64,000 nt of DNA from Symbiodinium sp. CCMP2592 (taxonomy: Eukaryota > Sar > Dinophyceae > Suessiales > Symbiodiniaceae): assembly GCA_905221615.1 (NCBI GenBank), contig CAJNDT010003223.1:496001-560000 (forward strand), read 5' to 3'. A model generated the notes under the pieces. That model had not been told where the DNA came from and searched no databases. It worked only from the letters and a program-made list of their open reading frames with translations. The translations under genes and the position numbers were made by a program. Positions 1 through 64,000 of this stretch are shown one piece after another. Numbering within the stretch: the stretch's first letter is position 1; each line of letters opens with the position of its first letter.

Positions 1-1
1 C

Positions 2-3000
2 CTCACCTTTGGGTACCACAGTACCATACCAGAGGCAAAAGAATGGGTCCACCCATATTCTGGCCAAAGGATGACGAGAGACGAGTTCATGCAGATTATC
101 GGATATGACCCACTCAAGGGCAAAAATCCTGACAAGGATGGACCCACTGATGGCTCTTACCTCTCACCAGAGGCGTGCCTGACACTGTCGAACCTCGACC
201 CCTCGCCGATTCTCTGTGAATGGAACGGCCATGTCGAGGGTGATGAGCCACCAGAGGAAGACTTTGAGTCATACGCAGAGATCTTCTCACAAGAAGCATC
301 GAACGATCTTGACGAGATGTGGTGTACAAAAGGGCCTTACAAGGTCATCACCATCGCGATCGTCCATTTCAACTCATTCATGACTCATAAGGAAGAACAG
401 AGACGCGAACTGGTGAACGCGTTCCTCAACGAGATTCTCCCTTTTAAACCGGATGTAATAGCGGGAGATCTCAATAATATTGCGTCGAGGCTCACCTTAA
501 AAGGTGGAGACGTTCACCCGCGAAACAGTTTGTTTTCTCTATACCTGGAGAAGAAACTTGCAGCATTCAACAAAATAGCAGGAAGGCACTCACAAGTGCG
601 ACATCTTTGCTTGAACAACTCCGACCAGCACAGACTGGCACGTGCAGATCGTCTACCGGCGGACCCGGCGAAGAAAGTTGCTGACCTTGACTGTATCAAC
701 AGTTATATCCTTGACTGGAGTAAAACGCCGCACACGGCGTCACCTAGTCCAAGAGAGGTCACACCTGCCGCCGAAAGAACATACTGGGAGCGAATCTCAG
801 ATATGTGGCAGGACACGAACAACAACAGGGATATTGATATCCGTCTGTTTGTCTCAGTCAAGCAGTACTATTCAACTTTTTCTAACCTTGACCTATGGTT
901 GAGTCCCTCTGACAAAGATTGGCACAGCCCTTTGGGCTTCACGATACAACCAATCCTTACAAAAGGGAAACACAACCGGTCAGATGCCCAGGTCCAAAAG
1001 ATCGCTGACAAGCGAAAGGCTTACAAGCAGCGTAATGCTGAATACTGGGGTTACAACGATTCATTCGTTTACTCATCCGGCAACAGCTGGTACGACAAAT
1101 CGCAACCATCAGGTAGCCATCACAGATATGGAAGATTCTGGGAGTGGCCACAGCCTGAACGTCCCAGCGAGCCTGAAGGTCCTCCTCCAAGAAGGAACCA
1201 GGAATCATCGTCCTCTTCACAACAAGATCTACCAAGATCAAGGTCCAGGCCTCAAAGAACCAATATTGTTGACAAGCTCAACATGTCTTTGGAAGAGCTG
1301 GATGGACTAGAAGAAGAACCGTCACCAACAAAAAGTGACATCGAAGAACACGAAAGAGAAACATCAAACTTGATGTCCGCTCAGAGAGATGAAGAGGAAC
1401 AAGAGGACGAATCCTCCAGCCGGAGGAGAAGAAGGAAGGCATCGCGTCCACCGTCTGCTCCGAGCGGCAAGGCACTCAGAACAGCTGCTACAGCAGCGGG
1501 GTTGTCGGGCTGGTTCGGACACCGCAACCGAGGTGGAGCAAACGCAGAGTCTATCAAGACTGATGAAACTTCACTTCCAAACTCACTAACCAGTGAGCAG
1601 GACTTCTCCGTCTTCAGCATCGCGTGGAATGTGTTCCTGCTGCTAATGGGCTTACACTGGATGTGGAAGCAGATTACCAGGCCTCCTATCAGATGTATGG
1701 AGCGCCAACAACCAAAATCAAAAGCAGCAGCGAACCAAAGAGTTCCATTCCTCGAACCCGAGGATGAACCGCAGACACGTGAACCTTTAGGACCCAACAG
1801 GGTCAATTCCGGAGAAACAACTGATCTGCGACCTATCTGGCATACTTCCCGAAGCGAAGTCTACCATCTCTCAGACAGCTGTTACCAGCTCAAGCAAGCA
1901 AGAGATGTTTGCAAGAAGGTGCTGTGCAAAAACTGCCTCCATGCAGTACAAGTTGCGGAGATTCGCAGGAACGATCCTTTCCAAAGAGGTGATACACGAC
2001 CACGTGGCACCGAAAGAGACATTGAGCGCTTCCAGACCTACGATGATGCAAGTAACACTCCTCACATGACACAATTATTCAAGGATGCCTTGCATGCACA
2101 AATGGCCGAAGAAGCCATGCAGATTACCTATACATCGATCCCCAAGGGATCCTCGGCAAAGGCCAGAGGTACATCTGCACTCTCAAGTGCCGCATCGTCA
2201 TCAGCGCCCAAGGCAATGCCACCAGGGCCTAACAAGGCAAACATATCACCTCCACCTAAGAGTCCTCCGCCAAAGGCGAAAGGAACAGTACCTTCTGATC
2301 CTCCAAGACCAAAAGGTCCTACCAGAAGAGGAGGTCAAAATCGGCGCATTCAACGAAAGGCAGCTAGAGAAGCCCACAACAGTGGACTCTGCACCTATGC
2401 AGACGCTGCACTTAACGAAGCCAATCAAGGCCAGGCAATTAACGTTACGTGCCGAAACATGGCAGCAAGACACGTCAGCTCTATCGATGCAACGGTAGAA
2501 GCAGCCGGCCAGTTTACACAACGCGTGCTACAGCACGTAGAAACATATGATGAAGAGGAACCGTGGAGCACGGAGTTCCTACCAGTCGTGGAAGTCCTAT
2601 TCAGGAACTTAAGCGGCGACGAAACAACTGTCATACATGACAATCAAACGGTAACTATGCCTCTTGCGAAATACACAGACCTCCTCAGAATCGCACAATC
2701 ATTGCGAAGCTCTATCCAGAGAGACAAGGAGGAAAGGAAGGAACATCTTGACACCATCCAAGATACTCTATCCAGAGTGGAAATCCTTCTAACAGCACTG
2801 AAGGACTCAAGGACAGTCTTTAACCAATTGGTCCATTCCTCACTAGAGATAGAGCGAAGAAATAACAATCTCAAAAATGTCCTCGAGACACTCTTTGACG
2901 ACCAAAGCTCTGAGGAAGACCAGTCAGAATCTGACAATGAAGAAGTCCTAACTCCTTCTGCACCACAGTACTGGAATAGCCTTTATGCCCACGCCTTATC

Positions 3001-3328
3001 TCCTTCAGGAGATGAAAGTGAAAGATCATGGGCGTCCTCAGACGGACAGCTTGAAAGAAGAAGGGCTGAACGGGCAAAGGCTAAGCAGCCGCAACCGGCA
3101 AAAGCCAAGGCAACTCCAGCCAGCTCACAAGCTGCTCCAAAGGCCGAGCCAAAGGCGACAACATCCAACCATGGATATGATACTGCAGACGCCGCCTTCA
3201 CCAGGGCGGAGAACAGATTACTCGGAATCTTTTCAAGTTCCGAAGAAGACCACTCAGACCCGGATGAGCCACATCCGAACGTCTACGCTCGAGCCTATGA
3301 TCCAAACCTGGATCCAAATCTGAGATAA
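2..3328 (+). CDS. Copy 1 of the EEP-nuclease/coiled-coil half of a polyprotein, 5' partial
   Basis: The frame is open from base 2, so the 5' end lies outside the window; the first visible ATG (71) is internal. A segment with the pattern of an endonuclease/exonuclease/phosphatase fold is seen: a hydrophobic strand ending in HFNS (about 361-381), a helix rich in E, R and L, then VIAGDLNN (452-475) with the Asp (467-469) and Asn expected at the metal site. Further on are an acidic, Ser/Arg-rich linker, one hydrophobic helix (about 1,612-1,668, FLLLMGLHWMW), a His/Cys motif YHLSDSC...LCKNC (about 1,861-1,941), a Pro/Lys/Ala-rich stretch and a coiled coil (about 2,713-2,900). It ends at TAA 3,326-3,328. 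Against copy 2 there are 20 amino-acid and about 28 silent differences. The fold call rests on motif pattern only; the product and its biological role are not known to me. Confidence 0.7.
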   Translation, partial: LTFGYHSTIPEAKEWVHPYSGQRMTRDEFMQIIGYDPLKGKNPDKDGPTDGSYLSPEACLTLSNLDPSPILCEWNGHVEGDEPPEEDFESYAEIFSQEASNDLDEMWCTKGPYKVITIAIVHFNSFMTHKEEQRRELVNAFLNEILPFKPDVIAGDLNNIASRLTLKGGDVHPRNSLFSLYLEKKLAAFNKIAGRHSQVRHLCLNNSDQHRLARADRLPADPAKKVADLDCINSYILDWSKTPHTASPSPREVTPAAERTYWERISDMWQDTNNNRDIDIRLFVSVKQYYSTFSNLDLWLSPSDKDWHSPLGFTIQPILTKGKHNRSDAQVQKIADKRKAYKQRNAEYWGYNDSFVYSSGNSWYDKSQPSGSHHRYGRFWEWPQPERPSEPEGPPPRRNQESSSSSQQDLPRSRSRPQRTNIVDKLNMSLEELDGLEEEPSPTKSDIEEHERETSNLMSAQRDEEEQEDESSSRRRRRKASRPPSAPSGKALRTAATAAGLSGWFGHRNRGGANAESIKTDETSLPNSLTSEQDFSVFSIAWNVFLLLMGLHWMWKQITRPPIRCMERQQPKSKAAANQRVPFLEPEDEPQTREPLGPNRVNSGETTDLRPIWHTSRSEVYHLSDSCYQLKQARDVCKKVLCKNCLHAVQVAEIRRNDPFQRGDTRPRGTERDIERFQTYDDASNTPHMTQLFKDALHAQMAEEAMQITYTSIPKGSSAKARGTSALSSAASSSAPKAMPPGPNKANISPPPKSPPPKAKGTVPSDPPRPKGPTRRGGQNRRIQRKAAREAHNSGLCTYADAALNEANQGQAINVTCRNMAARHVSSIDATVEAAGQFTQRVLQHVETYDEEEPWSTEFLPVVEVLFRNLSGDETTVIHDNQTVTMPLAKYTDLLRIAQSLRSSIQRDKEERKEHLDTIQDTLSRVEILLTALKDSRTVFNQLVHSSLEIERRNNNLKNVLETLFDDQSSEEDQSESDNEEVLTPSAPQYWNSLYAHALSPSGDESERSWASSDGQLERRRAERAKAKQPQPAKAKATPASSQAAPKAEPKATTSNHGYDTADAAFTRAENRLLGIFSSSEEDHSDPDEPHPNVYARAYDPNLDPNLR

Positions 3329-3882
3329 GAGAATCTCAGAGTTTCACAACAGTGACTCACAAAGCTCTAACAAGAGCAAAGTGAAAGGCTGCATAATTCG
3401 ATGTAGAAAACATCACCAGACATGATCTTGTACAGATGATCTCTCTGACCAACATGCATGAGTGTGTGTGCAAAATGAGTGGAGTGTCCTCAGCAGTGTA
3501 CTTCAGTGCTATACCTAGCATAAATAATATGCTGTTTTTATCATGAGTCCAAACTCCGCAACTGTGACAGTGGGCATAATAGTATATGTGTGAATGTGCG
3601 GCCATGCTTCCGGTAAAAGAAAATTAGTGTCTGTTTGAAACCATAAACCTCTAAAGGGGTAGCTCTAACAGGTACCTACAGCAATGGCTGCATGCTCATA
3701 CATATACATTCCGCTGCCCATTGGCTCACAGTGGTTTTACCATATTGAGACAAGACAAGCTCTCCTTGCGTAGCAAGACAAAACAACTACTGTCCGTGTG
3801 CAGGGCGCTGCCCTTTGATCCTTAGGGAATAACTGGTCATACACCTCCTCACAAGGAGTATCCCTTGGGGGTGTATCGGCAC
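3329..3882. other. Non-coding 3' flank of copy 1 polyprotein
   Basis: No gene is seen. The first 270 bp match copy 2 with few changes. From about 3,600 the two copies differ by roughly one base in eight, with many single-base insertions and deletions, increasing towards the GA tract. Confidence 0.6.
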
Positions 3883-4292
3883 GGCAAGGGAGAGGGGAGA
3901 GGGGAGAGGGGGGGAGCGAGGGGAGAGAGGGAGAGGGGGGAGAGGGGAGAGGGGCGAGGGGAGAGGGGAGAGAGGGGAGGGGAGGGGGGAGGGAGGACGG
4001 GGAGAGAGGGAGAGGGAGAGGGGAGAGGGGAGAGGGGGAGAGGGGAGAGGGGAGAGGGGAGAGGACAGAGGGGAGAGGGGAGAGGGGAGAGGGGAGAGGG
4101 AAGAGGGAAGAGGGAGAGGGAAGAGGGAAGAGGGAGAGGGAGAGGGAGGAGAGGCAAAGGGAGAGGGAAAGGGAGAGGCAGAGGGAGAGGCGGCGAGGGC
4201 GAGGGCGAGGGAGGGAAAGAGGAAGAGGGAGAGCGAGAGAAAGGGAGGAAATGGGGGGAAAGGAAAGCAGGGAGGAAGGGAAGAAGAAGGCA
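3883..4292. repeat. GA-rich low-complexity tract
   Basis: About 400 bp of GGGGAGA/GGGAGA-type repeats on the plus strand, with no regular unit, grading into AAGAAGG at the right end. Long open frames on both strands here encode only Gly/Arg/Glu or Pro/Leu/Ser monotony and are not genes. Length and order differ from copy 2. Confidence 0.95.
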
Positions 4293-4414
4293 AGGGCGCC
4301 AAAAAAGAAGAAGGCAAAAACGCAAGCAAACGAACAAACAAGCAAGCAACCAAGAACTCGAGCAAAGGGAAGAAATAAATAAGGAAAGTCAATAAGCACA
4401 AAGCAGCAGCAACA

Positions 4415-4685
4415 CAAGGAATAACGGCAAACAGAATAGATATGTAGATGTGCCTGTGTGTATGCGTGTATATACCTCTACTCCGCTCAGACACCTGAAA
4501 GGTGAGCCGGCACTTACAAGGAATAGCGGATTAAAAAAAACAGATATGTATATGTGCATATGTGTATGCATCTATACTCCTCTACTCCGGTCAAGTACTT
4601 GAAATTCCAGTCAGATACCTGCAACGTGAGCCGGCGCGCACAAGGAATAGCGTCTTTTCGACAGATATGTATATGTGCATAGGCC
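4415..4685. repeat. Imperfect tandem repeat, 2.3 units of ~102-124 bp
   Basis: Units start with CAAGGAATA at 4,415, 4,517 and 4,641. Each holds AGATATGTA.ATGTGC, CTCTACTCCG and GTGAGCCGGC in the same order. The third unit is cut after about 45 bp. Confidence 0.8.
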
Positions 4686-5860
4686 TGTTCTCTTCATGCG
4701 TGGCCGACACGAAACAACCCAAACTGCGAAAACGCTGCAACTCAGTTCATGCTGCTCTTCACGTTGCTGGGGTCCGCGTGTCAGGTGGCCTCCTCTGCAG
4801 TGAGAGCTGTCGTCGGCGTATTGGCCTTTGGCTATGCTGCAGTGGAGATGCTCGTGGCTAGCTGGGGGGCTCGGCTCCCGGTGCACATCTGTGAAAGTGC
4901 AATGCTGGCTCACACATGGACACGGGGCAACTGTTACAAACCGTGAGCACATGTCGAAATGGGCTCGGCCTTGCGCGATGCGGACGAGCGATGCGTATCG
5001 CACACATAGCACTTCTTCTTCCTGCGCGAATGGTGGGGGGAGTTTATTCGTCGTAAGAGGGATTTGAAATCGTTGGCAGACCAGTCGCGGTTTGACATTG
5101 CTGATTACTTGGAAACCAAACTCCACAGTGCGGAAACTGACACTTGGACGGCGCTGGCGGCAGTACTGGCAGCAACCGCCGCAACTTTATTTTTTGTCTT
5201 GAAGTTTTTATGCTGCCAACATGTCCGCCGACCGACAGGTCTGATAATTATACAATGCGTGTGCGTATATACATCTACATGTGCAAGGCACAGGAGTGCA
5301 GTCCCGGCCGTCCACCAGCCCAGCTGCACGCCGGCTGCTTTGCCAGCGGCCCTGAGGGGATTGCTCCCGGCGGTCTGCTGGCAGTCGGCAACCATACAGC
5401 GCATAGCAGCGATGAGACTATACTTCGGGCAGGCCTCTACAACTGTGCTGTGATGCTGCTAATGGGTTCGTCCAGAGATCCCAAGCTTTAAAAAGGATAA
5501 ACCTAGCAGCAAGCGTGCCAACAACTACATGCTGTATGGTGCCGAAAAGTGTTGGGTCTGCAGTCGCAGTTTTTACAGGGTGTAAAAGATGTTAGGATTC
5601 GGGGTTGAGGTTTGGCGGGTTGTGAGTAAACTGTGCCTCCGTGATGCATCCATTGTCGCACCGCCCAGCTGTGGCGCAGCTGAATAGCTCCAGGAGCAAC
5701 AAGAAGCATAATACAATCCCAACGTCAAATGCCAAAGCTGGTTCATGTGCATTGAGAGCATTGCTAACGTGAGCTTATTTCGTGTGAATGCATGTCGAGT
5801 TTAGGCCTGGTGGCTTAGCATAAGTTTTTTGTTACAACTACTACTGCACTTACTTCCACT
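4686..5860. other. No recognisable gene
   Basis: Mixed-composition DNA of about 50 percent GC. A short hydrophobic stretch can be read near 5,155-5,215 (plus), but it lacks an ATG start, a convincing length and any recognised family. Nothing else is supported. Confidence 0.5.
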
Positions 5861-6055
5861 ATACCTCCTACAATATATACTGTATATACTATATATACTG
5901 CATATACTAAATATGTACTCTATATATATAGTAGAAATATTATATGAACTATATATATATATATAGAGTACATATTTAGAATACATACTATATAGACTAG
6001 ATTTACTAAGTATACTACATATATATATATATACTCTATATTTAATTTATATACT
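5861..6055. repeat. AT-rich TATA/TACTATA simple sequence
   Basis: About 200 bp of TATATACT-type sequence. The only length difference in the otherwise identical 9-kb part of the duplication is a 2-bp change in the TA run near 6,035. Confidence 0.85.
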
Positions 6056-6060
6056 GACAT

Positions 6061-6520
6061 ACTACCGACCCTCCTTTCTTCCTTCTTTCTTTTCGTCCTT
6101 GCTTCCTTCATTCCTTCCTTTCCTCCCTTCTTGCTTTGTTTCTTTCTTTTCTTCCTTCGATCCTTTTTCCTTGCTTCCTTTCCTTCCTTCCTTCCTTCCT
6201 TCCTTGTGTCCTTGCCTTCTTGTGAAGAAGTCAGGAGGCCAGGCCAGGTCCAGAAGCCAGGAAGCCAATTAGTGTTGACGCAAAGAAGGCCAACAAGACA
6301 GCAAACCAGGAAGGAAATCCCATAAACCAAGAAGCCAAAAGATGACAACAAACCAGCAAGGAAAGCCAAAAAGCCGAGAAGCAGAAAGCAAAAGCAAAAA
6401 GCAAAACCAGTAAAAAGCAAAGGCAGAAAACAACAGGCCAACGCCCAAAAGCCGAATAAGCAAAAGCGAAAAACAAAAAAAATTCACCAAAAAAACAAAA
6501 TAAATTCCTCAAATAATTAG
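6061..6520. repeat. CTTC-rich tract followed by an A-rich AAGCCA/AGCAAAA tract
   Basis: 6,061-6,216 is a run of CTTC/CTTTC repeats, and 6,240-6,520 is an imperfect purine-rich run of GAAGCCA, AGCAAAAG and similar units. Pyrimidine-rich and purine-rich strands thus switch within 30 bp. The minus-strand open frames over it are only low-complexity translation. Confidence 0.85.
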
Positions 6521-7852
6521 GATTCCTGCCACAATACGAAGTGCACGGCAGATACGCCGGCGCTTGTAAGCGAAATGAAAGAATTTATTGAATTTGAGCA
6601 ATTATTTAATTACTTTATACATCGTTCCAGCTTTTTCTGTAATTTCGGGTGCAGAGCCGACTTTCCGTGTTCTGATTCCCCTATGTCTTGACTCGTTGAA
6701 GGTTGTGGCGTGCGAGTGCTCACATTTAATCTCTATTGCAGGATCTCAGTAAATCCGCATTACGCAATGACTTGGATTGAAGATGGTCAGCTAATCTATC
6801 TACATGTATGTCTGTAATATTAGTGTAGGTACAAAAAGCAAACCTCCAGGTGTAGAATGGACTTTCTATGCAGCACCTGGCATCTAGTCTATGACATGGC
6901 GCGGCAGTATATGACATTGTATACAAACCCGACACGTGTTGAAAAGATAAGGCTTCCACGGTTCCTTATTGAGGGCAAAATAGATGTGACCGCTAGGTTG
7001 GGGATGCTGGAGAGCCCTGCCGCACAGGTTTGCGAACGCCACAAGCCTCGACGCCCGAACTCTGAGGGCCGCTACCCAAGTACCTGGCAAACAGCGCGGG
7101 TGCCAACCTCATGCGGTTTGAGAATGGAGTTTGCCAGCAGACGAGGCACGTGGCATGTTTGCAGTGATTGAGTCAATGCAGTGAGCAGCGCACGTCGAAC
7201 ATTTTGACTGCCCTTGGTGCGGCCTCGCCTGAATCTGGGTGTGAAACATCTGCCGCAGAGCAGCTCTCTACACGGAACCAGTCCGGCAACTGCTCCACAC
7301 AGCCGTGGAGACCCAGTCCCGAACATCCTCATAAAAATTCACTTTGCTCTACAGCTTGTTCATACAAGCATCTCGTGACTGCGTTGCCTGCTTCAGGGAC
7401 TGAATCTCAGCGTCCCACTCCTGAGGTTGAGCTTTTGAAGAAGCTGAGGTCGTGACTTCAGGCAGGTTATATTCTTCTCATCGCACACGACATGTAGCAA
7501 ATGCAAAGCAGCCATTGATGTGCAAGAACTTAGCAATACTTTTCCTTCGCAGTGTGGAAGTCCAGGCGACAGAAGTCGTCAAGAACTGTAATCTTGCATC
7601 GTCAGACTCCACATATGTTGTATTCTCATTCTCACTATTGTCGTCACCCTCACACCACCAGACATGGCAGCATTACTTTACATTAAGTTTAACTATACAT
7701 TGGAACACAACTAACTATCGATACGAAGACATGCTCTGCGTCACATAATTGCACGCATACCTGTGTGGAAGTGACTATGACATACATGTGAGATCAGCCT
7801 GGAGTCTGTGATCACATGACACATAGACAAAAACAAGCTAGACAGCACTACT
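6521..7852. other. No recognisable gene
   Basis: Unique-looking sequence between the simple repeats and the 3' end of the minus-strand transposase remnant. Open frames are shorter than about 105 codons and match nothing I recognise. It may contain decayed parts of the same mobile element. Confidence 0.5.
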
Positions 7853-8640
7853 CTACTTCCTCATAGCCTTGGATTTCAGATGGACCTTCCTGACGGAGCT
7901 GGAATGATTTTTCTTGGTAGAGGACGACGTAGACGAGGCGGGGCGACGACAGACATACTTGTGGGAAGTGGGCTTTCGCAGTACGCGAGCAGCCCTGGCG
8001 ATTTCGGCCTTCGCGCTGAAGGCGTTCAAGTGCTTCATGTAATTGCGGCGCATGAGAAGGTTGTGCCTCTTGACGTAGACCAGGACAAAGAGCATGTGCG
8101 AGTTCATGGCCTTGGTATTGAAGGAGGAGGCGTAGTTGCGGAACCAAGAGAACGTTTGCTCGGCAATGGACGAGTTGACGTTGCGAAGACGTAGATCCAG
8201 GCGCCCATGACGCAGAGGCGAGCATTCACACTTCGGAGAGTGAGCCCTGGCGTAAACACGATCAATGCACCAGTACTTGATGTGGTTCAATGGCTTTTGG
8301 GCCCTTGCATGCTTCAGCAGGCGCACATCCTATCGTATATCACGCAGTCGATCTCGGAGCCTCGCGACACCATGTCAAGGAGAACGTTGGTGGCTGTCTC
8401 ATTATTTTCCGGATCTCGCATGGCAGACACGGACAGGACGAGTCCGGTCGAAGGATCAACTGCCATAAACCAGCCGTCCTGTCGTTGAGGAGTCTTTCCA
8501 TCCTTGCGTGGTCTCGGAGCACTTAGCAGCTACCTTCTGGTGCTTATCCATAACAACCTCCTTCACCATTCGCCATTCTCTTTTGTTGAGCTGGTTGTCA
8601 TGCCACCATTTCCTGTACGTCTCCGGAATTCTGCACGGTC
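7853..8640 (-). pseudogene. DDE-type transposase fragment (KDZ-like C-terminal half), frameshifted
   Basis: Read on the minus strand, pieces in different frames join into one protein-like series: MDKHQKVAAKC (about 8,545), GWFMAVDPSTG and RDPENNETA (about 8,400-8,480), IDCVIYDRMC (about 8,315-8,345), IKYWCIDRVYARAH (about 8,245-8,285) and VNSSIAEQTFSWF (about 8,145-8,185), then a basic tail ending at TAG 7,853. The order D, C-x-D...H, A-E-Q-T-F-S-W is that of a DDE-type transposase core; I associate it with Kyakuja/Dileera/Zisupton-like or related families, and the exact family is not certain. At least two frame changes are needed (near 8,540 and 8,322). The N-terminal part is missing, replaced by helicase sequence. 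The natural stop and basic tail are still present. Confidence 0.65.
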
Positions 8641-9705
8641 TAGGAACACCCCACAGTCCAAGGTTGAGCTTGCTTCACTTCCAAACAATGCCTTATCCAG
8701 GATATAGTGTCCATTCCCTTGCCGCTGCCGCCCTTCCCTACCAAGAAGAGAATCCTGGACGTGCAGACTTGAGCAAAGGCTGCTTTCATGAAGCATAGCT
8801 TAAGCTGCAGAGCGTGCTCGTTGTCGAAATAGACAGACTCCAGGAATGTTCGGAGCACATTGCGAAAATCCTGAATCGAGATGCCTGGGTGGTTTTGCAG
8901 CGTCTCCTCATAGAAGTACGGATAGCCAATGCGAAGGTAGCAGTCATTTGCCCGACTTTTCGTAGACACCTGCCAGGTCGCGTTGAGGTAGAGGTCGCTG
9001 GAGCAGACTCCTTGTGAGCGAGGCAAGGCTGTATCCCACTCTACGAGGAAGAGCTTCGAAAGCGGGGCGATAGTGCTGCACTCATCATCCCACTGCATCC
9101 TATACGACGCGATCATTTCCGCCACCCGCCTCGACCACTTCGCTTTCCAGACTTTGTTGGAAGTCGCCACACGAAGACGGTCGATGTTCGACTTTGCAAC
9201 GAGCTCAAGATGGTCGACCAATGTCTGGGAAACATTACTCTCAGCGTGTCTGCGACAGACATAAAGCTTTTGCTCGTCGGCAGCATCTTAGATCCCTGAA
9301 TGAACAAGCCCTCCAACGCCAGGAGAATGTGCCAGGCCTTGATTCGCAGACCGTCGACCATGCGCCAAGCGCCGTCCTCGTAGTGAAAGATTTGCTTCTG
9401 ATGCGCACGCCATGTGTGTGGCTCCATGAGCATAGCAAAGGCCAACTTTTGTTTGTTGGACATAAGTTAAGGTAATTGGCCATATGCGCTTCGCACAGGA
9501 ACCTGGCCATGTTGACAAGCTTGCGCACATCATCCTGGTACATGGAGTAGTTCTCATTTGACCATACAAGATAAGCCTCCACCTTCTCCTTCATGCCATC
9601 TTTCGGCTGGACATCCGGTAGGACGACATCAGGGGGAGCTTCGTCAGCATTATCCCACTGCATGTCCGAGAATGCCTGAAACCTTGGTGCGTCGGCAACA
9701 CACAC
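8641..9705 (-). pseudogene. SF3 (D5-like) helicase remnant, frameshifted and 3' truncated
   Basis: The minus strand carries a helicase-like protein in four frame pieces: 9,705 to about 9,465, 9,463 to about 9,220, 9,221 to about 8,700, then about 8,700 to 8,640. The clearest mark is a Walker A loop, LFLVGKGGSGKG (about 8,716-8,751), in the context expected for superfamily 3 helicases of viruses, plasmids and mobile elements. Just before it is the typical helix CFMKAAFAQ. After a one-base frameshift the frame continues ILDKALFG...TLDCGVFLD, then stops being helicase. Walker B, the SF3 C motif and the Arg finger are therefore absent. Upstream FHYEDGAWRMVD (about 9,370-9,400) fits the pre-helicase domain. 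It cannot make a working helicase as it stands. The second copy is identical. Confidence 0.75.
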
Positions 9706-10102
9706 AACATTATCAAAGCGTCTTCACTGCATGACTGCATGACTGACTGCAAGAGGATGTCTGAGGACACAACAGGTTGCGAACATGCAGGCGGTTCGCA
9801 GGTGGAGGAGGGGCTTCCGGCGACGAGATGCCCGCACTTGATTTTCTCCTTTTCTTGCCGCGCATGTGCTTCCGGTCGTAGACGTGCTATCTTCATTCTC
9901 TCAAGTTCCAATTCAAGCTGCTTCTTCTCAATATCTTTGTCCGTGGAGCTGGGCTTCTGACACATAGCCAAGTCCTTCACAGTCTGTTTGGCAGTGGTCG
10001 TCGTCGCAAATGCATCACTACTCTGGCTGCTGCTTTTGTCTTCTTGCATTTGCATCTATCGATGCCCCACGCGCCACATGTTGAACATCTGCGTCGAGCC
10101 AT
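9706..10102 (-). pseudogene. Probable N-terminal leader of the helicase remnant: zinc motif and coiled coil
   Basis: Upstream of the helicase frames, the minus strand reads from ATG at 10,102 as MARRRCSTCGAWGIDRCKCK, a compact C-x2-C...C-x-C cluster. A frame change follows, then a Ser/Thr-rich stretch and a charged helix (DIEKKQLELELERMK, about 9,890-9,940) likely to form a coiled coil. Frame changes are again needed. Linking it to the helicase rests on position and strand only. Confidence 0.4.
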
Positions 10103-10433
10103 TCTGCAAACTATCTCTACTGACGATGGCTGAACATAGACTTTTGCAAAACTGCAGCAACATGCACATGAGGCATGCGGTAACATCTTATGCTCGCGGC
10201 GCAACTGGAAATAGAATAGAGACGTGAGTACAGTAGCAACGCATAGACAGCTTGCATACTGCATGTTGTTGCTTTATGGAAAATATTTGCTAACATGTGC
10301 TAATATGCCTTTAACACAAATACAAACGTACATACGCACAAGCACTGACGGCCCTGCGTCGCGTGGACGCAGAGGCAAAGACCTGCAGCGAGCACGTCCC
10401 AAGCGTACAAAGAAAAGGAAAGAGTGTGCATCC

Positions 10434-10499
10434 GGGGGGGGCGGGCTCGGCCAAAAAAAATCAAATATTGTTGTTTTTGTTTGGCCGCCCCGCCCCCCC
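10434..10499. repeat. GC-rich hairpin (inverted repeat)
   Basis: Left arm GGGGGGGCGGG..CGGCCAAA and right arm TTTGGCCGCCCCGCCCCCCC pair almost fully around an A8/AT-rich loop of about 25 bp. It lies about 330 bp upstream of the minus-strand helicase leader. Both copies have it (27,616-27,681). No gene is seen between 10,103 and this hairpin. Confidence 0.8.
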
Positions 10500-11040
10500 A
10501 GTGTCTCCTAATGATACTGATACAACACCCTGCACCGTGGAATACTCACATATCCAGTACCTTTATGAATTGTATATACTATATACAACTATACGTAGAT
10601 ATTGTTTTCATTCCTTGCTGCTGTATTCAATATGAAATACGATCGTAAAGGATATGAATGGATATGAATAAGGTAAACTCGTAGCAAGTGCATCTCCCAA
10701 CAAACCCCAAAGAGATAATATACACCAATACCTCTTGCCCTCCAACCCTAAAAACGCAGGCCCGTATTATGTTGTTTTCTGTAGGTTTAAGGGCTTAGGG
10801 TTTAGGGTTGTTTCTTTAAGGAGCTCCTTTTCAGGATCTTTGAAGGAAGCCTTAAAGAGAACCCTAAGCCCCGAAGCCCTGCAGCCCAAACTGTCTGGTG
10901 CTCTTTTCGGCTATGGGTAGGCCCTAAACCGTCACCTCCCAAAAGCCTGATAGGGGCCACGAACCCGAATGCAGACACGCGTAACGCAGATATCGCATCC
11001 CCTAAGGAAAATAACCGGAGAAGGAATCAGGGCAGCACCA
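10500..11040. other. No gene; first telomere-like heptads
   Basis: AT-rich start with ATATACTATATACAA and GGATATGAATGGATATGAATA, then GGGCTTAGGGTTTAGGG near 10,790 and CCCTAAG/CCCTAAA near 10,860-10,930. No coding signal is seen. Confidence 0.5.
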
Positions 11041-11780
11041 GAGTCGTTCCCCCTTAGGTTGACGGATTCAAAACGCGCGCGACACGCGCGTGAAGTTCCC
11101 CCTTAGCTTGACGGATTCAGAGCGACACCTCTGGGGTTACCGATTCCCCCCTTAGCTTGGCGCGCGACACGCGCGTTCTGCGGAGTTCCCCATTCTTAGC
11201 TTGACGGATTCAGCTGCCGGAACACGCCTCCTGTGAATTCCTCCCCCTTAGCTTGACGGATTCAAAACGCGCGCGACACGCGCGTTCTGCGGAGTTCCCC
11301 ATTCTTAGCTTGACGGATTCAGCTGCCGGAACACGCCTCCTGTGGAGTTCCCCATTCTTAGCTTGACGGATTCAGCTGCCGGAACACGCCTCCTGTGGAG
11401 TTCCCCATTCTTAGCTTGACGGATTCAGAACGCCGTCGGACGCGCCGCCGCCGGGCTTGACGGATTCAGAACGCCGTCGGGATGCTGCCGGGACGCTGCC
11501 GGAACACGCATCCTGTGGAGTTCCCCCTTAGCTTGACGGATTCAGAACGCCGTCGCACGTTCTGTGGAGTTCCCCATTAACAGCTGCCGGAACACGCCTC
11601 CTGTGGAGTTCCGCCTTAGCTTGACGGATTCAGAACGCCGTCGGGACGCACCGCCGTCGGGCTTGACGGATTCAGAACGCCGTCGGGACGCTGCCGGTAC
11701 GCCTGTGGAGTTCCCCCTTAGCTTGACGGATTCAGAACGCCGTCGGGACGCGCGTTCTGTGGAGTTCCGCCTTAACAGCG
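11041..11780. repeat. GC-rich minisatellite built on CTTGACGGATTCA
   Basis: Twelve copies of TTGACGGATTCA, spaced about 40-90 bp, alternate with variable spacers: GCTGCCGGAACACGCCTCCT, AGAACGCCGTCGGGACG, TCTGTGGAGTTCCCC and the near-palindrome ACGCGCGCGACACGCGCG. Several spacers are multiples of three, so a frame reading LTDSERRRDA repeatedly stays open; it has no ATG and I do not call it a gene. The array is identical in copy 2. Confidence 0.85.
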
Positions 11781-12372
11781 CTGCGCGACACGCCTCGCGT
11801 CACACGCGGACGCTTTGCGAACGCTTTGTCAACGCTTGCGGACGCTTTGCGGACGCTTCAACAACGATCGCTGGTCACCTGCTGGACCCCTGGAGCCCAA
11901 CCTTTCAAACGGGAACCCTTCTGCGCAGCATTCGGGAAAAGAAACTAAAACGATGCTTCCAAGGATCTCCCGTGGGTCTCGGAGAGCAGGAGGAGCCTAG
12001 GATGGCTTGCGGCTTAAAAAAGAAAGAGTTGGTTTCGGGGTGCAACCCATAATGAGGAAGTAAAACGGATCGTCTTCGAAAGTGTTAGGTTTCCATACGG
12101 CCTCTTGGAGGGCTTTGGCACTGAGTTAGGCTCGAGGTGTTGATGGTTTGGGGGTTTGGCGGCTTAGGCTTTAGGGATCAGGCTCTGGTGATCTATGGGT
12201 TTAGCATTGAGGGTTTTGAGGGTTCAGGGCTGCTCTGCACAATTATGATTTTGGTGTTCGAAATATTGGAAACTGGGAAGGCTGATCCCCATCTTGCTCT
12301 GCAAGGGCTCGGGGCTGAAGCCCTATCTAGCAACCTGGGAGGTGGATTGCGCTTGAGTGGGGAAGGTAATGC
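11781..12372. other. No gene; short GGACGCTTTGC repeats, then telomere-like text
   Basis: 11,800-11,865 has four or five GACGCTTTGC/AACGCTTTGT units. 12,120-12,240 is rich in GGGTTTAG/GGGTTTTG variants. No coding signal is seen. Confidence 0.5.
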
Positions 12373-12473
12373 AGGGGCCTTAATAATTAGAATAGGGTTT
12401 TGGGGCTGATTATACTATAATATATTTATTTCAAGCAGCCCCCAAGATAGTGTAGGGCATTGTTAAGGCCCCT
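12373..12473. mobile_element. Family E palindromic element (E1)
   Basis: 101 bp with inverted ends AGGGGCCTTAA / TTAAGGCCCCT and inner matching GGGTTTTGGGGCTG / CAGCCCCCAAG around an AT-rich centre (TATACTATAATATATTTATT). Related copies lie at 29,555, 32,753, 46,107 and 56,534. Non-autonomous hairpin type; no coding capacity. Confidence 0.75.
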
Positions 12474-12574
12474 ATATTGAAGCGTCTGGCTGCAGGCAGA
12501 AGCTGCAGGGTTTGGCGCGAATTTCCGCACCTTGGGGACTTCAGGTTGCCTGCTTATGACATGGACGCTCCATG

Positions 12575-12683
12575 CCCAGAGACTCCAAAATCCCTTAATT
12601 AAGGAATATTCCTTAAATCATATTAGGGATCCTACTATAATTTAAGGTGTATTCCTTAATTAAGGGATATTGGACTCTCTGGG
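12575..12683. mobile_element. Family A palindromic element (A1)
   Basis: 109 bp, a near-perfect palindrome with ends CCCAGAGACTCC / GGACTCTCTGGG, inner arms TCCCTTAATTAAGGAATA and centre GGATCC. It is flanked on both sides by TG, a possible 2-bp target duplication. It lies in opposite orientation to A2, A3 and A4. Confidence 0.85.
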
Positions 12684-13305
12684 TGGTTGCGGGCATCCCC
12701 GACACCGCGACCCTCCAAACCCGAAGTTAGTATCGGCATCGATGGATGATGCTAACTTGTTTTATGCTCTTGCCGCAGGCTTTAGCTCGCCCTTCCAGGG
12801 GGACTGACGACTGCTGCTGAGAAGGCCGGTATGTTTCGTACTCTCAATTGGGGGTATTTGCTCCGACCGGCGCTACCGTTTTTCTGCTGCTACCCTAACT
12901 ATCATCATGTCGAGTCTCATTCCCAATTCTAGGCTAACTACTAAGAGTGCGACTACTACTGCAACTGCGACCTTACTACTACTTACCACGCATTACTTGC
13001 TACATACAACGTACTACATACTACTACCTACCGTAGGTCAAAGACCAAACCTCACAACCACCTGGGAAACGAAGTATAAGCTGGCATTTAATATAATACA
13101 AGAAACAGGTTAAAACTAGCAGGCATGCTTGCACGGTACTTCAGAACCCAGCATATTACCAAGACACCGTAAAATCCTTAACCCTGAGCGCCGAACCCTA
13201 AACCAAGAAAACACCTCAAGTCTCTAGCCCTGGACTTTGAAGTAAAGCATTCAGGGTTTAGGGCCTAGGATTTTTTTTCTAGGGTTTAGGGTTTAGGGCT
13301 TAGGG
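12684..13305. other. No gene; ACT-rich stretch and telomere-like text
   Basis: 12,930-13,040 is rich in CTACTA/TACTAC. 13,170-13,210 carries CCCTAAACC, and 13,254-13,305 carries GGGTTTAGGG units including CTAGGGTTTAGGGTTTAGGG. No coding signal is seen. Confidence 0.5.
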
Positions 13306-13390
13306 TACTTGGAGGGTCGGGGGACTTAGTAAGTAGGTAGTAAGTAGACTTATAAGTACCCTAAAAGGGACCCTAATTGGGGTTATGGTA
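13306..13390. mobile_element. Family C palindromic element, cut by the assembly gap (C1)
   Basis: Left arm TACTTGGAGGGTCGGGGGAC, inner ACTTATAAGTACC, loop and the first four bases of the right arm. It matches 30,488-30,572 exactly. The sequence stops just as the right arm begins. Confidence 0.85.
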
Positions 13391-13490
13391 NNNNNNNNNN
13401 NNNNNNNNNNNNNNNNNNNNNNNNNNNNNNNNNNNNNNNNNNNNNNNNNNNNNNNNNNNNNNNNNNNNNNNNNNNNNNNNNNNNNNNNNN
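13391..13490. other. Assembly gap (100 N)
   Basis: Exactly 100 N, the usual placeholder for a gap of unknown size. The order and distance of the two flanking contigs are therefore assumptions of the assembler. Confidence 0.99.
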
Positions 13491-13491
13491 A

Positions 13492-14175
13492 GCATTCCTG
13501 ATCCTGTTTGGTCATCGTGCCGTAATGAGCACACGATCAAACTTCCGTAGCCGTGATGGACACTCCCTACCCAGGGCAGTACAGGCGTACCATGAGCGAC
13601 ATCCACACATGGATAGCTCTTACCCCGAGTCTCGTCGGGACGCATCACGTCGACACACCGAACACGGTGGACACCGATTTCACAAACGTGAGAAAAATAA
13701 CGAGCCTCCATACATTTACATGGGTCACCAACAGGTGTTCAATCCGCGTCCAAGAGATCTTGCTGACCTGATCTTACGATGTGGCCATGCGAGTCGAGCA
13801 GGGCTCACTCCAATCTCCAGACATGGAGTCAGGCTCTACGAAGGAGTCCTTCAAGGACCATGGGACAACAGTCCCCTTTTATACTGGGATAACAACGTGG
13901 GTAATCACGCTCGTGATGCACGCCAGTTTTGTACGATGCTTGCACATCACCTTCAGACTGGCCTCCCACAGGAGGTAAAACAATGTGTGAGTCTTGATGC
14001 ATCTGGAGAATATGACTATTCCTCCTCATTGCCAAGACTGGCAGAGGTAACAGGTCTCTCACCAGAGATGTGCTTCCACATTCTTCCAAGACAACAGGTC
14101 GGAGGTGGTTGGCACACTCAACAAGACACCTTTCAGAACCAGTCACCAAGCTCTCTTGCTGGCCAACACAATTAA
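13492..14175 (+). CDS. 5' part of polyprotein: possible N-lobe of a Tpt1/KptA-like RNA 2'-phosphotransferase
   Basis: The frame is open up to the gap, so the start is uncertain; the first ATG is 13,525. The first 80 residues are basic and His/Arg-rich. DLADLILRCGH (about 13,756-13,788) is followed by a stretch ending LDASGEYDYSSSLPRL and GLSPEMCFHIL (about 13,990-14,085). That spacing (small helical lobe, D-x-x-G turn, then a helix) resembles the N-terminal winged lobe of Tpt1/KptA, which removes the splice-junction 2'-phosphate from tRNA using NAD. The Arg-His pair expected in the first helix is not clearly present. The frame runs to TAA 14,173-14,175, but a GT-AG intron from 14,098 would remove that stop and join this exon in phase to 14,269. 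Weak homology; the family call is an inference. Confidence 0.5.
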   Translation, partial: AFLILFGHRAVMSTRSNFRSRDGHSLPRAVQAYHERHPHMDSSYPESRRDASRRHTEHGGHRFHKREKNNEPPYIYMGHQQVFNPRPRDLADLILRCGHASRAGLTPISRHGVRLYEGVLQGPWDNSPLLYWDNNVGNHARDARQFCTMLAHHLQTGLPQEVKQCVSLDASGEYDYSSSLPRLAEVTGLSPEMCFHILPRQQVGGGWHTQQDTFQNQSPSSLAGQHN

Positions 14176-14268
14176 ATCTTCTGGGAATTGTCCAAGTTGC
14201 CGATGCAAGAGCTGCACAGTATAAACCACCAAGAGCGCGGCTGGTGTTCTCCTTAACACTAAGTCCAG
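14098..14268 (+). other. Candidate spliceosomal intron (171 nt)
   Basis: Donor ACAACAG|GTCGGA and acceptor AAGTCCAG|GTTTTC. The length is 171 nt, and it contains every stop in the frame between the two exons (TAA at 14,173, and TAA-CAC-TAA near 14,255). Splicing gives PRQQ-VFVVTRS in one frame. Both junctions carry the same CAGGT, as in introner-type insertions. RNA evidence is needed; a pair of frameshifts is the alternative. Confidence 0.5.
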
Positions 14269-16710
14269 GTTTTCGTGGTCACTAGGTCGATAACCAGATG
14301 GCAAGGCCGAAAACAACAGATGCCGCCGTTTACAATACCACAGGATGAAAATGTGTTGACCATGACCAAACTTTACCTATCGGCAGTGGGAGGACACGGT
14401 TCACGACGAACTCTACCAAGAGCTGAAGAACCAGATCCCGAAGAAGAGAGGCCAAGGTCACACATGACCATCTCAGACTTCATGGCAACGGGGAGCAATC
14501 CTGTGCAGTCCCATGCACAGCGTCTCTCCACTACCGCGCCAAGGCCCGTAGGCATGGAAGATTTTGTTCGACAGAACAACCCTTGTTACATCATGCATGC
14601 CACGGACTTACAGGCATTATCCTCAATCCTGAGGCATGGTCTGGTACCATCAAACCTCCTATCACAGGTGGTTACCTCACCAGGTCTTCAAGCACTCGTG
14701 AACGAAAACAGTCGTTCCAACAGGGACACTGTTCAGTTTTCAGCGCTAAACCTGGCGAATCCTAATCCGACTTTGCTGCGTGCCAACAAGGCACTGCTTC
14801 TAGTATTTGACGCAAATAACGTAGTGAACGAAGTCACAAACATGTGGCAGTCGCAAGCAGGGATGTTTGCTACACCAGATGTAGTGCATGCCCGTACTCT
14901 TAGCGCCGTATTTGCACCCTCTGAAACACTCTGGGTATCATCGCAATACGATGAGCTCAAGAGCATCGGACCATGGTGGGCAAACCACTGCTCCGAACAA
15001 ATGCCGTCAGCGACTTACGAGTCGAAGAAATGGTGCTCAAATTACGGCAAGGAGATCGAATCGACACTTCGCAAGATGTCAAGGCGAAATCTGCCTCCAG
15101 AGCCTCCCAAGGCTAGATCTTCTCACAAGAAGTCTTTCTCTCTGCCAAATACAGAGGCTGACACAGCTCCAAACCTGGAGCAAACCGCTTCTGCAGGTGA
15201 AGTACCTCCGAAAACGGAGACTGCTGCAAGGGAGATCCATCCGAGATCCAAGCTCGCCCGGCAGGCCGAGGCCGACAAGGATCCGGACAGTCTTATGGGA
15301 CAGCTCTGGAACTCAGACGGCACCAGAAGCGCCACTGAAGTTCTTAAGATCACGACAGGTCACAAACCTCCAGAACCTGTCCAGGATACTTCTGCCAATG
15401 TAGTTCCTCCCAAGGAAGAATCTTCTGGAACAGAGACGGAACCTGAGGAACCAGATCCTAACCAGGACTGTGACGAAGAATCAGACGTTGAGTCGGCATC
15501 AAGCGAAAAGAGCGAGAAGAGCGAAAAGAGCTCAAAATCTTCGTCATCCTCAGAACTTCGAGTTGATGTTAATCCGTCTCACAAGACGAACTCTGCACCT
15601 GCATCGTCAGAGGAGAAGAAAGAATCTCCCACGGAAGAGATCACAGAGAAACTTGAGAAGGTCAAACTTGACCAACCAAAGCCTGAAACAGAATATGTTC
15701 AGAGTTCAGCCGAAGAGCCAAGGAAACCAAAATCTCCTAAAAAGGAGAAGGAAAAATTCCTAGTTCTCTTCGATCCTGAAACAGAAACTTATTATCGAGT
15801 CAACAGAAGCAATCTCAACCTCGAATACGAGGAGCCTGCTGATGAGGAAGACCTCGTAAGAGAACATGAGCGCATCAGCGCTCGAATTCGAGAAAATACC
15901 AAGCACCGAATCTCGAAGTCACCGTCTAACCCGGCTATGCAACAGGAAATGCAAGAGAGAATCTGGGTTAGTCAAAAAAAAAAAAAAATCCGAAGTCCAC
16001 TCATGATCAAAGATTCTGAGGCTCCTGACGAAGAGGAGTGGGACAGACCCAGAGAGTCGGCATCTTCCTCCTCTGCACCTCCTAACAAGGAGAGATTTGT
16101 AGGAGTACGCAGGACAGCCATGAGCCTTAACCAAAGAATACGAATGTTGCCTCGACCAGACAATCCTCTCTGCGATCTCTGCAAACAGCCTACAGGCTAC
16201 TTTTGCTATTCCTGTGGAACGATTGTATGTGCAGATTGTCGACTTACCCCACAGGGTAAACAACGGATGTGCGAGGGCGTCTTGCCAATCGATTGCCTTG
16301 AGACCTCCAAAGTGAGAGCAGGAATGACCTCAGAAGAGCGTCAGTTTTTATACGAGGCCATCCTCACACATGAGGACGTAGATTGGGCAGTCCAGAAAAT
16401 CAACATGTATTGCGAACACGCAAGAAGTCTGTTCGAAAAGGACCATCCAGGCGTTGATCCATACAGCCTTGATGATATCAGGAACAATCCTCCGAATACG
16501 TATGACAGCTCCACAGAGGCTCCAACCCTGGAGGAATATAAGAGCATTAACAAGAGTCACATCAATATCAAGGACTCTAGAACAAGCCACCCGGCTTCTT
16601 TTCTCTCTCTTACTGGCCACGAAGACAAACTGGTGCTCGACGCACATTACGAGATAGTTCGCAATAGGATGGCCGGTGTTAATGAGAAGAGAGAATACAT
16701 TGAAGGCTAA
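14269..16710 (+). CDS. Polyprotein middle part: Tpt1/KptA-like C-lobe, acidic linker, paired-Cys zinc module
   Basis: The first internal ATG is 14,320, but the frame continues from the exon before if the intron is real. CYIMHATDLQALSSILRHGL (14,584-14,643) resembles the start of the Tpt1/KptA catalytic lobe (Y-H-G-T...I-L-x-x-G-L). It is followed by TVQFSAL, KALLLVFDANNV and FATPDVVHARTLSAVF (to about 14,935), matching the order of NAD-binding strands in that family. 15,100-15,900 is a Glu/Ser/Lys/Pro-rich linker, surely disordered. At 15,974-15,987 fourteen A in a row encode part of QKKKKI. CDLCKQPTGYFCYSCGTIVC (16,171-16,230) followed by ADC is a B-box/MYND-like zinc module. The frame ends at TAA 16,708-16,710, and the same frame is open again immediately after. 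The Tpt1-like call is moderate; the zinc module is clear. Confidence 0.6.
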   Translation, partial: VFVVTRSITRWQGRKQQMPPFTIPQDENVLTMTKLYLSAVGGHGSRRTLPRAEEPDPEEERPRSHMTISDFMATGSNPVQSHAQRLSTTAPRPVGMEDFVRQNNPCYIMHATDLQALSSILRHGLVPSNLLSQVVTSPGLQALVNENSRSNRDTVQFSALNLANPNPTLLRANKALLLVFDANNVVNEVTNMWQSQAGMFATPDVVHARTLSAVFAPSETLWVSSQYDELKSIGPWWANHCSEQMPSATYESKKWCSNYGKEIESTLRKMSRRNLPPEPPKARSSHKKSFSLPNTEADTAPNLEQTASAGEVPPKTETAAREIHPRSKLARQAEADKDPDSLMGQLWNSDGTRSATEVLKITTGHKPPEPVQDTSANVVPPKEESSGTETEPEEPDPNQDCDEESDVESASSEKSEKSEKSSKSSSSSELRVDVNPSHKTNSAPASSEEKKESPTEEITEKLEKVKLDQPKPETEYVQSSAEEPRKPKSPKKEKEKFLVLFDPETETYYRVNRSNLNLEYEEPADEEDLVREHERISARIRENTKHRISKSPSNPAMQQEMQERIWVSQKKKKIRSPLMIKDSEAPDEEEWDRPRESASSSSAPPNKERFVGVRRTAMSLNQRIRMLPRPDNPLCDLCKQPTGYFCYSCGTIVCADCRLTPQGKQRMCEGVLPIDCLETSKVRAGMTSEERQFLYEAILTHEDVDWAVQKINMYCEHARSLFEKDHPGVDPYSLDDIRNNPPNTYDSSTEAPTLEEYKSINKSHINIKDSRTSHPASFLSLTGHEDKLVLDAHYEIVRNRMAGVNEKREYIEG

Positions 16711-16758
16711 AACCCAGACAGCGTATCGCTAAACCTAGTGGTATTCAACTGGGGAAAT
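16708..16758 (+). other. Single in-frame TAA linking two halves of one reading frame
   Basis: After TAA (16,708-16,710) the same frame reads NPDSVSLNLVVFNWGN before the first ATG (16,759). V-V-F-N-W-G has the look of the first strand of an EEP nuclease (hydrophobic-x-W/F-N). That places the domain start upstream of the ATG and suggests the stop interrupts what was, or is read as, one protein. Confidence 0.55.
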
Positions 16759-19700
16759 ATGGATCGAGCGCCGGTGCCCGCAGGGAATCCCAAAAAGAAG
16801 CTCAAACCTGAGCAGGGATTCGATTATCACCCTCTTATTGACATGTGCTTCAACAATTCAGCTCATATTACCCTCGTACTCGAGGCAGGAGCACTTGCGT
16901 CAGAGTATTCAATCGCAACCATGCGAAAACATGAATACAGGGGGATGCTAATCCATTCTCCTCCCAAGGAGCCTGAGGCACCCTCAATGTATATTGGAGT
17001 CAAGGGTGACCCAACAACAGACATTGCTCTCGTCCACCACTTTTACCGTCATCGGACAATGAAGCCTAAGAATGGTGGTCCCAAGAAGCGACTGTGGGCA
17101 TGCCACGGTGCGGTATGCCGCCTCACATTTGGGTACCACAGTACCATACCAGAGGCAAAAGAATGGGTCCACCCATATTCTGGCCAAAGGATGACGAGAG
17201 ACGAGTTCATGCAGATTATCGTATATGACCCACTCAAGGGCAAAAATCCTGACAAGGATGGACCCACTGATGGCTCTTACCTCTCACCAGAGGCGTGCCT
17301 GACACTGTCGAACCTCGACCCCTCGCCTATTCTCTGTGAATGGAACGGCCATGTCGAGGGTGATGAGCCACCAGAGGAAGACTTTGAGTCATACGCAGAG
17401 ATCTTCTCACAAGAAGCATCGAACGATCTTGACGAGATGTGGTGTACAAAAGGGCCTTACAAGGTCATCACCATCGCGATCGTCCATTTCAACTCATTCA
17501 TGACTCATAAGGAAGAACAGAGACGCGAACTGGTGAACGCGTTCCTCAACGAGATTCTCCCTTTTAAACCGGATGTAATAGCGGGAGCTCTCAATAATAT
17601 TGCGTCGAGGCTCACCTTAAAAGGTGGAGACGTTCACCCGCGAAACAGTTTGTTTTCTCTATACCTGGAGAAGAAACTTGCAGCATTCAACAAAATAGCA
17701 GGAAGGCACTCACAAGTGCGACATCTTTGCTTGAACAACACCGACCAGCACAGACTGGCACGTGCAGATCGTCTACCGGCGGACCCGGCGAAGAAAGTTG
17801 CTGACCTTGACTGTATCAACAGTTATATCCTTGACTGGAGGAAAACGCCGCACACGGCGTCACCTAGTCCAAGAGAGGTCACACCTGCCGCTGAAAGAAC
17901 ATACTGGGAACGAATCTCAGATATGTGGCAGGACACGAACAACAACAGGGATATTGATATCCGTCTGTTTGTCTCAGTCAAGCAGTACTATTCAACCTTT
18001 TCTAACCTTGACCTATGGTTGAGTCCCTCTGACAAAGATTGGCACAGCCCTTTGGGCTTCACGATACAACCAATCCTTACAAAAGGGAAACACAACCGTT
18101 CAGATGCCCAGGTCCAAAAGATCGCTGACAAGCGAAAGGCTTACAAGCAGCGTAATGCTGAATACTGGGGTTACAACGATTCATTCGTTTACTCATCCGG
18201 CAACAGCTGTTACGACAAATCGCAACCATCAGGTAGCCATCACAGATATGGAAGATTCTGGGAGTGGCCACAGCCTGAACGTCCCAGCGAGCCTGAAGGT
18301 CCTCCTCCAAGAAGGAACCAGGAATCATCGTCCTCTTCACAACAAGATCTACCCAGATCAAGGTCCAGGCCTCAAAGAACCAATATTGTTGACAAGCTCA
18401 ACATGTCTTTGGAAGAGCTGGATGGACTAGAAGAAGAACCGTCACCAACAAAAGGTGACATCGAAGAACACGAAAGAGAAACATCAAACTTGATGTCTGC
18501 TCAGAGAGATGAAGAGGAACAAGAGGACGAATCCTCCAGCCGGAGAAGAAGAAGGAAGGCATCGCGTCCACCGTCTGCTCCGAGCGGCAAGGCACTCAGA
18601 TCAGCTGCTACAGCAGCGGGATTGTCGGGCTGGTTCGGACACCGCAACCGAGGTGGAGCAAACGCAGAGTCTATCAAGACTGATGAAACTTCACTTCCAA
18701 ACTCACTAACCAGTGAGCAGGACTTCTCCGTCTTCAGCATCGCATGGAATGTGTTCTTGCTGCTAATGGGCTTACACTGGATGTGGAAGCAGATTACCAG
18801 GCCTCCTATCAGATGTATGGAGCGCCAACAACCAAAATCAAAAGCAGCAGCGAACCAAAGAGTTGCATTCCTCGAACCCGAGGATGAACCGCAGACGCGT
18901 GAACCTTTAGGACCCAACAGGGTCAATTCCGGAGAAACAACTGATCTGCGACCTATCTGGCATACTTCCCGAAGCGAAGTCTACCATCTCTCGGACAGCT
19001 GTTACCAGCTCAAGCAAGCAAGAGATGTTTGCAGGAAGGTGCTGTGCAAAAACTGCCTCCATGCAGTACAAGTTGCGGAGATTCGCAGGAACGATCCTTT
19101 TCAAAGAGGTGATACACGTCCACGTGGCACCGAAAGAGACATTGATCGCTTCCAGACCTACGATGATGCAAGTACCACTCCTCATATGACGCAATTATTC
19201 AAAGATGCATTGCATGCACAAATGGCCGAAGAAGCCATGCAGATTACCTATAAATCGATCCCCAAGGGATCCTCGGCAAAAGCCAAAGGTACATCTGCAC
19301 TCTCAAGTGCCGCATCGTCGTCAGCGCCCAAGGCAATGCCACCAGGGCCTAACAAGGCAAACATGTCACCTCCACCTAAGAGTCCTCCGCCAAAAGCGAA
19401 AGGAACAGTACCTTCAGATCCTCCAAGACCAAAAGGTCCTACCAGAAGAGGAGGTCAAAATCGGCGCATTCAACGAAAGGCAGCCAGAGAAGCCCACAAC
19501 AGTGGACTCTGCACCTATGCAGACGCTGCACTTAACGAAGCCAATCAAGGCCAGGCAATTAACGTTACGTGCCGAAACATGGCAGCAAGACACGTCAGCT
19601 CTATCGATGCAACGGTAGAAGCAGCCGATCAGTTTACACAACGCGTGCTACAGCACGTAGAAACATATGATGAAGAGGAACCGTGGAGCACGGAGTTTCT

Positions 19701-20448
19701 ACCAGTCGTGGAAGTCCTATTCAGGAACTCAAGCGGCGACGAAACAACTGTCATACATGACAATCAAACGGTAACTATGCCTCTTACGAAATACACAGAC
19801 CTCCTCAGAATCGCACAATCATTGCGAAGCTCTATCCAGAGAGACAAGGAGGAAAGGAAGGAACATCTTGACACCATCCAAGCTACTCTATCCAGAGTGG
19901 AAATCCTTCTAACAGCACTGAAGGACTCAAGGACAGTCTTTAACCAATTGGTCCATTCCTCACTAGAGATAGAGCGAAGAAATAACAATCGCAAAAATGT
20001 CCTCGAGACACTCTTTGACGACCAAAGCTCTGAGGAAGACCAATCAGAATCTGACAATGAAGAAGTCCTAACTCCTTCTGCACCACAGTACTGGAATAGC
20101 CTTTATGCCCACGCCTTATCTCCTCCAGGAGATGAAAGTGAAAGATCATGGGCGTCCTCAGACGGACAGCTTGAAAGAAGAAGGGCTGAACGGGCAAAGG
20201 CTAAGCAGCCGCAACCGGCAAAAGCCAAGGCAACTCCAGCCAGCTCACAAGCTGCTCCAAAGGCCGAGCCAAAGGCGACAACATCCAACCATGGATATGA
20301 TACGGCAGACGCCGCCTTCACCAGGGCGGAGAACAGATTACTCGGAATCTTTTCAAGTTCCGAAGAAGACCACTCAGACCCGGATGAGCCACATCCGAAC
20401 GTCTACGCTCGAGCCTATGATCCAAACCTGGATCCAAATCTGAGATAA
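16759..20448 (+). CDS. Copy 2 of the EEP-nuclease/coiled-coil half of the polyprotein, nearly full
   Basis: 1,229 residues from ATG 16,759; the frame is open back to 16,711. The EEP-like domain occupies roughly residues 1-330: FNWGN just before the ATG, ITLVLEAG with Glu42 (16,882), a strand pair SMYIGVKGD, WACHGAVCRL, then ITIAIVHFNS and VIAGALNN. In the last motif the Asp of copy 1 is Ala277 (codon 17,587-17,589), which should abolish metal-dependent catalysis if this is the EEP Asp. Then follow a Ser/Arg/Glu-rich linker, a hydrophobic helix (residues about 658-677), YHLSDSC...LCKNC (about 740-768), a Pro/Lys/Ala linker, a coiled coil (about 1,025-1,088) and an acidic tail. The end is TAA 20,446-20,448. 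No reverse transcriptase, protease or integrase motif was seen. Silent changes exceed expectation against copy 1, so the protein was under constraint for part of its history. Confidence 0.7.
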   Translation: MDRAPVPAGNPKKKLKPEQGFDYHPLIDMCFNNSAHITLVLEAGALASEYSIATMRKHEYRGMLIHSPPKEPEAPSMYIGVKGDPTTDIALVHHFYRHRTMKPKNGGPKKRLWACHGAVCRLTFGYHSTIPEAKEWVHPYSGQRMTRDEFMQIIVYDPLKGKNPDKDGPTDGSYLSPEACLTLSNLDPSPILCEWNGHVEGDEPPEEDFESYAEIFSQEASNDLDEMWCTKGPYKVITIAIVHFNSFMTHKEEQRRELVNAFLNEILPFKPDVIAGALNNIASRLTLKGGDVHPRNSLFSLYLEKKLAAFNKIAGRHSQVRHLCLNNTDQHRLARADRLPADPAKKVADLDCINSYILDWRKTPHTASPSPREVTPAAERTYWERISDMWQDTNNNRDIDIRLFVSVKQYYSTFSNLDLWLSPSDKDWHSPLGFTIQPILTKGKHNRSDAQVQKIADKRKAYKQRNAEYWGYNDSFVYSSGNSCYDKSQPSGSHHRYGRFWEWPQPERPSEPEGPPPRRNQESSSSSQQDLPRSRSRPQRTNIVDKLNMSLEELDGLEEEPSPTKGDIEEHERETSNLMSAQRDEEEQEDESSSRRRRRKASRPPSAPSGKALRSAATAAGLSGWFGHRNRGGANAESIKTDETSLPNSLTSEQDFSVFSIAWNVFLLLMGLHWMWKQITRPPIRCMERQQPKSKAAANQRVAFLEPEDEPQTREPLGPNRVNSGETTDLRPIWHTSRSEVYHLSDSCYQLKQARDVCRKVLCKNCLHAVQVAEIRRNDPFQRGDTRPRGTERDIDRFQTYDDASTTPHMTQLFKDALHAQMAEEAMQITYKSIPKGSSAKAKGTSALSSAASSSAPKAMPPGPNKANMSPPPKSPPPKAKGTVPSDPPRPKGPTRRGGQNRRIQRKAAREAHNSGLCTYADAALNEANQGQAINVTCRNMAARHVSSIDATVEAADQFTQRVLQHVETYDEEEPWSTEFLPVVEVLFRNSSGDETTVIHDNQTVTMPLTKYTDLLRIAQSLRSSIQRDKEERKEHLDTIQATLSRVEILLTALKDSRTVFNQLVHSSLEIERRNNNRKNVLETLFDDQSSEEDQSESDNEEVLTPSAPQYWNSLYAHALSPPGDESERSWASSDGQLERRRAERAKAKQPQPAKAKATPASSQAAPKAEPKATTSNHGYDTADAAFTRAENRLLGIFSSSEEDHSDPDEPHPNVYARAYDPNLDPNLR

Positions 20449-20992
20449 GAGAATCTCAGAGTTTCACAATAGTGACTCACAAAGCTCTAACAAGAGCAAA
20501 GTGAAAGGCTGCATAATTCGATGTAGAAAACATCACCAGACATGATCTTGTACAGATGATCTCTCTGACTAACATGCATGAGTGTGTGTGCAAAATGAGT
20601 GGAGTGTCCTCAGCAGTGTACTTCAGTGCTATACATAGCATAAAACAATATGCTGTTTTTATAATGAGTCCAAACTCCGCAACTGTGACAGTGGGCATAA
20701 CAGTATATGTGTGAATGTGCGGCCATGCTTCCGGTAAAAGAAATTAGATGTATGTTGAACCCATAAACCTCTTAAAGGGGGCTATAAGGTACTACAGGCA
20801 ACGGCTGCATGCTCATTACATATACATTCGCTGCCACCTTGGCTCCAGTGGTTTTACCATATTGAGACAAGACAAGATCTCCTGAGTTAGCAGACAAAAC
20901 AATCCTTGTCCGTGTGCAGGGCGCTGACCGTGATCACTAGGGAATACTGGTTACACCTCCTCACAAGGAGTATCATTGGGGGTTAGCGGCAA
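20449..20992. other. Non-coding 3' flank of copy 2 polyprotein
   Basis: Counterpart of 3,329-3,882. There is no gene. It differs from copy 1 increasingly from about 20,740, mostly by single-base indels. Confidence 0.6.
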
Positions 20993-21468
20993 CAGGGAGG
21001 GGGAGAGGGGAGAAGGGAGAGGGGAGGAGAGCGGAGAGGGGAGAGGGGAGAGGGGAGGGGGGCGAGGGGAGAGGGAGGGGGAGAGGGGAGAGGGGGAGAG
21101 GGGAGAGGGGAGAGCGGGGAGAGGAGGGGAGAGGGGTGAGAGGGGAGAGGGGAGAGGGGAGAGGGGCGAGGGGGAGGGAGGACGGGGAGGGAGAGGGAGA
21201 AGGACAGGGAGAGGGAGAGGGGAGAGGGAGAGGGGAGAGGGGAGAGGGCAGAGGGGAGAGGGGAGAGGGGAGAGGGAAGAGGGAAGAGGGAAGAGGGAAG
21301 AGGGAAGAGGGAGAGGGAGAGGCAAAGGGAGAGGGAGAGGGAGAGGCAGAGGGAGAGGCGGCGAGGGCGAGGGCGAGGGAGAGGGAGAGGGAAAGAGGAA
21401 GAGGGAGAGCGAGAGAAAGGGAGGAAATGGGGGGAAAGGAAAGCAGGGAGGAAGGAAAGAAGAAGGCA
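20993..21468. repeat. GA-rich low-complexity tract, copy 2
   Basis: About 475 bp of GGGGAGA/GGGAGAGGGA units, some 60 bp longer than in copy 1 and with a different order of variants. The open frames over it are compositional only. Confidence 0.95.
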
Positions 21469-21594
21469 AGGGCGCCAAAAAAGAAGAAGGCAAAAACGCA
21501 AGCAAACGAACAAACAAGCAAGCAACCAAGAACTCGAGGAAACAAAGGGAAGAAATATATAAGGAAAGTCAATAAGCACAAAGCAGCAGCAACA

Positions 21595-21865
21595 CAAGGA
21601 ATAACGGCAAACAGAATAGATATGTAGATGTGCCTGTGTGTATGCGTGTATATACCTCTACTCCGCTCAGACACCTGAAAGGTGAGCCGGCACTTACAAG
21701 GAATAGCGGATTAAAAAAAACAGATATGTATATGTGCATATGTGTATGCATCTATACTCCTCTACTCCGGTCAAGTACTTGAAATTCCAGTCAGATACCT
21801 GCAACGTGAGCCGGCGCGCACAAGGAATAGCGTCTTTTCGACAGATATGTATATGTGCATAGGCC
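21595..21865. repeat. Imperfect tandem repeat, copy 2 of 4,415-4,685
   Basis: Units start with CAAGGAATA at 21,595, 21,697 and 21,821; identical to copy 1. Confidence 0.8.
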
Positions 21866-23040
21866 TGTTCTCTTCATGCGTGGCCGACACGAAACAACCC
21901 AAACTGCGAAAACGCTGCAACTCAGTTCATGCTGCTCTTCACGTTGCTGGGGTCCGCGTGTCAGGTGGCCTCCTCTGCAGTGAGAGCTGTCGTCGGCGTA
22001 TTGGCCTTTGGCTATGCTGCAGTGGAGATGCTCGTGGCTAGCTGGGGGGCTCGGCTCCCGGTGCACATCTGTGAAAGTGCAATGCTGGCTCACACATGGA
22101 CACGGGGCAACTGTTACAAACCGTGAGCACATGTCGAAATGGGCTCGGCCTTGCGCGATGCGGACGAGCGATGCGTATCGCACACATAGCACTTCTTCTT
22201 CCTGCGCGAATGGTGGGGGGAGTTTATTCGTCGTAAGAGGGATTTGAAATCGTTGGCAGACCAGTCGCGGTTTGACATTGCTGATTACTTGGAAACCAAA
22301 CTCCACAGTGCGGAAACTGACACTTGGACGGCGCTGGCGGCAGTACTGGCAGCAACCGCCGCAACTTTATTTTTTGTCTTGAAGTTTTTATGCTGCCAAC
22401 ATGTCCGCCGACCGACAGGTCTGATAATTATACAATGCGTGTGCGTATATACATCTACATGTGCAAGGCACAGGAGTGCAGTCCCGGCCGTCCACCAGCC
22501 CAGCTGCACGCCGGCTGCTTTGCCAGCGGCCCTGAGGGGATTGCTCCCGGCGGTCTGCTGGCAGTCGGCAACCATACAGCGCATAGCAGCGATGAGACTA
22601 TACTTCGGGCAGGCCTCTACAACTGTGCTGTGATGCTGCTAATGGGTTCGTCCAGAGATCCCAAGCTTTAAAAAGGATAAACCTAGCAGCAAGCGTGCCA
22701 ACAACTACATGCTGTATGGTGCCGAAAAGTGTTGGGTCTGCAGTCGCAGTTTTTACAGGGTGTAAAAGATGTTAGGATTCGGGGTTGAGGTTTGGCGGGT
22801 TGTGAGTAAACTGTGCCTCCGTGATGCATCCATTGTCGCACCGCCCAGCTGTGGCGCAGCTGAATAGCTCCAGGAGCAACAAGAAGCATAATACAATCCC
22901 AACGTCAAATGCCAAAGCTGGTTCATGTGCATTGAGAGCATTGCTAACGTGAGCTTATTTCGTGTGAATGCATGTCGAGTTTAGGCCTGGTGGCTTAGCA
23001 TAAGTTTTTTGTTACAACTACTACTGCACTTACTTCCACT
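21866..23040. other. No recognisable gene (copy 2 of 4,686-5,860)
   Basis: Identical to copy 1; nothing supported. Confidence 0.5.
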
Positions 23041-23702
23041 ATACCTCCTACAATATATACTGTATATACTATATATACTGCATATACTAAATATGTACTC
23101 TATATATATAGTAGAAATATTATATGAACTATATATATATATATAGAGTACATATTTAGAATACATACTATATAGACTAGATTTACTAAGTATACTACAT
23201 ATATATATATATATACTCTATATTTAATTTATATACTGACATACTACCGACCCTCCTTTCTTCCTTCTTTCTTTTCGTCCTTGCTTCCTTCATTCCTTCC
23301 TTTCCTCCCTTCTTGCTTTGTTTCTTTCTTTTCTTCCTTCGATCCTTTTTCCTTGCTTCCTTTCCTTCCTTCCTTCCTTCCTTCCTTGTGTCCTTGCCTT
23401 CTTGTGAAGAAGTCAGGAGGCCAGGCCAGGTCCAGAAGCCAGGAAGCCAATTAGTGTTGACGCAAAGAAGGCCAACAAGACAGCAAACCAGGAAGGAAAT
23501 CCCATAAACCAAGAAGCCAAAAGATGACAACAAACCAGCAAGGAAAGCCAAAAAGCCGAGAAGCAGAAAGCAAAAGCAAAAAGCAAAACCAGTAAAAAGC
23601 AAAGGCAGAAAACAACAGGCCAACGCCCAAAAGCCGAATAAGCAAAAGCGAAAAACAAAAAAAATTCACCAAAAAAACAAAATAAATTCCTCAAATAATT
23701 AG
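23041..23702. repeat. AT-rich, CTTC-rich and A-rich simple sequence, copy 2
   Basis: Same order as 5,861-6,520: TATA-type sequence to about 23,237, CTTC runs 23,243-23,398, AAGCCA/AGCAAAA runs 23,422-23,702. The TA run near 23,215 is 2 bp longer than in copy 1. Confidence 0.85.
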
Positions 23703-25034
23703 GATTCCTGCCACAATACGAAGTGCACGGCAGATACGCCGGCGCTTGTAAGCGAAATGAAAGAATTTATTGAATTTGAGCAATTATTTAATTACTTTAT
23801 ACATCGTTCCAGCTTTTTCTGTAATTTCGGGTGCAGAGCCGACTTTCCGTGTTCTGATTCCCCTATGTCTTGACTCGTTGAAGGTTGTGGCGTGCGAGTG
23901 CTCACATTTAATCTCTATTGCAGGATCTCAGTAAATCCGCATTACGCAATGACTTGGATTGAAGATGGTCAGCTAATCTATCTACATGTATGTCTGTAAT
24001 ATTAGTGTAGGTACAAAAAGCAAACCTCCAGGTGTAGAATGGACTTTCTATGCAGCACCTGGCATCTAGTCTATGACATGGCGCGGCAGTATATGACATT
24101 GTATACAAACCCGACACGTGTTGAAAAGATAAGGCTTCCACGGTTCCTTATTGAGGGCAAAATAGATGTGACCGCTAGGTTGGGGATGCTGGAGAGCCCT
24201 GCCGCACAGGTTTGCGAACGCCACAAGCCTCGACGCCCGAACTCTGAGGGCCGCTACCCAAGTACCTGGCAAACAGCGCGGGTGCCAACCTCATGCGGTT
24301 TGAGAATGGAGTTTGCCAGCAGACGAGGCACGTGGCATGTTTGCAGTGATTGAGTCAATGCAGTGAGCAGCGCACGTCGAACATTTTGACTGCCCTTGGT
24401 GCGGCCTCGCCTGAATCTGGGTGTGAAACATCTGCCGCAGAGCAGCTCTCTACACGGAACCAGTCCGGCAACTGCTCCACACAGCCGTGGAGACCCAGTC
24501 CCGAACATCCTCATAAAAATTCACTTTGCTCTACAGCTTGTTCATACAAGCATCTCGTGACTGCGTTGCCTGCTTCAGGGACTGAATCTCAGCGTCCCAC
24601 TCCTGAGGTTGAGCTTTTGAAGAAGCTGAGGTCGTGACTTCAGGCAGGTTATATTCTTCTCATCGCACACGACATGTAGCAAATGCAAAGCAGCCATTGA
24701 TGTGCAAGAACTTAGCAATACTTTTCCTTCGCAGTGTGGAAGTCCAGGCGACAGAAGTCGTCAAGAACTGTAATCTTGCATCGTCAGACTCCACATATGT
24801 TGTATTCTCATTCTCACTATTGTCGTCACCCTCACACCACCAGACATGGCAGCATTACTTTACATTAAGTTTAACTATACATTGGAACACAACTAACTAT
24901 CGATACGAAGACATGCTCTGCGTCACATAATTGCACGCATACCTGTGTGGAAGTGACTATGACATACATGTGAGATCAGCCTGGAGTCTGTGATCACATG
25001 ACACATAGACAAAAACAAGCTAGACAGCACTACT
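23703..25034. other. No recognisable gene (copy 2 of 6,521-7,852)
   Basis: Identical to copy 1. Confidence 0.5.
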
Positions 25035-25822
25035 CTACTTCCTCATAGCCTTGGATTTCAGATGGACCTTCCTGACGGAGCTGGAATGATTTTTCTTGGT
25101 AGAGGACGACGTAGACGAGGCGGGGCGACGACAGACATACTTGTGGGAAGTGGGCTTTCGCAGTACGCGAGCAGCCCTGGCGATTTCGGCCTTCGCGCTG
25201 AAGGCGTTCAAGTGCTTCATGTAATTGCGGCGCATGAGAAGGTTGTGCCTCTTGACGTAGACCAGGACAAAGAGCATGTGCGAGTTCATGGCCTTGGTAT
25301 TGAAGGAGGAGGCGTAGTTGCGGAACCAAGAGAACGTTTGCTCGGCAATGGACGAGTTGACGTTGCGAAGACGTAGATCCAGGCGCCCATGACGCAGAGG
25401 CGAGCATTCACACTTCGGAGAGTGAGCCCTGGCGTAAACACGATCAATGCACCAGTACTTGATGTGGTTCAATGGCTTTTGGGCCCTTGCATGCTTCAGC
25501 AGGCGCACATCCTATCGTATATCACGCAGTCGATCTCGGAGCCTCGCGACACCATGTCAAGGAGAACGTTGGTGGCTGTCTCATTATTTTCCGGATCTCG
25601 CATGGCAGACACGGACAGGACGAGTCCGGTCGAAGGATCAACTGCCATAAACCAGCCGTCCTGTCGTTGAGGAGTCTTTCCATCCTTGCGTGGTCTCGGA
25701 GCACTTAGCAGCTACCTTCTGGTGCTTATCCATAACAACCTCCTTCACCATTCGCCATTCTCTTTTGTTGAGCTGGTTGTCATGCCACCATTTCCTGTAC
25801 GTCTCCGGAATTCTGCACGGTC
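25035..25822 (-). pseudogene. DDE-type transposase fragment, copy 2
   Basis: Base-for-base repeat of 7,853-8,640, with the same frame changes: GWFMAVDPSTG near 25,650, IKYWCIDRV near 25,460, SIAEQTFSWF near 25,335, stop at 25,035. Since the lesions are shared, they predate the duplication or both copies derive from one sequence in the assembly. Confidence 0.65.
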
Positions 25823-26887
25823 TAGGAACACCCCACAGTCCAAGGTTGAGCTTGCTTCACTTCCAAACAATGCCTTATCCAGGATATAGTGTCCATTCCC
25901 TTGCCGCTGCCGCCCTTCCCTACCAAGAAGAGAATCCTGGACGTGCAGACTTGAGCAAAGGCTGCTTTCATGAAGCATAGCTTAAGCTGCAGAGCGTGCT
26001 CGTTGTCGAAATAGACAGACTCCAGGAATGTTCGGAGCACATTGCGAAAATCCTGAATCGAGATGCCTGGGTGGTTTTGCAGCGTCTCCTCATAGAAGTA
26101 CGGATAGCCAATGCGAAGGTAGCAGTCATTTGCCCGACTTTTCGTAGACACCTGCCAGGTCGCGTTGAGGTAGAGGTCGCTGGAGCAGACTCCTTGTGAG
26201 CGAGGCAAGGCTGTATCCCACTCTACGAGGAAGAGCTTCGAAAGCGGGGCGATAGTGCTGCACTCATCATCCCACTGCATCCTATACGACGCGATCATTT
26301 CCGCCACCCGCCTCGACCACTTCGCTTTCCAGACTTTGTTGGAAGTCGCCACACGAAGACGGTCGATGTTCGACTTTGCAACGAGCTCAAGATGGTCGAC
26401 CAATGTCTGGGAAACATTACTCTCAGCGTGTCTGCGACAGACATAAAGCTTTTGCTCGTCGGCAGCATCTTAGATCCCTGAATGAACAAGCCCTCCAACG
26501 CCAGGAGAATGTGCCAGGCCTTGATTCGCAGACCGTCGACCATGCGCCAAGCGCCGTCCTCGTAGTGAAAGATTTGCTTCTGATGCGCACGCCATGTGTG
26601 TGGCTCCATGAGCATAGCAAAGGCCAACTTTTGTTTGTTGGACATAAGTTAAGGTAATTGGCCATATGCGCTTCGCACAGGAACCTGGCCATGTTGACAA
26701 GCTTGCGCACATCATCCTGGTACATGGAGTAGTTCTCATTTGACCATACAAGATAAGCCTCCACCTTCTCCTTCATGCCATCTTTCGGCTGGACATCCGG
26801 TAGGACGACATCAGGGGGAGCTTCGTCAGCATTATCCCACTGCATGTCCGAGAATGCCTGAAACCTTGGTGCGTCGGCAACACACAC
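25823..26887 (-). pseudogene. SF3 (D5-like) helicase remnant, copy 2
   Basis: Identical to 8,641-9,705. The Walker A LFLVGKGGSGKG is at about 25,898-25,933; the frameshift after it, the missing Walker B and the direct passage into transposase are the same. Confidence 0.75.
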
Positions 26888-27284
26888 AACATTATCAAAG
26901 CGTCTTCACTGCATGACTGCATGACTGACTGCAAGAGGATGTCTGAGGACACAACAGGTTGCGAACATGCAGGCGGTTCGCAGGTGGAGGAGGGGCTTCC
27001 GGCGACGAGATGCCCGCACTTGATTTTCTCCTTTTCTTGCCGCGCATGTGCTTCCGGTCGTAGACGTGCTATCTTCATTCTCTCAAGTTCCAATTCAAGC
27101 TGCTTCTTCTCAATATCTTTGTCCGTGGAGCTGGGCTTCTGACACATAGCCAAGTCCTTCACAGTCTGTTTGGCAGTGGTCGTCGTCGCAAATGCATCAC
27201 TACTCTGGCTGCTGCTTTTGTCTTCTTGCATTTGCATCTATCGATGCCCCACGCGCCACATGTTGAACATCTGCGTCGAGCCAT
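26888..27284 (-). pseudogene. Zinc-motif/coiled-coil leader, copy 2
   Basis: Identical to 9,706-10,102; ATG at 27,284, CSTCGAWGIDRCKC, then a charged helix in another frame. Confidence 0.4.
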
Positions 27285-27615
27285 TCTGCAAACTATCTCT
27301 ACTGACGATGGCTGAACATAGACTTTTGCAAAACTGCAGCAACATGCACATGAGGCATGCGGTAACATCTTATGCTCGCGGCGCAACTGGAAATAGAATA
27401 GAGACGTGAGTACAGTAGCAACGCATAGACAGCTTGCATACTGCATGTTGTTGCTTTATGGAAAATATTTGCTAACATGTGCTAATATGCCTTTAACACA
27501 AATACAAACGTACATACGCACAAGCACTGACGGCCCTGCGTCGCGTGGACGCAGAGGCAAAGACCTGCAGCGAGCACGTCCCAAGCGTACAAAGAAAAGG
27601 AAAGAGTGTGCATCC

Positions 27616-27681
27616 GGGGGGGGCGGGCTCGGCCAAAAAAAATCAAATATTGTTGTTTTTGTTTGGCCGCCCCGCCCCCCC
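27616..27681. repeat. GC-rich hairpin, copy 2
   Basis: Same arms as 10,434-10,499 (G8CGGG...CGGCCAAA against TTTGGCCGCCCCGC7). The region 27,682-28,222 that follows is gene-free, like copy 1. Confidence 0.8.
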
Positions 27682-28222
27682 AGTGTCTCCTAATGATACT
27701 GATACAACACCCTGCACCGTGGAATACTCACATATCCAGTACCTTTATGAATTGTATATACTATATACAACTATACGTAGATATTGTTTTCATTCCTTGC
27801 TGCTGTATTCAATATGAAATACGATCGTAAAGGATATGAATGGATATGAATAAGGTAAACTCGTAGCAAGTGCATCTCCCAACAAACCCCAAAGAGATAA
27901 TATACACCAATACCTCTTGCCCTCCAACCCTAAAAACGCAGGCCCGTATTATGTTGTTTTCTGTAGGTTTAAGGGCTTAGGGTTTAGGGTTGTTTCTTTA
28001 AGGAGCTCCTTTTCAGGATCTTTGAAGGAAGCCTTAAAGAGAACCCTAAGCCCCGAAGCCCTGCAGCCCAAACTGTCTGGTGCTCTTTTCGGCTATGGGT
28101 AGGCCCTAAACCGTCACCTCCCAAAAGCCTGATAGGGGCCACGAACCCGAATGCAGACACGCGTAACGCAGATATCGCATCCCCTAAGGAAAATAACCGG
28201 AGAAGGAATCAGGGCAGCACCA

Positions 28223-28962
28223 GAGTCGTTCCCCCTTAGGTTGACGGATTCAAAACGCGCGCGACACGCGCGTGAAGTTCCCCCTTAGCTTGACGGATTC
28301 AGAGCGACACCTCTGGGGTTACCGATTCCCCCCTTAGCTTGGCGCGCGACACGCGCGTTCTGCGGAGTTCCCCATTCTTAGCTTGACGGATTCAGCTGCC
28401 GGAACACGCCTCCTGTGAATTCCTCCCCCTTAGCTTGACGGATTCAAAACGCGCGCGACACGCGCGTTCTGCGGAGTTCCCCATTCTTAGCTTGACGGAT
28501 TCAGCTGCCGGAACACGCCTCCTGTGGAGTTCCCCATTCTTAGCTTGACGGATTCAGCTGCCGGAACACGCCTCCTGTGGAGTTCCCCATTCTTAGCTTG
28601 ACGGATTCAGAACGCCGTCGGACGCGCCGCCGCCGGGCTTGACGGATTCAGAACGCCGTCGGGATGCTGCCGGGACGCTGCCGGAACACGCATCCTGTGG
28701 AGTTCCCCCTTAGCTTGACGGATTCAGAACGCCGTCGCACGTTCTGTGGAGTTCCCCATTAACAGCTGCCGGAACACGCCTCCTGTGGAGTTCCGCCTTA
28801 GCTTGACGGATTCAGAACGCCGTCGGGACGCACCGCCGTCGGGCTTGACGGATTCAGAACGCCGTCGGGACGCTGCCGGTACGCCTGTGGAGTTCCCCCT
28901 TAGCTTGACGGATTCAGAACGCCGTCGGGACGCGCGTTCTGTGGAGTTCCGCCTTAACAGCG
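28223..28962. repeat. GC-rich CTTGACGGATTCA minisatellite, copy 2
   Basis: Twelve core units, identical in order and spacer to 11,041-11,780. For so unstable a sequence type this identity is itself notable. 28,963-29,554 beyond it holds no gene. Confidence 0.85.
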
Positions 28963-29554
28963 CTGCGCGACACGCCTCGCGTCACACGCGGACGCTTTGC
29001 GAACGCTTTGTCAACGCTTGCGGACGCTTTGCGGACGCTTCAACAACGATCGCTGGTCACCTGCTGGACCCCTGGAGCCCAACCTTTCAAACGGGAACCC
29101 TTCTGCGCAGCATTCGGGAAAAGAAACTAAAACGATGCTTCCAAGGATCTCCCGTGGGTCTCGGAGAGCAGGAGGAGCCTAGGATGGCTTGCGGCTTAAA
29201 AAAGAAAGAGTTGGTTTCGGGGTGCAACCCATAATGAGGAAGTAAAACGGATCGTCTTCGAAAGTGTTAGGTTTCCATACGGCCTCTTGGAGGGCTTTGG
29301 CACTGAGTTAGGCTCGAGGTGTTGATGGTTTGGGGGTTTGGCGGCTTAGGCTTTAGGGATCAGGCTCTGGTGATCTATGGGTTTAGCATTGAGGGTTTTG
29401 AGGGTTCAGGGCTGCTCTGCACAATTATGATTTTGGTGTTCGAAATATTGGAAACTGGGAAGGCTGATCCCCATCTTGCTCTGCAAGGGCTCGGGGCTGA
29501 AGCCCTATCTAGCAACCTGGGAGGTGGATTGCGCTTGAGTGGGGAAGGTAATGC

Positions 29555-29655
29555 AGGGGCCTTAATAATTAGAATAGGGTTTTGGGGCTGATTATACTAT
29601 AATATATTTATTTCAAGCAGCCCCCAAGATAGTGTAGGGCATTGTTAAGGCCCCT
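29555..29655. mobile_element. Family E palindromic element (copy of E1)
   Basis: Identical to 12,373-12,473. Confidence 0.75.
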
Positions 29656-29756
29656 ATATTGAAGCGTCTGGCTGCAGGCAGAAGCTGCAGGGTTTGGCGC
29701 GAATTTCCGCACCTTGGGGACTTCAGGTTGCCTGCTTATGACATGGACGCTCCATG

Positions 29757-29865
29757 CCCAGAGACTCCAAAATCCCTTAATTAAGGAATATTCCTTAAAT
29801 CATATTAGGGATCCTACTATAATTTAAGGTGTATTCCTTAATTAAGGGATATTGGACTCTCTGGG
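29757..29865. mobile_element. Family A palindromic element (copy of A1)
   Basis: Identical to 12,575-12,683, with the same flanking TG/TG. 29,866-30,487 beyond it holds no gene. Confidence 0.85.
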
Positions 29866-30487
29866 TGGTTGCGGGCATCCCCGACACCGCGACCCTCCAA
29901 ACCCGAAGTTAGTATCGGCATCGATGGATGATGCTAACTTGTTTTATGCTCTTGCCGCAGGCTTTAGCTCGCCCTTCCAGGGGGACTGACGACTGCTGCT
30001 GAGAAGGCCGGTATGTTTCGTACTCTCAATTGGGGGTATTTGCTCCGACCGGCGCTACCGTTTTTCTGCTGCTACCCTAACTATCATCATGTCGAGTCTC
30101 ATTCCCAATTCTAGGCTAACTACTAAGAGTGCGACTACTACTGCAACTGCGACCTTACTACTACTTACCACGCATTACTTGCTACATACAACGTACTACA
30201 TACTACTACCTACCGTAGGTCAAAGACCAAACCTCACAACCACCTGGGAAACGAAGTATAAGCTGGCATTTAATATAATACAAGAAACAGGTTAAAACTA
30301 GCAGGCATGCTTGCACGGTACTTCAGAACCCAGCATATTACCAAGACACCGTAAAATCCTTAACCCTGAGCGCCGAACCCTAAACCAAGAAAACACCTCA
30401 AGTCTCTAGCCCTGGACTTTGAAGTAAAGCATTCAGGGTTTAGGGCCTAGGATTTTTTTTCTAGGGTTTAGGGTTTAGGGCTTAGGG

Positions 30488-30623
30488 TACTTGGAGGGTC
30501 GGGGGACTTAGTAAGTAGGTAGTAAGTAGACTTATAAGTACCCTAAAAGGGACCCTAATTGGGGTTATGGTACTTATAAGTCCCTAAGATAACCAGCTAC
30601 TAAGTCCCCCGACGCTCCAAGTA
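30488..30623. mobile_element. Family C palindromic element, complete (C2)
   Basis: 136 bp with ends TACTTGGAGGGTCGGGGGAC / GTCCCCCGACGCTCCAAGTA, inner arms ACTTATAAGTACC / GGTACTTATAAGT and a loop of about 26 bp. TAGGG stands directly on both sides, either a 5-bp target duplication or an insertion into telomere-like repeat. Confidence 0.85.
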
Positions 30624-31180
30624 TAGGGTACCCGAAACCCCAAACCAGAACCCGGAGCCGGGGTGCAGCTCCCGCCACTCCTGCTGCAGCTCCTTCTCGC
30701 GGCGTTCCTGCCACGGGGTGCCAGGAAACCATGGGCCCCATGAACTATACGATAATATACTAGACAAAGATAAACTAAAACCCTAAACCTACTATATAAT
30801 AATATACTAGACAAAGATAAACTAAAACCCCTAAACTTACTATATAATAATAGACTGAACCCTAAACCCAAAAAAAGTCTCTGAATGGGGCCGTTGAGGT
30901 TTGAGGATCCAGAGTCCCTAAGCCCTAAACCCTCTGCGCAGTCTTCCTGTCGTTTGGGGGCGCGTAGGCCTGGGCATGGGAGTCTTGAGAGATGTTTGAA
31001 AGCATAGGGATGGTTGTCAAAATTATGGTCCCTTTTTGGGCCCCTGTTATAATACGGCACCTATTATTTAGGGTACCCGAAACGGGACCCTCATTTTGAC
31101 AGCCACCCAATATGGATAGCTTTTTGTCGGCACATGTTGGCAGGCTCGGCGTTTCGGGTTGAGGAGTCGGGGCCTCGGGG
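30624..31180. repeat. Tandem ACTATA...CCCTAAACCT units and a family D-like fragment
   Basis: Three units start ACTATA at 30,744, 30,791 and 30,839 (47 and 48 bp, then partial). Each holds ATACTAGACAAAGATAAACT followed by AAAACCC(C)TAAACYT. 31,036-31,100 resembles the inner part of family D (TATTTAGGGTACCCGAAAC). No gene. Confidence 0.65.
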
Positions 31181-31266
31181 TTCAGAGTTTGGGGTTTTGG
31201 GGTTTAGGGTTTAGGGTTTCAGGTTTAGGGTTTAAGGTTTAGGGTTTAGGGTTTATGGGTTAGGGT
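31181..31266. repeat. Degenerate telomere-like heptads
   Basis: Runs of TTTAGGG with variants TTTGGGG, TTTCAGG and TTTAAGG. Confidence 0.8.
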
Positions 31267-32059
31267 CAAAAATGTGGATGGTATGCCGTTTCAGCTGATT
31301 TAGGCTGGAAGAAATGAAGATGGAGGTGGGGAGGGGGGCGTGCTTTAAGACATATTTTATCTCATGTTAATCGCTGTGGGAAAGAAACTCAGTGCAGTTG
31401 ACCTCAGCCAAAATCCGAACCCTAAGGCCAATAATTGTGCTGCCCCCGCACCCCAACATCGCCCAACATCCTGATCTGTTGAGTTGTGGCTTCAAAAGGC
31501 TTGGCGCAGACATGGGGGCTTCAAACTTGACTCTTGGAGCTCCAGGGTAAAGGCAAACCCACGTCACCTTTTAAGCCACCCTCCGATGGTTTCGCGAGCA
31601 AGGCTCCTTCTCCTCCGCTTCCTGGATGCTCTCCCAGACGTCCTCCGAGGCAGTCCGAACTGCGAACCCCCCCCCCCAGTATTTCTATCCACAGCGCCGC
31701 AAGTAGACCAAAAGACCCAAAACCCGAGCAAGAGAAAGAGCGCCCCACGTTGTCGACCCAACTGTAAGCCCCTACCTCTGCTAGTTATCGGGCTTAGGGT
31801 ATTCTTCCAGACACTGAATGAGATCACGGCCTCAAGATCCTAACCGCACTCCTGTGGTCGTTTCAACATCTTGTCGAAGCATCCAGTTAGCGACAGATGG
31901 TGGAGAAAGAACCGCTAGTTCCCTCGGTGCTGTGCTGTTGAGGATCATGACACTGTTGACGATGGCAATGGTACAACCGATGCGGCTGATGATGCTGGCG
32001 ATAATGGCGACGACGGTGGTTGCGTTCAAACTGACGATAATGACAGTGCGCACTTTAAC
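31267..32059. other. No recognisable gene
   Basis: Overlapping open frames of up to 119 codons on both strands, none with recognised motifs or a clear coding preference. C9 at about 31,669-31,677. Confidence 0.4.
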
Positions 32060-32420
32060 ATGATGATGCTGATAATGATGAAGATGGTGATCATGATGAT
32101 GGCGATGCCGCTGCTGCTGCCGAGGCTTTTGAGGGTGGTGGTGGTGGTGGCGGTGGCCGCAGTGATGGTGGTGGTGGTGCTGCTGGTGGTGGTGGTGTTG
32201 GTGGTGGTGGTGGTGGTGGAGGTGGGGGTGGCGGTGGCGGTGGCGGTGGTGGTGGCGGTGGCAATGACGGTAGTGGTGACAACTGTGATGGCGATGTTGG
32301 TGCTGATGAACGTGATGGTACTGGTATGTACTGGCGATAGATGGTGATGGTGGTCACGGTGCTGACGGTGGTGATGCGATCATGATGGTGACAACGGTGA
32401 CAGTGGTCACGGTGTTGTCG
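32060..32420. repeat. GGT/GAT triplet repeat region
   Basis: About 360 bp of imperfect GATGAT, GGTGGT and GGCGGT units. Translated frames are Met/Val or Pro/His homopolymer-like and not genes. 32,421-32,752 beyond it shows nothing. Confidence 0.85.
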
Positions 32421-32752
32421 ATGGTGCTGATCGCACTGATCATGCTGATCGTGCCATCTAGAAGCCCCAAACCAAAATGCAGCGTGGTAGTGTTTCCACA
32501 CTAAACATCCAAGTATCAGAATCTACGGTGTAGGATTTAGGGCTCAGGGTTTTGAGTTTGAGGCGTTATTAACTTCTCGGTTTGTGTGAAGTGTAGGTTT
32601 AAACCCTGTGCCCCCGAAGCCTATAACCCTTGCGCCCGACATCTTCTCTTGCAGAACTTGTGCAAGTGGCCTTCGTTGACGCACTCGTCGATGGGCGAGC
32701 CTCACCGCATCAGCCCCCAAAGCAGAAAGAAGAAGCCCCTTACACGTACTAT

Positions 32753-32838
32753 AGGGGCCTTGATAATTAGAATAGGCTTTAGGGGCCCATTATACTACAA
32801 TTATTACAAAACAGTCTAGGTAATTGCATCGGCCCCCT
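32753..32838. mobile_element. Family E element, degenerate (E2)
   Basis: Left end AGGGGCCTTGATAATTAGAA and shortened right end CATCGGCCCCCT. The outer flanks CCCCTTACACGTAC (32,737-32,750) and CCCCTTGCACGTAC (about 32,834-32,847) form a direct repeat with one mismatch. Confidence 0.6.
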
Positions 32839-32948
32839 TGCACGTACACCCTCAAAATATCTAAACCCGTACTCTCCCCCTCCCTCCACTTGAAGGCCGG
32901 AGCCTCGAACCTTATCCCAAGCACCAGGCTTGGAACCCACACCCTCAA

Positions 32949-33059
32949 CCCAGAGACTCCAATATCCCTTGAATTAAGGAATAATACCTTAAATTATAGT
33001 AGGATCCCCAATATGATTTAAGGAATATTCCTTAATTAAGGGATATTGGAGTCTCTGGG
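32949..33059. mobile_element. Family A palindromic element (A2)
   Basis: 111 bp with ends CCCAGAGACTCC / GGAGTCTCTGGG and centre GGATCC; flanked by AA/AA. A second, badly decayed hairpin with the same inner words (AAGGAATATC, GGGATCCTACC) follows at 33,060-33,160. Confidence 0.85.
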
Positions 33060-33247
33060 AACCCTTAAGATTAAGGAATATCATTATCGTAACCCCTTTA
33101 AGGTAAATTATAGGGGATCCTACCATTAATCCATATTCCAACTTTCTGGAGTTCCCTATAAGCTGCTAGGGCGCTCAGGAATCGCTGCATCGCTTGTTGC
33201 AGGCTTCGGGGCTTGGCGTGTGGCGTATTTCGGTCAATGACTCACGG

Positions 33248-33394
33248 TTTAGGGTTTAGGGTTTAGGGTTTAGGGTTTAGGGTTTAGGGTTTAGGGTTTA
33301 GGGTTTAGGGTTTAGGGTTTAGGGTTTAGGGTTTAGGGTTTAGGGGTTAGGGGTTAGGGGTTTAGGGGTTTAGGGGTTTATAGGGGTTTAGGGG
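33248..33394. repeat. Interstitial telomere array (TTTAGGG)14 plus G-rich variants
   Basis: 33,248-33,345 is fourteen perfect TTTAGGG units, followed by about 50 bp of TTAGGGG/TTTAGGGG. It lies inside the contig and not at an end. TTTAGGG is the telomere repeat of plants, dinoflagellates and several other alveolates. Confidence 0.95.
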
Positions 33395-33682
33395 GTCAAT
33401 GACTCTGTGTCAAGCCTCGGGCTTCGGGCTTTGGGCCAAGGATTTACCTTCCAAAGCAGTTGGTCTACAAGGTCCGTCAGGGTTGTCTTGCTGGGATAAC
33501 CCTTATATTACCAAGCATGAACCCTAAATACTCTAAACCCTGACCCCTAAATCCTAAACTCTAAACGTTTAAAGGAAGTACCTTAAAGCGTCTCCAGACA
33601 AGAGTGGAGGACTGGGCTCCGTCACCTCGGCAGCGGCGAGGTCGAAGGCATAGTCTAGCGCCTGGAAACAGGCAACAGTCTG
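33395..33682. other. No gene; CCCTAAA-like text
   Basis: 33,518-33,565 has ACCCTAAATACTCTAAACCC-type sequence, opposite in strand to the array before it. Confidence 0.5.
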
Positions 33683-33791
33683 CCCAGAGACTCCAATATC
33701 CCTTAAGTAAGGAATATACCTTAAATTATAGTAGGATCCCTAATATGATTTAAGGAATATTCCTTAATTAAGGGATATTGGAGTCCCTGGG
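33683..33791. mobile_element. Family A palindromic element (A3)
   Basis: 109 bp with ends CCCAGAGACTCC / GGAGTCCCTGGG and centre GGATCC; flanked by TG/TG. Confidence 0.85.
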
Positions 33792-34729
33792 TGCTTGAAG
33801 GGCTGCCTCGGGTTTAGTTAGGGTTTGGGGTTGCTTGAGGTTTAAGGTTGAGAGCTCAGCACTTCGGATTTGCATTTTGTGGGGGTTTTGAGGCAAGCTT
33901 GAAGGCTTCTCAGGTTTGGGGCCTTGTAGCAGTCAGTGCCGATGGAGTGCCCTAACCCTCCATCCTCAATCCTAAACCTCTGGCCTCCAGCGTCTGAATC
34001 GCCGCTTTTGCCAGGATCTCCTACCGGGAGGAGGGTGGGTCGAGGGCTTATGTTTTGGGGTTTGAGGTGTCGAAGTTTAGGATTTAGGGTTCGGGATGGT
34101 TGTTGGGTTTTGAAGCTAACTTGAGCTCGAGACGGTCTTTGCCAGTCCGGAGTGCTAAACGCTAAACCGAAAATGCTTGTAACGCTGATGACGTCGTCCT
34201 AGATTTCTGGTTCAGGGTTTGCAGGCTTTCAACTAAGCATCCGAATGGCCTGATCCGGCATATTCCCTTCTGCCTTCAGACCATAACTGCGCAGGGTGGG
34301 AAAGACGGGCGAGGGATACCACAAGCTGTTGAGCCAACCCCTAGATCCTAAACCCCAGATCCCTAAAACCCCCAAACCTCCAAAACCATGTTCGAAGCCT
34401 TATAAAAGCTTTATACAGATCCCCCTTAAAGAACCCTTTACAGAGCCAACAAACCCTAAGATGTAGACCCCAAAGAGGGCAGTGCCCGCGACTGGAACTG
34501 AAAGCGGCTCGGGGTTCCGTATCCGCGCGGAAGACATCAGGGGCACAGCGGAGGGAGCGCCAGTCCTTCGTAGGATGCTATGGCTTCATAAAGTCTTATC
34601 TTGTGCACCCGTAGCACCAAATTAACATAAAGACATTCAGAATCATCCACTGGAGTTTTGCTTAAGGCTTATACTAAACAAAAATAGTCCCCCAGAATAA
34701 TTCTCTGGAGCTTTTCTTGTAAGCAACAA
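33792..34729. other. No gene; heptad-like text in both orientations
   Basis: GGGTTTAG/GGGTTTGGGG variants to about 34,110, CCTAAACCCC variants 34,335-34,460. No coding signal. Confidence 0.5.
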
Positions 34730-34880
34730 AGAGAGAGCGAGAGAGAGGAAGAGAGAGAGGAAGAGAGAAGAGAGAGAAGAGAGAGAAGAGAGAGAAGAGA
34801 GAGAAGAGAGAGAAGAGAGAGAAGAGAGAGAAAAGAGAGAAGAGAGAGAAGAGAGAGAAGAGAGAGAAGAGAGAGAAGAT
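34730..34880. repeat. GAGAGAGAA repeat
   Basis: About 150 bp of AGAGAGAAG units on the plus strand; minus-strand frames read as Leu/Ser runs. 34,881-35,429 beyond it shows nothing recognisable. Confidence 0.9.
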
Positions 34881-35429
34881 CCCCGCAAGGGCATGGGCAC
34901 CCGCGTTGTCTCCGCCCCCGAAGGGGGCACGGAGCTCCGAAAACGTCATGGCCCCGTGCAGAGCAGGCAAGCAAGCAAAGTGAGCAGTAGCAAAATCTGT
35001 GTACTTGCACATGCGAGTGTGTGATATACCAGCTGTAACGGGATGTTCCCAGCTGCAGGGCGATGTTCTGGACCAGGGAGCCCCACTGCTGCAACCTGGA
35101 ATCATGCGGTGTCCACAGTGTCTGTTTCGAGTCTGAGTCCCGAAGTGAATCGGACCAGCGCATGGTGCCTGACTCAGTGCTCGTAGTCGTCGGAAGCATA
35201 CGACACTTCACGACTCTTACTGCCGCCCCCCGGGGTCCTCACCCTTTCCAACACCAGCCTACCCATCAAGGACAAGCACTAGGCCCCGGAAACGTTTAAG
35301 CAACAAAAATGGTTCCGAAGAACAATGAAACCCTGGAGTTGTGAGGATGAGTTGCGCATGTCGCTTCCAAGGAATCGGCCGTGGGCTGAAGGGAGTTTCA
35401 CAGGTTACGTGCAGGCTCAGGGGGTTTTG

Positions 35430-35520
35430 GGCTTAGGGTTTAGGAGTTTAGGGTTTAGGGTTTGGGGTTTAGGGTTTCGGCTTTGGGGTTTGGGGTTTCG
35501 GGTTGAAGGTTTTGGGGCTT
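35430..35520. repeat. Degenerate TTTAGGG heptads
   Basis: Runs of GGGTTTAGGGTTTGGGG-type sequence. Confidence 0.75.
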
Positions 35521-36595
35521 ATGAGAGCTTCATCTCAGTTCACATCAAAACGGTGATTATGGCTCGGGGTGCAGGTTTCCGGGTTTGGCTGGAGGGTTTA
35601 GGGTTAGGGTGCGTCGGGTTCTGCAAGCATTCTGCTGTCAGGGGCTTGCGAGAAACTTGGGACAAAGCTATTCCTGCGATTCCTGCACGCCATCGGCATG
35701 CAGATCGAACCCTTAATCCGGAACCATGGCGCCGGCTCACCAGGGCCCCTGTAAGGTCTGATTGAACAACATACGTCCCTTGTAGATCTGAAAATACAAC
35801 CAGATACAGGAACCCGTGTAGGATCGCAAGAGCCTGGTAAAACCATCCGCCCTGGCAGTAGCAGATATCAGGAGCCCAGAACGAAGGGACTGCTACAAAG
35901 ATGGTAGGCTGAAAAAGAGGAAAAAGACACCTAAGGCACAGAGCCTTTTGAGGAATTGCCCCGACAAAGGGCCAGGCTTTTACAGCTTATGTTTGTGCTT
36001 TTTCGGCCCCAAGAAACCCTAAAGCCTAATAGTACAACTATATACGGGACCTGAATAATTACCAATAAGTACAATTTCGGTGGTTGTTATAAGTGTAGCA
36101 AAATATAACCCCCCAGAACCCTTGTCTTGTCAAAGCCCCCGTAGTTTCGGCCAGGAGTCCTTCCGGACGGCCTCTAGGATGAAGGGGCGACTCTTCCGCA
36201 AGGAAGGGCCTTGAAAATGAGCGGCGGCGGTGGTCTTATAGGTTTAGAGATGTTGGGTTTCGGGGCAGGCTACAGTTGAATTGAATTACTCTTGGATGTC
36301 ACCTGCTGGTGTAGGGTCCAGGGTTGAGAGTTCAAGTTTTAGGATGTAGAGTGGACTTTGAGTACGGCTTTGCGGTGTTGGGATCCTACTCCAAACAGTT
36401 TTGGGTTTACGGCTTGGGGTACAAGCACTTTCGTCGGGGTTCAGATCTCAAAAGGTTTAGGGTCTGGGGCGAGGTTTAGGGCTTACGGCGCATGTTTAGC
36501 GTAGCCGGATGGAGGTTCGGGGCTCAGAGTTTCGATTTCAAGTCATCGTATCGGTCTTCCCATCTTGGTTCGAGGCACGTTATGGCCTTTTGGGA
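35521..36595. other. No gene; possible decayed family E copy
   Basis: 36,037-36,120 (ACGGGACCTGAATAATTACC ... TATAACCCCCCAG) is reminiscent of family E. 36,300-36,560 is heptad-like text. Confidence 0.4.
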
Positions 36596-36709
36596 CCCAG
36601 GGACTCCAACATCCCTGAAGTTATCGATATACCTTAAATTCTAGCAGGATCCCTAATACGATTTAAGGTATATTAGATTCCTGAATTCAGGGATATTGGA
36701 GTCTCTGGG
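36596..36709. mobile_element. Family A palindromic element (A4)
   Basis: 114 bp with ends CCCAGGGACTCC / GGAGTCTCTGGG. The flanks do not match (GA against GC). A second right-end fragment, GAGGGATATTGGAGTCTCCC, follows at 36,716-36,735. Confidence 0.8.
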
Positions 36710-36735
36710 GCCTTTGAGGGATATTGGAGTCTCCC

Positions 36736-37851
36736 TTTGGGATTTGGGCTTCCTTCGCAACCGTCAACCGGAAGTGTCCGAGCGCAAGCAGAGCGCACGG
36801 GTAGCTTCAGTCCGGGTTGAGCGCCGCAAAACCGTTTAGATTTAGGGTTCAGGGTCTGGGGTTTACGTTTTGGGTATAGGGTTTAGGGTTTTGGGCCAAA
36901 CCGCAGCACAAACTCAAAACCCGAAAACCGTAAGCCGTCAACGCCAAGCCCCCATGCCCTTAACCTCTAAACCCTACACCCTTGGCTTCAAACTCAGAAC
37001 CCTCTCAGGCGTCGAAACTCGGCACCGGAACGTTTAAATCAAGAATCGGAAACTTCTTGAGGTTGAAGGATTTATGGGGACTTTGCTTTGACAGATGTTT
37101 AGAGTCGATGCTCACCGTTGCCATTGAAGCTTCAAGCCCTCGTTTAGGGTTTGGCTTAGTAAATACAGGTTTCGGGGTTCAGTTTAGGGGCTATCGTGAG
37201 GCTCAAAGCGTTTTGGGCTTGATAATTATGTTTAGGCTTTAGGATTGCCATGAAGGTTTAAGGTTAAAAGTTTAGGACGAAACCCGACCGCTGAACCCCG
37301 CTCGCACACAGAACTAACCGAACAGAACGTCTTCCTGATGCGGGGATCTTGCGAGAAAGCCCTAACAAAGATCACGGAAATCCGGGTAGGTTGGATACAC
37401 CGATACACCGAGCTGGAGTTTAGGGCTAAGGGCATAAAGCCTGAAACCTTGAAAACATCAAACCCAAGACCCAACCAAACCCTACACCCCCGACCCTACC
37501 AGACCGGAGCTAAGCAAGCCGTGGCACCGGCAAACTGAAGTGCTAGCGGATCAAAAGAGAGCGCCAGTTCCATCAGCTCCTTCGCTAGTGCATGGTCTAG
37601 AGATTCAAGTTAGGGTTTGGGGTTCAGGGTTTAGGCTCTGGGGATGAAGGTTTAAGGCTTCATAAAGGCTATCAATGAAGTCTTTGTGCGGGGATCATAA
37701 GGCTTCGATAAGGGTTTGGGGCTAAGTGTCGAGGATTTTGGGCTTTAGACTGTCGCCTTCGCTGTTTAGGCTTCTGCAGTGCTTGCTCCTGGTGTTGCTG
37801 CAATCGTTTATCCTGCTTCTGACGTTGGTCACTCAAGCCTAAACCCTAAGA
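36736..37851. other. No gene; heptad-like text
   Basis: 36,838-36,900 TTTAGGG-like, 36,905-37,000 CCCTAAA-like, 37,605-37,640 TTTAGGG-like. Short open frames only. Confidence 0.5.
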
Positions 37852-37943
37852 CCCTAAACCCCAAACCCTCAACCCTAGACCCTAAACCCCAAACCCTCAA
37901 CCCTAGACCCTAAACCCCAAACCCTCAACCCTAGACCCTAAAC
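37852..37943. repeat. Higher-order repeat of four telomere-like heptads
   Basis: Three exact 28-bp units starting at 37,852, 37,880 and 37,908, with the next heptad at 37,936. Each unit is CCCTAAA, CCCCAAA, CCCTCAA, CCCTAGA. Confidence 0.95.
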
Positions 37944-38038
37944 CATGATGGTGGGATATTTAAAAGATTCATGTTGGCCTGGGAGTCGTGCTCTCGGGCT
38001 TTCGACATACAACGGCTTGTAAAGCTCAGGCGCCAGGA

Positions 38039-38147
38039 CCCAGAGACCTCAATATCCCTTAATTCAGGAATCTACCTTAAATCATATTGGGGATCCTGTT
38101 ATACTTTAAAGCATGTTCCGTAACTAAGGGATAGTGGAGTCTCTGGG
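38039..38147. mobile_element. Family A palindromic element (A5)
   Basis: 109 bp with ends CCCAGAGACCTC / GGAGTCTCTGGG and more decayed inner arms. Flanks GA and CA agree in one base. Orientation as A1. Confidence 0.8.
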
Positions 38148-39739
38148 CAGAGAGGTCGTCTGTGCTTGAGGTTGGCTCCAAGTTGGGTTCTAGCAGGGGC
38201 TTAGAGTTGATGGGAGACCAACAGGGATGTTTAAGATTCTTGGGATAGGGATTCCTTAATATGAACCCTACTACGGGAACCCTAATCCCTACTAAACCCC
38301 TTGCTAAAACCCCTTTTGGCCTCCTATGTAGGGTTGAGGGTGATCCGCATCCCTCGGAGCGGTTCGACGGGTTGCCTCGTCCTCTCGGAGCACCACGGGG
38401 GCATAGTTTCCGAACGCCTGGCCGGGGTTCCCCGCAACTGCAACCTACTTCCCTAAGCCTGAACCTCCAAACCTCTGTGTAAGCTAAGCCCTAAACCTAA
38501 ACCTCTAAACTACCTAAACCTACCAAAACCTACAAAAAAGTAGGCTCCCTAAAATTCAATATTGGGGTTTAGAATAGGAACCTACAAAAAAGTCTGTTAT
38601 GGTAGCTTAAGGTAAGCCCTACAACCTGAAGTTATCAGTCCGAGCCCGAACCTTTGAACCCCTAAAAACCTCTCGATGCCTTCCATCCCAAGTCTCCTAA
38701 AACCCCCCAACCCCAAACCCCGATTCCAAGTCTAAACATCTAAACCCTAACCTCCCAGACCACTGATATACGGGCCTTAATGATGAGAACGGTGGTTTTG
38801 GGGCTCTTTTGTACTATTCTTTTAATAAGGAACCCCGAAATAGCATTGGTAATAAATCCCTTTACCCTGAGCTCTCAACCTCTGAACCTCTGACTCTATC
38901 CCTTGGCAGTCGTAATCATAAGGCTACATTGCAAACCCAACAACCTAAATTCGAGACCCCTGAACACCAAACCCTGGAAACCCTAGACCCTACCACAACT
39001 CTGGCTGAACCCTTGTATAGATCCACTTTGGCCTCCAAAGACTCTACAGCCAGGAATCCTAAAGAAAGCATCCTTTCGCTTTTGACTTGGAGATTTTTTG
39101 TGGGGGGATGCTATAGTGTAGTTCTGAAAAGGATGTCTCCAACCTCCGTATTACCTAGAAGCCCGCGTGGGCTTTAGGGTTCACACAGTTGAGGGTTTTG
39201 AGTTTCGGGCCTGCGGCTTTCGAGGATTTGGAATCTGGTTTGGCCGCGTTAAGTTAAAGCTCTCCACAAGACGTTGAATGCAACCGCAAAAACTGAAGTG
39301 TGGGTGCATGTCTTTCAGAAACGACTGAGACTGAAGCCCGCAACATTGAAGGGCAACTGCAGCCCTTAACCCCGAAATGCAGAGTGTACTTTGAAACCGA
39401 CAAGCCCCAAGTCCTAGCATGCAATGACTACATACGCCGTCAGAACCATAGACATCCTGCAGATGTTCACAACATGACCAAAAGCAACACTATTCGAAAA
39501 AAGCCCTCAGACCCTGAAACCCTAGAGCCTGAAACCAAAAAACCTAGACCCGAGACCCCCAACTTTAAACGCTCGGCCCAGACCCCAAAATTTAACCCTA
39601 AACCTTTAAACCCTCAAGCCCGAAATCCTAAACCTGAAACCCCAAAGTCTAAACTCTAAACTCTTAACCCTAAACCTAAACCTCCCCCCTACCGAAAGCT
39701 ACCCATGAACCTCCAAGCAAACCTCTTGAAAAAGAAATC
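38148..39739. other. No gene; CCCTAAA-like text and a weak family E copy
   Basis: 38,448-38,760 and 39,520-39,700 are rich in CCTAAACC variants. 38,772-38,862 (GGGCCTTAATGATGAGAA...) resembles family E. Open frames of up to 122 codons are compositional. Confidence 0.45.
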
Positions 39740-39838
39740 CTATACTGAACTTACAACCCTAGCAAAAATTGTAATTTTAGCTGTCTCTTAGGGATTATAA
39801 TAACCAACAATTAAAAACTATTTCTAAATACCCCTAAG
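39740..39838. mobile_element. Family F dispersed element (F1)
   Basis: 99 bp starting CTATACTGAACTTA and ending ATACCCCTAAG; not palindromic. Flanked by ATC on both sides. Confidence 0.7.
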
Positions 39839-39902
39839 ATCAACCCAAAGGCCTGCCAACCTGTGGCCGGGCTTTGCTCGATGACCTGCAAAGCCGGGTC
39901 GC

Positions 39903-40330
39903 GGGGGGGGGGGGGGGGGTTGCTAAGGGTTCAGAGGTTCAGGATTTAGGAGTGGAGGGTTCAGGGTTTACGGCTTAGGAGTGCAGGGTTTAGGGTTCAG
40001 GGTTTAAGGTTTCAGGGTTTAAGGTTCAGGGTTGAGGGTTTAGAGTTTTGGGTTTAGGGTTTAGTGTTATAGCACTCCTTAAAGGTTGCTAACAGTTCAG
40101 GCAGTTCAGGGGTTCAGGGTGTTAGGTTCAGAGGTTCAGGATTTAGGAGTGGAGGGTTCAGGGTTTAGGGCTTAGGAGTGCAGGGTTTAGGGTTCAGGGT
40201 TCAGGTTTCAGGGTTTAAGGTTCAGGGGTTATACAAAGAGTTCAGAGGTTCATGGTTTAAGGTTCAGGGTGCAGGGTGTGAAGCTTAGGAGTGCATGGTT
40301 TAGGGTTCAGTTTTTAGGGTTTTTTTGAAG
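39903..40330. repeat. G17 run and duplicated heptad-like block
   Basis: Seventeen G at 39,903-39,919. A block beginning GGTTCAGAGGTTCAGGATTT at about 39,929 recurs at about 40,124 with the same order of variants (GGAGTGGAGGG, TTAGGAGTGCAGGG) over about 100 bp. Confidence 0.8.
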
Positions 40331-41630
40331 TGCAATAGCCCACTTTCTCCGCAGAAGACTCCCTCAAAACAGAGCGCGCATTGTTCGGGGTTTAGGGTTC
40401 AGGGTTTCAGGTTATTATAGTATTCTGTAAAGTCGACAGATAAGTTAAGCAAGAGATACCGCAAAACCCTATTGAATGATTACGACCCCGATAGTTTAAC
40501 GTCTCCAGTTAGGTTCGGGTTTAGGTTCTCGGATTCAGAGATTGGAAACCTGCTGGCCCTGAGCCCTATGCCCCAAACCCCAAAGCCCCAAACCGCGAAC
40601 CCCTCAACCCCAAAATCGCTCATCGAACCTTGCGATCCCCTGAACCCTCAACCCTGAACCCCAAATCGTGTCCAAAAACCTCCGAGCCTTCCGCCAGAAC
40701 GGCTTCGAGTCTCGCAAGGGCAGAGTGAGGTGATCGGCGGCGAACCAATACATCAGGATCCTTGTTGGGTGCAGGATTCGGGGTTTAGGGTTTGGGGGAT
40801 AGGGTTCAGGGAGTAGGGTTCAGGGGAACAAGGTTGAGGGGTTTAGGGGTGTAGCATTTAGGGCTTAGCGCTTTAGGGTTTAGGGGTTTAGGATGTAGGG
40901 TTTAGCTAATCACCTAGCCCTCTGCTGCATGTTCAGGTTTTGGCGTCTGGTGTAAGGCTAAAGCATATGTTAATATCATTGCGACCAGTTTCCGGCAGGC
41001 ATACTTCTGTGTAGACAGAATGGGCAACCCCAATGAAAGTCATTGAGACATTCCGATGCCGGAGGTTGGGGTCCAGGGAAAAGGTTCCGGGCTGGTGTTT
41101 CAGGAATAAGGATAAGGGTTTGGCTTACTCTTCTGGGCAGGCCGTAAGTTTCTTTTACCCTAAACCCAACATGTACCCAATCTAGACCTCTTCTTGACAT
41201 CAGCATGGCTTCAACACATGTAGTCGCTCCGAAGTGCGATCCTACATCCCCTCAGCCTGAACCCTTCCAAACCCCTAAACATGAAACGCCGATCCTAAAA
41301 ACCCTAAACCCTGAACCCTACTGCAAGCCTTAAACCCCTAAACCCTGAACCCTAAGCCCTAACTTTTGCTGGTTCTTGGTGTAGGATTGCTAGCCACGAA
41401 GCTGCTGGACCCTCAGGCGAGTTGCGCATGGAGCATTAGGTCGGAGTCGTTGCCGCGCACCTCATCTTCCAGCACGCCAAGCAACGTGGCTTCGTTAAAA
41501 AAGAACGTTGAGGGCTCAAGTTTTTGGGGATGGGGTGGTTTCGCAGCTTCGGTTTTGTCTCAGGGCTGCAGGTTTCTGGAGCTTCAGAACTTTGCGCTTT
41601 GTCGCTTTAGCGTGTGCTCAGCATGAATCC
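40331..41630. other. No gene; scattered heptads in both orientations
   Basis: 40,565-40,680 is CCCCAAACC-like, 40,770-40,910 GGGTTTAG-like, 41,290-41,365 CCCTAAACC-like. Open frames are below 90 codons. Confidence 0.45.
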
Positions 41631-42036
41631 TAGACCCTAAATCCTAAACCCCCCGAAACCCCGCAAACCCACTAAACCCTAAACCCCCGAAGCCCCCTAA
41701 ACCCCCTAAAACCCCTAAAAACCCTTAAAACCCCCTAAAAACCACTCAAAACCACTCAAAACCCTGAAAACCCCTAAAAGCCCCTAAACCCTCGGGCCCT
41801 TCGTTTGGGAATCGGGTTCAAAGCTTCGGACCTGCGGCTTCTTGGCTTCGGATCTGGGGGATTTAAGGTTTATCGGGCTCAGGGGGTTTAGGGGTTAGGG
41901 GGTTTAGGGGGGTTTAGGGTTTAGGGTTTAGGGGGTTTAGGGGGTTTAGGGTTTAGGGGTTTAGGGTTTAGGGTTTAGGGGGTTTAGGCATTTAGGGTTT
42001 AGGGGGTTAGGGGTTTAGGGGTTAAGGGGTTAAGGG
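41631..42036. repeat. CCCTAAA-like block facing a TTTAGGGG-like block
   Basis: 41,631-41,795 has CCCCTAAAA variants on the plus strand. 41,880-42,036 has GGGGTTTAGG variants. The two blocks form a loose inverted arrangement around about 85 bp. Confidence 0.8.
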
Positions 42037-42700
42037 TCGGAGTTCCACAACGGAGTATGCTCAACGCACTTTACCTCAACGGGGCCCCAAAGAACACGTA
42101 AGGGACATCCCACATACATCCTGCGACACAGCCCAACAATATAGGGATATCTCAGTAAAATACTTATGCTCATATCTTTTTGGGGTTCCTACCTTCGACC
42201 ACACCTCGACACAGAACCGTGTGTGACCCCAGCCTTCGCGGTAGCGTGCCGAAGAGTGTTCGGCTGAGGCAGGCGAGATGTGGCGAGGGAGTTGTACCTG
42301 GGTTACATGTTTCGGTTTCAAGGTTTAGGAGTTTAGGGTGTTTAGGGTTTTTCTTTTAACGTGTACTGACGTGTCTTTCTGCGAAGCAACGCCTGTCACA
42401 GAGGACATACACGAAAAGTGAAACAATCATGATCTTCAGGGTTTTAGGCATTAAGCTTTAGGGTAAGGATTTCGGGCGTGATTACTGAAGACACTGCGAA
42501 CGAGGTAAACCTCTATGTCGAAATTGCTTTGGCCGCAGCAAGGCCGACAGTGCGCAACAAGACACGGTGCTTCGAGCCCCTAAACCCTGAACATTTCAGG
42601 ACCCCCTAGATGAGCGTGCGCCCGCACACACAGGGGTAACACTGCACTACTGTCGCCACGGAAATTCCAAGCGCTGCTATTATTCTTCCCATGATGCCGG
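42037..42700. other. No recognisable gene
   Basis: Nothing supported beyond a few heptad variants near 42,320. Confidence 0.4.
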
Positions 42701-42920
42701 AGAGATAGAAGAGAGATAGAGGAGAGAGTGTGTGTGAGAGAGAGAGAGGGGGATCGAGATAAAGCGAGAGAGAGCGGGATACATGTATGTGTGTGTACAT
42801 TATACTGAAACATGTGCGTGCGTGTGTGTGTGTGTGTGTTTATATCATATTGTATCTTATTGCATTACATTACATGACATTACATTACATTATATTATAT
42901 ACTACTATATTACAAATATT
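42701..42920. repeat. GA, GT and CATTACATT simple repeats
   Basis: GAGAGA runs 42,705-42,775, (GT)n near 42,818-42,838, ACATTACATT units 42,862-42,900. 42,921-43,920 beyond shows no gene. Confidence 0.85.
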
Positions 42921-43920
42921 TATACTTATGTCTTTAAGTTTACATATTCATACATGTATACATATGTATGTACATGTGCTGCATGTCAATGTGGTGACAA
43001 CTGGCTTTTTCTAGTTCAACAAATCCACAACTGCGGCCAAACGGAATTCGGAGACGTACTTTACCACAACAACACTATTGAAGGAACACTGTTCCTAAGC
43101 ATTGGCGACTCTATTTCCCGCCATCAGCGACAAGCAGCCGAAGCTTACAATTCTTTCCAAAGCAACTGGTTTTAGGGTCCGTGCATGTTTATGCGGCTCA
43201 GGTTCAGGGTCCGATCTTCTTGTCATATGACCCCTCGTTTCCGGGGCAAGCCCTGAACTGCGTGCCACGATGCTCCAAGTACTCCTCCACATTGGTGTTT
43301 ATCCTGAGACTCATTCAACTGGTTGCTCTATGTCGGTGCAAAAACGGGTGTCAGCTCTCCAGCATATCACGAGAAAACCCTAACAATCCTGAATCTGTTA
43401 AAACACAACCCTGAGCAACCCCAAAACATCAACCCTGCGCACTCAAGCCTGAAGCCTTCACCCACGTCTCAAGATCCTGAAACCCTCCAGCCCCCATCTG
43501 AACCGTAGTTATTAAACCCCTATCGTACTATGAATCCAGAGGCTGAGTCCGACACCCCGCAAACCCTACAAGCCCTGAACAGAACCGCAGGAAGACAAGC
43601 GTCTCACCAGGACGGGTGTCTTTCATGCCCATCGCCTCAGAAGTACAAGCAGTAGAGCCTACATCCTCACCCCAAGAAAGTTTCTTCGCGAAGCCGTCTG
43701 CATTCGTCCACTACATGGCAACATGCCAGAGTAGCAACAACAACACAAAAAGAAAAACCCAGCATCGAACATGTAGCCAAGACCGCAACGACAGCAACCA
43801 CGGAAAAGACAATGACAATAAAACACAATAAAATCAATGATGAAGCATCTTGTTGTTCGTAGTGGCTGTACTGGTACTAGGAAGTTGAATGAGTATGACG
43901 ATACTAAAGGATCAGGCTCT

Positions 43921-44445
43921 GCCGCTGCTGCTCCTACTCCTACTCCTACTCCTACTCCTACTCCTACTACTACTACCACCACCACCACTACCACGACTAC
44001 TCCACCACCACGACTCTCCTACTCCTACTCCTACTCCTACTCCTACTCCTACTCCTACTCCTACTACTACTACCACCACCACCACTACCACGACTACTCC
44101 ACCACCACGACTCTACTACTACTCCTCCTCCTGCTGCTATTACCACTACTCCTGCTCCTGCTGCCGCTACTGCTACTGCTCTTGCTACTGCGTCTGCCAC
44201 TGCTACTGCTGCTACCGGTTCTAGTATTACTACTCCTACTATTATTAATTAATTCAGCTGCACCTACTCCTACTCCTACTCGTACACCTACTCCTACTCC
44301 TACTCCTACTCCTGCTCCTGCTCCTGCTCCTACTCCTACTCCTACTCCTACTCCTACTGCTACTCCTACTCCTACTACTACTACTACTATTACTACTACT
44401 ACTACTACTCCTGCTGCTGCTACTACTACTACTACTACCACTACG

Positions 44446-44500
<55 letters not shown>

Positions 44501-44640
44501 ATACTAGTACTAGTATTAGTACTAATACTAGTACTACTACTACGACTACTACTGCTGCTGCTGCTGCTACTACTACTACTACTACTGCTATATACTGCTA
44601 CTGCTACTGCTACTGTCACTGCTACTGCTACTGCGGTTCG
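43921..44640. repeat. CTA/CTC triplet satellite with an internal duplication
   Basis: About 720 bp of CTACTC, CTA and CTG units. A block of (CTACTC)n, then ACCACCACCACTACCACGAC, occurs twice (about 43,930-44,015 and 44,020-44,112). Long frames (Thr/Pro, Ser, Val runs) are not genes. 44,641-45,246 holds nothing else. Confidence 0.9.
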
Positions 44641-45246
44641 GACACACCTAAAATTGGCGCACGCTTCAACGATTGTCACAAGGTCCTACCCGGCCACCAG
44701 GACGCAACACAACGGCACACAAAGATTGATTGGGTTGGAGAAGGCAGACATACCCTCGCAGCATCGAAAGGAAGGGAACCTGATGATAAACGAGCAGCCC
44801 ACTTCACCAGCCGCACGTCTGCACGCAGTTCTGGACTTGCAAACCTGAGTTTAGGTTAGCTTTTGCTGGGGGGTAGGAATGTGGGCTGCGTTTACAAAGT
44901 TTACACTGTACATGGGGGAAAGAGACGAGGGCAGAATGACCCTGTGGTACTGATAGCACAGCATGCGCATCAAGACCCTCAGACCCGGAAGCATTGGTTC
45001 AGTGCGCAGCCGCACACCCAGCACCCCCCGCCAACGAAAAATACCTTAAGCCCCAAATGCTATGCCTGTGCCCCCAAACACCCAAATCTAAAATCCGCTA
45101 CCCTAACCCCCAGACCCAAACCCATCCCCGAATTCAACACCCCAAAACCCGACTCCACGAGCTCCGCATTCCGAGGCGAGGCGCTGTAGGGCTTCCCCAT
45201 CCCGGCAAACCGCCTGGGCTACGAGGTACCTGGCCGAAACGGAAAC

Positions 45247-45420
45247 ACTTGGAGGTTCATGGGTAGTTAATAAAGGGATCTATAGGGATTCTATAGGGGT
45301 ATAGGGTTTAGAGCCTACTTGGAGGTTCATGGGTAGTTATACGTGGGGTTATAAGTCGAATATGGGTTATAAGTATAGTTGCCCTAATTATAACCGTACT
45401 TATAGCTCCCCATGAGTCTC
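45247..45420. mobile_element. Family B palindromic element preceded by a broken left end (B1)
   Basis: 45,317-45,420 has left end ACTTGGAGGTTCATGGGTAG and a decayed right end TAGCTCCCCATGAG. A second left end of 24 bp stands at 45,247, separated by heptad-like text. Confidence 0.7.
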
Positions 45421-46106
45421 AGGCAGGGTTTGGGGTTCAGGATTTACGGGCTTATGTTGCTTAGCGTCTTCACTTTTGATGGTGCAGGGTTTAGTCTTTG
45501 GCGTTTAGGGTTGAGGGCTTGGGCTGTTTGGTGTCTTCGCTATTTATCTGTAGAGCTTAGAGACAAGAGTTTGGGTTTAAGGGTTTAGCGGTTAAGTTGC
45601 TTGGTGTGTTGGCTTCTTCTTGGGTTTAGGGTTTAAGGTTTGGCGCTTAGCATGTTCTTTAAGGGTTAAGGATTCAGTATTTTTGGGCCTATGGCCTCGG
45701 TTTTAGGGCTTAGAGTTCAGGGTTTCGAGTTTGGGGTTTCGGATCTTGCTGCTGGAGTAGGTCATCGGGATTCTCGGCGAGCTTCGGATCTATGGTTGAG
45801 GGATGCCTGGCGACTTGGCCAAAGGCCTTATATATGTATATGTGTATGTATATATATATGTGTATATATATATAGAGTTACCTCATAGTACACAGTAAAA
45901 CTTATACACTAACCGCTGATAGACTTGATAGTGCGCTTATAGTATATAGTAAAACTTACACTAACCTTTATAGTAACCCTTTTTGAGAACCTTTTATGTG
46001 GGAGCCAAAAGGGCCGAAGGATTGTGAGTCCTGGGAGGTCGGGTGAAGGTGTTAAAAGCGAAACAACAACATCCAAAGCCCGGAGAGAAAGGCGACTACG
46101 TTATGC
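45421..46106. other. No gene; heptad-like text and a TA/TG microsatellite
   Basis: GGGTTTAG variants to about 45,760; TATATGTGTATGTATATATA-type run 45,828-45,877. Confidence 0.5.
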
Positions 46107-46205
46107 AGGGGCCGTCATACTTAGCTTAGAGTTTTTGAGCTATATTCTACTATAAGTATAACAAGGAGCCCACCAAAATAGCTTTGGTAACTATCTTAGG
46201 GCCCT
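46107..46205. mobile_element. Family E element, decayed (E4)
   Basis: 99 bp with ends AGGGGCC / GGGCCCT and the AT-rich centre TATTCTACTATAAGTATAAC typical of the family. Confidence 0.6.
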
Positions 46206-46662
46206 GTAGCAGCGAGGCCTGAACCCAGGCTCATTGGGGAACTCTGAAGCGCTAAAGCGCTGAAAGAACAAAGTTTCGCAGGTTTGCAGGTTTTGCTGAA
46301 ATCCCTGAAAGCCCGAAACACGAAACCCTCAACGTTGAGCCCTAAACCTTAAACCCTAAAGCTTACCTCCGGATCCGCAACCCTAAATTCGCCTCTCCCA
46401 GCCCCAGCCCAAGGATCTTCAATGGAAGACTCAGCGAAGATCTGCTGCATGCCCGGAAGACTACTATACTAGAATTTCAAGAAGTGTTTTGGGGGGGTAT
46501 GAAACTATAACTATTAGAAGAAAACCCTAAGGACAAATGTGTCGAAATATTCCGTCCCTCTATTGCGGAACCCAACGAAAGCACCCGAAGTCCAGGGAAC
46601 CAGTCGTTGCGGAGCTCGTCCGACGCGTGCCGGAGAGCCAGTCCGTCCTATGTAAGGCTTTC
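46206..46662. other. No recognisable gene
   Basis: A few CCCTAAAC words near 46,340; otherwise nothing. Confidence 0.4.
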
Positions 46663-46761
46663 CTATACTGAACTTAGAACCCTAGCAAAAATCATAATTT
46701 TAGCTGTTTCGTAGGGATTAAAATAACCAAAAATTAAAAATTATTTCTCAGTACCCCTAAG
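46663..46761. mobile_element. Family F dispersed element (F2)
   Basis: 99 bp starting CTATACTGAACTTAG and ending GTACCCCTAAG, close to F1 throughout. Flanked by TTTC on both sides. Confidence 0.75.
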
Positions 46762-47928
46762 TTTCTGGGAGGTTTAGGATGGCAGACCTTTTCAAGCCTG
46801 CTTGCCTGCTTTAGGGCTTAGGGTGTGGGGCTTGGGGTTTGAGGTTTGGGGCTTATGATTTCTGGTTTAGGGATCAGGGATCAAGGTTCAGGCTTCAGGA
46901 TTTCGGGATTAGTGTTGATCATTCAGGACTGACGATCAGGACTCAAAAAGGGGTGCAGAGCTTTGGGTCCAGAGCTTCCGGTCTCATAAAGCAAATCGGG
47001 TGAAAACGGCTTGTATTTCGGATCCACAGAGATTCAAGGATTTGAGAGAAGTGATAGGTCTTGGGGCTTCGGCACCACGAAGGACCCGGAAACCCGGAAA
47101 TCCCAACGCCCTACACCCGAGAGCCTCCAATCCGAACCTAAGTGACCGCCGCCCTAAAGCCTAAACCCCAGCGCTGACTCAGAGGCCCTTGAAAGCAGAG
47201 CTCCTGGTTCAGAGCAGTCATGACCTTAGCTGCTTTCGGAGGGTCTCTTAAACCATCTACAAGGGGAAATCTATCTAAGGGTGTGCCTGCAGGGTGTAGG
47301 ATCTAGTGCTCAAGCTTTGAGATTAAAGCCTTTGGATAGTAAGTTTGGGCTTTATGGCGTTGGGATTTCTGTAACGGTTTCCGGTGATGGGTTCGGGCTT
47401 GCGGTTTGTGGCTCAGGGGGCTGGGCCAGGGGCTCGAGCCTTCGTGCACCGGTTTCGCTCATACCCATATTGTGACTGCCCATGAAACTCCAAGCTACGT
47501 AGGTCCTGGCTGGTGGTAATCTCTTGTGACAGGCTTCAGGGTACGTGCGCACATGTTGTAGGAATCCTTTAACATGAGAATAGGGTTTTGGGATATTTTT
47601 GGGAAAGTCCTACTAATCAGTCTGACCTCAAGAAGCCCTTTTGGGAACCCCTTACCGTTAGGGGCTAAGTGTAAGACCTGAGAGTCCCCCAGGCTTCAGG
47701 GCGCTGGGACCTCAGGCCGCAGGGGCTTCACCTGGGCCTGCAAAAGACTACCTGCTTACATACCCTATATATAGTATCACTAGTATTATAGTGTGTATAT
47801 ATATATATATGTATATGTATACTTATGCATATAAGGAAATCAGAACAGGGAACCCTAGAAAGGTAGCGCATTGAGAGTAGTTTAGGAGTAGGAGTTAGAG
47901 TAGCAGGTCTAGGACTAGGACTGGGCCC
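46762..47928. other. No gene; heptad-like text
   Basis: 46,810-46,910 holds GGGTTTGAGG-type variants; a TA run lies at 47,790-47,815. No coding signal. Confidence 0.45.
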
Positions 47929-48483
47929 TCCTCCCCTGCTGCTTCTTCTACTACTACTGCTACTACTACTGCTACTACTGCTACTGCTACTACTACTACG
48001 ACTACTACTACTACTACTACTACGACGACTACTACGATTGGTACAGTACCACTACTAACAATCAATCTAGCTATCCCCCTGCTTGCCGACCACCCTTCCG
48101 ACACGCATTGCTGTTGCGAGTGTTGCTATGGTGAGTACGACAGCCTCAAGCAATGGCATTCCCAGTTCTGTCTGACGTTGGTATCGTTGCTCGGCTTTTC
48201 TTGTTGGCTGGACTGAAAGTAATCTAGTTCAATGGCTGGGATAGGATTAAGATTTAAATTTTGTTCCTTATTGGGATTAAGTACCTATAAATAATGTAAA
48301 GTGTTACCCAACTGTGACCAAGTAATGTTGCTGTCAAGCATGGCTCCTGGCCTTGTCGATCTGATCATCCCAACCGTCTACCTGAAACCTATATATATAT
48401 ATATGTATGTATGTATATATTCTATCTATCTATATGTATATATATATATACACACAATATATATATATATATATATATATATA
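47929..48483. repeat. CTA triplet run and TA microsatellites
   Basis: CTACTACTG units 47,944-48,040; TATATA/TATGTA runs 48,388-48,483. Unremarkable sequence between. Confidence 0.85.
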
Positions 48484-48612
48484 CCGCGGGCGTGAACATC
48501 GAAAAAATACACCCTGGCTCGGAGAGAAAGTTGCAAAGGCTGTAGAAGGCGACTGGCTGCAAGCCCTGCTCCCCAATCCCGAATGGGAAGCCTCAAAATA
48601 ACCCTTTTAGCG

Positions 48613-48661
48613 GTTTAGGGTTTAGGGTTTAGGGTTTAGGGTTTAGGGTTTAGGGTTTAGG
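48613..48661. repeat. Interstitial telomere array (TTTAGGG)7
   Basis: Seven perfect units on the plus strand, followed directly by GCACCCCTTAAAGGAACCCC. Confidence 0.95.
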
Positions 48662-49845
48662 GCACCCCTTAAAGGAACCCCAAGTAACCCTACTATAGTA
48701 CCCCTTAAAGAAAAACGGCCGATTATGATGGAAGGCCCGAGCGTCCACCTCCCGGTCCCGAGAAAACTTGTCTGGAGCCAGGTCCAGCTTCCACCAATCT
48801 TTTTCGATCTCCTTTTTGGTGTTAAAGGTTTTCAGGATTTAGAGTTTTCCTGGAGGTTCTGATGTGAAAACCTTCCCCTCCGAGCCTCAATCGTCAATCC
48901 TGAACTTTGAGCTTTGAGCCTGGACCTTCGGGGGTGCAGGCCCCCGCAAGAGTTGCTTCCAGGGTTCCTTTACGGGCTCCCGTCAGCTTTCAGGGCTCCG
49001 CAAGGTGGAGACTTCACTTTGACATCATAGCTTGAAAGCTCTGCTCTCGGCACGAGCTGTTCGCGTTCTTTAGGTTAGGAATCCTAGTTGTAGAGAAAGT
49101 CATAGTCAGAGTCACAGATATAGTTACCAACCCCTCCTAAGCCCTGGATTAGAAGAAGCGCTTCTGACTGAGCCCTGTTTCGGTATGGACATGTCGCCGC
49201 TGCCCTGTAGGCGTTAGAGGCTTCTTGGGTGGCTTCAAAGTTGTGGGATTGAGACTGAGACCTTCTGCAATCAAGAGCCCATCTTGACTGGGACGGGGTT
49301 TCAACAATGATTAGGTCGAGCTCAAGAGGGGTTGCAGGGCTTCGGCTGGTGCGGTTTTGTCAAGGTAAGGATTTTCCTTCCAGATGGGATTTCTGGAGGC
49401 TTGAGGCATCCCTGGAGCAAAGAACGGGATGCCACAGCATAGTCATGACAACAATTTATATGAAGCCATCAGTGCACAAGTTCGCACCGCTCGAAACCCA
49501 AAACCTCCAAGGTTTCCAGCACTGTCGGGGCCAACATTTGCGAATTACCTCGCATCGTTCCCCGACATCCCACTGAAGTCCTTTACATTTTCCTATATAG
49601 GGGTCAAACCTAGTCGAACCAAACAGCGAGATAGCATGAGATAACACAAAATGAACACCGCATGAAAATCCTCAAGACGGCAGCCCTGAAATTCCAGAAC
49701 CTCGCACCTCACACTCGAACTTTGCACCCTAAATCATCTCAGAGCGTCTTGTCCTAAACCCAGACCTATAAGATCCATGTGAAACCATAAACTAAAACCC
49801 TAAACCCCAAACCATAGTAAGTACAAGTCGCATGGTCGCCCTACA
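48662..49845. other. No recognisable gene
   Basis: Short open frames only; no motif recognised. Confidence 0.4.
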
Positions 49846-49936
49846 CTTACCCTTGGTTAGTAGGGAATGGAAGAAGGGTAGCAATAGTAGTTCTAATGGT
49901 ACCCCATTCCTCCATTCCCTACTAACCAAAGGTAAG
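49846..49936. mobile_element. Single palindromic element (family G)
   Basis: 91 bp with arms CTTACCCTTGGTTAGTAGGG / CCCTACTAACCAAAGGTAAG, extended by AATGGA/TCCATT and GGGTA/TACCC. Only one copy is seen in the window. Confidence 0.7.
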
Positions 49937-51074
49937 TTATAGGATTATTAAGGCCCTGATATTATAGTACCCTTATAGATCCCTTATAGTAACCCTCTGC
50001 TTTTTAGGGTACTATATAAGGGTCCCGTCCTTCTCCCATTTGATGGGCTTTCCATCATGGCCGTGGCTCGGAGCCATCGAAAAACGCGCTCTTTCTGTGT
50101 TTTTTGTGCGGGGGAGGACTTGAAGGCCCTTGGCTTAGGGACGTATAGTAGGGCTTAGGGTTTAGGGGTTTAGGGGTTTTGGGGTTTTAGGGTAAGATTA
50201 TAAGGTTTAGGGTTCGGATTCGGGGAAAAGGTGTGGGGATGGTCGGACTTACCGCTCAAAGCTGCTGCTTTTCAAACCTTGGGGCTTTGAAGCGTTGGAG
50301 GCTTCAGAGACTCGGGTTCAAGGCTTGGGGTTTAAGGTTTGGGGTTTGAGGTTGGGGAGGGTTTGGGGCTGGTGCCTAAGTTACAGCGGAGCAGCATCCA
50401 AGCCCCGCGCTTGATCCCAAAAGAGCAGCACCAGAAATATGGCTCCCGACCACCGCAAGAAGAAGAACCCTAAACCCCTGAACCCCTCAACTCAAAACAG
50501 GAGCAACTAAGCCCTAAACCCCAAACTGTTACTAATGAAGCAGGACAAACCTTGAAAGGATCGGCCGCGGTTCATGGTCGCCTGCGAGTGTGCGGCATAT
50601 TCCGCTGAGTGTGATCTCAGCAGCTTTTGACCAGACCAACAGGCGGGAGTAACAACACCAACGATAGCAGCAGTCTGATTCATAGAATTGCAGCAGTAGC
50701 TTTTGGCAGCAGCAGCAGCAGCAGCAGGAAAACGAGTATACCAGTGTCCGAGCCGAGAACCGAGCTTGGAGCATCGAAACTTTCCTCGCATAGAAACACC
50801 TTCAAGCTGGGTCTCAAAATGTGATGTTGTTGGGGCTTATGGCCCTAAACCCTAAACCCTAAACCCTGCTGCTTATGGCTTCAAGATTCCGAGTCCCAAA
50901 TCCTAAACTTCAAACCCGAACCATCCCTAGACCCGAAGCCCGCCCCCGCACCCCACGCCAAGCCTCGAGTTAATTGAAGCCTCAAAACCCAACACACCAG
51001 AAGAAGTGGCTTTGCGGGGTTTGTAGGTGCCCCATGAAGATTACTCAATCCCTTCGTCAAAGCCGACAACAACC
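49937..51074. other. No gene; heptad-like text, short (AGC)n
   Basis: 50,155-50,215 TTTAGGGG variants; (CAG)n at 50,707-50,727; AAACCCTAAACCCTAAACCC near 50,850. Confidence 0.5.
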
Positions 51075-51377
51075 AGTAGCAGTAGCAGTAGCAGTGGCAG
51101 TAGCAGTAGCAGCAGCAGTCGTGGTAGTGGTAGTGGTAGTGGTGGTAGTAGTAGCAGTAGCAGTAGCAGTAGCAGTAGCAGTAGCAGTAGCAGTAGCAGT
51201 AGCAGTAGCAGTAGCAGTAGCAGTAGCAGTAGCAGTAGCAGTAGCAGTAGCCGTAGCCGTAGCAGTAGCAGTAGCAGTAGCCGTAGCAGTAGCAGTAGCA
51301 GTAGCAGTAGCAGTAGCAGTAGCAGTAGCAGTAGCAGTAGCAGTAGCAGTAGCAGTAGCAGTAGCAGTAGCAGTAGC

Positions 51378-51436
<59 letters not shown>

Positions 51437-51456
51437 TGGTAGTGGTAGTGGTAGTG

Positions 51457-51507
<51 letters not shown>

Positions 51508-51510
51508 ATA
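51075..51510. repeat. AGC/AGT triplet array
   Basis: About 435 bp: AGTAGC hexamers to about 51,380, then AGT triplets, a short AGTGGT stretch near 51,431-51,460 and AGT again. All translated frames are homopolymeric (Ser, Val/Ala, Leu, Thr). Confidence 0.95.
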
Positions 51511-51643
51511 CTAACAATGATAATGTTTATTAGTACCATGCCCAAGCAAAACTGAACCGCTCCCGCGGCCGAGAGCCTTTCTGCGAGGGCACGACCACAG
51601 CGCTATCGGGGCCTGGCAGGAGGGGTTTAGGGTTTAGGGGGGT

Positions 51644-51752
51644 ACTTGGAAGTTCATGGGGTTCATGGGTAGTTATAAGTGGGGAGCCCCTAATATGGGC
51701 TATTTAAAGCTAGAGTTACCCTACTATTGGCCCCCGCTTGTAACTACCCATG
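51644..51752. mobile_element. Family B element (B2)
   Basis: Left end ACTTGGAAGTTCATGGG (with a duplicated GTTCATGGG), GTTATAAGTGGGGAGCCCC, right end CTTGTAACTACCCATG; the last part of the right end is lost. Confidence 0.7.
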
Positions 51753-53390
51753 CTTTTAGGTCTAAGGCGGCAAGGGTTTTGGGTCTAGGGTCAGGACCGA
51801 GAGCCTTTCTTCAGAACCAAAGAGGAGAAGTGCAAGGCGATTGACCCTACATGGCCCTAAACCCCAAGTAGAAGGTTGGGGGCTTAAAGCTGCAGGACTG
51901 GAGACCCATGACTTCATCTAGCTGGGTACCTCTTTTCGAAGATCGTCGCCTATATCTCTAAACTATCACCTTGGGTTTCAGCTTGAGGGAGCTGTAACAA
52001 CTCGATTCTGGGCTGAAGGAGCGTTGATTCGGGATGTTGTGTACGGACGCACGACTTCTGACATCCGCACCCCACGTGCAGAGCCAGCAACCCAACCTGC
52101 TAAACCAGAACCCCAGGCCATACACCTCAATCCCTAAACCCTGAGCCCTAAACCCAAACTCCAGCCACCTACAGTCCCATCTTCAACAAGTTTTGACCAC
52201 ACTTCCATTGAAACGTCGACAGGTCCGAATCGAACCAAACAAACCGTCGTAAACTCGGAGGACACCTCTTCAGGCCCACAGATAGTGCGGAATCTATGTT
52301 TGGTTCGGCCCTAAACTCTTATACATCATAAAAACAATAATATTACAATGTAGAATATAATGCAGTCCAGTACAACCTAGTAAAATAATAGACTATGTAA
52401 CGTAATGCCACACAATATCATACCTTATGCTTTACAAGAAACCATAGACTATAATAGTGAAGTTCAGACCCCGGAGGCTCGCGGCTAAATTCTGGCGGGG
52501 CTCCTTCTTTATGAAGCGCCCAGTAGAGCAAGTAGCCCGCCGCAAAGCCTGGCCGGTCTCGTAGTTGCTCTCAGGGCTAGTAGAAGGGTTGCTACGATAC
52601 GATACTAGACGGTTTGGGGACTAGGGTTACTATAAGGGATACTATGAGGGTTACTGTATAAGGGTTGCTACGATCGTGTCGGGTCTTGGGGCATAGTCTT
52701 ACCGTAGTCTTTGCCATTTTGCAGAAGGCAACGTATATATTCCTGTAAGGGTTTGGTGCACGGCACGGACAGCTCCATTACTGGCGTGGCTTGTGCAAAC
52801 GCTTGCGAAGCTGGGCAAACCCCTGACAGCGATCCGAACTTGCACTGAAGCCCGTGCTTTGTCAGAGGCTGCAAGGACTTTCGTGAATCCGCTGACGCAC
52901 ATAGAATCTCCGGGCGGTAGGATCCTTTGTGCAAGACCCTCGAGCCTCAACCCTAAACCCACCATAGAGGCCTTAATAATTACCTGTACTATTTTGGGGG
53001 TTCCTTATTATAGTTATAGTATTAAAGTATTATATACCCCAAAAACCACAAAGTCAATGCAAAAGAGGCATGAAGCGCCGGGGAAAAAAAATGACCTTTT
53101 GAAGCTAATGGTAGGAAGAAACCGTGGGCCTTTATTCGGGTTCCTTTCATGAATCCTACTACTTTGGGGTTAAAGGACCAGGGTCTCTTAATCGGGTTCC
53201 TACATTCATCGAACCTGAATCCGGAACGGGAGTGCTGTGCATGCACGTTTCAGTTTTGATCGACCATTGGAGGAAAGCAGCCGAAGTTCCACTAACGACA
53301 GAAGCCGCGTGCGGCTTAAAACAACAGTCGCGTGCCGTCAAAATGCATCGAGTTGGGCTTGCATGCCATGCTCACGGTGCAGACGGGGGT
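51753..53390. other. No gene; partial family E copy
   Basis: 52,963-53,036 (GAGGCCTTAATAATTACC ... ACTATTTTGGGGGTTCC) matches half of family E. Several AATATTACAATG-type AT stretches near 52,330-52,450. Open frames of up to 119 codons are unconvincing. Confidence 0.45.
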
Positions 53391-53414
53391 CCTCTCCCTC
53401 TCTCTCACGCTCTA

Positions 53415-53446
<32 letters not shown>

Positions 53447-53822
53447 TCTCTCCTGGGCATAGGGGTCGGTCAAGACCCCCGGGCATCAAGCCCACCCGCA
53501 TATATGTTATGCAGGTATCGGGGGGTGAAGAGCGAGTGTAATCCCCCCATACGCTAAAGCTAGATTCAATACAGTGACAGATTAGGTGGGATGTACACTC
53601 TCACAAACAAGGATCCACCAGCACTGAAGGCACGTAAACAAACCTACACAAGTTGGAATAAGGTCAGAGTGCCTTCCCCGGACTCTGGAGGAGCTCGCAA
53701 TTTTTGCGAGATCAGTGCACACTATTGGAATACTTGCCATCAAGATTGCATCTGAAAAACAAAGTAGAGCACAACACTCGAGTACACTACATCACTTTTT
53801 GGCAAGTATTTGGAAGGGAAAG

Positions 53823-53859
<37 letters not shown>

Positions 53860-54568
53860 CCAAGCAACTCACACTGCAAAAACATGAACCCCGAACTGCC
53901 CGTCCATCCCCTTCCTCCGCCGAACCCCTCCCGAAACCACGAAGACGAACATGGAGTTTCCCATTTGCAGGAAAGAAGACAGAGAGGCAATGGCAAGTGA
54001 GCCTAACGAGCCGGAAAGCCACTGTCCTCGATGAAGTATAAAATCCGGGACGGCAATGTACAAGCCGCAAGGACCCTCGTGATGGATCCTCATGGATGGA
54101 TGGGTGGATAGATGGATGGATGGATGCACGTGAGCCGCTTTCTTTCTTGGACCTTCGTGGTCTAGGTACATAATCCGTCTTGCCCCAGAACAACCCTTGC
54201 ACCGTCGCAACCCTCACACCGACGAGATCCAGCATGGACGCTGAACCCTCAAACCCAACAGCAGCAGAGCCCTAGAGAGACACACACCCGAACCCGAAAC
54301 CCTAAAGCCTTAAACCGAAAAAGAAAGCTTCAAGCCTTCCCCCAAAGCCCGAAACATCTCCGTAGAAACTTTAAGAACACCCGACAACTAAGCCTCAAAA
54401 ACAGCAACCCCGTACTTCAAAAACCTGTGTCTATATATATATATATATATATACACATATATATGTGTTTATTTATTCGTCTATCTATTTACACACACAT
54501 AAACCCATGTCTATATGTTATACAAACATACATGTATGTGTATATGTATATATTAGTAGAGAGAGAGA

Positions 54569-54602
<34 letters not shown>
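53391..54602. repeat. Scattered CT, GGAT, TA and GA simple repeats
   Basis: (TC)n 53,395-53,452, (TC)n 53,825-53,856, GGATGGAT units 54,080-54,126, (TA)n 54,430-54,466, (GA)n 54,558-54,602. No gene between them. Confidence 0.85.
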
Positions 54603-54606
<4 letters not shown>

Positions 54607-55194
54607 CACCCACCCACCAAAACCCATCGGGAAGCCTGCGATATGCCCGACGACCTGACTTGAGGCTATCTTGAGCTTCGGGCAGCGCATTTACGGTTCT
54701 GGGGGCCTTAGTTTCATGGCTTCGGGGGTCTTTCAAGCCTTTAACTTGGGATGTTCGAGGCTTTCAGGCTGTGGGCTTCTGGGCTTACAGCAGGGTCGAG
54801 CGGGTCCTTAGAATATTCATCATTCCCTTCAGGGTCTGTTTTCGGGTCCCGAGTTTTCAGTGGTGCGAAGCAGTTTAGAGAGCTTTTAAGCTTTTGGCGT
54901 CCAGCTTCAAAGACTTTTTGAGTTTCTGATTTCGAATCGTTAGGGGCTTTATGATTTCAGGTTTAGGATTTTGAGCGCCTTGTTGCAGGGATTTGAAGCT
55001 TTCGTACCTGAGCATCTTGAGTCTTAGGATTTAGGGCATGACTTGTGGCCTTGGAAGCTCGAGGTATCGGGATGCAGTTTCGGCTTAGCTGTTTAGGGCC
55101 TCAGGGGGTTAAGGGCTTTAGATTTCAGGCCACGAGGCTCCAGGGCTCAGAGCCAGGAACCTGGATATGTAAAGCCCCAGCACGCAGGGGTTTT
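54603..55194. other. No recognisable gene
   Basis: GGCTTCGGG/TTTCAGG-rich text related to degenerate heptads; nothing else. Confidence 0.4.
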
Positions 55195-55309
55195 CGTGGA
55201 GGTTCATGGGCAGTTATAAGTGGAGTTATCCAGGATAACTATACTTATAACTTATAACTCATATTAGGGGACATATACCCCCACTTCTAACTACCCATCA
55301 ACCTCCACG
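55195..55309. mobile_element. Family B palindromic element (B3)
   Basis: 115 bp with ends CGTGGAGGTTCATGGGCAG / CTACCCATCAACCTCCACG and centre ATAACTATACTTATAAC. Confidence 0.8.
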
Positions 55310-55673
55310 TCCTCGTACGGTTAGGATGTAGGGTTTAGGGTGCGGTGGCGGTTTTACAGCTCGAGTTGGAGGTTTTCGCAGCATGGTTGGAGGACCTTGG
55401 AACCCCCGAGGAATGGTGCGATCTGTGGTGTAAAGAGTAACCTGCACAACGTCGCAATTGTCACCGTGAGCAAAGACAACATTGCATAGATGAGGTTAAG
55501 AGTCTTATCAGGTCTGAAAAAGGTTTGGTAGAGCTTTTGGAACTTGGGTTAAGAGTTTCAGAAAAAGGTGCTGCGAGTTCATTGGGACGAGGATGCCAGG
55601 CTTGGGGATCTGGCGTGCAGGGAAAGATTCATGTGGTGGCGGTTTCTGAGATCCACGAGATCTGGGATGAAGG

Positions 55674-55760
55674 CTTGGAGGTTCATGGGCGGGTAACTAT
55701 ACGTAGAACCCAAAGTGGGGGACCTGCAACCCCACTTATAACTACCCATGAGCCTCCAAG
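55674..55760. mobile_element. Family B palindromic element, short form (B4)
   Basis: 87 bp with ends CTTGGAGGTTCATGGGCGG / CTACCCATGAGCCTCCAAG. Confidence 0.8.
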
Positions 55761-55894
55761 TAAACCATAAACCCCGGAAGCAGTTCAGGATTCTTGCACT
55801 GGAGCTAGGAACGAGGAAGACTGGTAGAAGCTTCGATCCCGAGATGGTGAAAGTCCGGTGTGTTCAGATCGAAGTCACAGGTATCTGCATGGGC

Positions 55895-55960
55895 CTTTCC
55901 GAAAATGAGGGGTACCTTATTCTGGGGTCCTTATAATATGGATCCTACTATTTACTATGC
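55895..55960. mobile_element. Family D fragment (D3)
   Basis: TTTCCGAAAATGAGGGGTACC then TTATTCTGGGGTCCTTATAAT and GGATCC, matching the reverse strand of D2. The other arm is not seen. A further loose relative lies at 56,107-56,190. Confidence 0.55.
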
Positions 55961-56533
55961 AGGGAATTCAAGCTTGCATCGAGATGCATCAGCTTCGGCC
56001 GCGCAGTTGACCATCAGAAGGATGAACGGGGTGGAGTTGGCTATGGCTTGGCTCTTTTCAGAAGTGCTCTCGCCCCTGGCCAAGGCAACAGTTCAAGATA
56101 TGGGCAGTAGTTCTACTGGGGTCCCTTTTTGTAAGGGTGCCATACTATTTTGGGGGGGGGGCATGAAAAAAGGACCCTACTTGTAGAGAACTACCCATAT
56201 AGGGTGTAGGGTTTGGGGTTTAGCGTATGGGCTGATTACAATTGCTTCGGGTTTGGGGACGTCACTTCCCGCTTGGAACTTCCCTATTCGAAAACTTCAA
56301 GACCAAGGAAACTTGAAACCCCTGAACCCTCAATCATTTGCAAACTCTGCGATGTCATGTCTAAACCGTTAGAGTTTAGGGGGGCGGTTTAGTCTTAGGG
56401 CTATGTTTACACTGAAAAAGTAAAGCTCGTGATTCTGGGATCTTCAATTCGACACACGGTTGATTCTGAATCTTCGGCTTTTACACTAAACGTCAATCAT
56501 GGAAGCAGAGAAGTCAGACAGCAAGCGTAACAT

Positions 56534-56629
56534 AGGGGCCTTGATCACTAGAATAGGGTGGTGAGCCACAGTGTACTAGAGTTATAATACGGAACGCCCA
56601 AAATAGTATAGGCAACTATTTAGGCCCCA
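56534..56629. mobile_element. Family E element (E6)
   Basis: About 96 bp with ends AGGGGCCTTGATCACTAG / TATTTAGGCCCC and an AT-rich centre. 56,630-57,491 beyond shows no gene. Confidence 0.65.
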
Positions 56630-57491
56630 TATAGTAAGTTTGGTTGGACTTGAGGGTGTTCTGTTTAGGTGCATCCAAGAGACTTTTGGATTTGTCTTAC
56701 TTGAAGATTCCTTGTAGAACGAGACCAAAATTCCATAGCCCCTGAAATTGGCTGACTTCTGAACCCCTCCTAAATAGCCCCCTTATTGTAGTTCAAGCAG
56801 AAACCCAAAAAGGTTAAGTCCTAAGAGACAACCAGAAGAACGCCAAGTGAAGAGGGACGTTTATGGCTAGAGCAAAGGTCTTCGGCGGTGTATGTACTCC
56901 TTCCACAAACCTGCTGCGGAGTCAAGCCCAGGAGTCACAAAAACTCATCTGGGGATGTTGAGAAAGTCAAATAACAAGAAAGTCCAGTGGGAAGTTCCTA
57001 AACCAAAGAGGGAAGCGGCGGTGTTGGGTCCCAGAGCACACAAACTACGCATCGGTTCTGAAGAAAGAACACGTGAGAAAAAAGGCCACTACAAATCTAC
57101 ATCCCAGATTGTTGGAACCCTTCGACCACGAAGCCCTTACTCAGCCTTCCTTGAACTTTAAACTTTCCATCACGTGACACCACCTCTACTGCAAGGGCCG
57201 AAGCCTTCACTCCCGAACCCCTCAATACTTCCAAGCTCCCTCAAGACATGCTCGCAAAGCCCTGCCAAGAAGCCCCGACTGCAGCCAATACATGCAGACA
57301 ACGAGGCCTCGAACCCCTAGCTCAAGCTCAACACCCGAAGCCTGAGCCCCTTTATAGACCCAAGAAGCCTCATGGAAGCCTCGTGGCACCCGTATGGAAC
57401 CCTTACCGAACCCTTGCGAAACCTTCTTGCTCCCTTACAGAAACCCCGATACAAGCCTTCTTGGGAACCCTAAACCCTAAACAATACAGTA

Positions 57492-57594
57492 GAAGCCAGA
57501 AAGTTGGAACATGGCTTTACGAGGATTAGTGCTATGACCCCTTATACTATCCCTTACGGGCATGAGGATAATGGTGAACCAACTTTCTGGCTTC
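57492..57594. repeat. Inverted repeat (family H, single copy)
   Basis: Arms GAAGCCAGAAAGTTGG / CCAACTTTCTGGCTTC around 71 bp that are not palindromic. It could be a short mobile element. Confidence 0.7.
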
Positions 57595-57953
57595 AACTCA
57601 ACGAACCCTCAAAGAACTAAGAACCCTAAACCCTAAAACCTTACCCTAAACTAGAGGAACCCTCAAAGAACCCTAAACCTTAAATTCCAGGAGCCCTCTC
57701 AGAGACTTTGCAGCCCCGGCGGCAAATTGTACTTCGCCAGGAAGGCGCCCAGGAGGCCCAGTCTAGCACAGGCTCCATTTTTTTGAAAAAATCGGGGGGG
57801 TACCATATTTGGGGATCTTTATAATAAGGATCCTACTGTGTAGGGTAATTATAGTGTCCCCTAACTTTCCGAAAGGCTTGAAGGATTGAAGCAGCTTGAG
57901 GATGTGGGTTCTTAGGGCCTTGCAAAGGTTTGGTGGGGTTTGGTGTAGGGATT
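57595..57953. other. No gene; possible family D relative
   Basis: 57,788-57,880 (GGGGGGGTACCATATTTGGGG ... GTCCCCTAACTTTCCGAAAG) resembles family D with decayed ends. Confidence 0.45.
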
Positions 57954-58100
57954 ACTTGGAGGGTCGTGGGCAGTTATAAGTGGTAGTTACCCTGCCTACA
58001 ACCCTACATATAGCTATCCTAAAACCTCATCCCTAAACCCTATAACCCTTTTGATCCCCTTAAAGGAGCCCTACTTATAGCTACCCATGAACCTCCAAGT
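57954..58100. mobile_element. Family B element, long form (B5)
   Basis: 147 bp with ends ACTTGGAGGGTCGTGGGCAG / CTACCCATGAACCTCCAAGT. The inner segment ATCCCTAAACCCTATAACCC...AAAGGAGCCCT is shared with B6. Confidence 0.8.
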
Positions 58101-58214
58101 AGGGCTTGAGGGCCTCCCTGGTTGCGTGCCGCAGGTTCAGGGGGGGGGGGCAGGCTGCCTTGGCAGGGGAAGGCAGACCGGCAGAGTCATTTAGGGTTTA
58201 GGGTTTAGGGTATT

Positions 58215-58395
58215 ATAGAAGCCTTCTTGCAGAACCCCTTCCCTTCTTATGGAACCCTTCTTGTGGAACCCCGTCTTATGGAACCCTTCTTGTGGAACCC
58301 TGTCTTATGGAACCCTTTTTGTGGAACCCCTTCTTATGGAACCCTTCTTGTAGAAACCCCTTCTTTTGGAACCCTTATTGTAGAATCCCTTTTTT
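58215..58395. repeat. Tandem ~18/36-bp repeat
   Basis: CTTCTTATGGAACCC and CTTCTTGTGGAACCC units alternate about nine times, drifting to TTGTAGAA at the right end. Being multiples of three they leave frames open; no gene. Confidence 0.85.
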
Positions 58396-58883
58396 GTATA
58401 GAAGCATCTACACCACTCTGCTATGTGTGGCACCTTGGGCGCAGACGGTGCAAGCAGCAGACAGGACTCCGAAGCCACAGAAGACCAGTAGCAATAAGAG
58501 TCGTGATCTTGGCAGCGATACGACTGAGAAGAATCGGGGGCACCATAGCAGCAGAACCACAATGACGAGATAACAGGACAGCAGCGGAAAGGTCTTAGGC
58601 TTTGGGGTTTCGGTTTCGAGCTTTGAATTTACAGCAAGCCTTAAGTCTCAGCATGAAAAGCTCTTTCGGATGACGACCAACAGCCCTTAGTCCCAGGAAA
58701 TCGGGCCGACTCGCATACGATTCGACGCTGATATACTGAAGGCGGCGCAAGGGGACGGTTTAGGGTGTTTTTTTCGAGGTTTAGGGTGTTAACATCCAGT
58801 GGTTTAAGGGTTTGGGGGTGGGCGGCCTCGGGAGTCGGATCCAGGAGTTCAAAAGGCTCAGTTCATGTTGTCGTACCCTCAAA

Positions 58884-58967
58884 TGGGAGTTTCCAAAAAT
58901 AGGGGACCCTAATATAGTACCCCAAAAGGACCCCAAATAAGGTACCCCTAATTTTCGGAAACTCCCA
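58884..58967. mobile_element. Family D palindromic element (D1)
   Basis: 84 bp with ends TGGGAGTTTCCAAAAATAGG / TAATTTTCGGAAACTCCCA and inner GGACCC/GGTACC words; AA on both sides. 58,968-59,450 beyond shows no gene. Confidence 0.8.
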
Positions 58968-59450
58968 AATGGCCTCAGCTGCACAACCCAAATAACTCAT
59001 GCACACTAAACGCCTACAGACCCGATCAGAAAAGCCAGGGTGGCCTTGGGCCCGAGAAACCCCCAGGAATCTAAGAAGCGGATCTCTCAAAATGCTCCAT
59101 CTGTACAAGCCCTTGATTCGCATGGGAGTATGTCAAACCCCAGACCTTATTCGAACCAGTACTGGTAGCAAACACAGAAGTCTACTCTACGTCTATGGCA
59201 TCTACTTATGTAGTTACTTACTTAGCTGCTCTGTCGATCAAAATGCCTACGGCACCATATATCGTACTAATGGATGTGACCATATGCCATACTGCAATGT
59301 CACATATAGTGTAATCACTGTAGTCTATTCAACCCGTAAAACCGCTTTCCACCACCTTGTGAAGCCTTTGCAACCCCCTTACAAACCCCTTGCAGAACAT
59401 TCTGACACCCTTAACCCTAAACCCCCAAACCCCCAAACCCGTAAACCCCT

Positions 59451-59630
59451 ACTCGGAGGTTCATGGGTAGTTATAAGTGCGGCTATAAGTCCCCTAAGAT
59501 GGGTTATAAGTAGAGGTACCCTACTTATAACCCTACTTATAGAAGCCCAGAAATCCTGATCCCTAAACCCTATAACCCTTTTGATCCCCTTAAAGGAGCC
59601 CTCCCTACTTATAACTACCCATGAACCTCC
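59451..59630. mobile_element. Family B element, longest form (B6)
   Basis: 180 bp with ends ACTCGGAGGTTCATGGGTAG / ACTACCCATGAACCTCC. It contains ATCCCTAAACCCTATAACCC as in B5 plus an extra CCCTACTTATAACCC segment. Confidence 0.8.
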
Positions 59631-59735
59631 TTACAAAAGACCAGAAACCCAACCTAACGAAAAACTTGGCCGAAGCCACCCGCTCGTGGAGGCTCCAACG
59701 GCCATCCGCTCCGGAGACAAGGTAGCCTAAGTTCA

Positions 59736-59870
59736 TACTTGGAGCGTCGGGGGACTTAGTAACTGGTTATTTTAAGGACTTATAAGTACCATAACCCCAA
59801 TTAGGGTCCCTTTTAGGGTACTTATAAGTCTACTTACTACCCGCTTACTAAGTCCCCCACCCTCCAAGTA
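59736..59870. mobile_element. Family C palindromic element (C3)
   Basis: 135 bp with ends TACTTGGAGCGTCGGGGGAC / GTCCCCCACCCTCCAAGTA. In inverse orientation to C2, since the GCGTC/GGGTG arm difference is swapped. Confidence 0.85.
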
Positions 59871-61618
59871 GGGAGCCTTAGGCAGGGGAACCCAATAAGG
59901 CCCTAGTTTAAAAGCAAGTACAGTCCCCTACCCCCCTCCCCCGTATCCCCTAGGGGTCCCTATGAGTTGAGGGTTGACTTGGGCTTTTGTTTAGGTAGTT
60001 GCTGGGTTTGGGTTTTTTTTCCAATGGCTTTGGTGTTGCTATTCTATTCTATGACTTTAAGGTTCCGGAGGGCGTTCAGAACGATTCTATGTGTTTTCCA
60101 CAAGACTACAAAGGCGTTGTTGCTTTCGTTGCCTTTGTATGTCAAGCATCCTGTAGCCCCACGGCCTCCATCCACGGACAGGTCACGGACAGGCCTATGC
60201 TCTGTGGTTTTTCTCTTTTGCTCTCTGATGTTGGCACATGCCCAGGCCTGCACATACTCTGGAGGCATGTGTATGTACAGCGGAGATCTGTCACTATAGA
60301 CTTCGAGGGTTTCGATGCACATGCCCCGAAACTCGACATGCTGCCCCCCCAAAACCGAAACGCCACAGAACCCGAAACCCGAAATCCTAAACCCACACTG
60401 CCTTGTTGTGGAGTTCTTGAGGCCGGGGCCGAGATCAGGTTCCCGATCATGCCGCTGCCCAAGTAAAGAAGGGCGAAGCGGGATTTGCCCAACATTTTCT
60501 CCACCTCTGGGATCTGGGGTGTTAGGGCTGTTAGGGTTTAGGGTCGAGGGATTAAGGGTCTTGTGTGCGTGTGCTTGACTTTCCTGTCTCTATCGCGGCT
60601 ACCACAGGCATTATGTTAGTATTCTTGATCTTTCTATCTGTTGTTACTATAGTTGCTCCTGTGGTGCTTGCTCCTGTTTTTGGCGAGGCTATTACAGTGA
60701 CAAAACCGACAGCATAGTGCAAAGTTCCAAATCATCAGGGCTATCATGCCGTTTTATTACAGGCGAGGTGCTGATAGTGACATGACCCTTATACTCTGTT
60801 GGTGTTTCTCATACAGGCTGAAGAACCTGCGGATACGAAGGTTTGTAAAGGTACATGGCAGGACTTCTGAACTTCGGCACGTTTTTCTTGGCTGTAGGGA
60901 CTTAGGGTTTAGGGTTTAGGGTTTAGGGTTAGGATGTGTCCTCATGGTCCTCTCGTGCTGGCAGGGCATCTGCTGGGAGGTTACCCGAGCGAGCCTGCTG
61001 GCGTTTGAAGCTGGCAATTTCATTTTCTCCACTCTAAACCCTAAAGCACCTTAAACCCTAGACAACCCTAAACCCTACAGTAAAATCAAGGTTTTGCAGG
61101 AACCAGTGGGGCCTTATCCTTGCACGAGTCCTACGTCTTCGAAGAGTTCAGGGTCTAAGGTTTCAGGCTACGTCTTCAGGGGTGTTCGCAGCATGTTTGC
61201 ATCTCTGTGTGCGGGCAGGACAGGCGCACAATGATTGATGCTTGTCATGCAGTTTCTGTTTGGGAGAGGTGCTGTAGGGTTGATACGGGTTGGTGCGTTC
61301 CTTGTTCTTTGGGAGTCAGGCTTTCACCGAGATTGAAGTACCAACTCAACATCTCCCGAAACCCATGCACTTCCCATTGGCAGCACCAAAAGCTCCCAGC
61401 AGCCATACGATGAACTCCGAACTAGATGCTGCTAGCTACTGCCAACATGCAATGAACAAAAATGTAAGCGGCCTCCGCTGTGTAAGTTGATCTAGCTTTC
61501 CCCCAACCCTTTAGAAGTGGAAAAAGCTGGGCGCCATGCGAGAAAACCCACCCGCAGCTGAAAGAACATGTTGGACAGCACGTGCGAGCAGTTTGCGTGT
61601 AGGAATATCCTCAGGGTG
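59871..61618. other. No gene; a short telomere-like run
   Basis: Open frames of up to 155 codons near 60,000-60,500 show no recognised motif. (TTTAGGG)3-4 at 60,905-60,933, CCCTAAACC variants near 61,033-61,078. Confidence 0.4.
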
Positions 61619-61803
61619 CCCAGAGACTCCAATATCCCTTCATAAAGGAGTATACCTTAAATAGAACAGGATCCCTTCCACAATTTAAGGGCTATTCCTT
61701 AGAAAGGGATATTAGACCCCCCCTAAACCCTAAACCCTATAGATCCCTAAAGGAACCCCAGGCCCTAGGTATCCCTTAATTAAGGGATTTAGGAGTCTCT
61801 GGG
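61619..61803. mobile_element. Family A element with telomere-like insert (A6)
   Basis: 185 bp with ends CCCAGAGACTCC / GGAGTCTCTGGG, flanked by TG/TG. The right arm is interrupted after GGGATATTAGAC by CCCCCCTAAACCCTAAACCC and more, before a second arm end ATCCCTTAATTAAGGGAT. Confidence 0.8.
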
Positions 61804-61879
61804 TGCAGAGCGGCCCCTGAGACGGAGGCAGAGCGGGGAGTACGAAACTCCGAAAGCCGATGCCCACATCTTAGGGTTT

Positions 61880-62030
61880 GGGGTTTAGATTTGGGGTTTA
61901 GGGTTTAGGGTTTAGATTTAAGCTTTAGGGTTTAGGGTTTAGGGTTTGGGGTTTAGGGTTTAGGGTTTAGATTTAAGCTTTAGGGTTTAGGGTTTAGGGT
62001 TAGGGTTTAGGGCTTCTGGTTTAGGGTTTG
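61880..62030. repeat. Degenerate telomere array with a 55-bp higher-order unit
   Basis: TTTAGATTTAAGCTTTAGGG occurs at 61,911 and 61,966, with TTTAGGG/TTTGGGG runs between in the same order. TA/TG microsatellite follows at 62,170-62,205. Confidence 0.85.
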
Positions 62031-62171
62031 GGCGTGCAGAGTGGAAGATTTGATAGACGGAACCCATGCGTCAAAGGCATGTACAGGTGTAAACAACAGT
62101 TTGTACATATGGAGAGAGACGGGGAAGAAACAAACACGTTGCTTGACATTACATTACACTACATTATACTT

Positions 62172-62204
<33 letters not shown>

Positions 62205-62396
62205 ACGCGTACATACGACATACATACCGAACGGCACCGAAGCCTCAAGGCCCTAAGGCTTGCCGGCTGTGCCTAACAATCCGCTCGGAGAGTCATACGT
62301 CTGCACTCCGTGCTATATTATCCCAGTCACGCACTCAAGAGGACCAACAACACCAGAAAAGCTAATGTTGCACAAAAACGGCAGATATCAAGTAGA

Positions 62397-62498
62397 CTAT
62401 ACTGATTTCAGAACCCTAGCAGAAACTATCATTTTTGCTGTTTCCTCGGGATTATAATAACCAAAATATTAAAAAACATATTTCTAAGTACCCCTAAG
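62397..62498. mobile_element. Family F dispersed element (F3)
   Basis: 102 bp starting CTATACTGATTTCAG and ending GTACCCCTAAG; flanked by TAGA on both sides. Confidence 0.7.
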
Positions 62499-62621
62499 TA
62501 GAGTCTCTCGAATGGAACCCCGAAAGAGAAGCCCCGAGCAGCCGGGACCCCGTGCGGAGCTATGAGTCGCCACACCGCGCCGTGGGCGATCTGGGGTGCG
62601 AAAGCAGCGCCTTGAGGATTT

Positions 62622-62690
62622 GGGGTTTAGGATTTAGGGTTTAGGGTTTAGGATTTGGGGTTTAGGATTTAGGGTTTAGGGGTGACTCAG
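62622..62690. repeat. Degenerate TTTAGGG/GATTTAGGG heptads
   Basis: GGGGTTTAGGATTTAGGG-type units on the plus strand. Confidence 0.8.
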
Positions 62691-62879
62691 GGTTTGGGAT
62701 ATCAGGATATATCGAGATATATGCAGCTGAAGCACGATTCTAGCAACTAGTAGAGCCTAGAGGATGACAGCTGTTAAGACTGTTGAGAATGTGCTAGTTC
62801 TCGCGGGCGTGCATTTTCAAACATTTCCCAGTGAACCTGGTCGCCAGAACTTACGACACTGTGCTGCCATGGCAGAGTC

Positions 62880-62988
62880 CCCAGAGACTCCAATATCCCT
62901 TAATTAAGGATTGTTCCTTAAATCATATTGGGGATCCTACTATAATTTAAGGTATATTCCTTAAATAAGGGGTTTTGGAGTCTCTGGG
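62880..62988. mobile_element. Family A palindromic element (A7)
   Basis: 109 bp with ends CCCAGAGACTCC / GGAGTCTCTGGG and centre GGATCC; flanked by TC/TC; orientation as A1. Confidence 0.85.
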
Positions 62989-63834
62989 TCAGGTCTAGAG
63001 CCGATTGCTTCAGACCCTCGGTCAAGCTGTCTCTTGCCCCTCGACAGTCTGGGGGGGGCCCGTTTTGGTAAAGGTTTCCATCGTCGCATGTCTACTCCTC
63101 GAGAAAGAGAAGAGGCTGTATAGCTTGCATGACACAATATCCCGGAAAAATGCCTACAATAGTCACGAATACTGCAGAGGCACAGGCCTGTATTGGGGGC
63201 AACTTCCTGAACAGTCAAGGCATGTCAAGGACAAGACAGAGGGTTCAGGATTTGTTTGCATGGCCAGGTGTGGGGTGAGTGCTAGCAACAACTTGAAGGC
63301 TTAGAAGCTTCAAGCTCCTTCCTTTGATCATTACCATGACGATAAGGAGTGCAAGAAGGGTTCACACCTCCTGACCCAGGTCTTAGGGCTTAGGGTTTGA
63401 AGTGAAGCAGACGTCTAGTTGTTCTTACATGTACATAGACACACGAGTTGTCCGCACCAAGATTGCCACGAAAAGATCGACTCCGTCACTAGCGTAAACA
63501 TTGTTGCTGTCACTGCTATGCATCTGTCTCGTCGGCATCACGATTCACAGCCGTCATCAAACTTGCATCAGCGCAATCTCGTGGTCATCATGACCATCAT
63601 CGCCATGGTCATCGTCACGGTCACGGTCATCCGTCATCGGTCACGGTCATGGTCATGGCCGTCATCACTATCCTCATCAGCAAGCAACGCAGCAACGCCA
63701 ACAGCAGTAGTAGCAAGAAGCAGAATCGCCCTAGGATGGGACTGAGATTGAGGTTTATCGGCCTCGGGCCGACGAGGCTTCCCAGTATGTGCTTCGGGGT
63801 TGTTTCGGGGTCATGTCAGATCTGAGCTCTGAAA
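62989..63834. other. No gene; short GGTCAT repeats
   Basis: 63,585-63,665 is rich in CATCATGGTCAT/CGGTCA units. Open frames of about 100 codons are not convincing. Confidence 0.45.
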
Positions 63835-63938
63835 TGGGAGCTTCCGAAAACAGGGGACCCGAACATAGTACCCTAAGCAGTTGGATCCTTACTATAAGGA
63901 CCCCAAAATACGGTACCCCTAATTATAGGAAACTCCCA
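63835..63938. mobile_element. Family D palindromic element (D2)
   Basis: 104 bp with ends TGGGAGCTTCCGAAAACAGG / TAATTATAGGAAACTCCCA, inner GGTACC and GGATCC words; AA on both right and left. Confidence 0.8.
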
Positions 63939-64000
63939 AATGAAGCCATCAAAGGCCCCGACCCCAGCTGTGGAGAGTGCAGGGTGACAAAACCCACCCT

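Follow-up and report, generated by a model that had tools for sequence, protein, structure and literature searches.

A Ty1/copia-type retrotransposon of Symbiodinium that lands in runs of G and encodes a large second protein with a Tpt1-like NAD lobe

Related elements and overall architecture

Ty1/copia retrotransposons share a reverse transcriptase (RT) family, long terminal repeats (LTRs) with TG...CA ends, an integrase placed before the RT in pol, and a 5-bp target duplication. In Sireviruses an additional sense ORF lies between pol and the 3′ LTR, a position also described for env-like LTR elements (PMC7264820). Captured enzyme genes beside pol occur in LTR retrotransposons of bdelloid rotifers, whose enzymatic ORF3 is a GDSL esterase or a DEDDy exonuclease; as far as that account goes these are retrovirus-like families with other enzyme folds than those discussed here, and the word “phosphotransferase” is absent from its main text (PMC5408684). 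Dinoflagellate retroelements with captured enzymes include SymbioLINE-Dnmt and SymbioDIRS-Dnmt3, the DNMT retrotransposons of Symbiodinium, for which a figure legend includes Exo_endo_phos among the domains. They are a LINE and a DIRS element rather than copia, the sections describing them mention no Tpt1, and Symbiodinium Copia is presented there as lacking DNMT (PMC5890265).

We analysed a window of 64,000 nt (the whole stretch of DNA) in which an earlier note had described a polyprotein without reverse transcriptase. This odd protein is the second (3′) ORF, here ORF2, of an LTR retrotransposon of Ty1/copia type, about 15.9 kb long. In two copies read over their whole length, ORFs of 2,652 aa (ORF1) and 2,321 aa (ORF2) lie between 249-nt LTRs with TG...CA ends, and the order LTR-pol-ORF2-LTR was observed in recent, dispersed copies. 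ORF1, upstream of ORF2, is unbroken in both copies read to the 5′ end, but only 3 of the ten copies show no break in the part of it that was read. Ten copies were followed for 9 kb upstream of their EEP-like stretch, and each has motifs of integrase, RT and RNase H ahead of ORF2 (the zinc and catalytic motif patterns for the integrase check were derived from one copy). In one copy the copia RT family RVT_2 matches with E = 3.2e-17 (63.4 bits; Pfam cut-off 31.6), and the integrase family rve matches below its Pfam cut-off (E = 0.025; 0.0088 on a segment). The rve match at 241-330 precedes RVT_2 at 1262-1421, placing the integrase upstream of the RT in one polyprotein. No Pfam family matched the gag or protease of ORF1; an ILDSGC motif and a basic Gly/Lys-rich stretch were seen by eye in one ORF1.

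These upstream pol motifs lead us to reject a polymerase-less polyprotein. The partner RT that the note had suggested looking for lies directly upstream of ORF2 in copies of the same genome, and pol is absent from the window copy because a gap of 100 N falls on the ORF1/ORF2 junction. The possibility that the note itself had raised against its view, a retroelement with the polymerase merely missing here, thus holds for the polymerase; the protein architecture is still unusual. A LINE with an EEP endonuclease (RVT_1-type RT, no LTRs, target-primed insertion) was ruled out, as RVT_2 and LTRs were found instead.

The LTR pairs carry 0-4 mismatches in 20 pairs, with none in 7 of the 20, and ORF1 has a dN/dS of 0.11 (one pair). 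The sequence TGGTAGCGGAGCC stands 6 nt after the 5′ LTR in 18 of the 20 lines printed (one is blank and one shows a neighbouring LTR); it is a candidate primer-binding site with an apparent resemblance to initiator tRNA. Twelve nucleotides separate the purine-rich motif from the 3′ LTR, unlike a classical adjacent polypurine tract. Target duplications read AGGGG on both sides in copy C1724 and GGGGG at C2201, their length being ambiguous within long G-runs. We conclude that the element is recently active. A search of IMG/VR gave no confirmed relative.

The element thus resembles Ty1/copia in RT family, LTR ends, integrase-RT order and 5-bp duplication, and differs in its length, its 2,321-aa second ORF and its near-absolute insertion into G-runs. 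It has the extra sense ORF of Sireviruses and env-like copia elements (the one trait compared), but this ORF encodes enzyme-like domains (a Tpt1 lobe and an EEP-like region) and a B-box.

Domains and constraint of ORF2

In many copies, on many different contigs, ORF2 runs without interruption for 2,321 aa from stop to stop (about 2,307 aa from the first methionine). As this frame differs from that of ORF1 and opens 185 nt past the last ORF1 codon, ORF2 would be made separately from pol. The EEP-like stretch is present at no fewer than 98 places in the same genome at 98-100%, window copy included (98 scored of 931 first-look candidates), and a shorter stretch at no fewer than 150 places at 99-100% (150 scored of 844 candidates), so that the frame is more than chance. 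ORF2 has a dN/dS of 0.14 over ten copies, and its EEP-like part 0.046; these copies were picked for intact ORF2, a choice that favours constraint. Across dispersed copies, purifying selection acts on ORF2; together with the near-identical LTR pairs, this makes the relic or domesticated gene proposed earlier unlikely.

The window copy of ORF2 comprises the following features:

13525..14172, + strand: ORF2 5′ part, from the MSTRS methionine to an in-frame stop; other copies have no stop there
14263..16707, + strand: ORF2 second part, with the Tpt1-like lobe, an acidic Ser/Glu-rich linker and the B-box zinc finger
14557..14874, + strand: Tpt1/KptA-like NAD (ADP-ribosyltransferase) lobe with MHAT, RDTVQFS and RANKALLLVFDA (Pfam PF01885, BLASTP)
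16159..16242, + strand: B-box-like zinc finger, CDLCK...CYSC...CADC (Pfam PF00643)
16711..20448, + strand: ORF2 third part, after the in-frame stop at 16708, with the EEP-like region, a membrane helix, a Cys/His motif and a coiled-coil-like C-terminus
16711..18070, + strand: EEP-like nuclease region with FNWGN, LVLEAG, VHFNS, G(D/A)LNN and DKDWHSPLG (motif shuffles, locus comparison, dN/dS)

The motifs share one frame phase over 13492-20448, as the note had read them, but they are not in one open frame, with four in-frame stops (at 14173, 14254, 14260 and 16708). The window ORFs in this phase are 13348-14175, 14263-16710 and 16711-20448, the first starting inside the 100-N gap. All four stops are TAA; an alternative genetic code was rejected, as other copies have no stops there. 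The KptA-like, zinc and EEP-like order in one protein holds up, being uninterrupted in many copies. In the third part, the membrane helix (near 18721-18790), the Cys/His motif (near 18961-19065) and the coiled coil were all recognised by eye.

Sequence comparison shows homology between a stretch of ORF2 and the Tpt1 NAD lobe. Pfam PF01885 gave E = 0.088 in the window copy and 0.006 for the best segment of another copy, always below its cut-off, and a two-sequence BLASTP of another copy's ORF2 against a Tpt1 of the same genome gave 2.2e-5. None of 4,000 shuffles (2,024 reported) reached the 20.2 bits of the NAD lobe (E = 2e-8 for one sequence), and hhalign of ORF2 against four Tpt1s gave a probability of only 27% (P = 6.7e-4). 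Of the lobe pair claimed earlier, the NAD lobe therefore stands; for the N-terminal RNA lobe, with its essential Arg-His and Arg, the sequence preceding the NAD lobe gave no match (domain 1 scored -1.6 bits), and ORF2 may hold a very divergent form of it. Two residues are shared with Tpt1/KptA (PMC6333775), the conserved Arg in R-x-x-V-x-[LF]-S and the His in H-[GA]-T; ORF2 differs in the undetected RNA lobe and in key positions (VHLS to VQFS, with Gln for His, and HGT to HAT). Full-length Tpt1 is itself much repeated in this genome: scoring 150 of 1,550 candidates gave 152 matches, the best with E = 8.6e-50, and many of them lie in frames of 665 aa. One ORF of this 665-aa type was read and also has a weak PARP match.

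The zinc module is B-box-like. PF00643 scored 24.3 bits in the window copy (E = 3.4e-5; cut-off 24.1) and 23.9 bits in another copy, and the segment has no amino-acid differences among ten other copies.

For the EEP-like nuclease, the ordered signature N, E, H, GDxN, (S)DH was read by eye, and we presume this order to be the EEP one. A model built from four EEP sequences placed its best-scoring ORF2 windows where expected, and 8 of 4,000 shuffles scored at least as high as the ORF2 of another copy (p ~0.002). No Pfam EEP family matched up to E = 10 in the window copy or other copies, and the region had no relevant sequence match in the PDB. The signature appears complete but is statistically only suggestive. 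These motifs are identical in the 15 loci read (of 19, the other four lying on the opposite strand) save one residue: GDLNN occurs in 14, and the single GALNN (Ala for Asp) is the downstream window copy. The D/A variation reported within the window is accordingly real, GDLNN being present in the copy at 2-3328.

NCBIfam and PHROGs gave nothing useful, and the window has no DinoSL, Rfam or tRNA match. Two matches were dropped: a kelch-repeat match in the PDB, and a weak one to RSS_P20 in the C-terminal part (Pfam E = 0.028, window copy), which is absent from another copy. The papers that we searched report neither a G-run target nor the ORF2 architecture, and the note too did not know the latter as a described family.

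Insertion into G-runs and the proposed role of ORF2

The element inserts almost exclusively into runs of G. Of the five bases next to the element, four or more are G, or C, at 44 of the 45 3′ junctions that could be read and at 19 of the 20 such 5′ junctions, compared with 3.8% of the background (104,170 positions). All five are G, or all five C, at 37 of the 45 3′ junctions versus 0.34% of background positions, and these pure 5-mers (GGGGG or CCCCC) are biased in strand (33 G versus 4 C), i.e., mostly G on the element's strand. We hand-picked 50 3′ ends from the 98 listed places (10 whose ORF2 is intact, 20 chiefly from long contigs, and a further 20); three had no LTR in the stretch (two were all N) and two were misaligned, one of which (C5139) shows GGGGG in another reading. 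Because the flanks are identical within three pairs of the 45, the distinct junctions number 42, of which 41 have G- or C-runs. From 23 5′ ends taken, three had no readable LTR start. The two window copies (A and B) are outside the 45; both sit within purine repeats rich in G, and neither shows a clean junction of five G.

The whole is best explained, with a probability of roughly 0.88, by a copia-type element that inserts into G-runs and carries ORF2 as a dedicated accessory protein. ORF1 would encode gag, protease, integrase, RT and RNase H, as read by Pfam or by eye, and reverse transcription probably starts at the initiator-tRNA-like primer site just past the 5′ LTR. The integrase would then place the new copy in a G-run no shorter than four or five bases and duplicate 5 bp of the target; the site preference, and the duplication at a few junctions, are observed, and the integrase is their presumed agent. 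ORF2 most likely serves the mobility cycle. Assembly or positioning of the protein would fall to the zinc, coiled-coil and membrane parts, the EEP-like domain would be catalytically active as a nuclease or phosphoesterase, and the Tpt1-like lobe may bind NAD, ADP-ribose or an RNA end, probably without being a canonical 2′-phosphotransferase.

A more specific role for ORF2 is target choice, with the EEP-like nuclease and zinc parts recognising or nicking G-runs or G-quadruplexes and recruiting the integrase. This would account for the near-absolute site preference (44 of 45 junctions) and the orientation bias, and the EEP part ranks with the more strongly constrained regions of ORF2; EEP nucleases determine the target site in LINEs. 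We nevertheless consider it rather unlikely, given that integrase alone yields TG...CA ends and a 5-bp duplication and that known targeting by LTR elements is by integrase tethering. The full form, in which the EEP-like nuclease and Tpt1-derived lobe together confer obligatory, strand-oriented poly(dG) insertion, is similarly doubtful. If true, it would be a new route of target choice for an LTR element, in a genome with Tpt1 at no fewer than 150 places. To our knowledge, sequence-level target choice is rare among LTR elements, and a G-run element with a strand bias offers a clean system for how an integrase complex reads DNA.

About equally tentative is a counter-defence role, in which the Tpt1-like lobe and EEP-like nuclease would undo host marks on RNA or nucleotides (2′-phosphate, ADP-ribose) that block retroelement RNA or cDNA. 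The many full-length Tpt1 copies, one with the weak PARP match, are consistent with it; the changed Tpt1 key positions and the undetected RNA lobe argue against it. An envelope-like protein for membranes or vesicles, as proposed for Sireviruses, is far less probable: ORF2 stands where an envelope gene would, and one membrane helix and a coiled coil were recognised in it by eye, but this single helix lies midway in 2,300 mostly polar residues, enzyme-like domains precede it, and no signal peptide was seen by eye. As a probable accessory gene, conserved over 2,300 aa and with a Tpt1-derived lobe, ORF2 is a lead on a Tpt1 role outside tRNA splicing; the widespread presence of Tpt1 has been called a longstanding conundrum in its structure paper (PMC6333775).

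The two copies in the window

The remaining features of the window concern its assembly:

1..13390, + strand: stretch repeating 17121-30572, ending exactly at the gap
2..3328, + strand: upstream copy, ORF2 3′ part, GDLNN intact
3636..3884 (end approximate), + strand: 3′ LTR of the upstream copy, then a G-rich purine repeat
13391..13490, no strand: 100-N assembly gap, at the element's ORF1/ORF2 junction
20756..20994 (ends approximate), + strand: 3′ LTR of the downstream copy, degraded or poorly sequenced (84.5% to the 249-nt LTR), then a G-rich purine repeat

With its duplication, gap and four stops, the window copy might suggest that the polyprotein is a fusion created by chance or misassembly; dispersed intact copies, with ORF2 uninterrupted on many different contigs and under purifying selection, refute this.

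Window position 13491, just past the gap, corresponds by alignment to position 10781 of copy C1724, which lies 8 nt into the ORF2 frame. The ORF parts of the two window copies show 49 substitutions over 3.3 kb, and divergence is much greater in the intervening LTR and microsatellite. The non-element flank of about 8.9 kb after the two copies has no substitution and two gap positions. Given this near-identical flank, the more divergent LTR and microsatellite, and a repeat that ends exactly at the gap, double assembly is simpler than tandem duplication. Thus, 1..13390 and 17121-30572 are probably one locus assembled twice (two overlapping contigs in a row), and a true tandem duplication is unlikely. 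The upstream copy extends to the left of the window, with a 5′ LTR of its own and a pol region whose frames are broken.

An accessory gene in a copia-type element

ORF2, the 3′ open reading frame studied here, belongs to a recently active Ty1/copia-type LTR retrotransposon of ~15.9 kb, in which it forms a conserved accessory gene. We searched the organism's own genome (1.098 Gb, 5,383 contigs) with the EEP-like stretch of ORF2 and scored the best of 931 candidates, which gave at least 98 matches with 98-100% identity, window copy included. A shorter query gave at least 150 matches at 99-100% (best of 844 candidates scored); some loci in these counts are perhaps assembled twice. Ten copies with an uninterrupted ORF2 (2,318-2,321 aa) were read over 20 kb each, and for two the reading was extended to the 5′ end. 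These two share 98.6% identity across 15,992 aligned positions, and their alignment extends ~30-40 nt beyond the 249-nt direct repeats (TG...CA). ORF1, the upstream pol-bearing frame, is unbroken in both (2,652 aa).

The earlier note described the protein as without reverse transcriptase. This does not hold for the element, as ORF1 matches RVT_2 (Pfam, E 3.2e-17), and the ten copies carry the same integrase, reverse transcriptase and RNase H motifs. The rve integrase match was below the Pfam cut-off. The part of ORF1 read is unbroken in three copies and split in the other seven. A protease-type ILDSGC was seen by eye in ORF1 of one copy; the pattern was unmatched in the ten-copy stretches, which start downstream of the protease position. 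ORF2 opens 185 nt past the last codon of ORF1, in a different frame.

A 20-nt string, TAAAAGAAAATTNGTGTCTG, stands after pol and again directly before the 3′ LTR in 10 of 10 copies (e.g., at loci L011:5649-5668 and L012:3024-3043), with a chance expectation of 0.01 per 10 kb. The repetition would fit a second polypurine-type signal; it would also fit a scar left when ORF2 was captured between two pol-tail copies.

Aligned over 185-248 bases, the two LTRs of a copy show 0-4 mismatches and 0-5 gaps (20 pairs), and seven pairs are mismatch-free. Among the ten copies, selected for intact ORF2, dN/dS of ORF2 is 0.14 (45 pairs). By segment, the B-box gives 0, as does the membrane helix plus Cys/His motif; the EEP-like part gives 0.046, the Tpt1 NAD lobe 0.121, the stretch upstream of that lobe 0.285 and the coiled-coil part 0.30. 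For ORF1 the value is 0.109 (one pair). Any function assigned to ORF2 is an inference.

Earlier studies already describe additional ORFs lying between pol and the 3′ LTR (PMC7264820), enzymatic extra ORFs in rotifer LTR retrotransposons (PMC5408684), captured methyltransferases in Symbiodinium retroelements (PMC5890265) and heat-activated Ty1-copia in S. microadriaticum (as cited in PMC11453091). We found no description of this element, its G-run target or the ORF2 architecture among the titles and abstracts listed on Tpt1/KptA and retrotransposons or on poly-G/G-quadruplex LTR targets, most subscription journals and preprints being outside the scope of the search.

The stretch at L011:1679-2266 (ORF1 residues ~1350-1545, between integrase and reverse transcriptase) resembles, by eye, a methyltransferase-type fold (FLELYGGSPRMS, SPDHSQWSSW, ENPYYSRLW); no Pfam match was found for it. 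Open frames of 3,989 and 3,814 aa surround ORF2 at G000:C5034:235194 and G000:C4929:389464, where the expected 3′-end stretches are N.

Domains of ORF2

The Tpt1/KptA-like region proposed in the earlier note was upheld for the NAD lobe, to which the match is confined. Pfam by itself is weak (E 0.088 to 0.006). Against a model built on E. coli KptA with three PDB Tpt1 chains, the ORF2 segment outscores all 4,000 shuffles (1,886 reported), whereas hhalign gives P 6.7e-4 but a probability of only 27%. When the model also includes a full Tpt1 encoded in this genome (PF01885, E 8.5e-40), the score of the segment rises to 20-21 bits (single-sequence E 1e-8 to 2e-8); two-sequence BLASTP of ORF2 against this Tpt1 gives 2.2e-5 over residues 358-468. 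ORF2 retains the HGT His and the Arg preceding VHLS; Gln replaces the VHLS His, and Ala the HGT Gly. An Arg-His-Arg-Arg tetrad is described as essential in Tpt1 (PMC6333775). The RNA lobe of the proposal was not detected, and no alignment of its three tetrad members was obtained in ORF2.

The B-box is slightly above the Pfam cut-off in the window copy and slightly below it in the copy on contig C1724. For the EEP-like region, Pfam and PDB matches were not found; for E. coli YbhP, an annotated EEP protein, the PDB match is likewise marginal (best E 0.0056). A four-sequence EEP model gives p ~0.002 (8 of 4,000 shuffles score at least as high as the ORF2 region), and its best windows cover the VHFNS...GDLNN stretch. 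The EEP-like motifs are identical in the 15 loci read (19 given), save for GALNN in the window copy.

Full-length Tpt1/KptA domains are themselves highly repeated in the genome, with at least 152 matches when the best 150 of 1,550 candidates were scored (e.g., L097:3-1724, G000:C10). Those listed have E values of 8.6e-50 to 2.4e-23; many, equal-scoring, lie in 665-aa frames and others in frames of up to 1,535 aa. On contigs C890, C5312 and C459 some recur every ~10.1-10.3 kb. The single repeated copy that was read shows, in addition, a weak PARP match below cut-off (E 1.7e-4).

G-run target sites

The element has a striking G-run target. G, or C, makes up four or more of the first five flanking bases at 44 of 45 readable 3′ LTR junctions, and 37 are pure GGGGG or CCCCC; background rates over 104,170 positions are 3.8% and 0.34%, respectively. 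Four or five G/C-run bases also occur at 19 of 20 readable 5′ junctions. Of the 37 pure cases, 33 carry the G-run on the strand of the element (p 1e-6, duplicate loci counted separately), and the run length is exactly five in 17 of 33 GGGGG junctions. AGGGG flanks the C1724 copy on both sides and the C2201 copy has GGGGG then AGAG, which fits a 5-bp duplication. Exceptions are C291 (GTTTTT precedes the G-run), C5112 (CCCTT on the 5′ side), C3824 (G left, C right) and both window copies, from which a clean junction is absent.

At loci L053 and L069, a further LTR end or start from this family is found across the G-run that adjoins the insertion; thus, some G-runs have received two or more insertions.

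The window locus

The relevant features of the window (forward-strand positions) are:
1-13390, first repeat unit, including the upstream copy (ORF2 part at 2-3328, then LTR)
13391-13490, gap of 100 N
13492-20448, ORF2 frame of the downstream copy
17121-30572, second repeat unit

The repeat units are 98.6% identical, and the end of the repeat coincides with the gap. Outside the element and a purine microsatellite they differ by no substitutions and two gap positions, whereas 49 substitutions and no indels separate the ORF parts over 3.3 kb. The units are probably one locus assembled twice around the gap, a false duplication. The 5′ LTR and pol region of the upstream copy lie left of the window, and the frames of both its ORFs are broken. 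The downstream copy begins at the gap; aligned with the C1724 copy over 7.6 kb, it is 96.3% identical, with 223 mismatches and 59 gap positions. The single frame from the gap to 20448 that was first reported is confirmed in phase but not as uninterrupted, as in-frame stops occur at 14173, 14254, 14260 and 16708; these may stem from errors in the assembly or from decay. Scattered across the non-element part of the window, at 30744-62681, are many short, degenerate telomere-like arrays of the TTTAGGG type.
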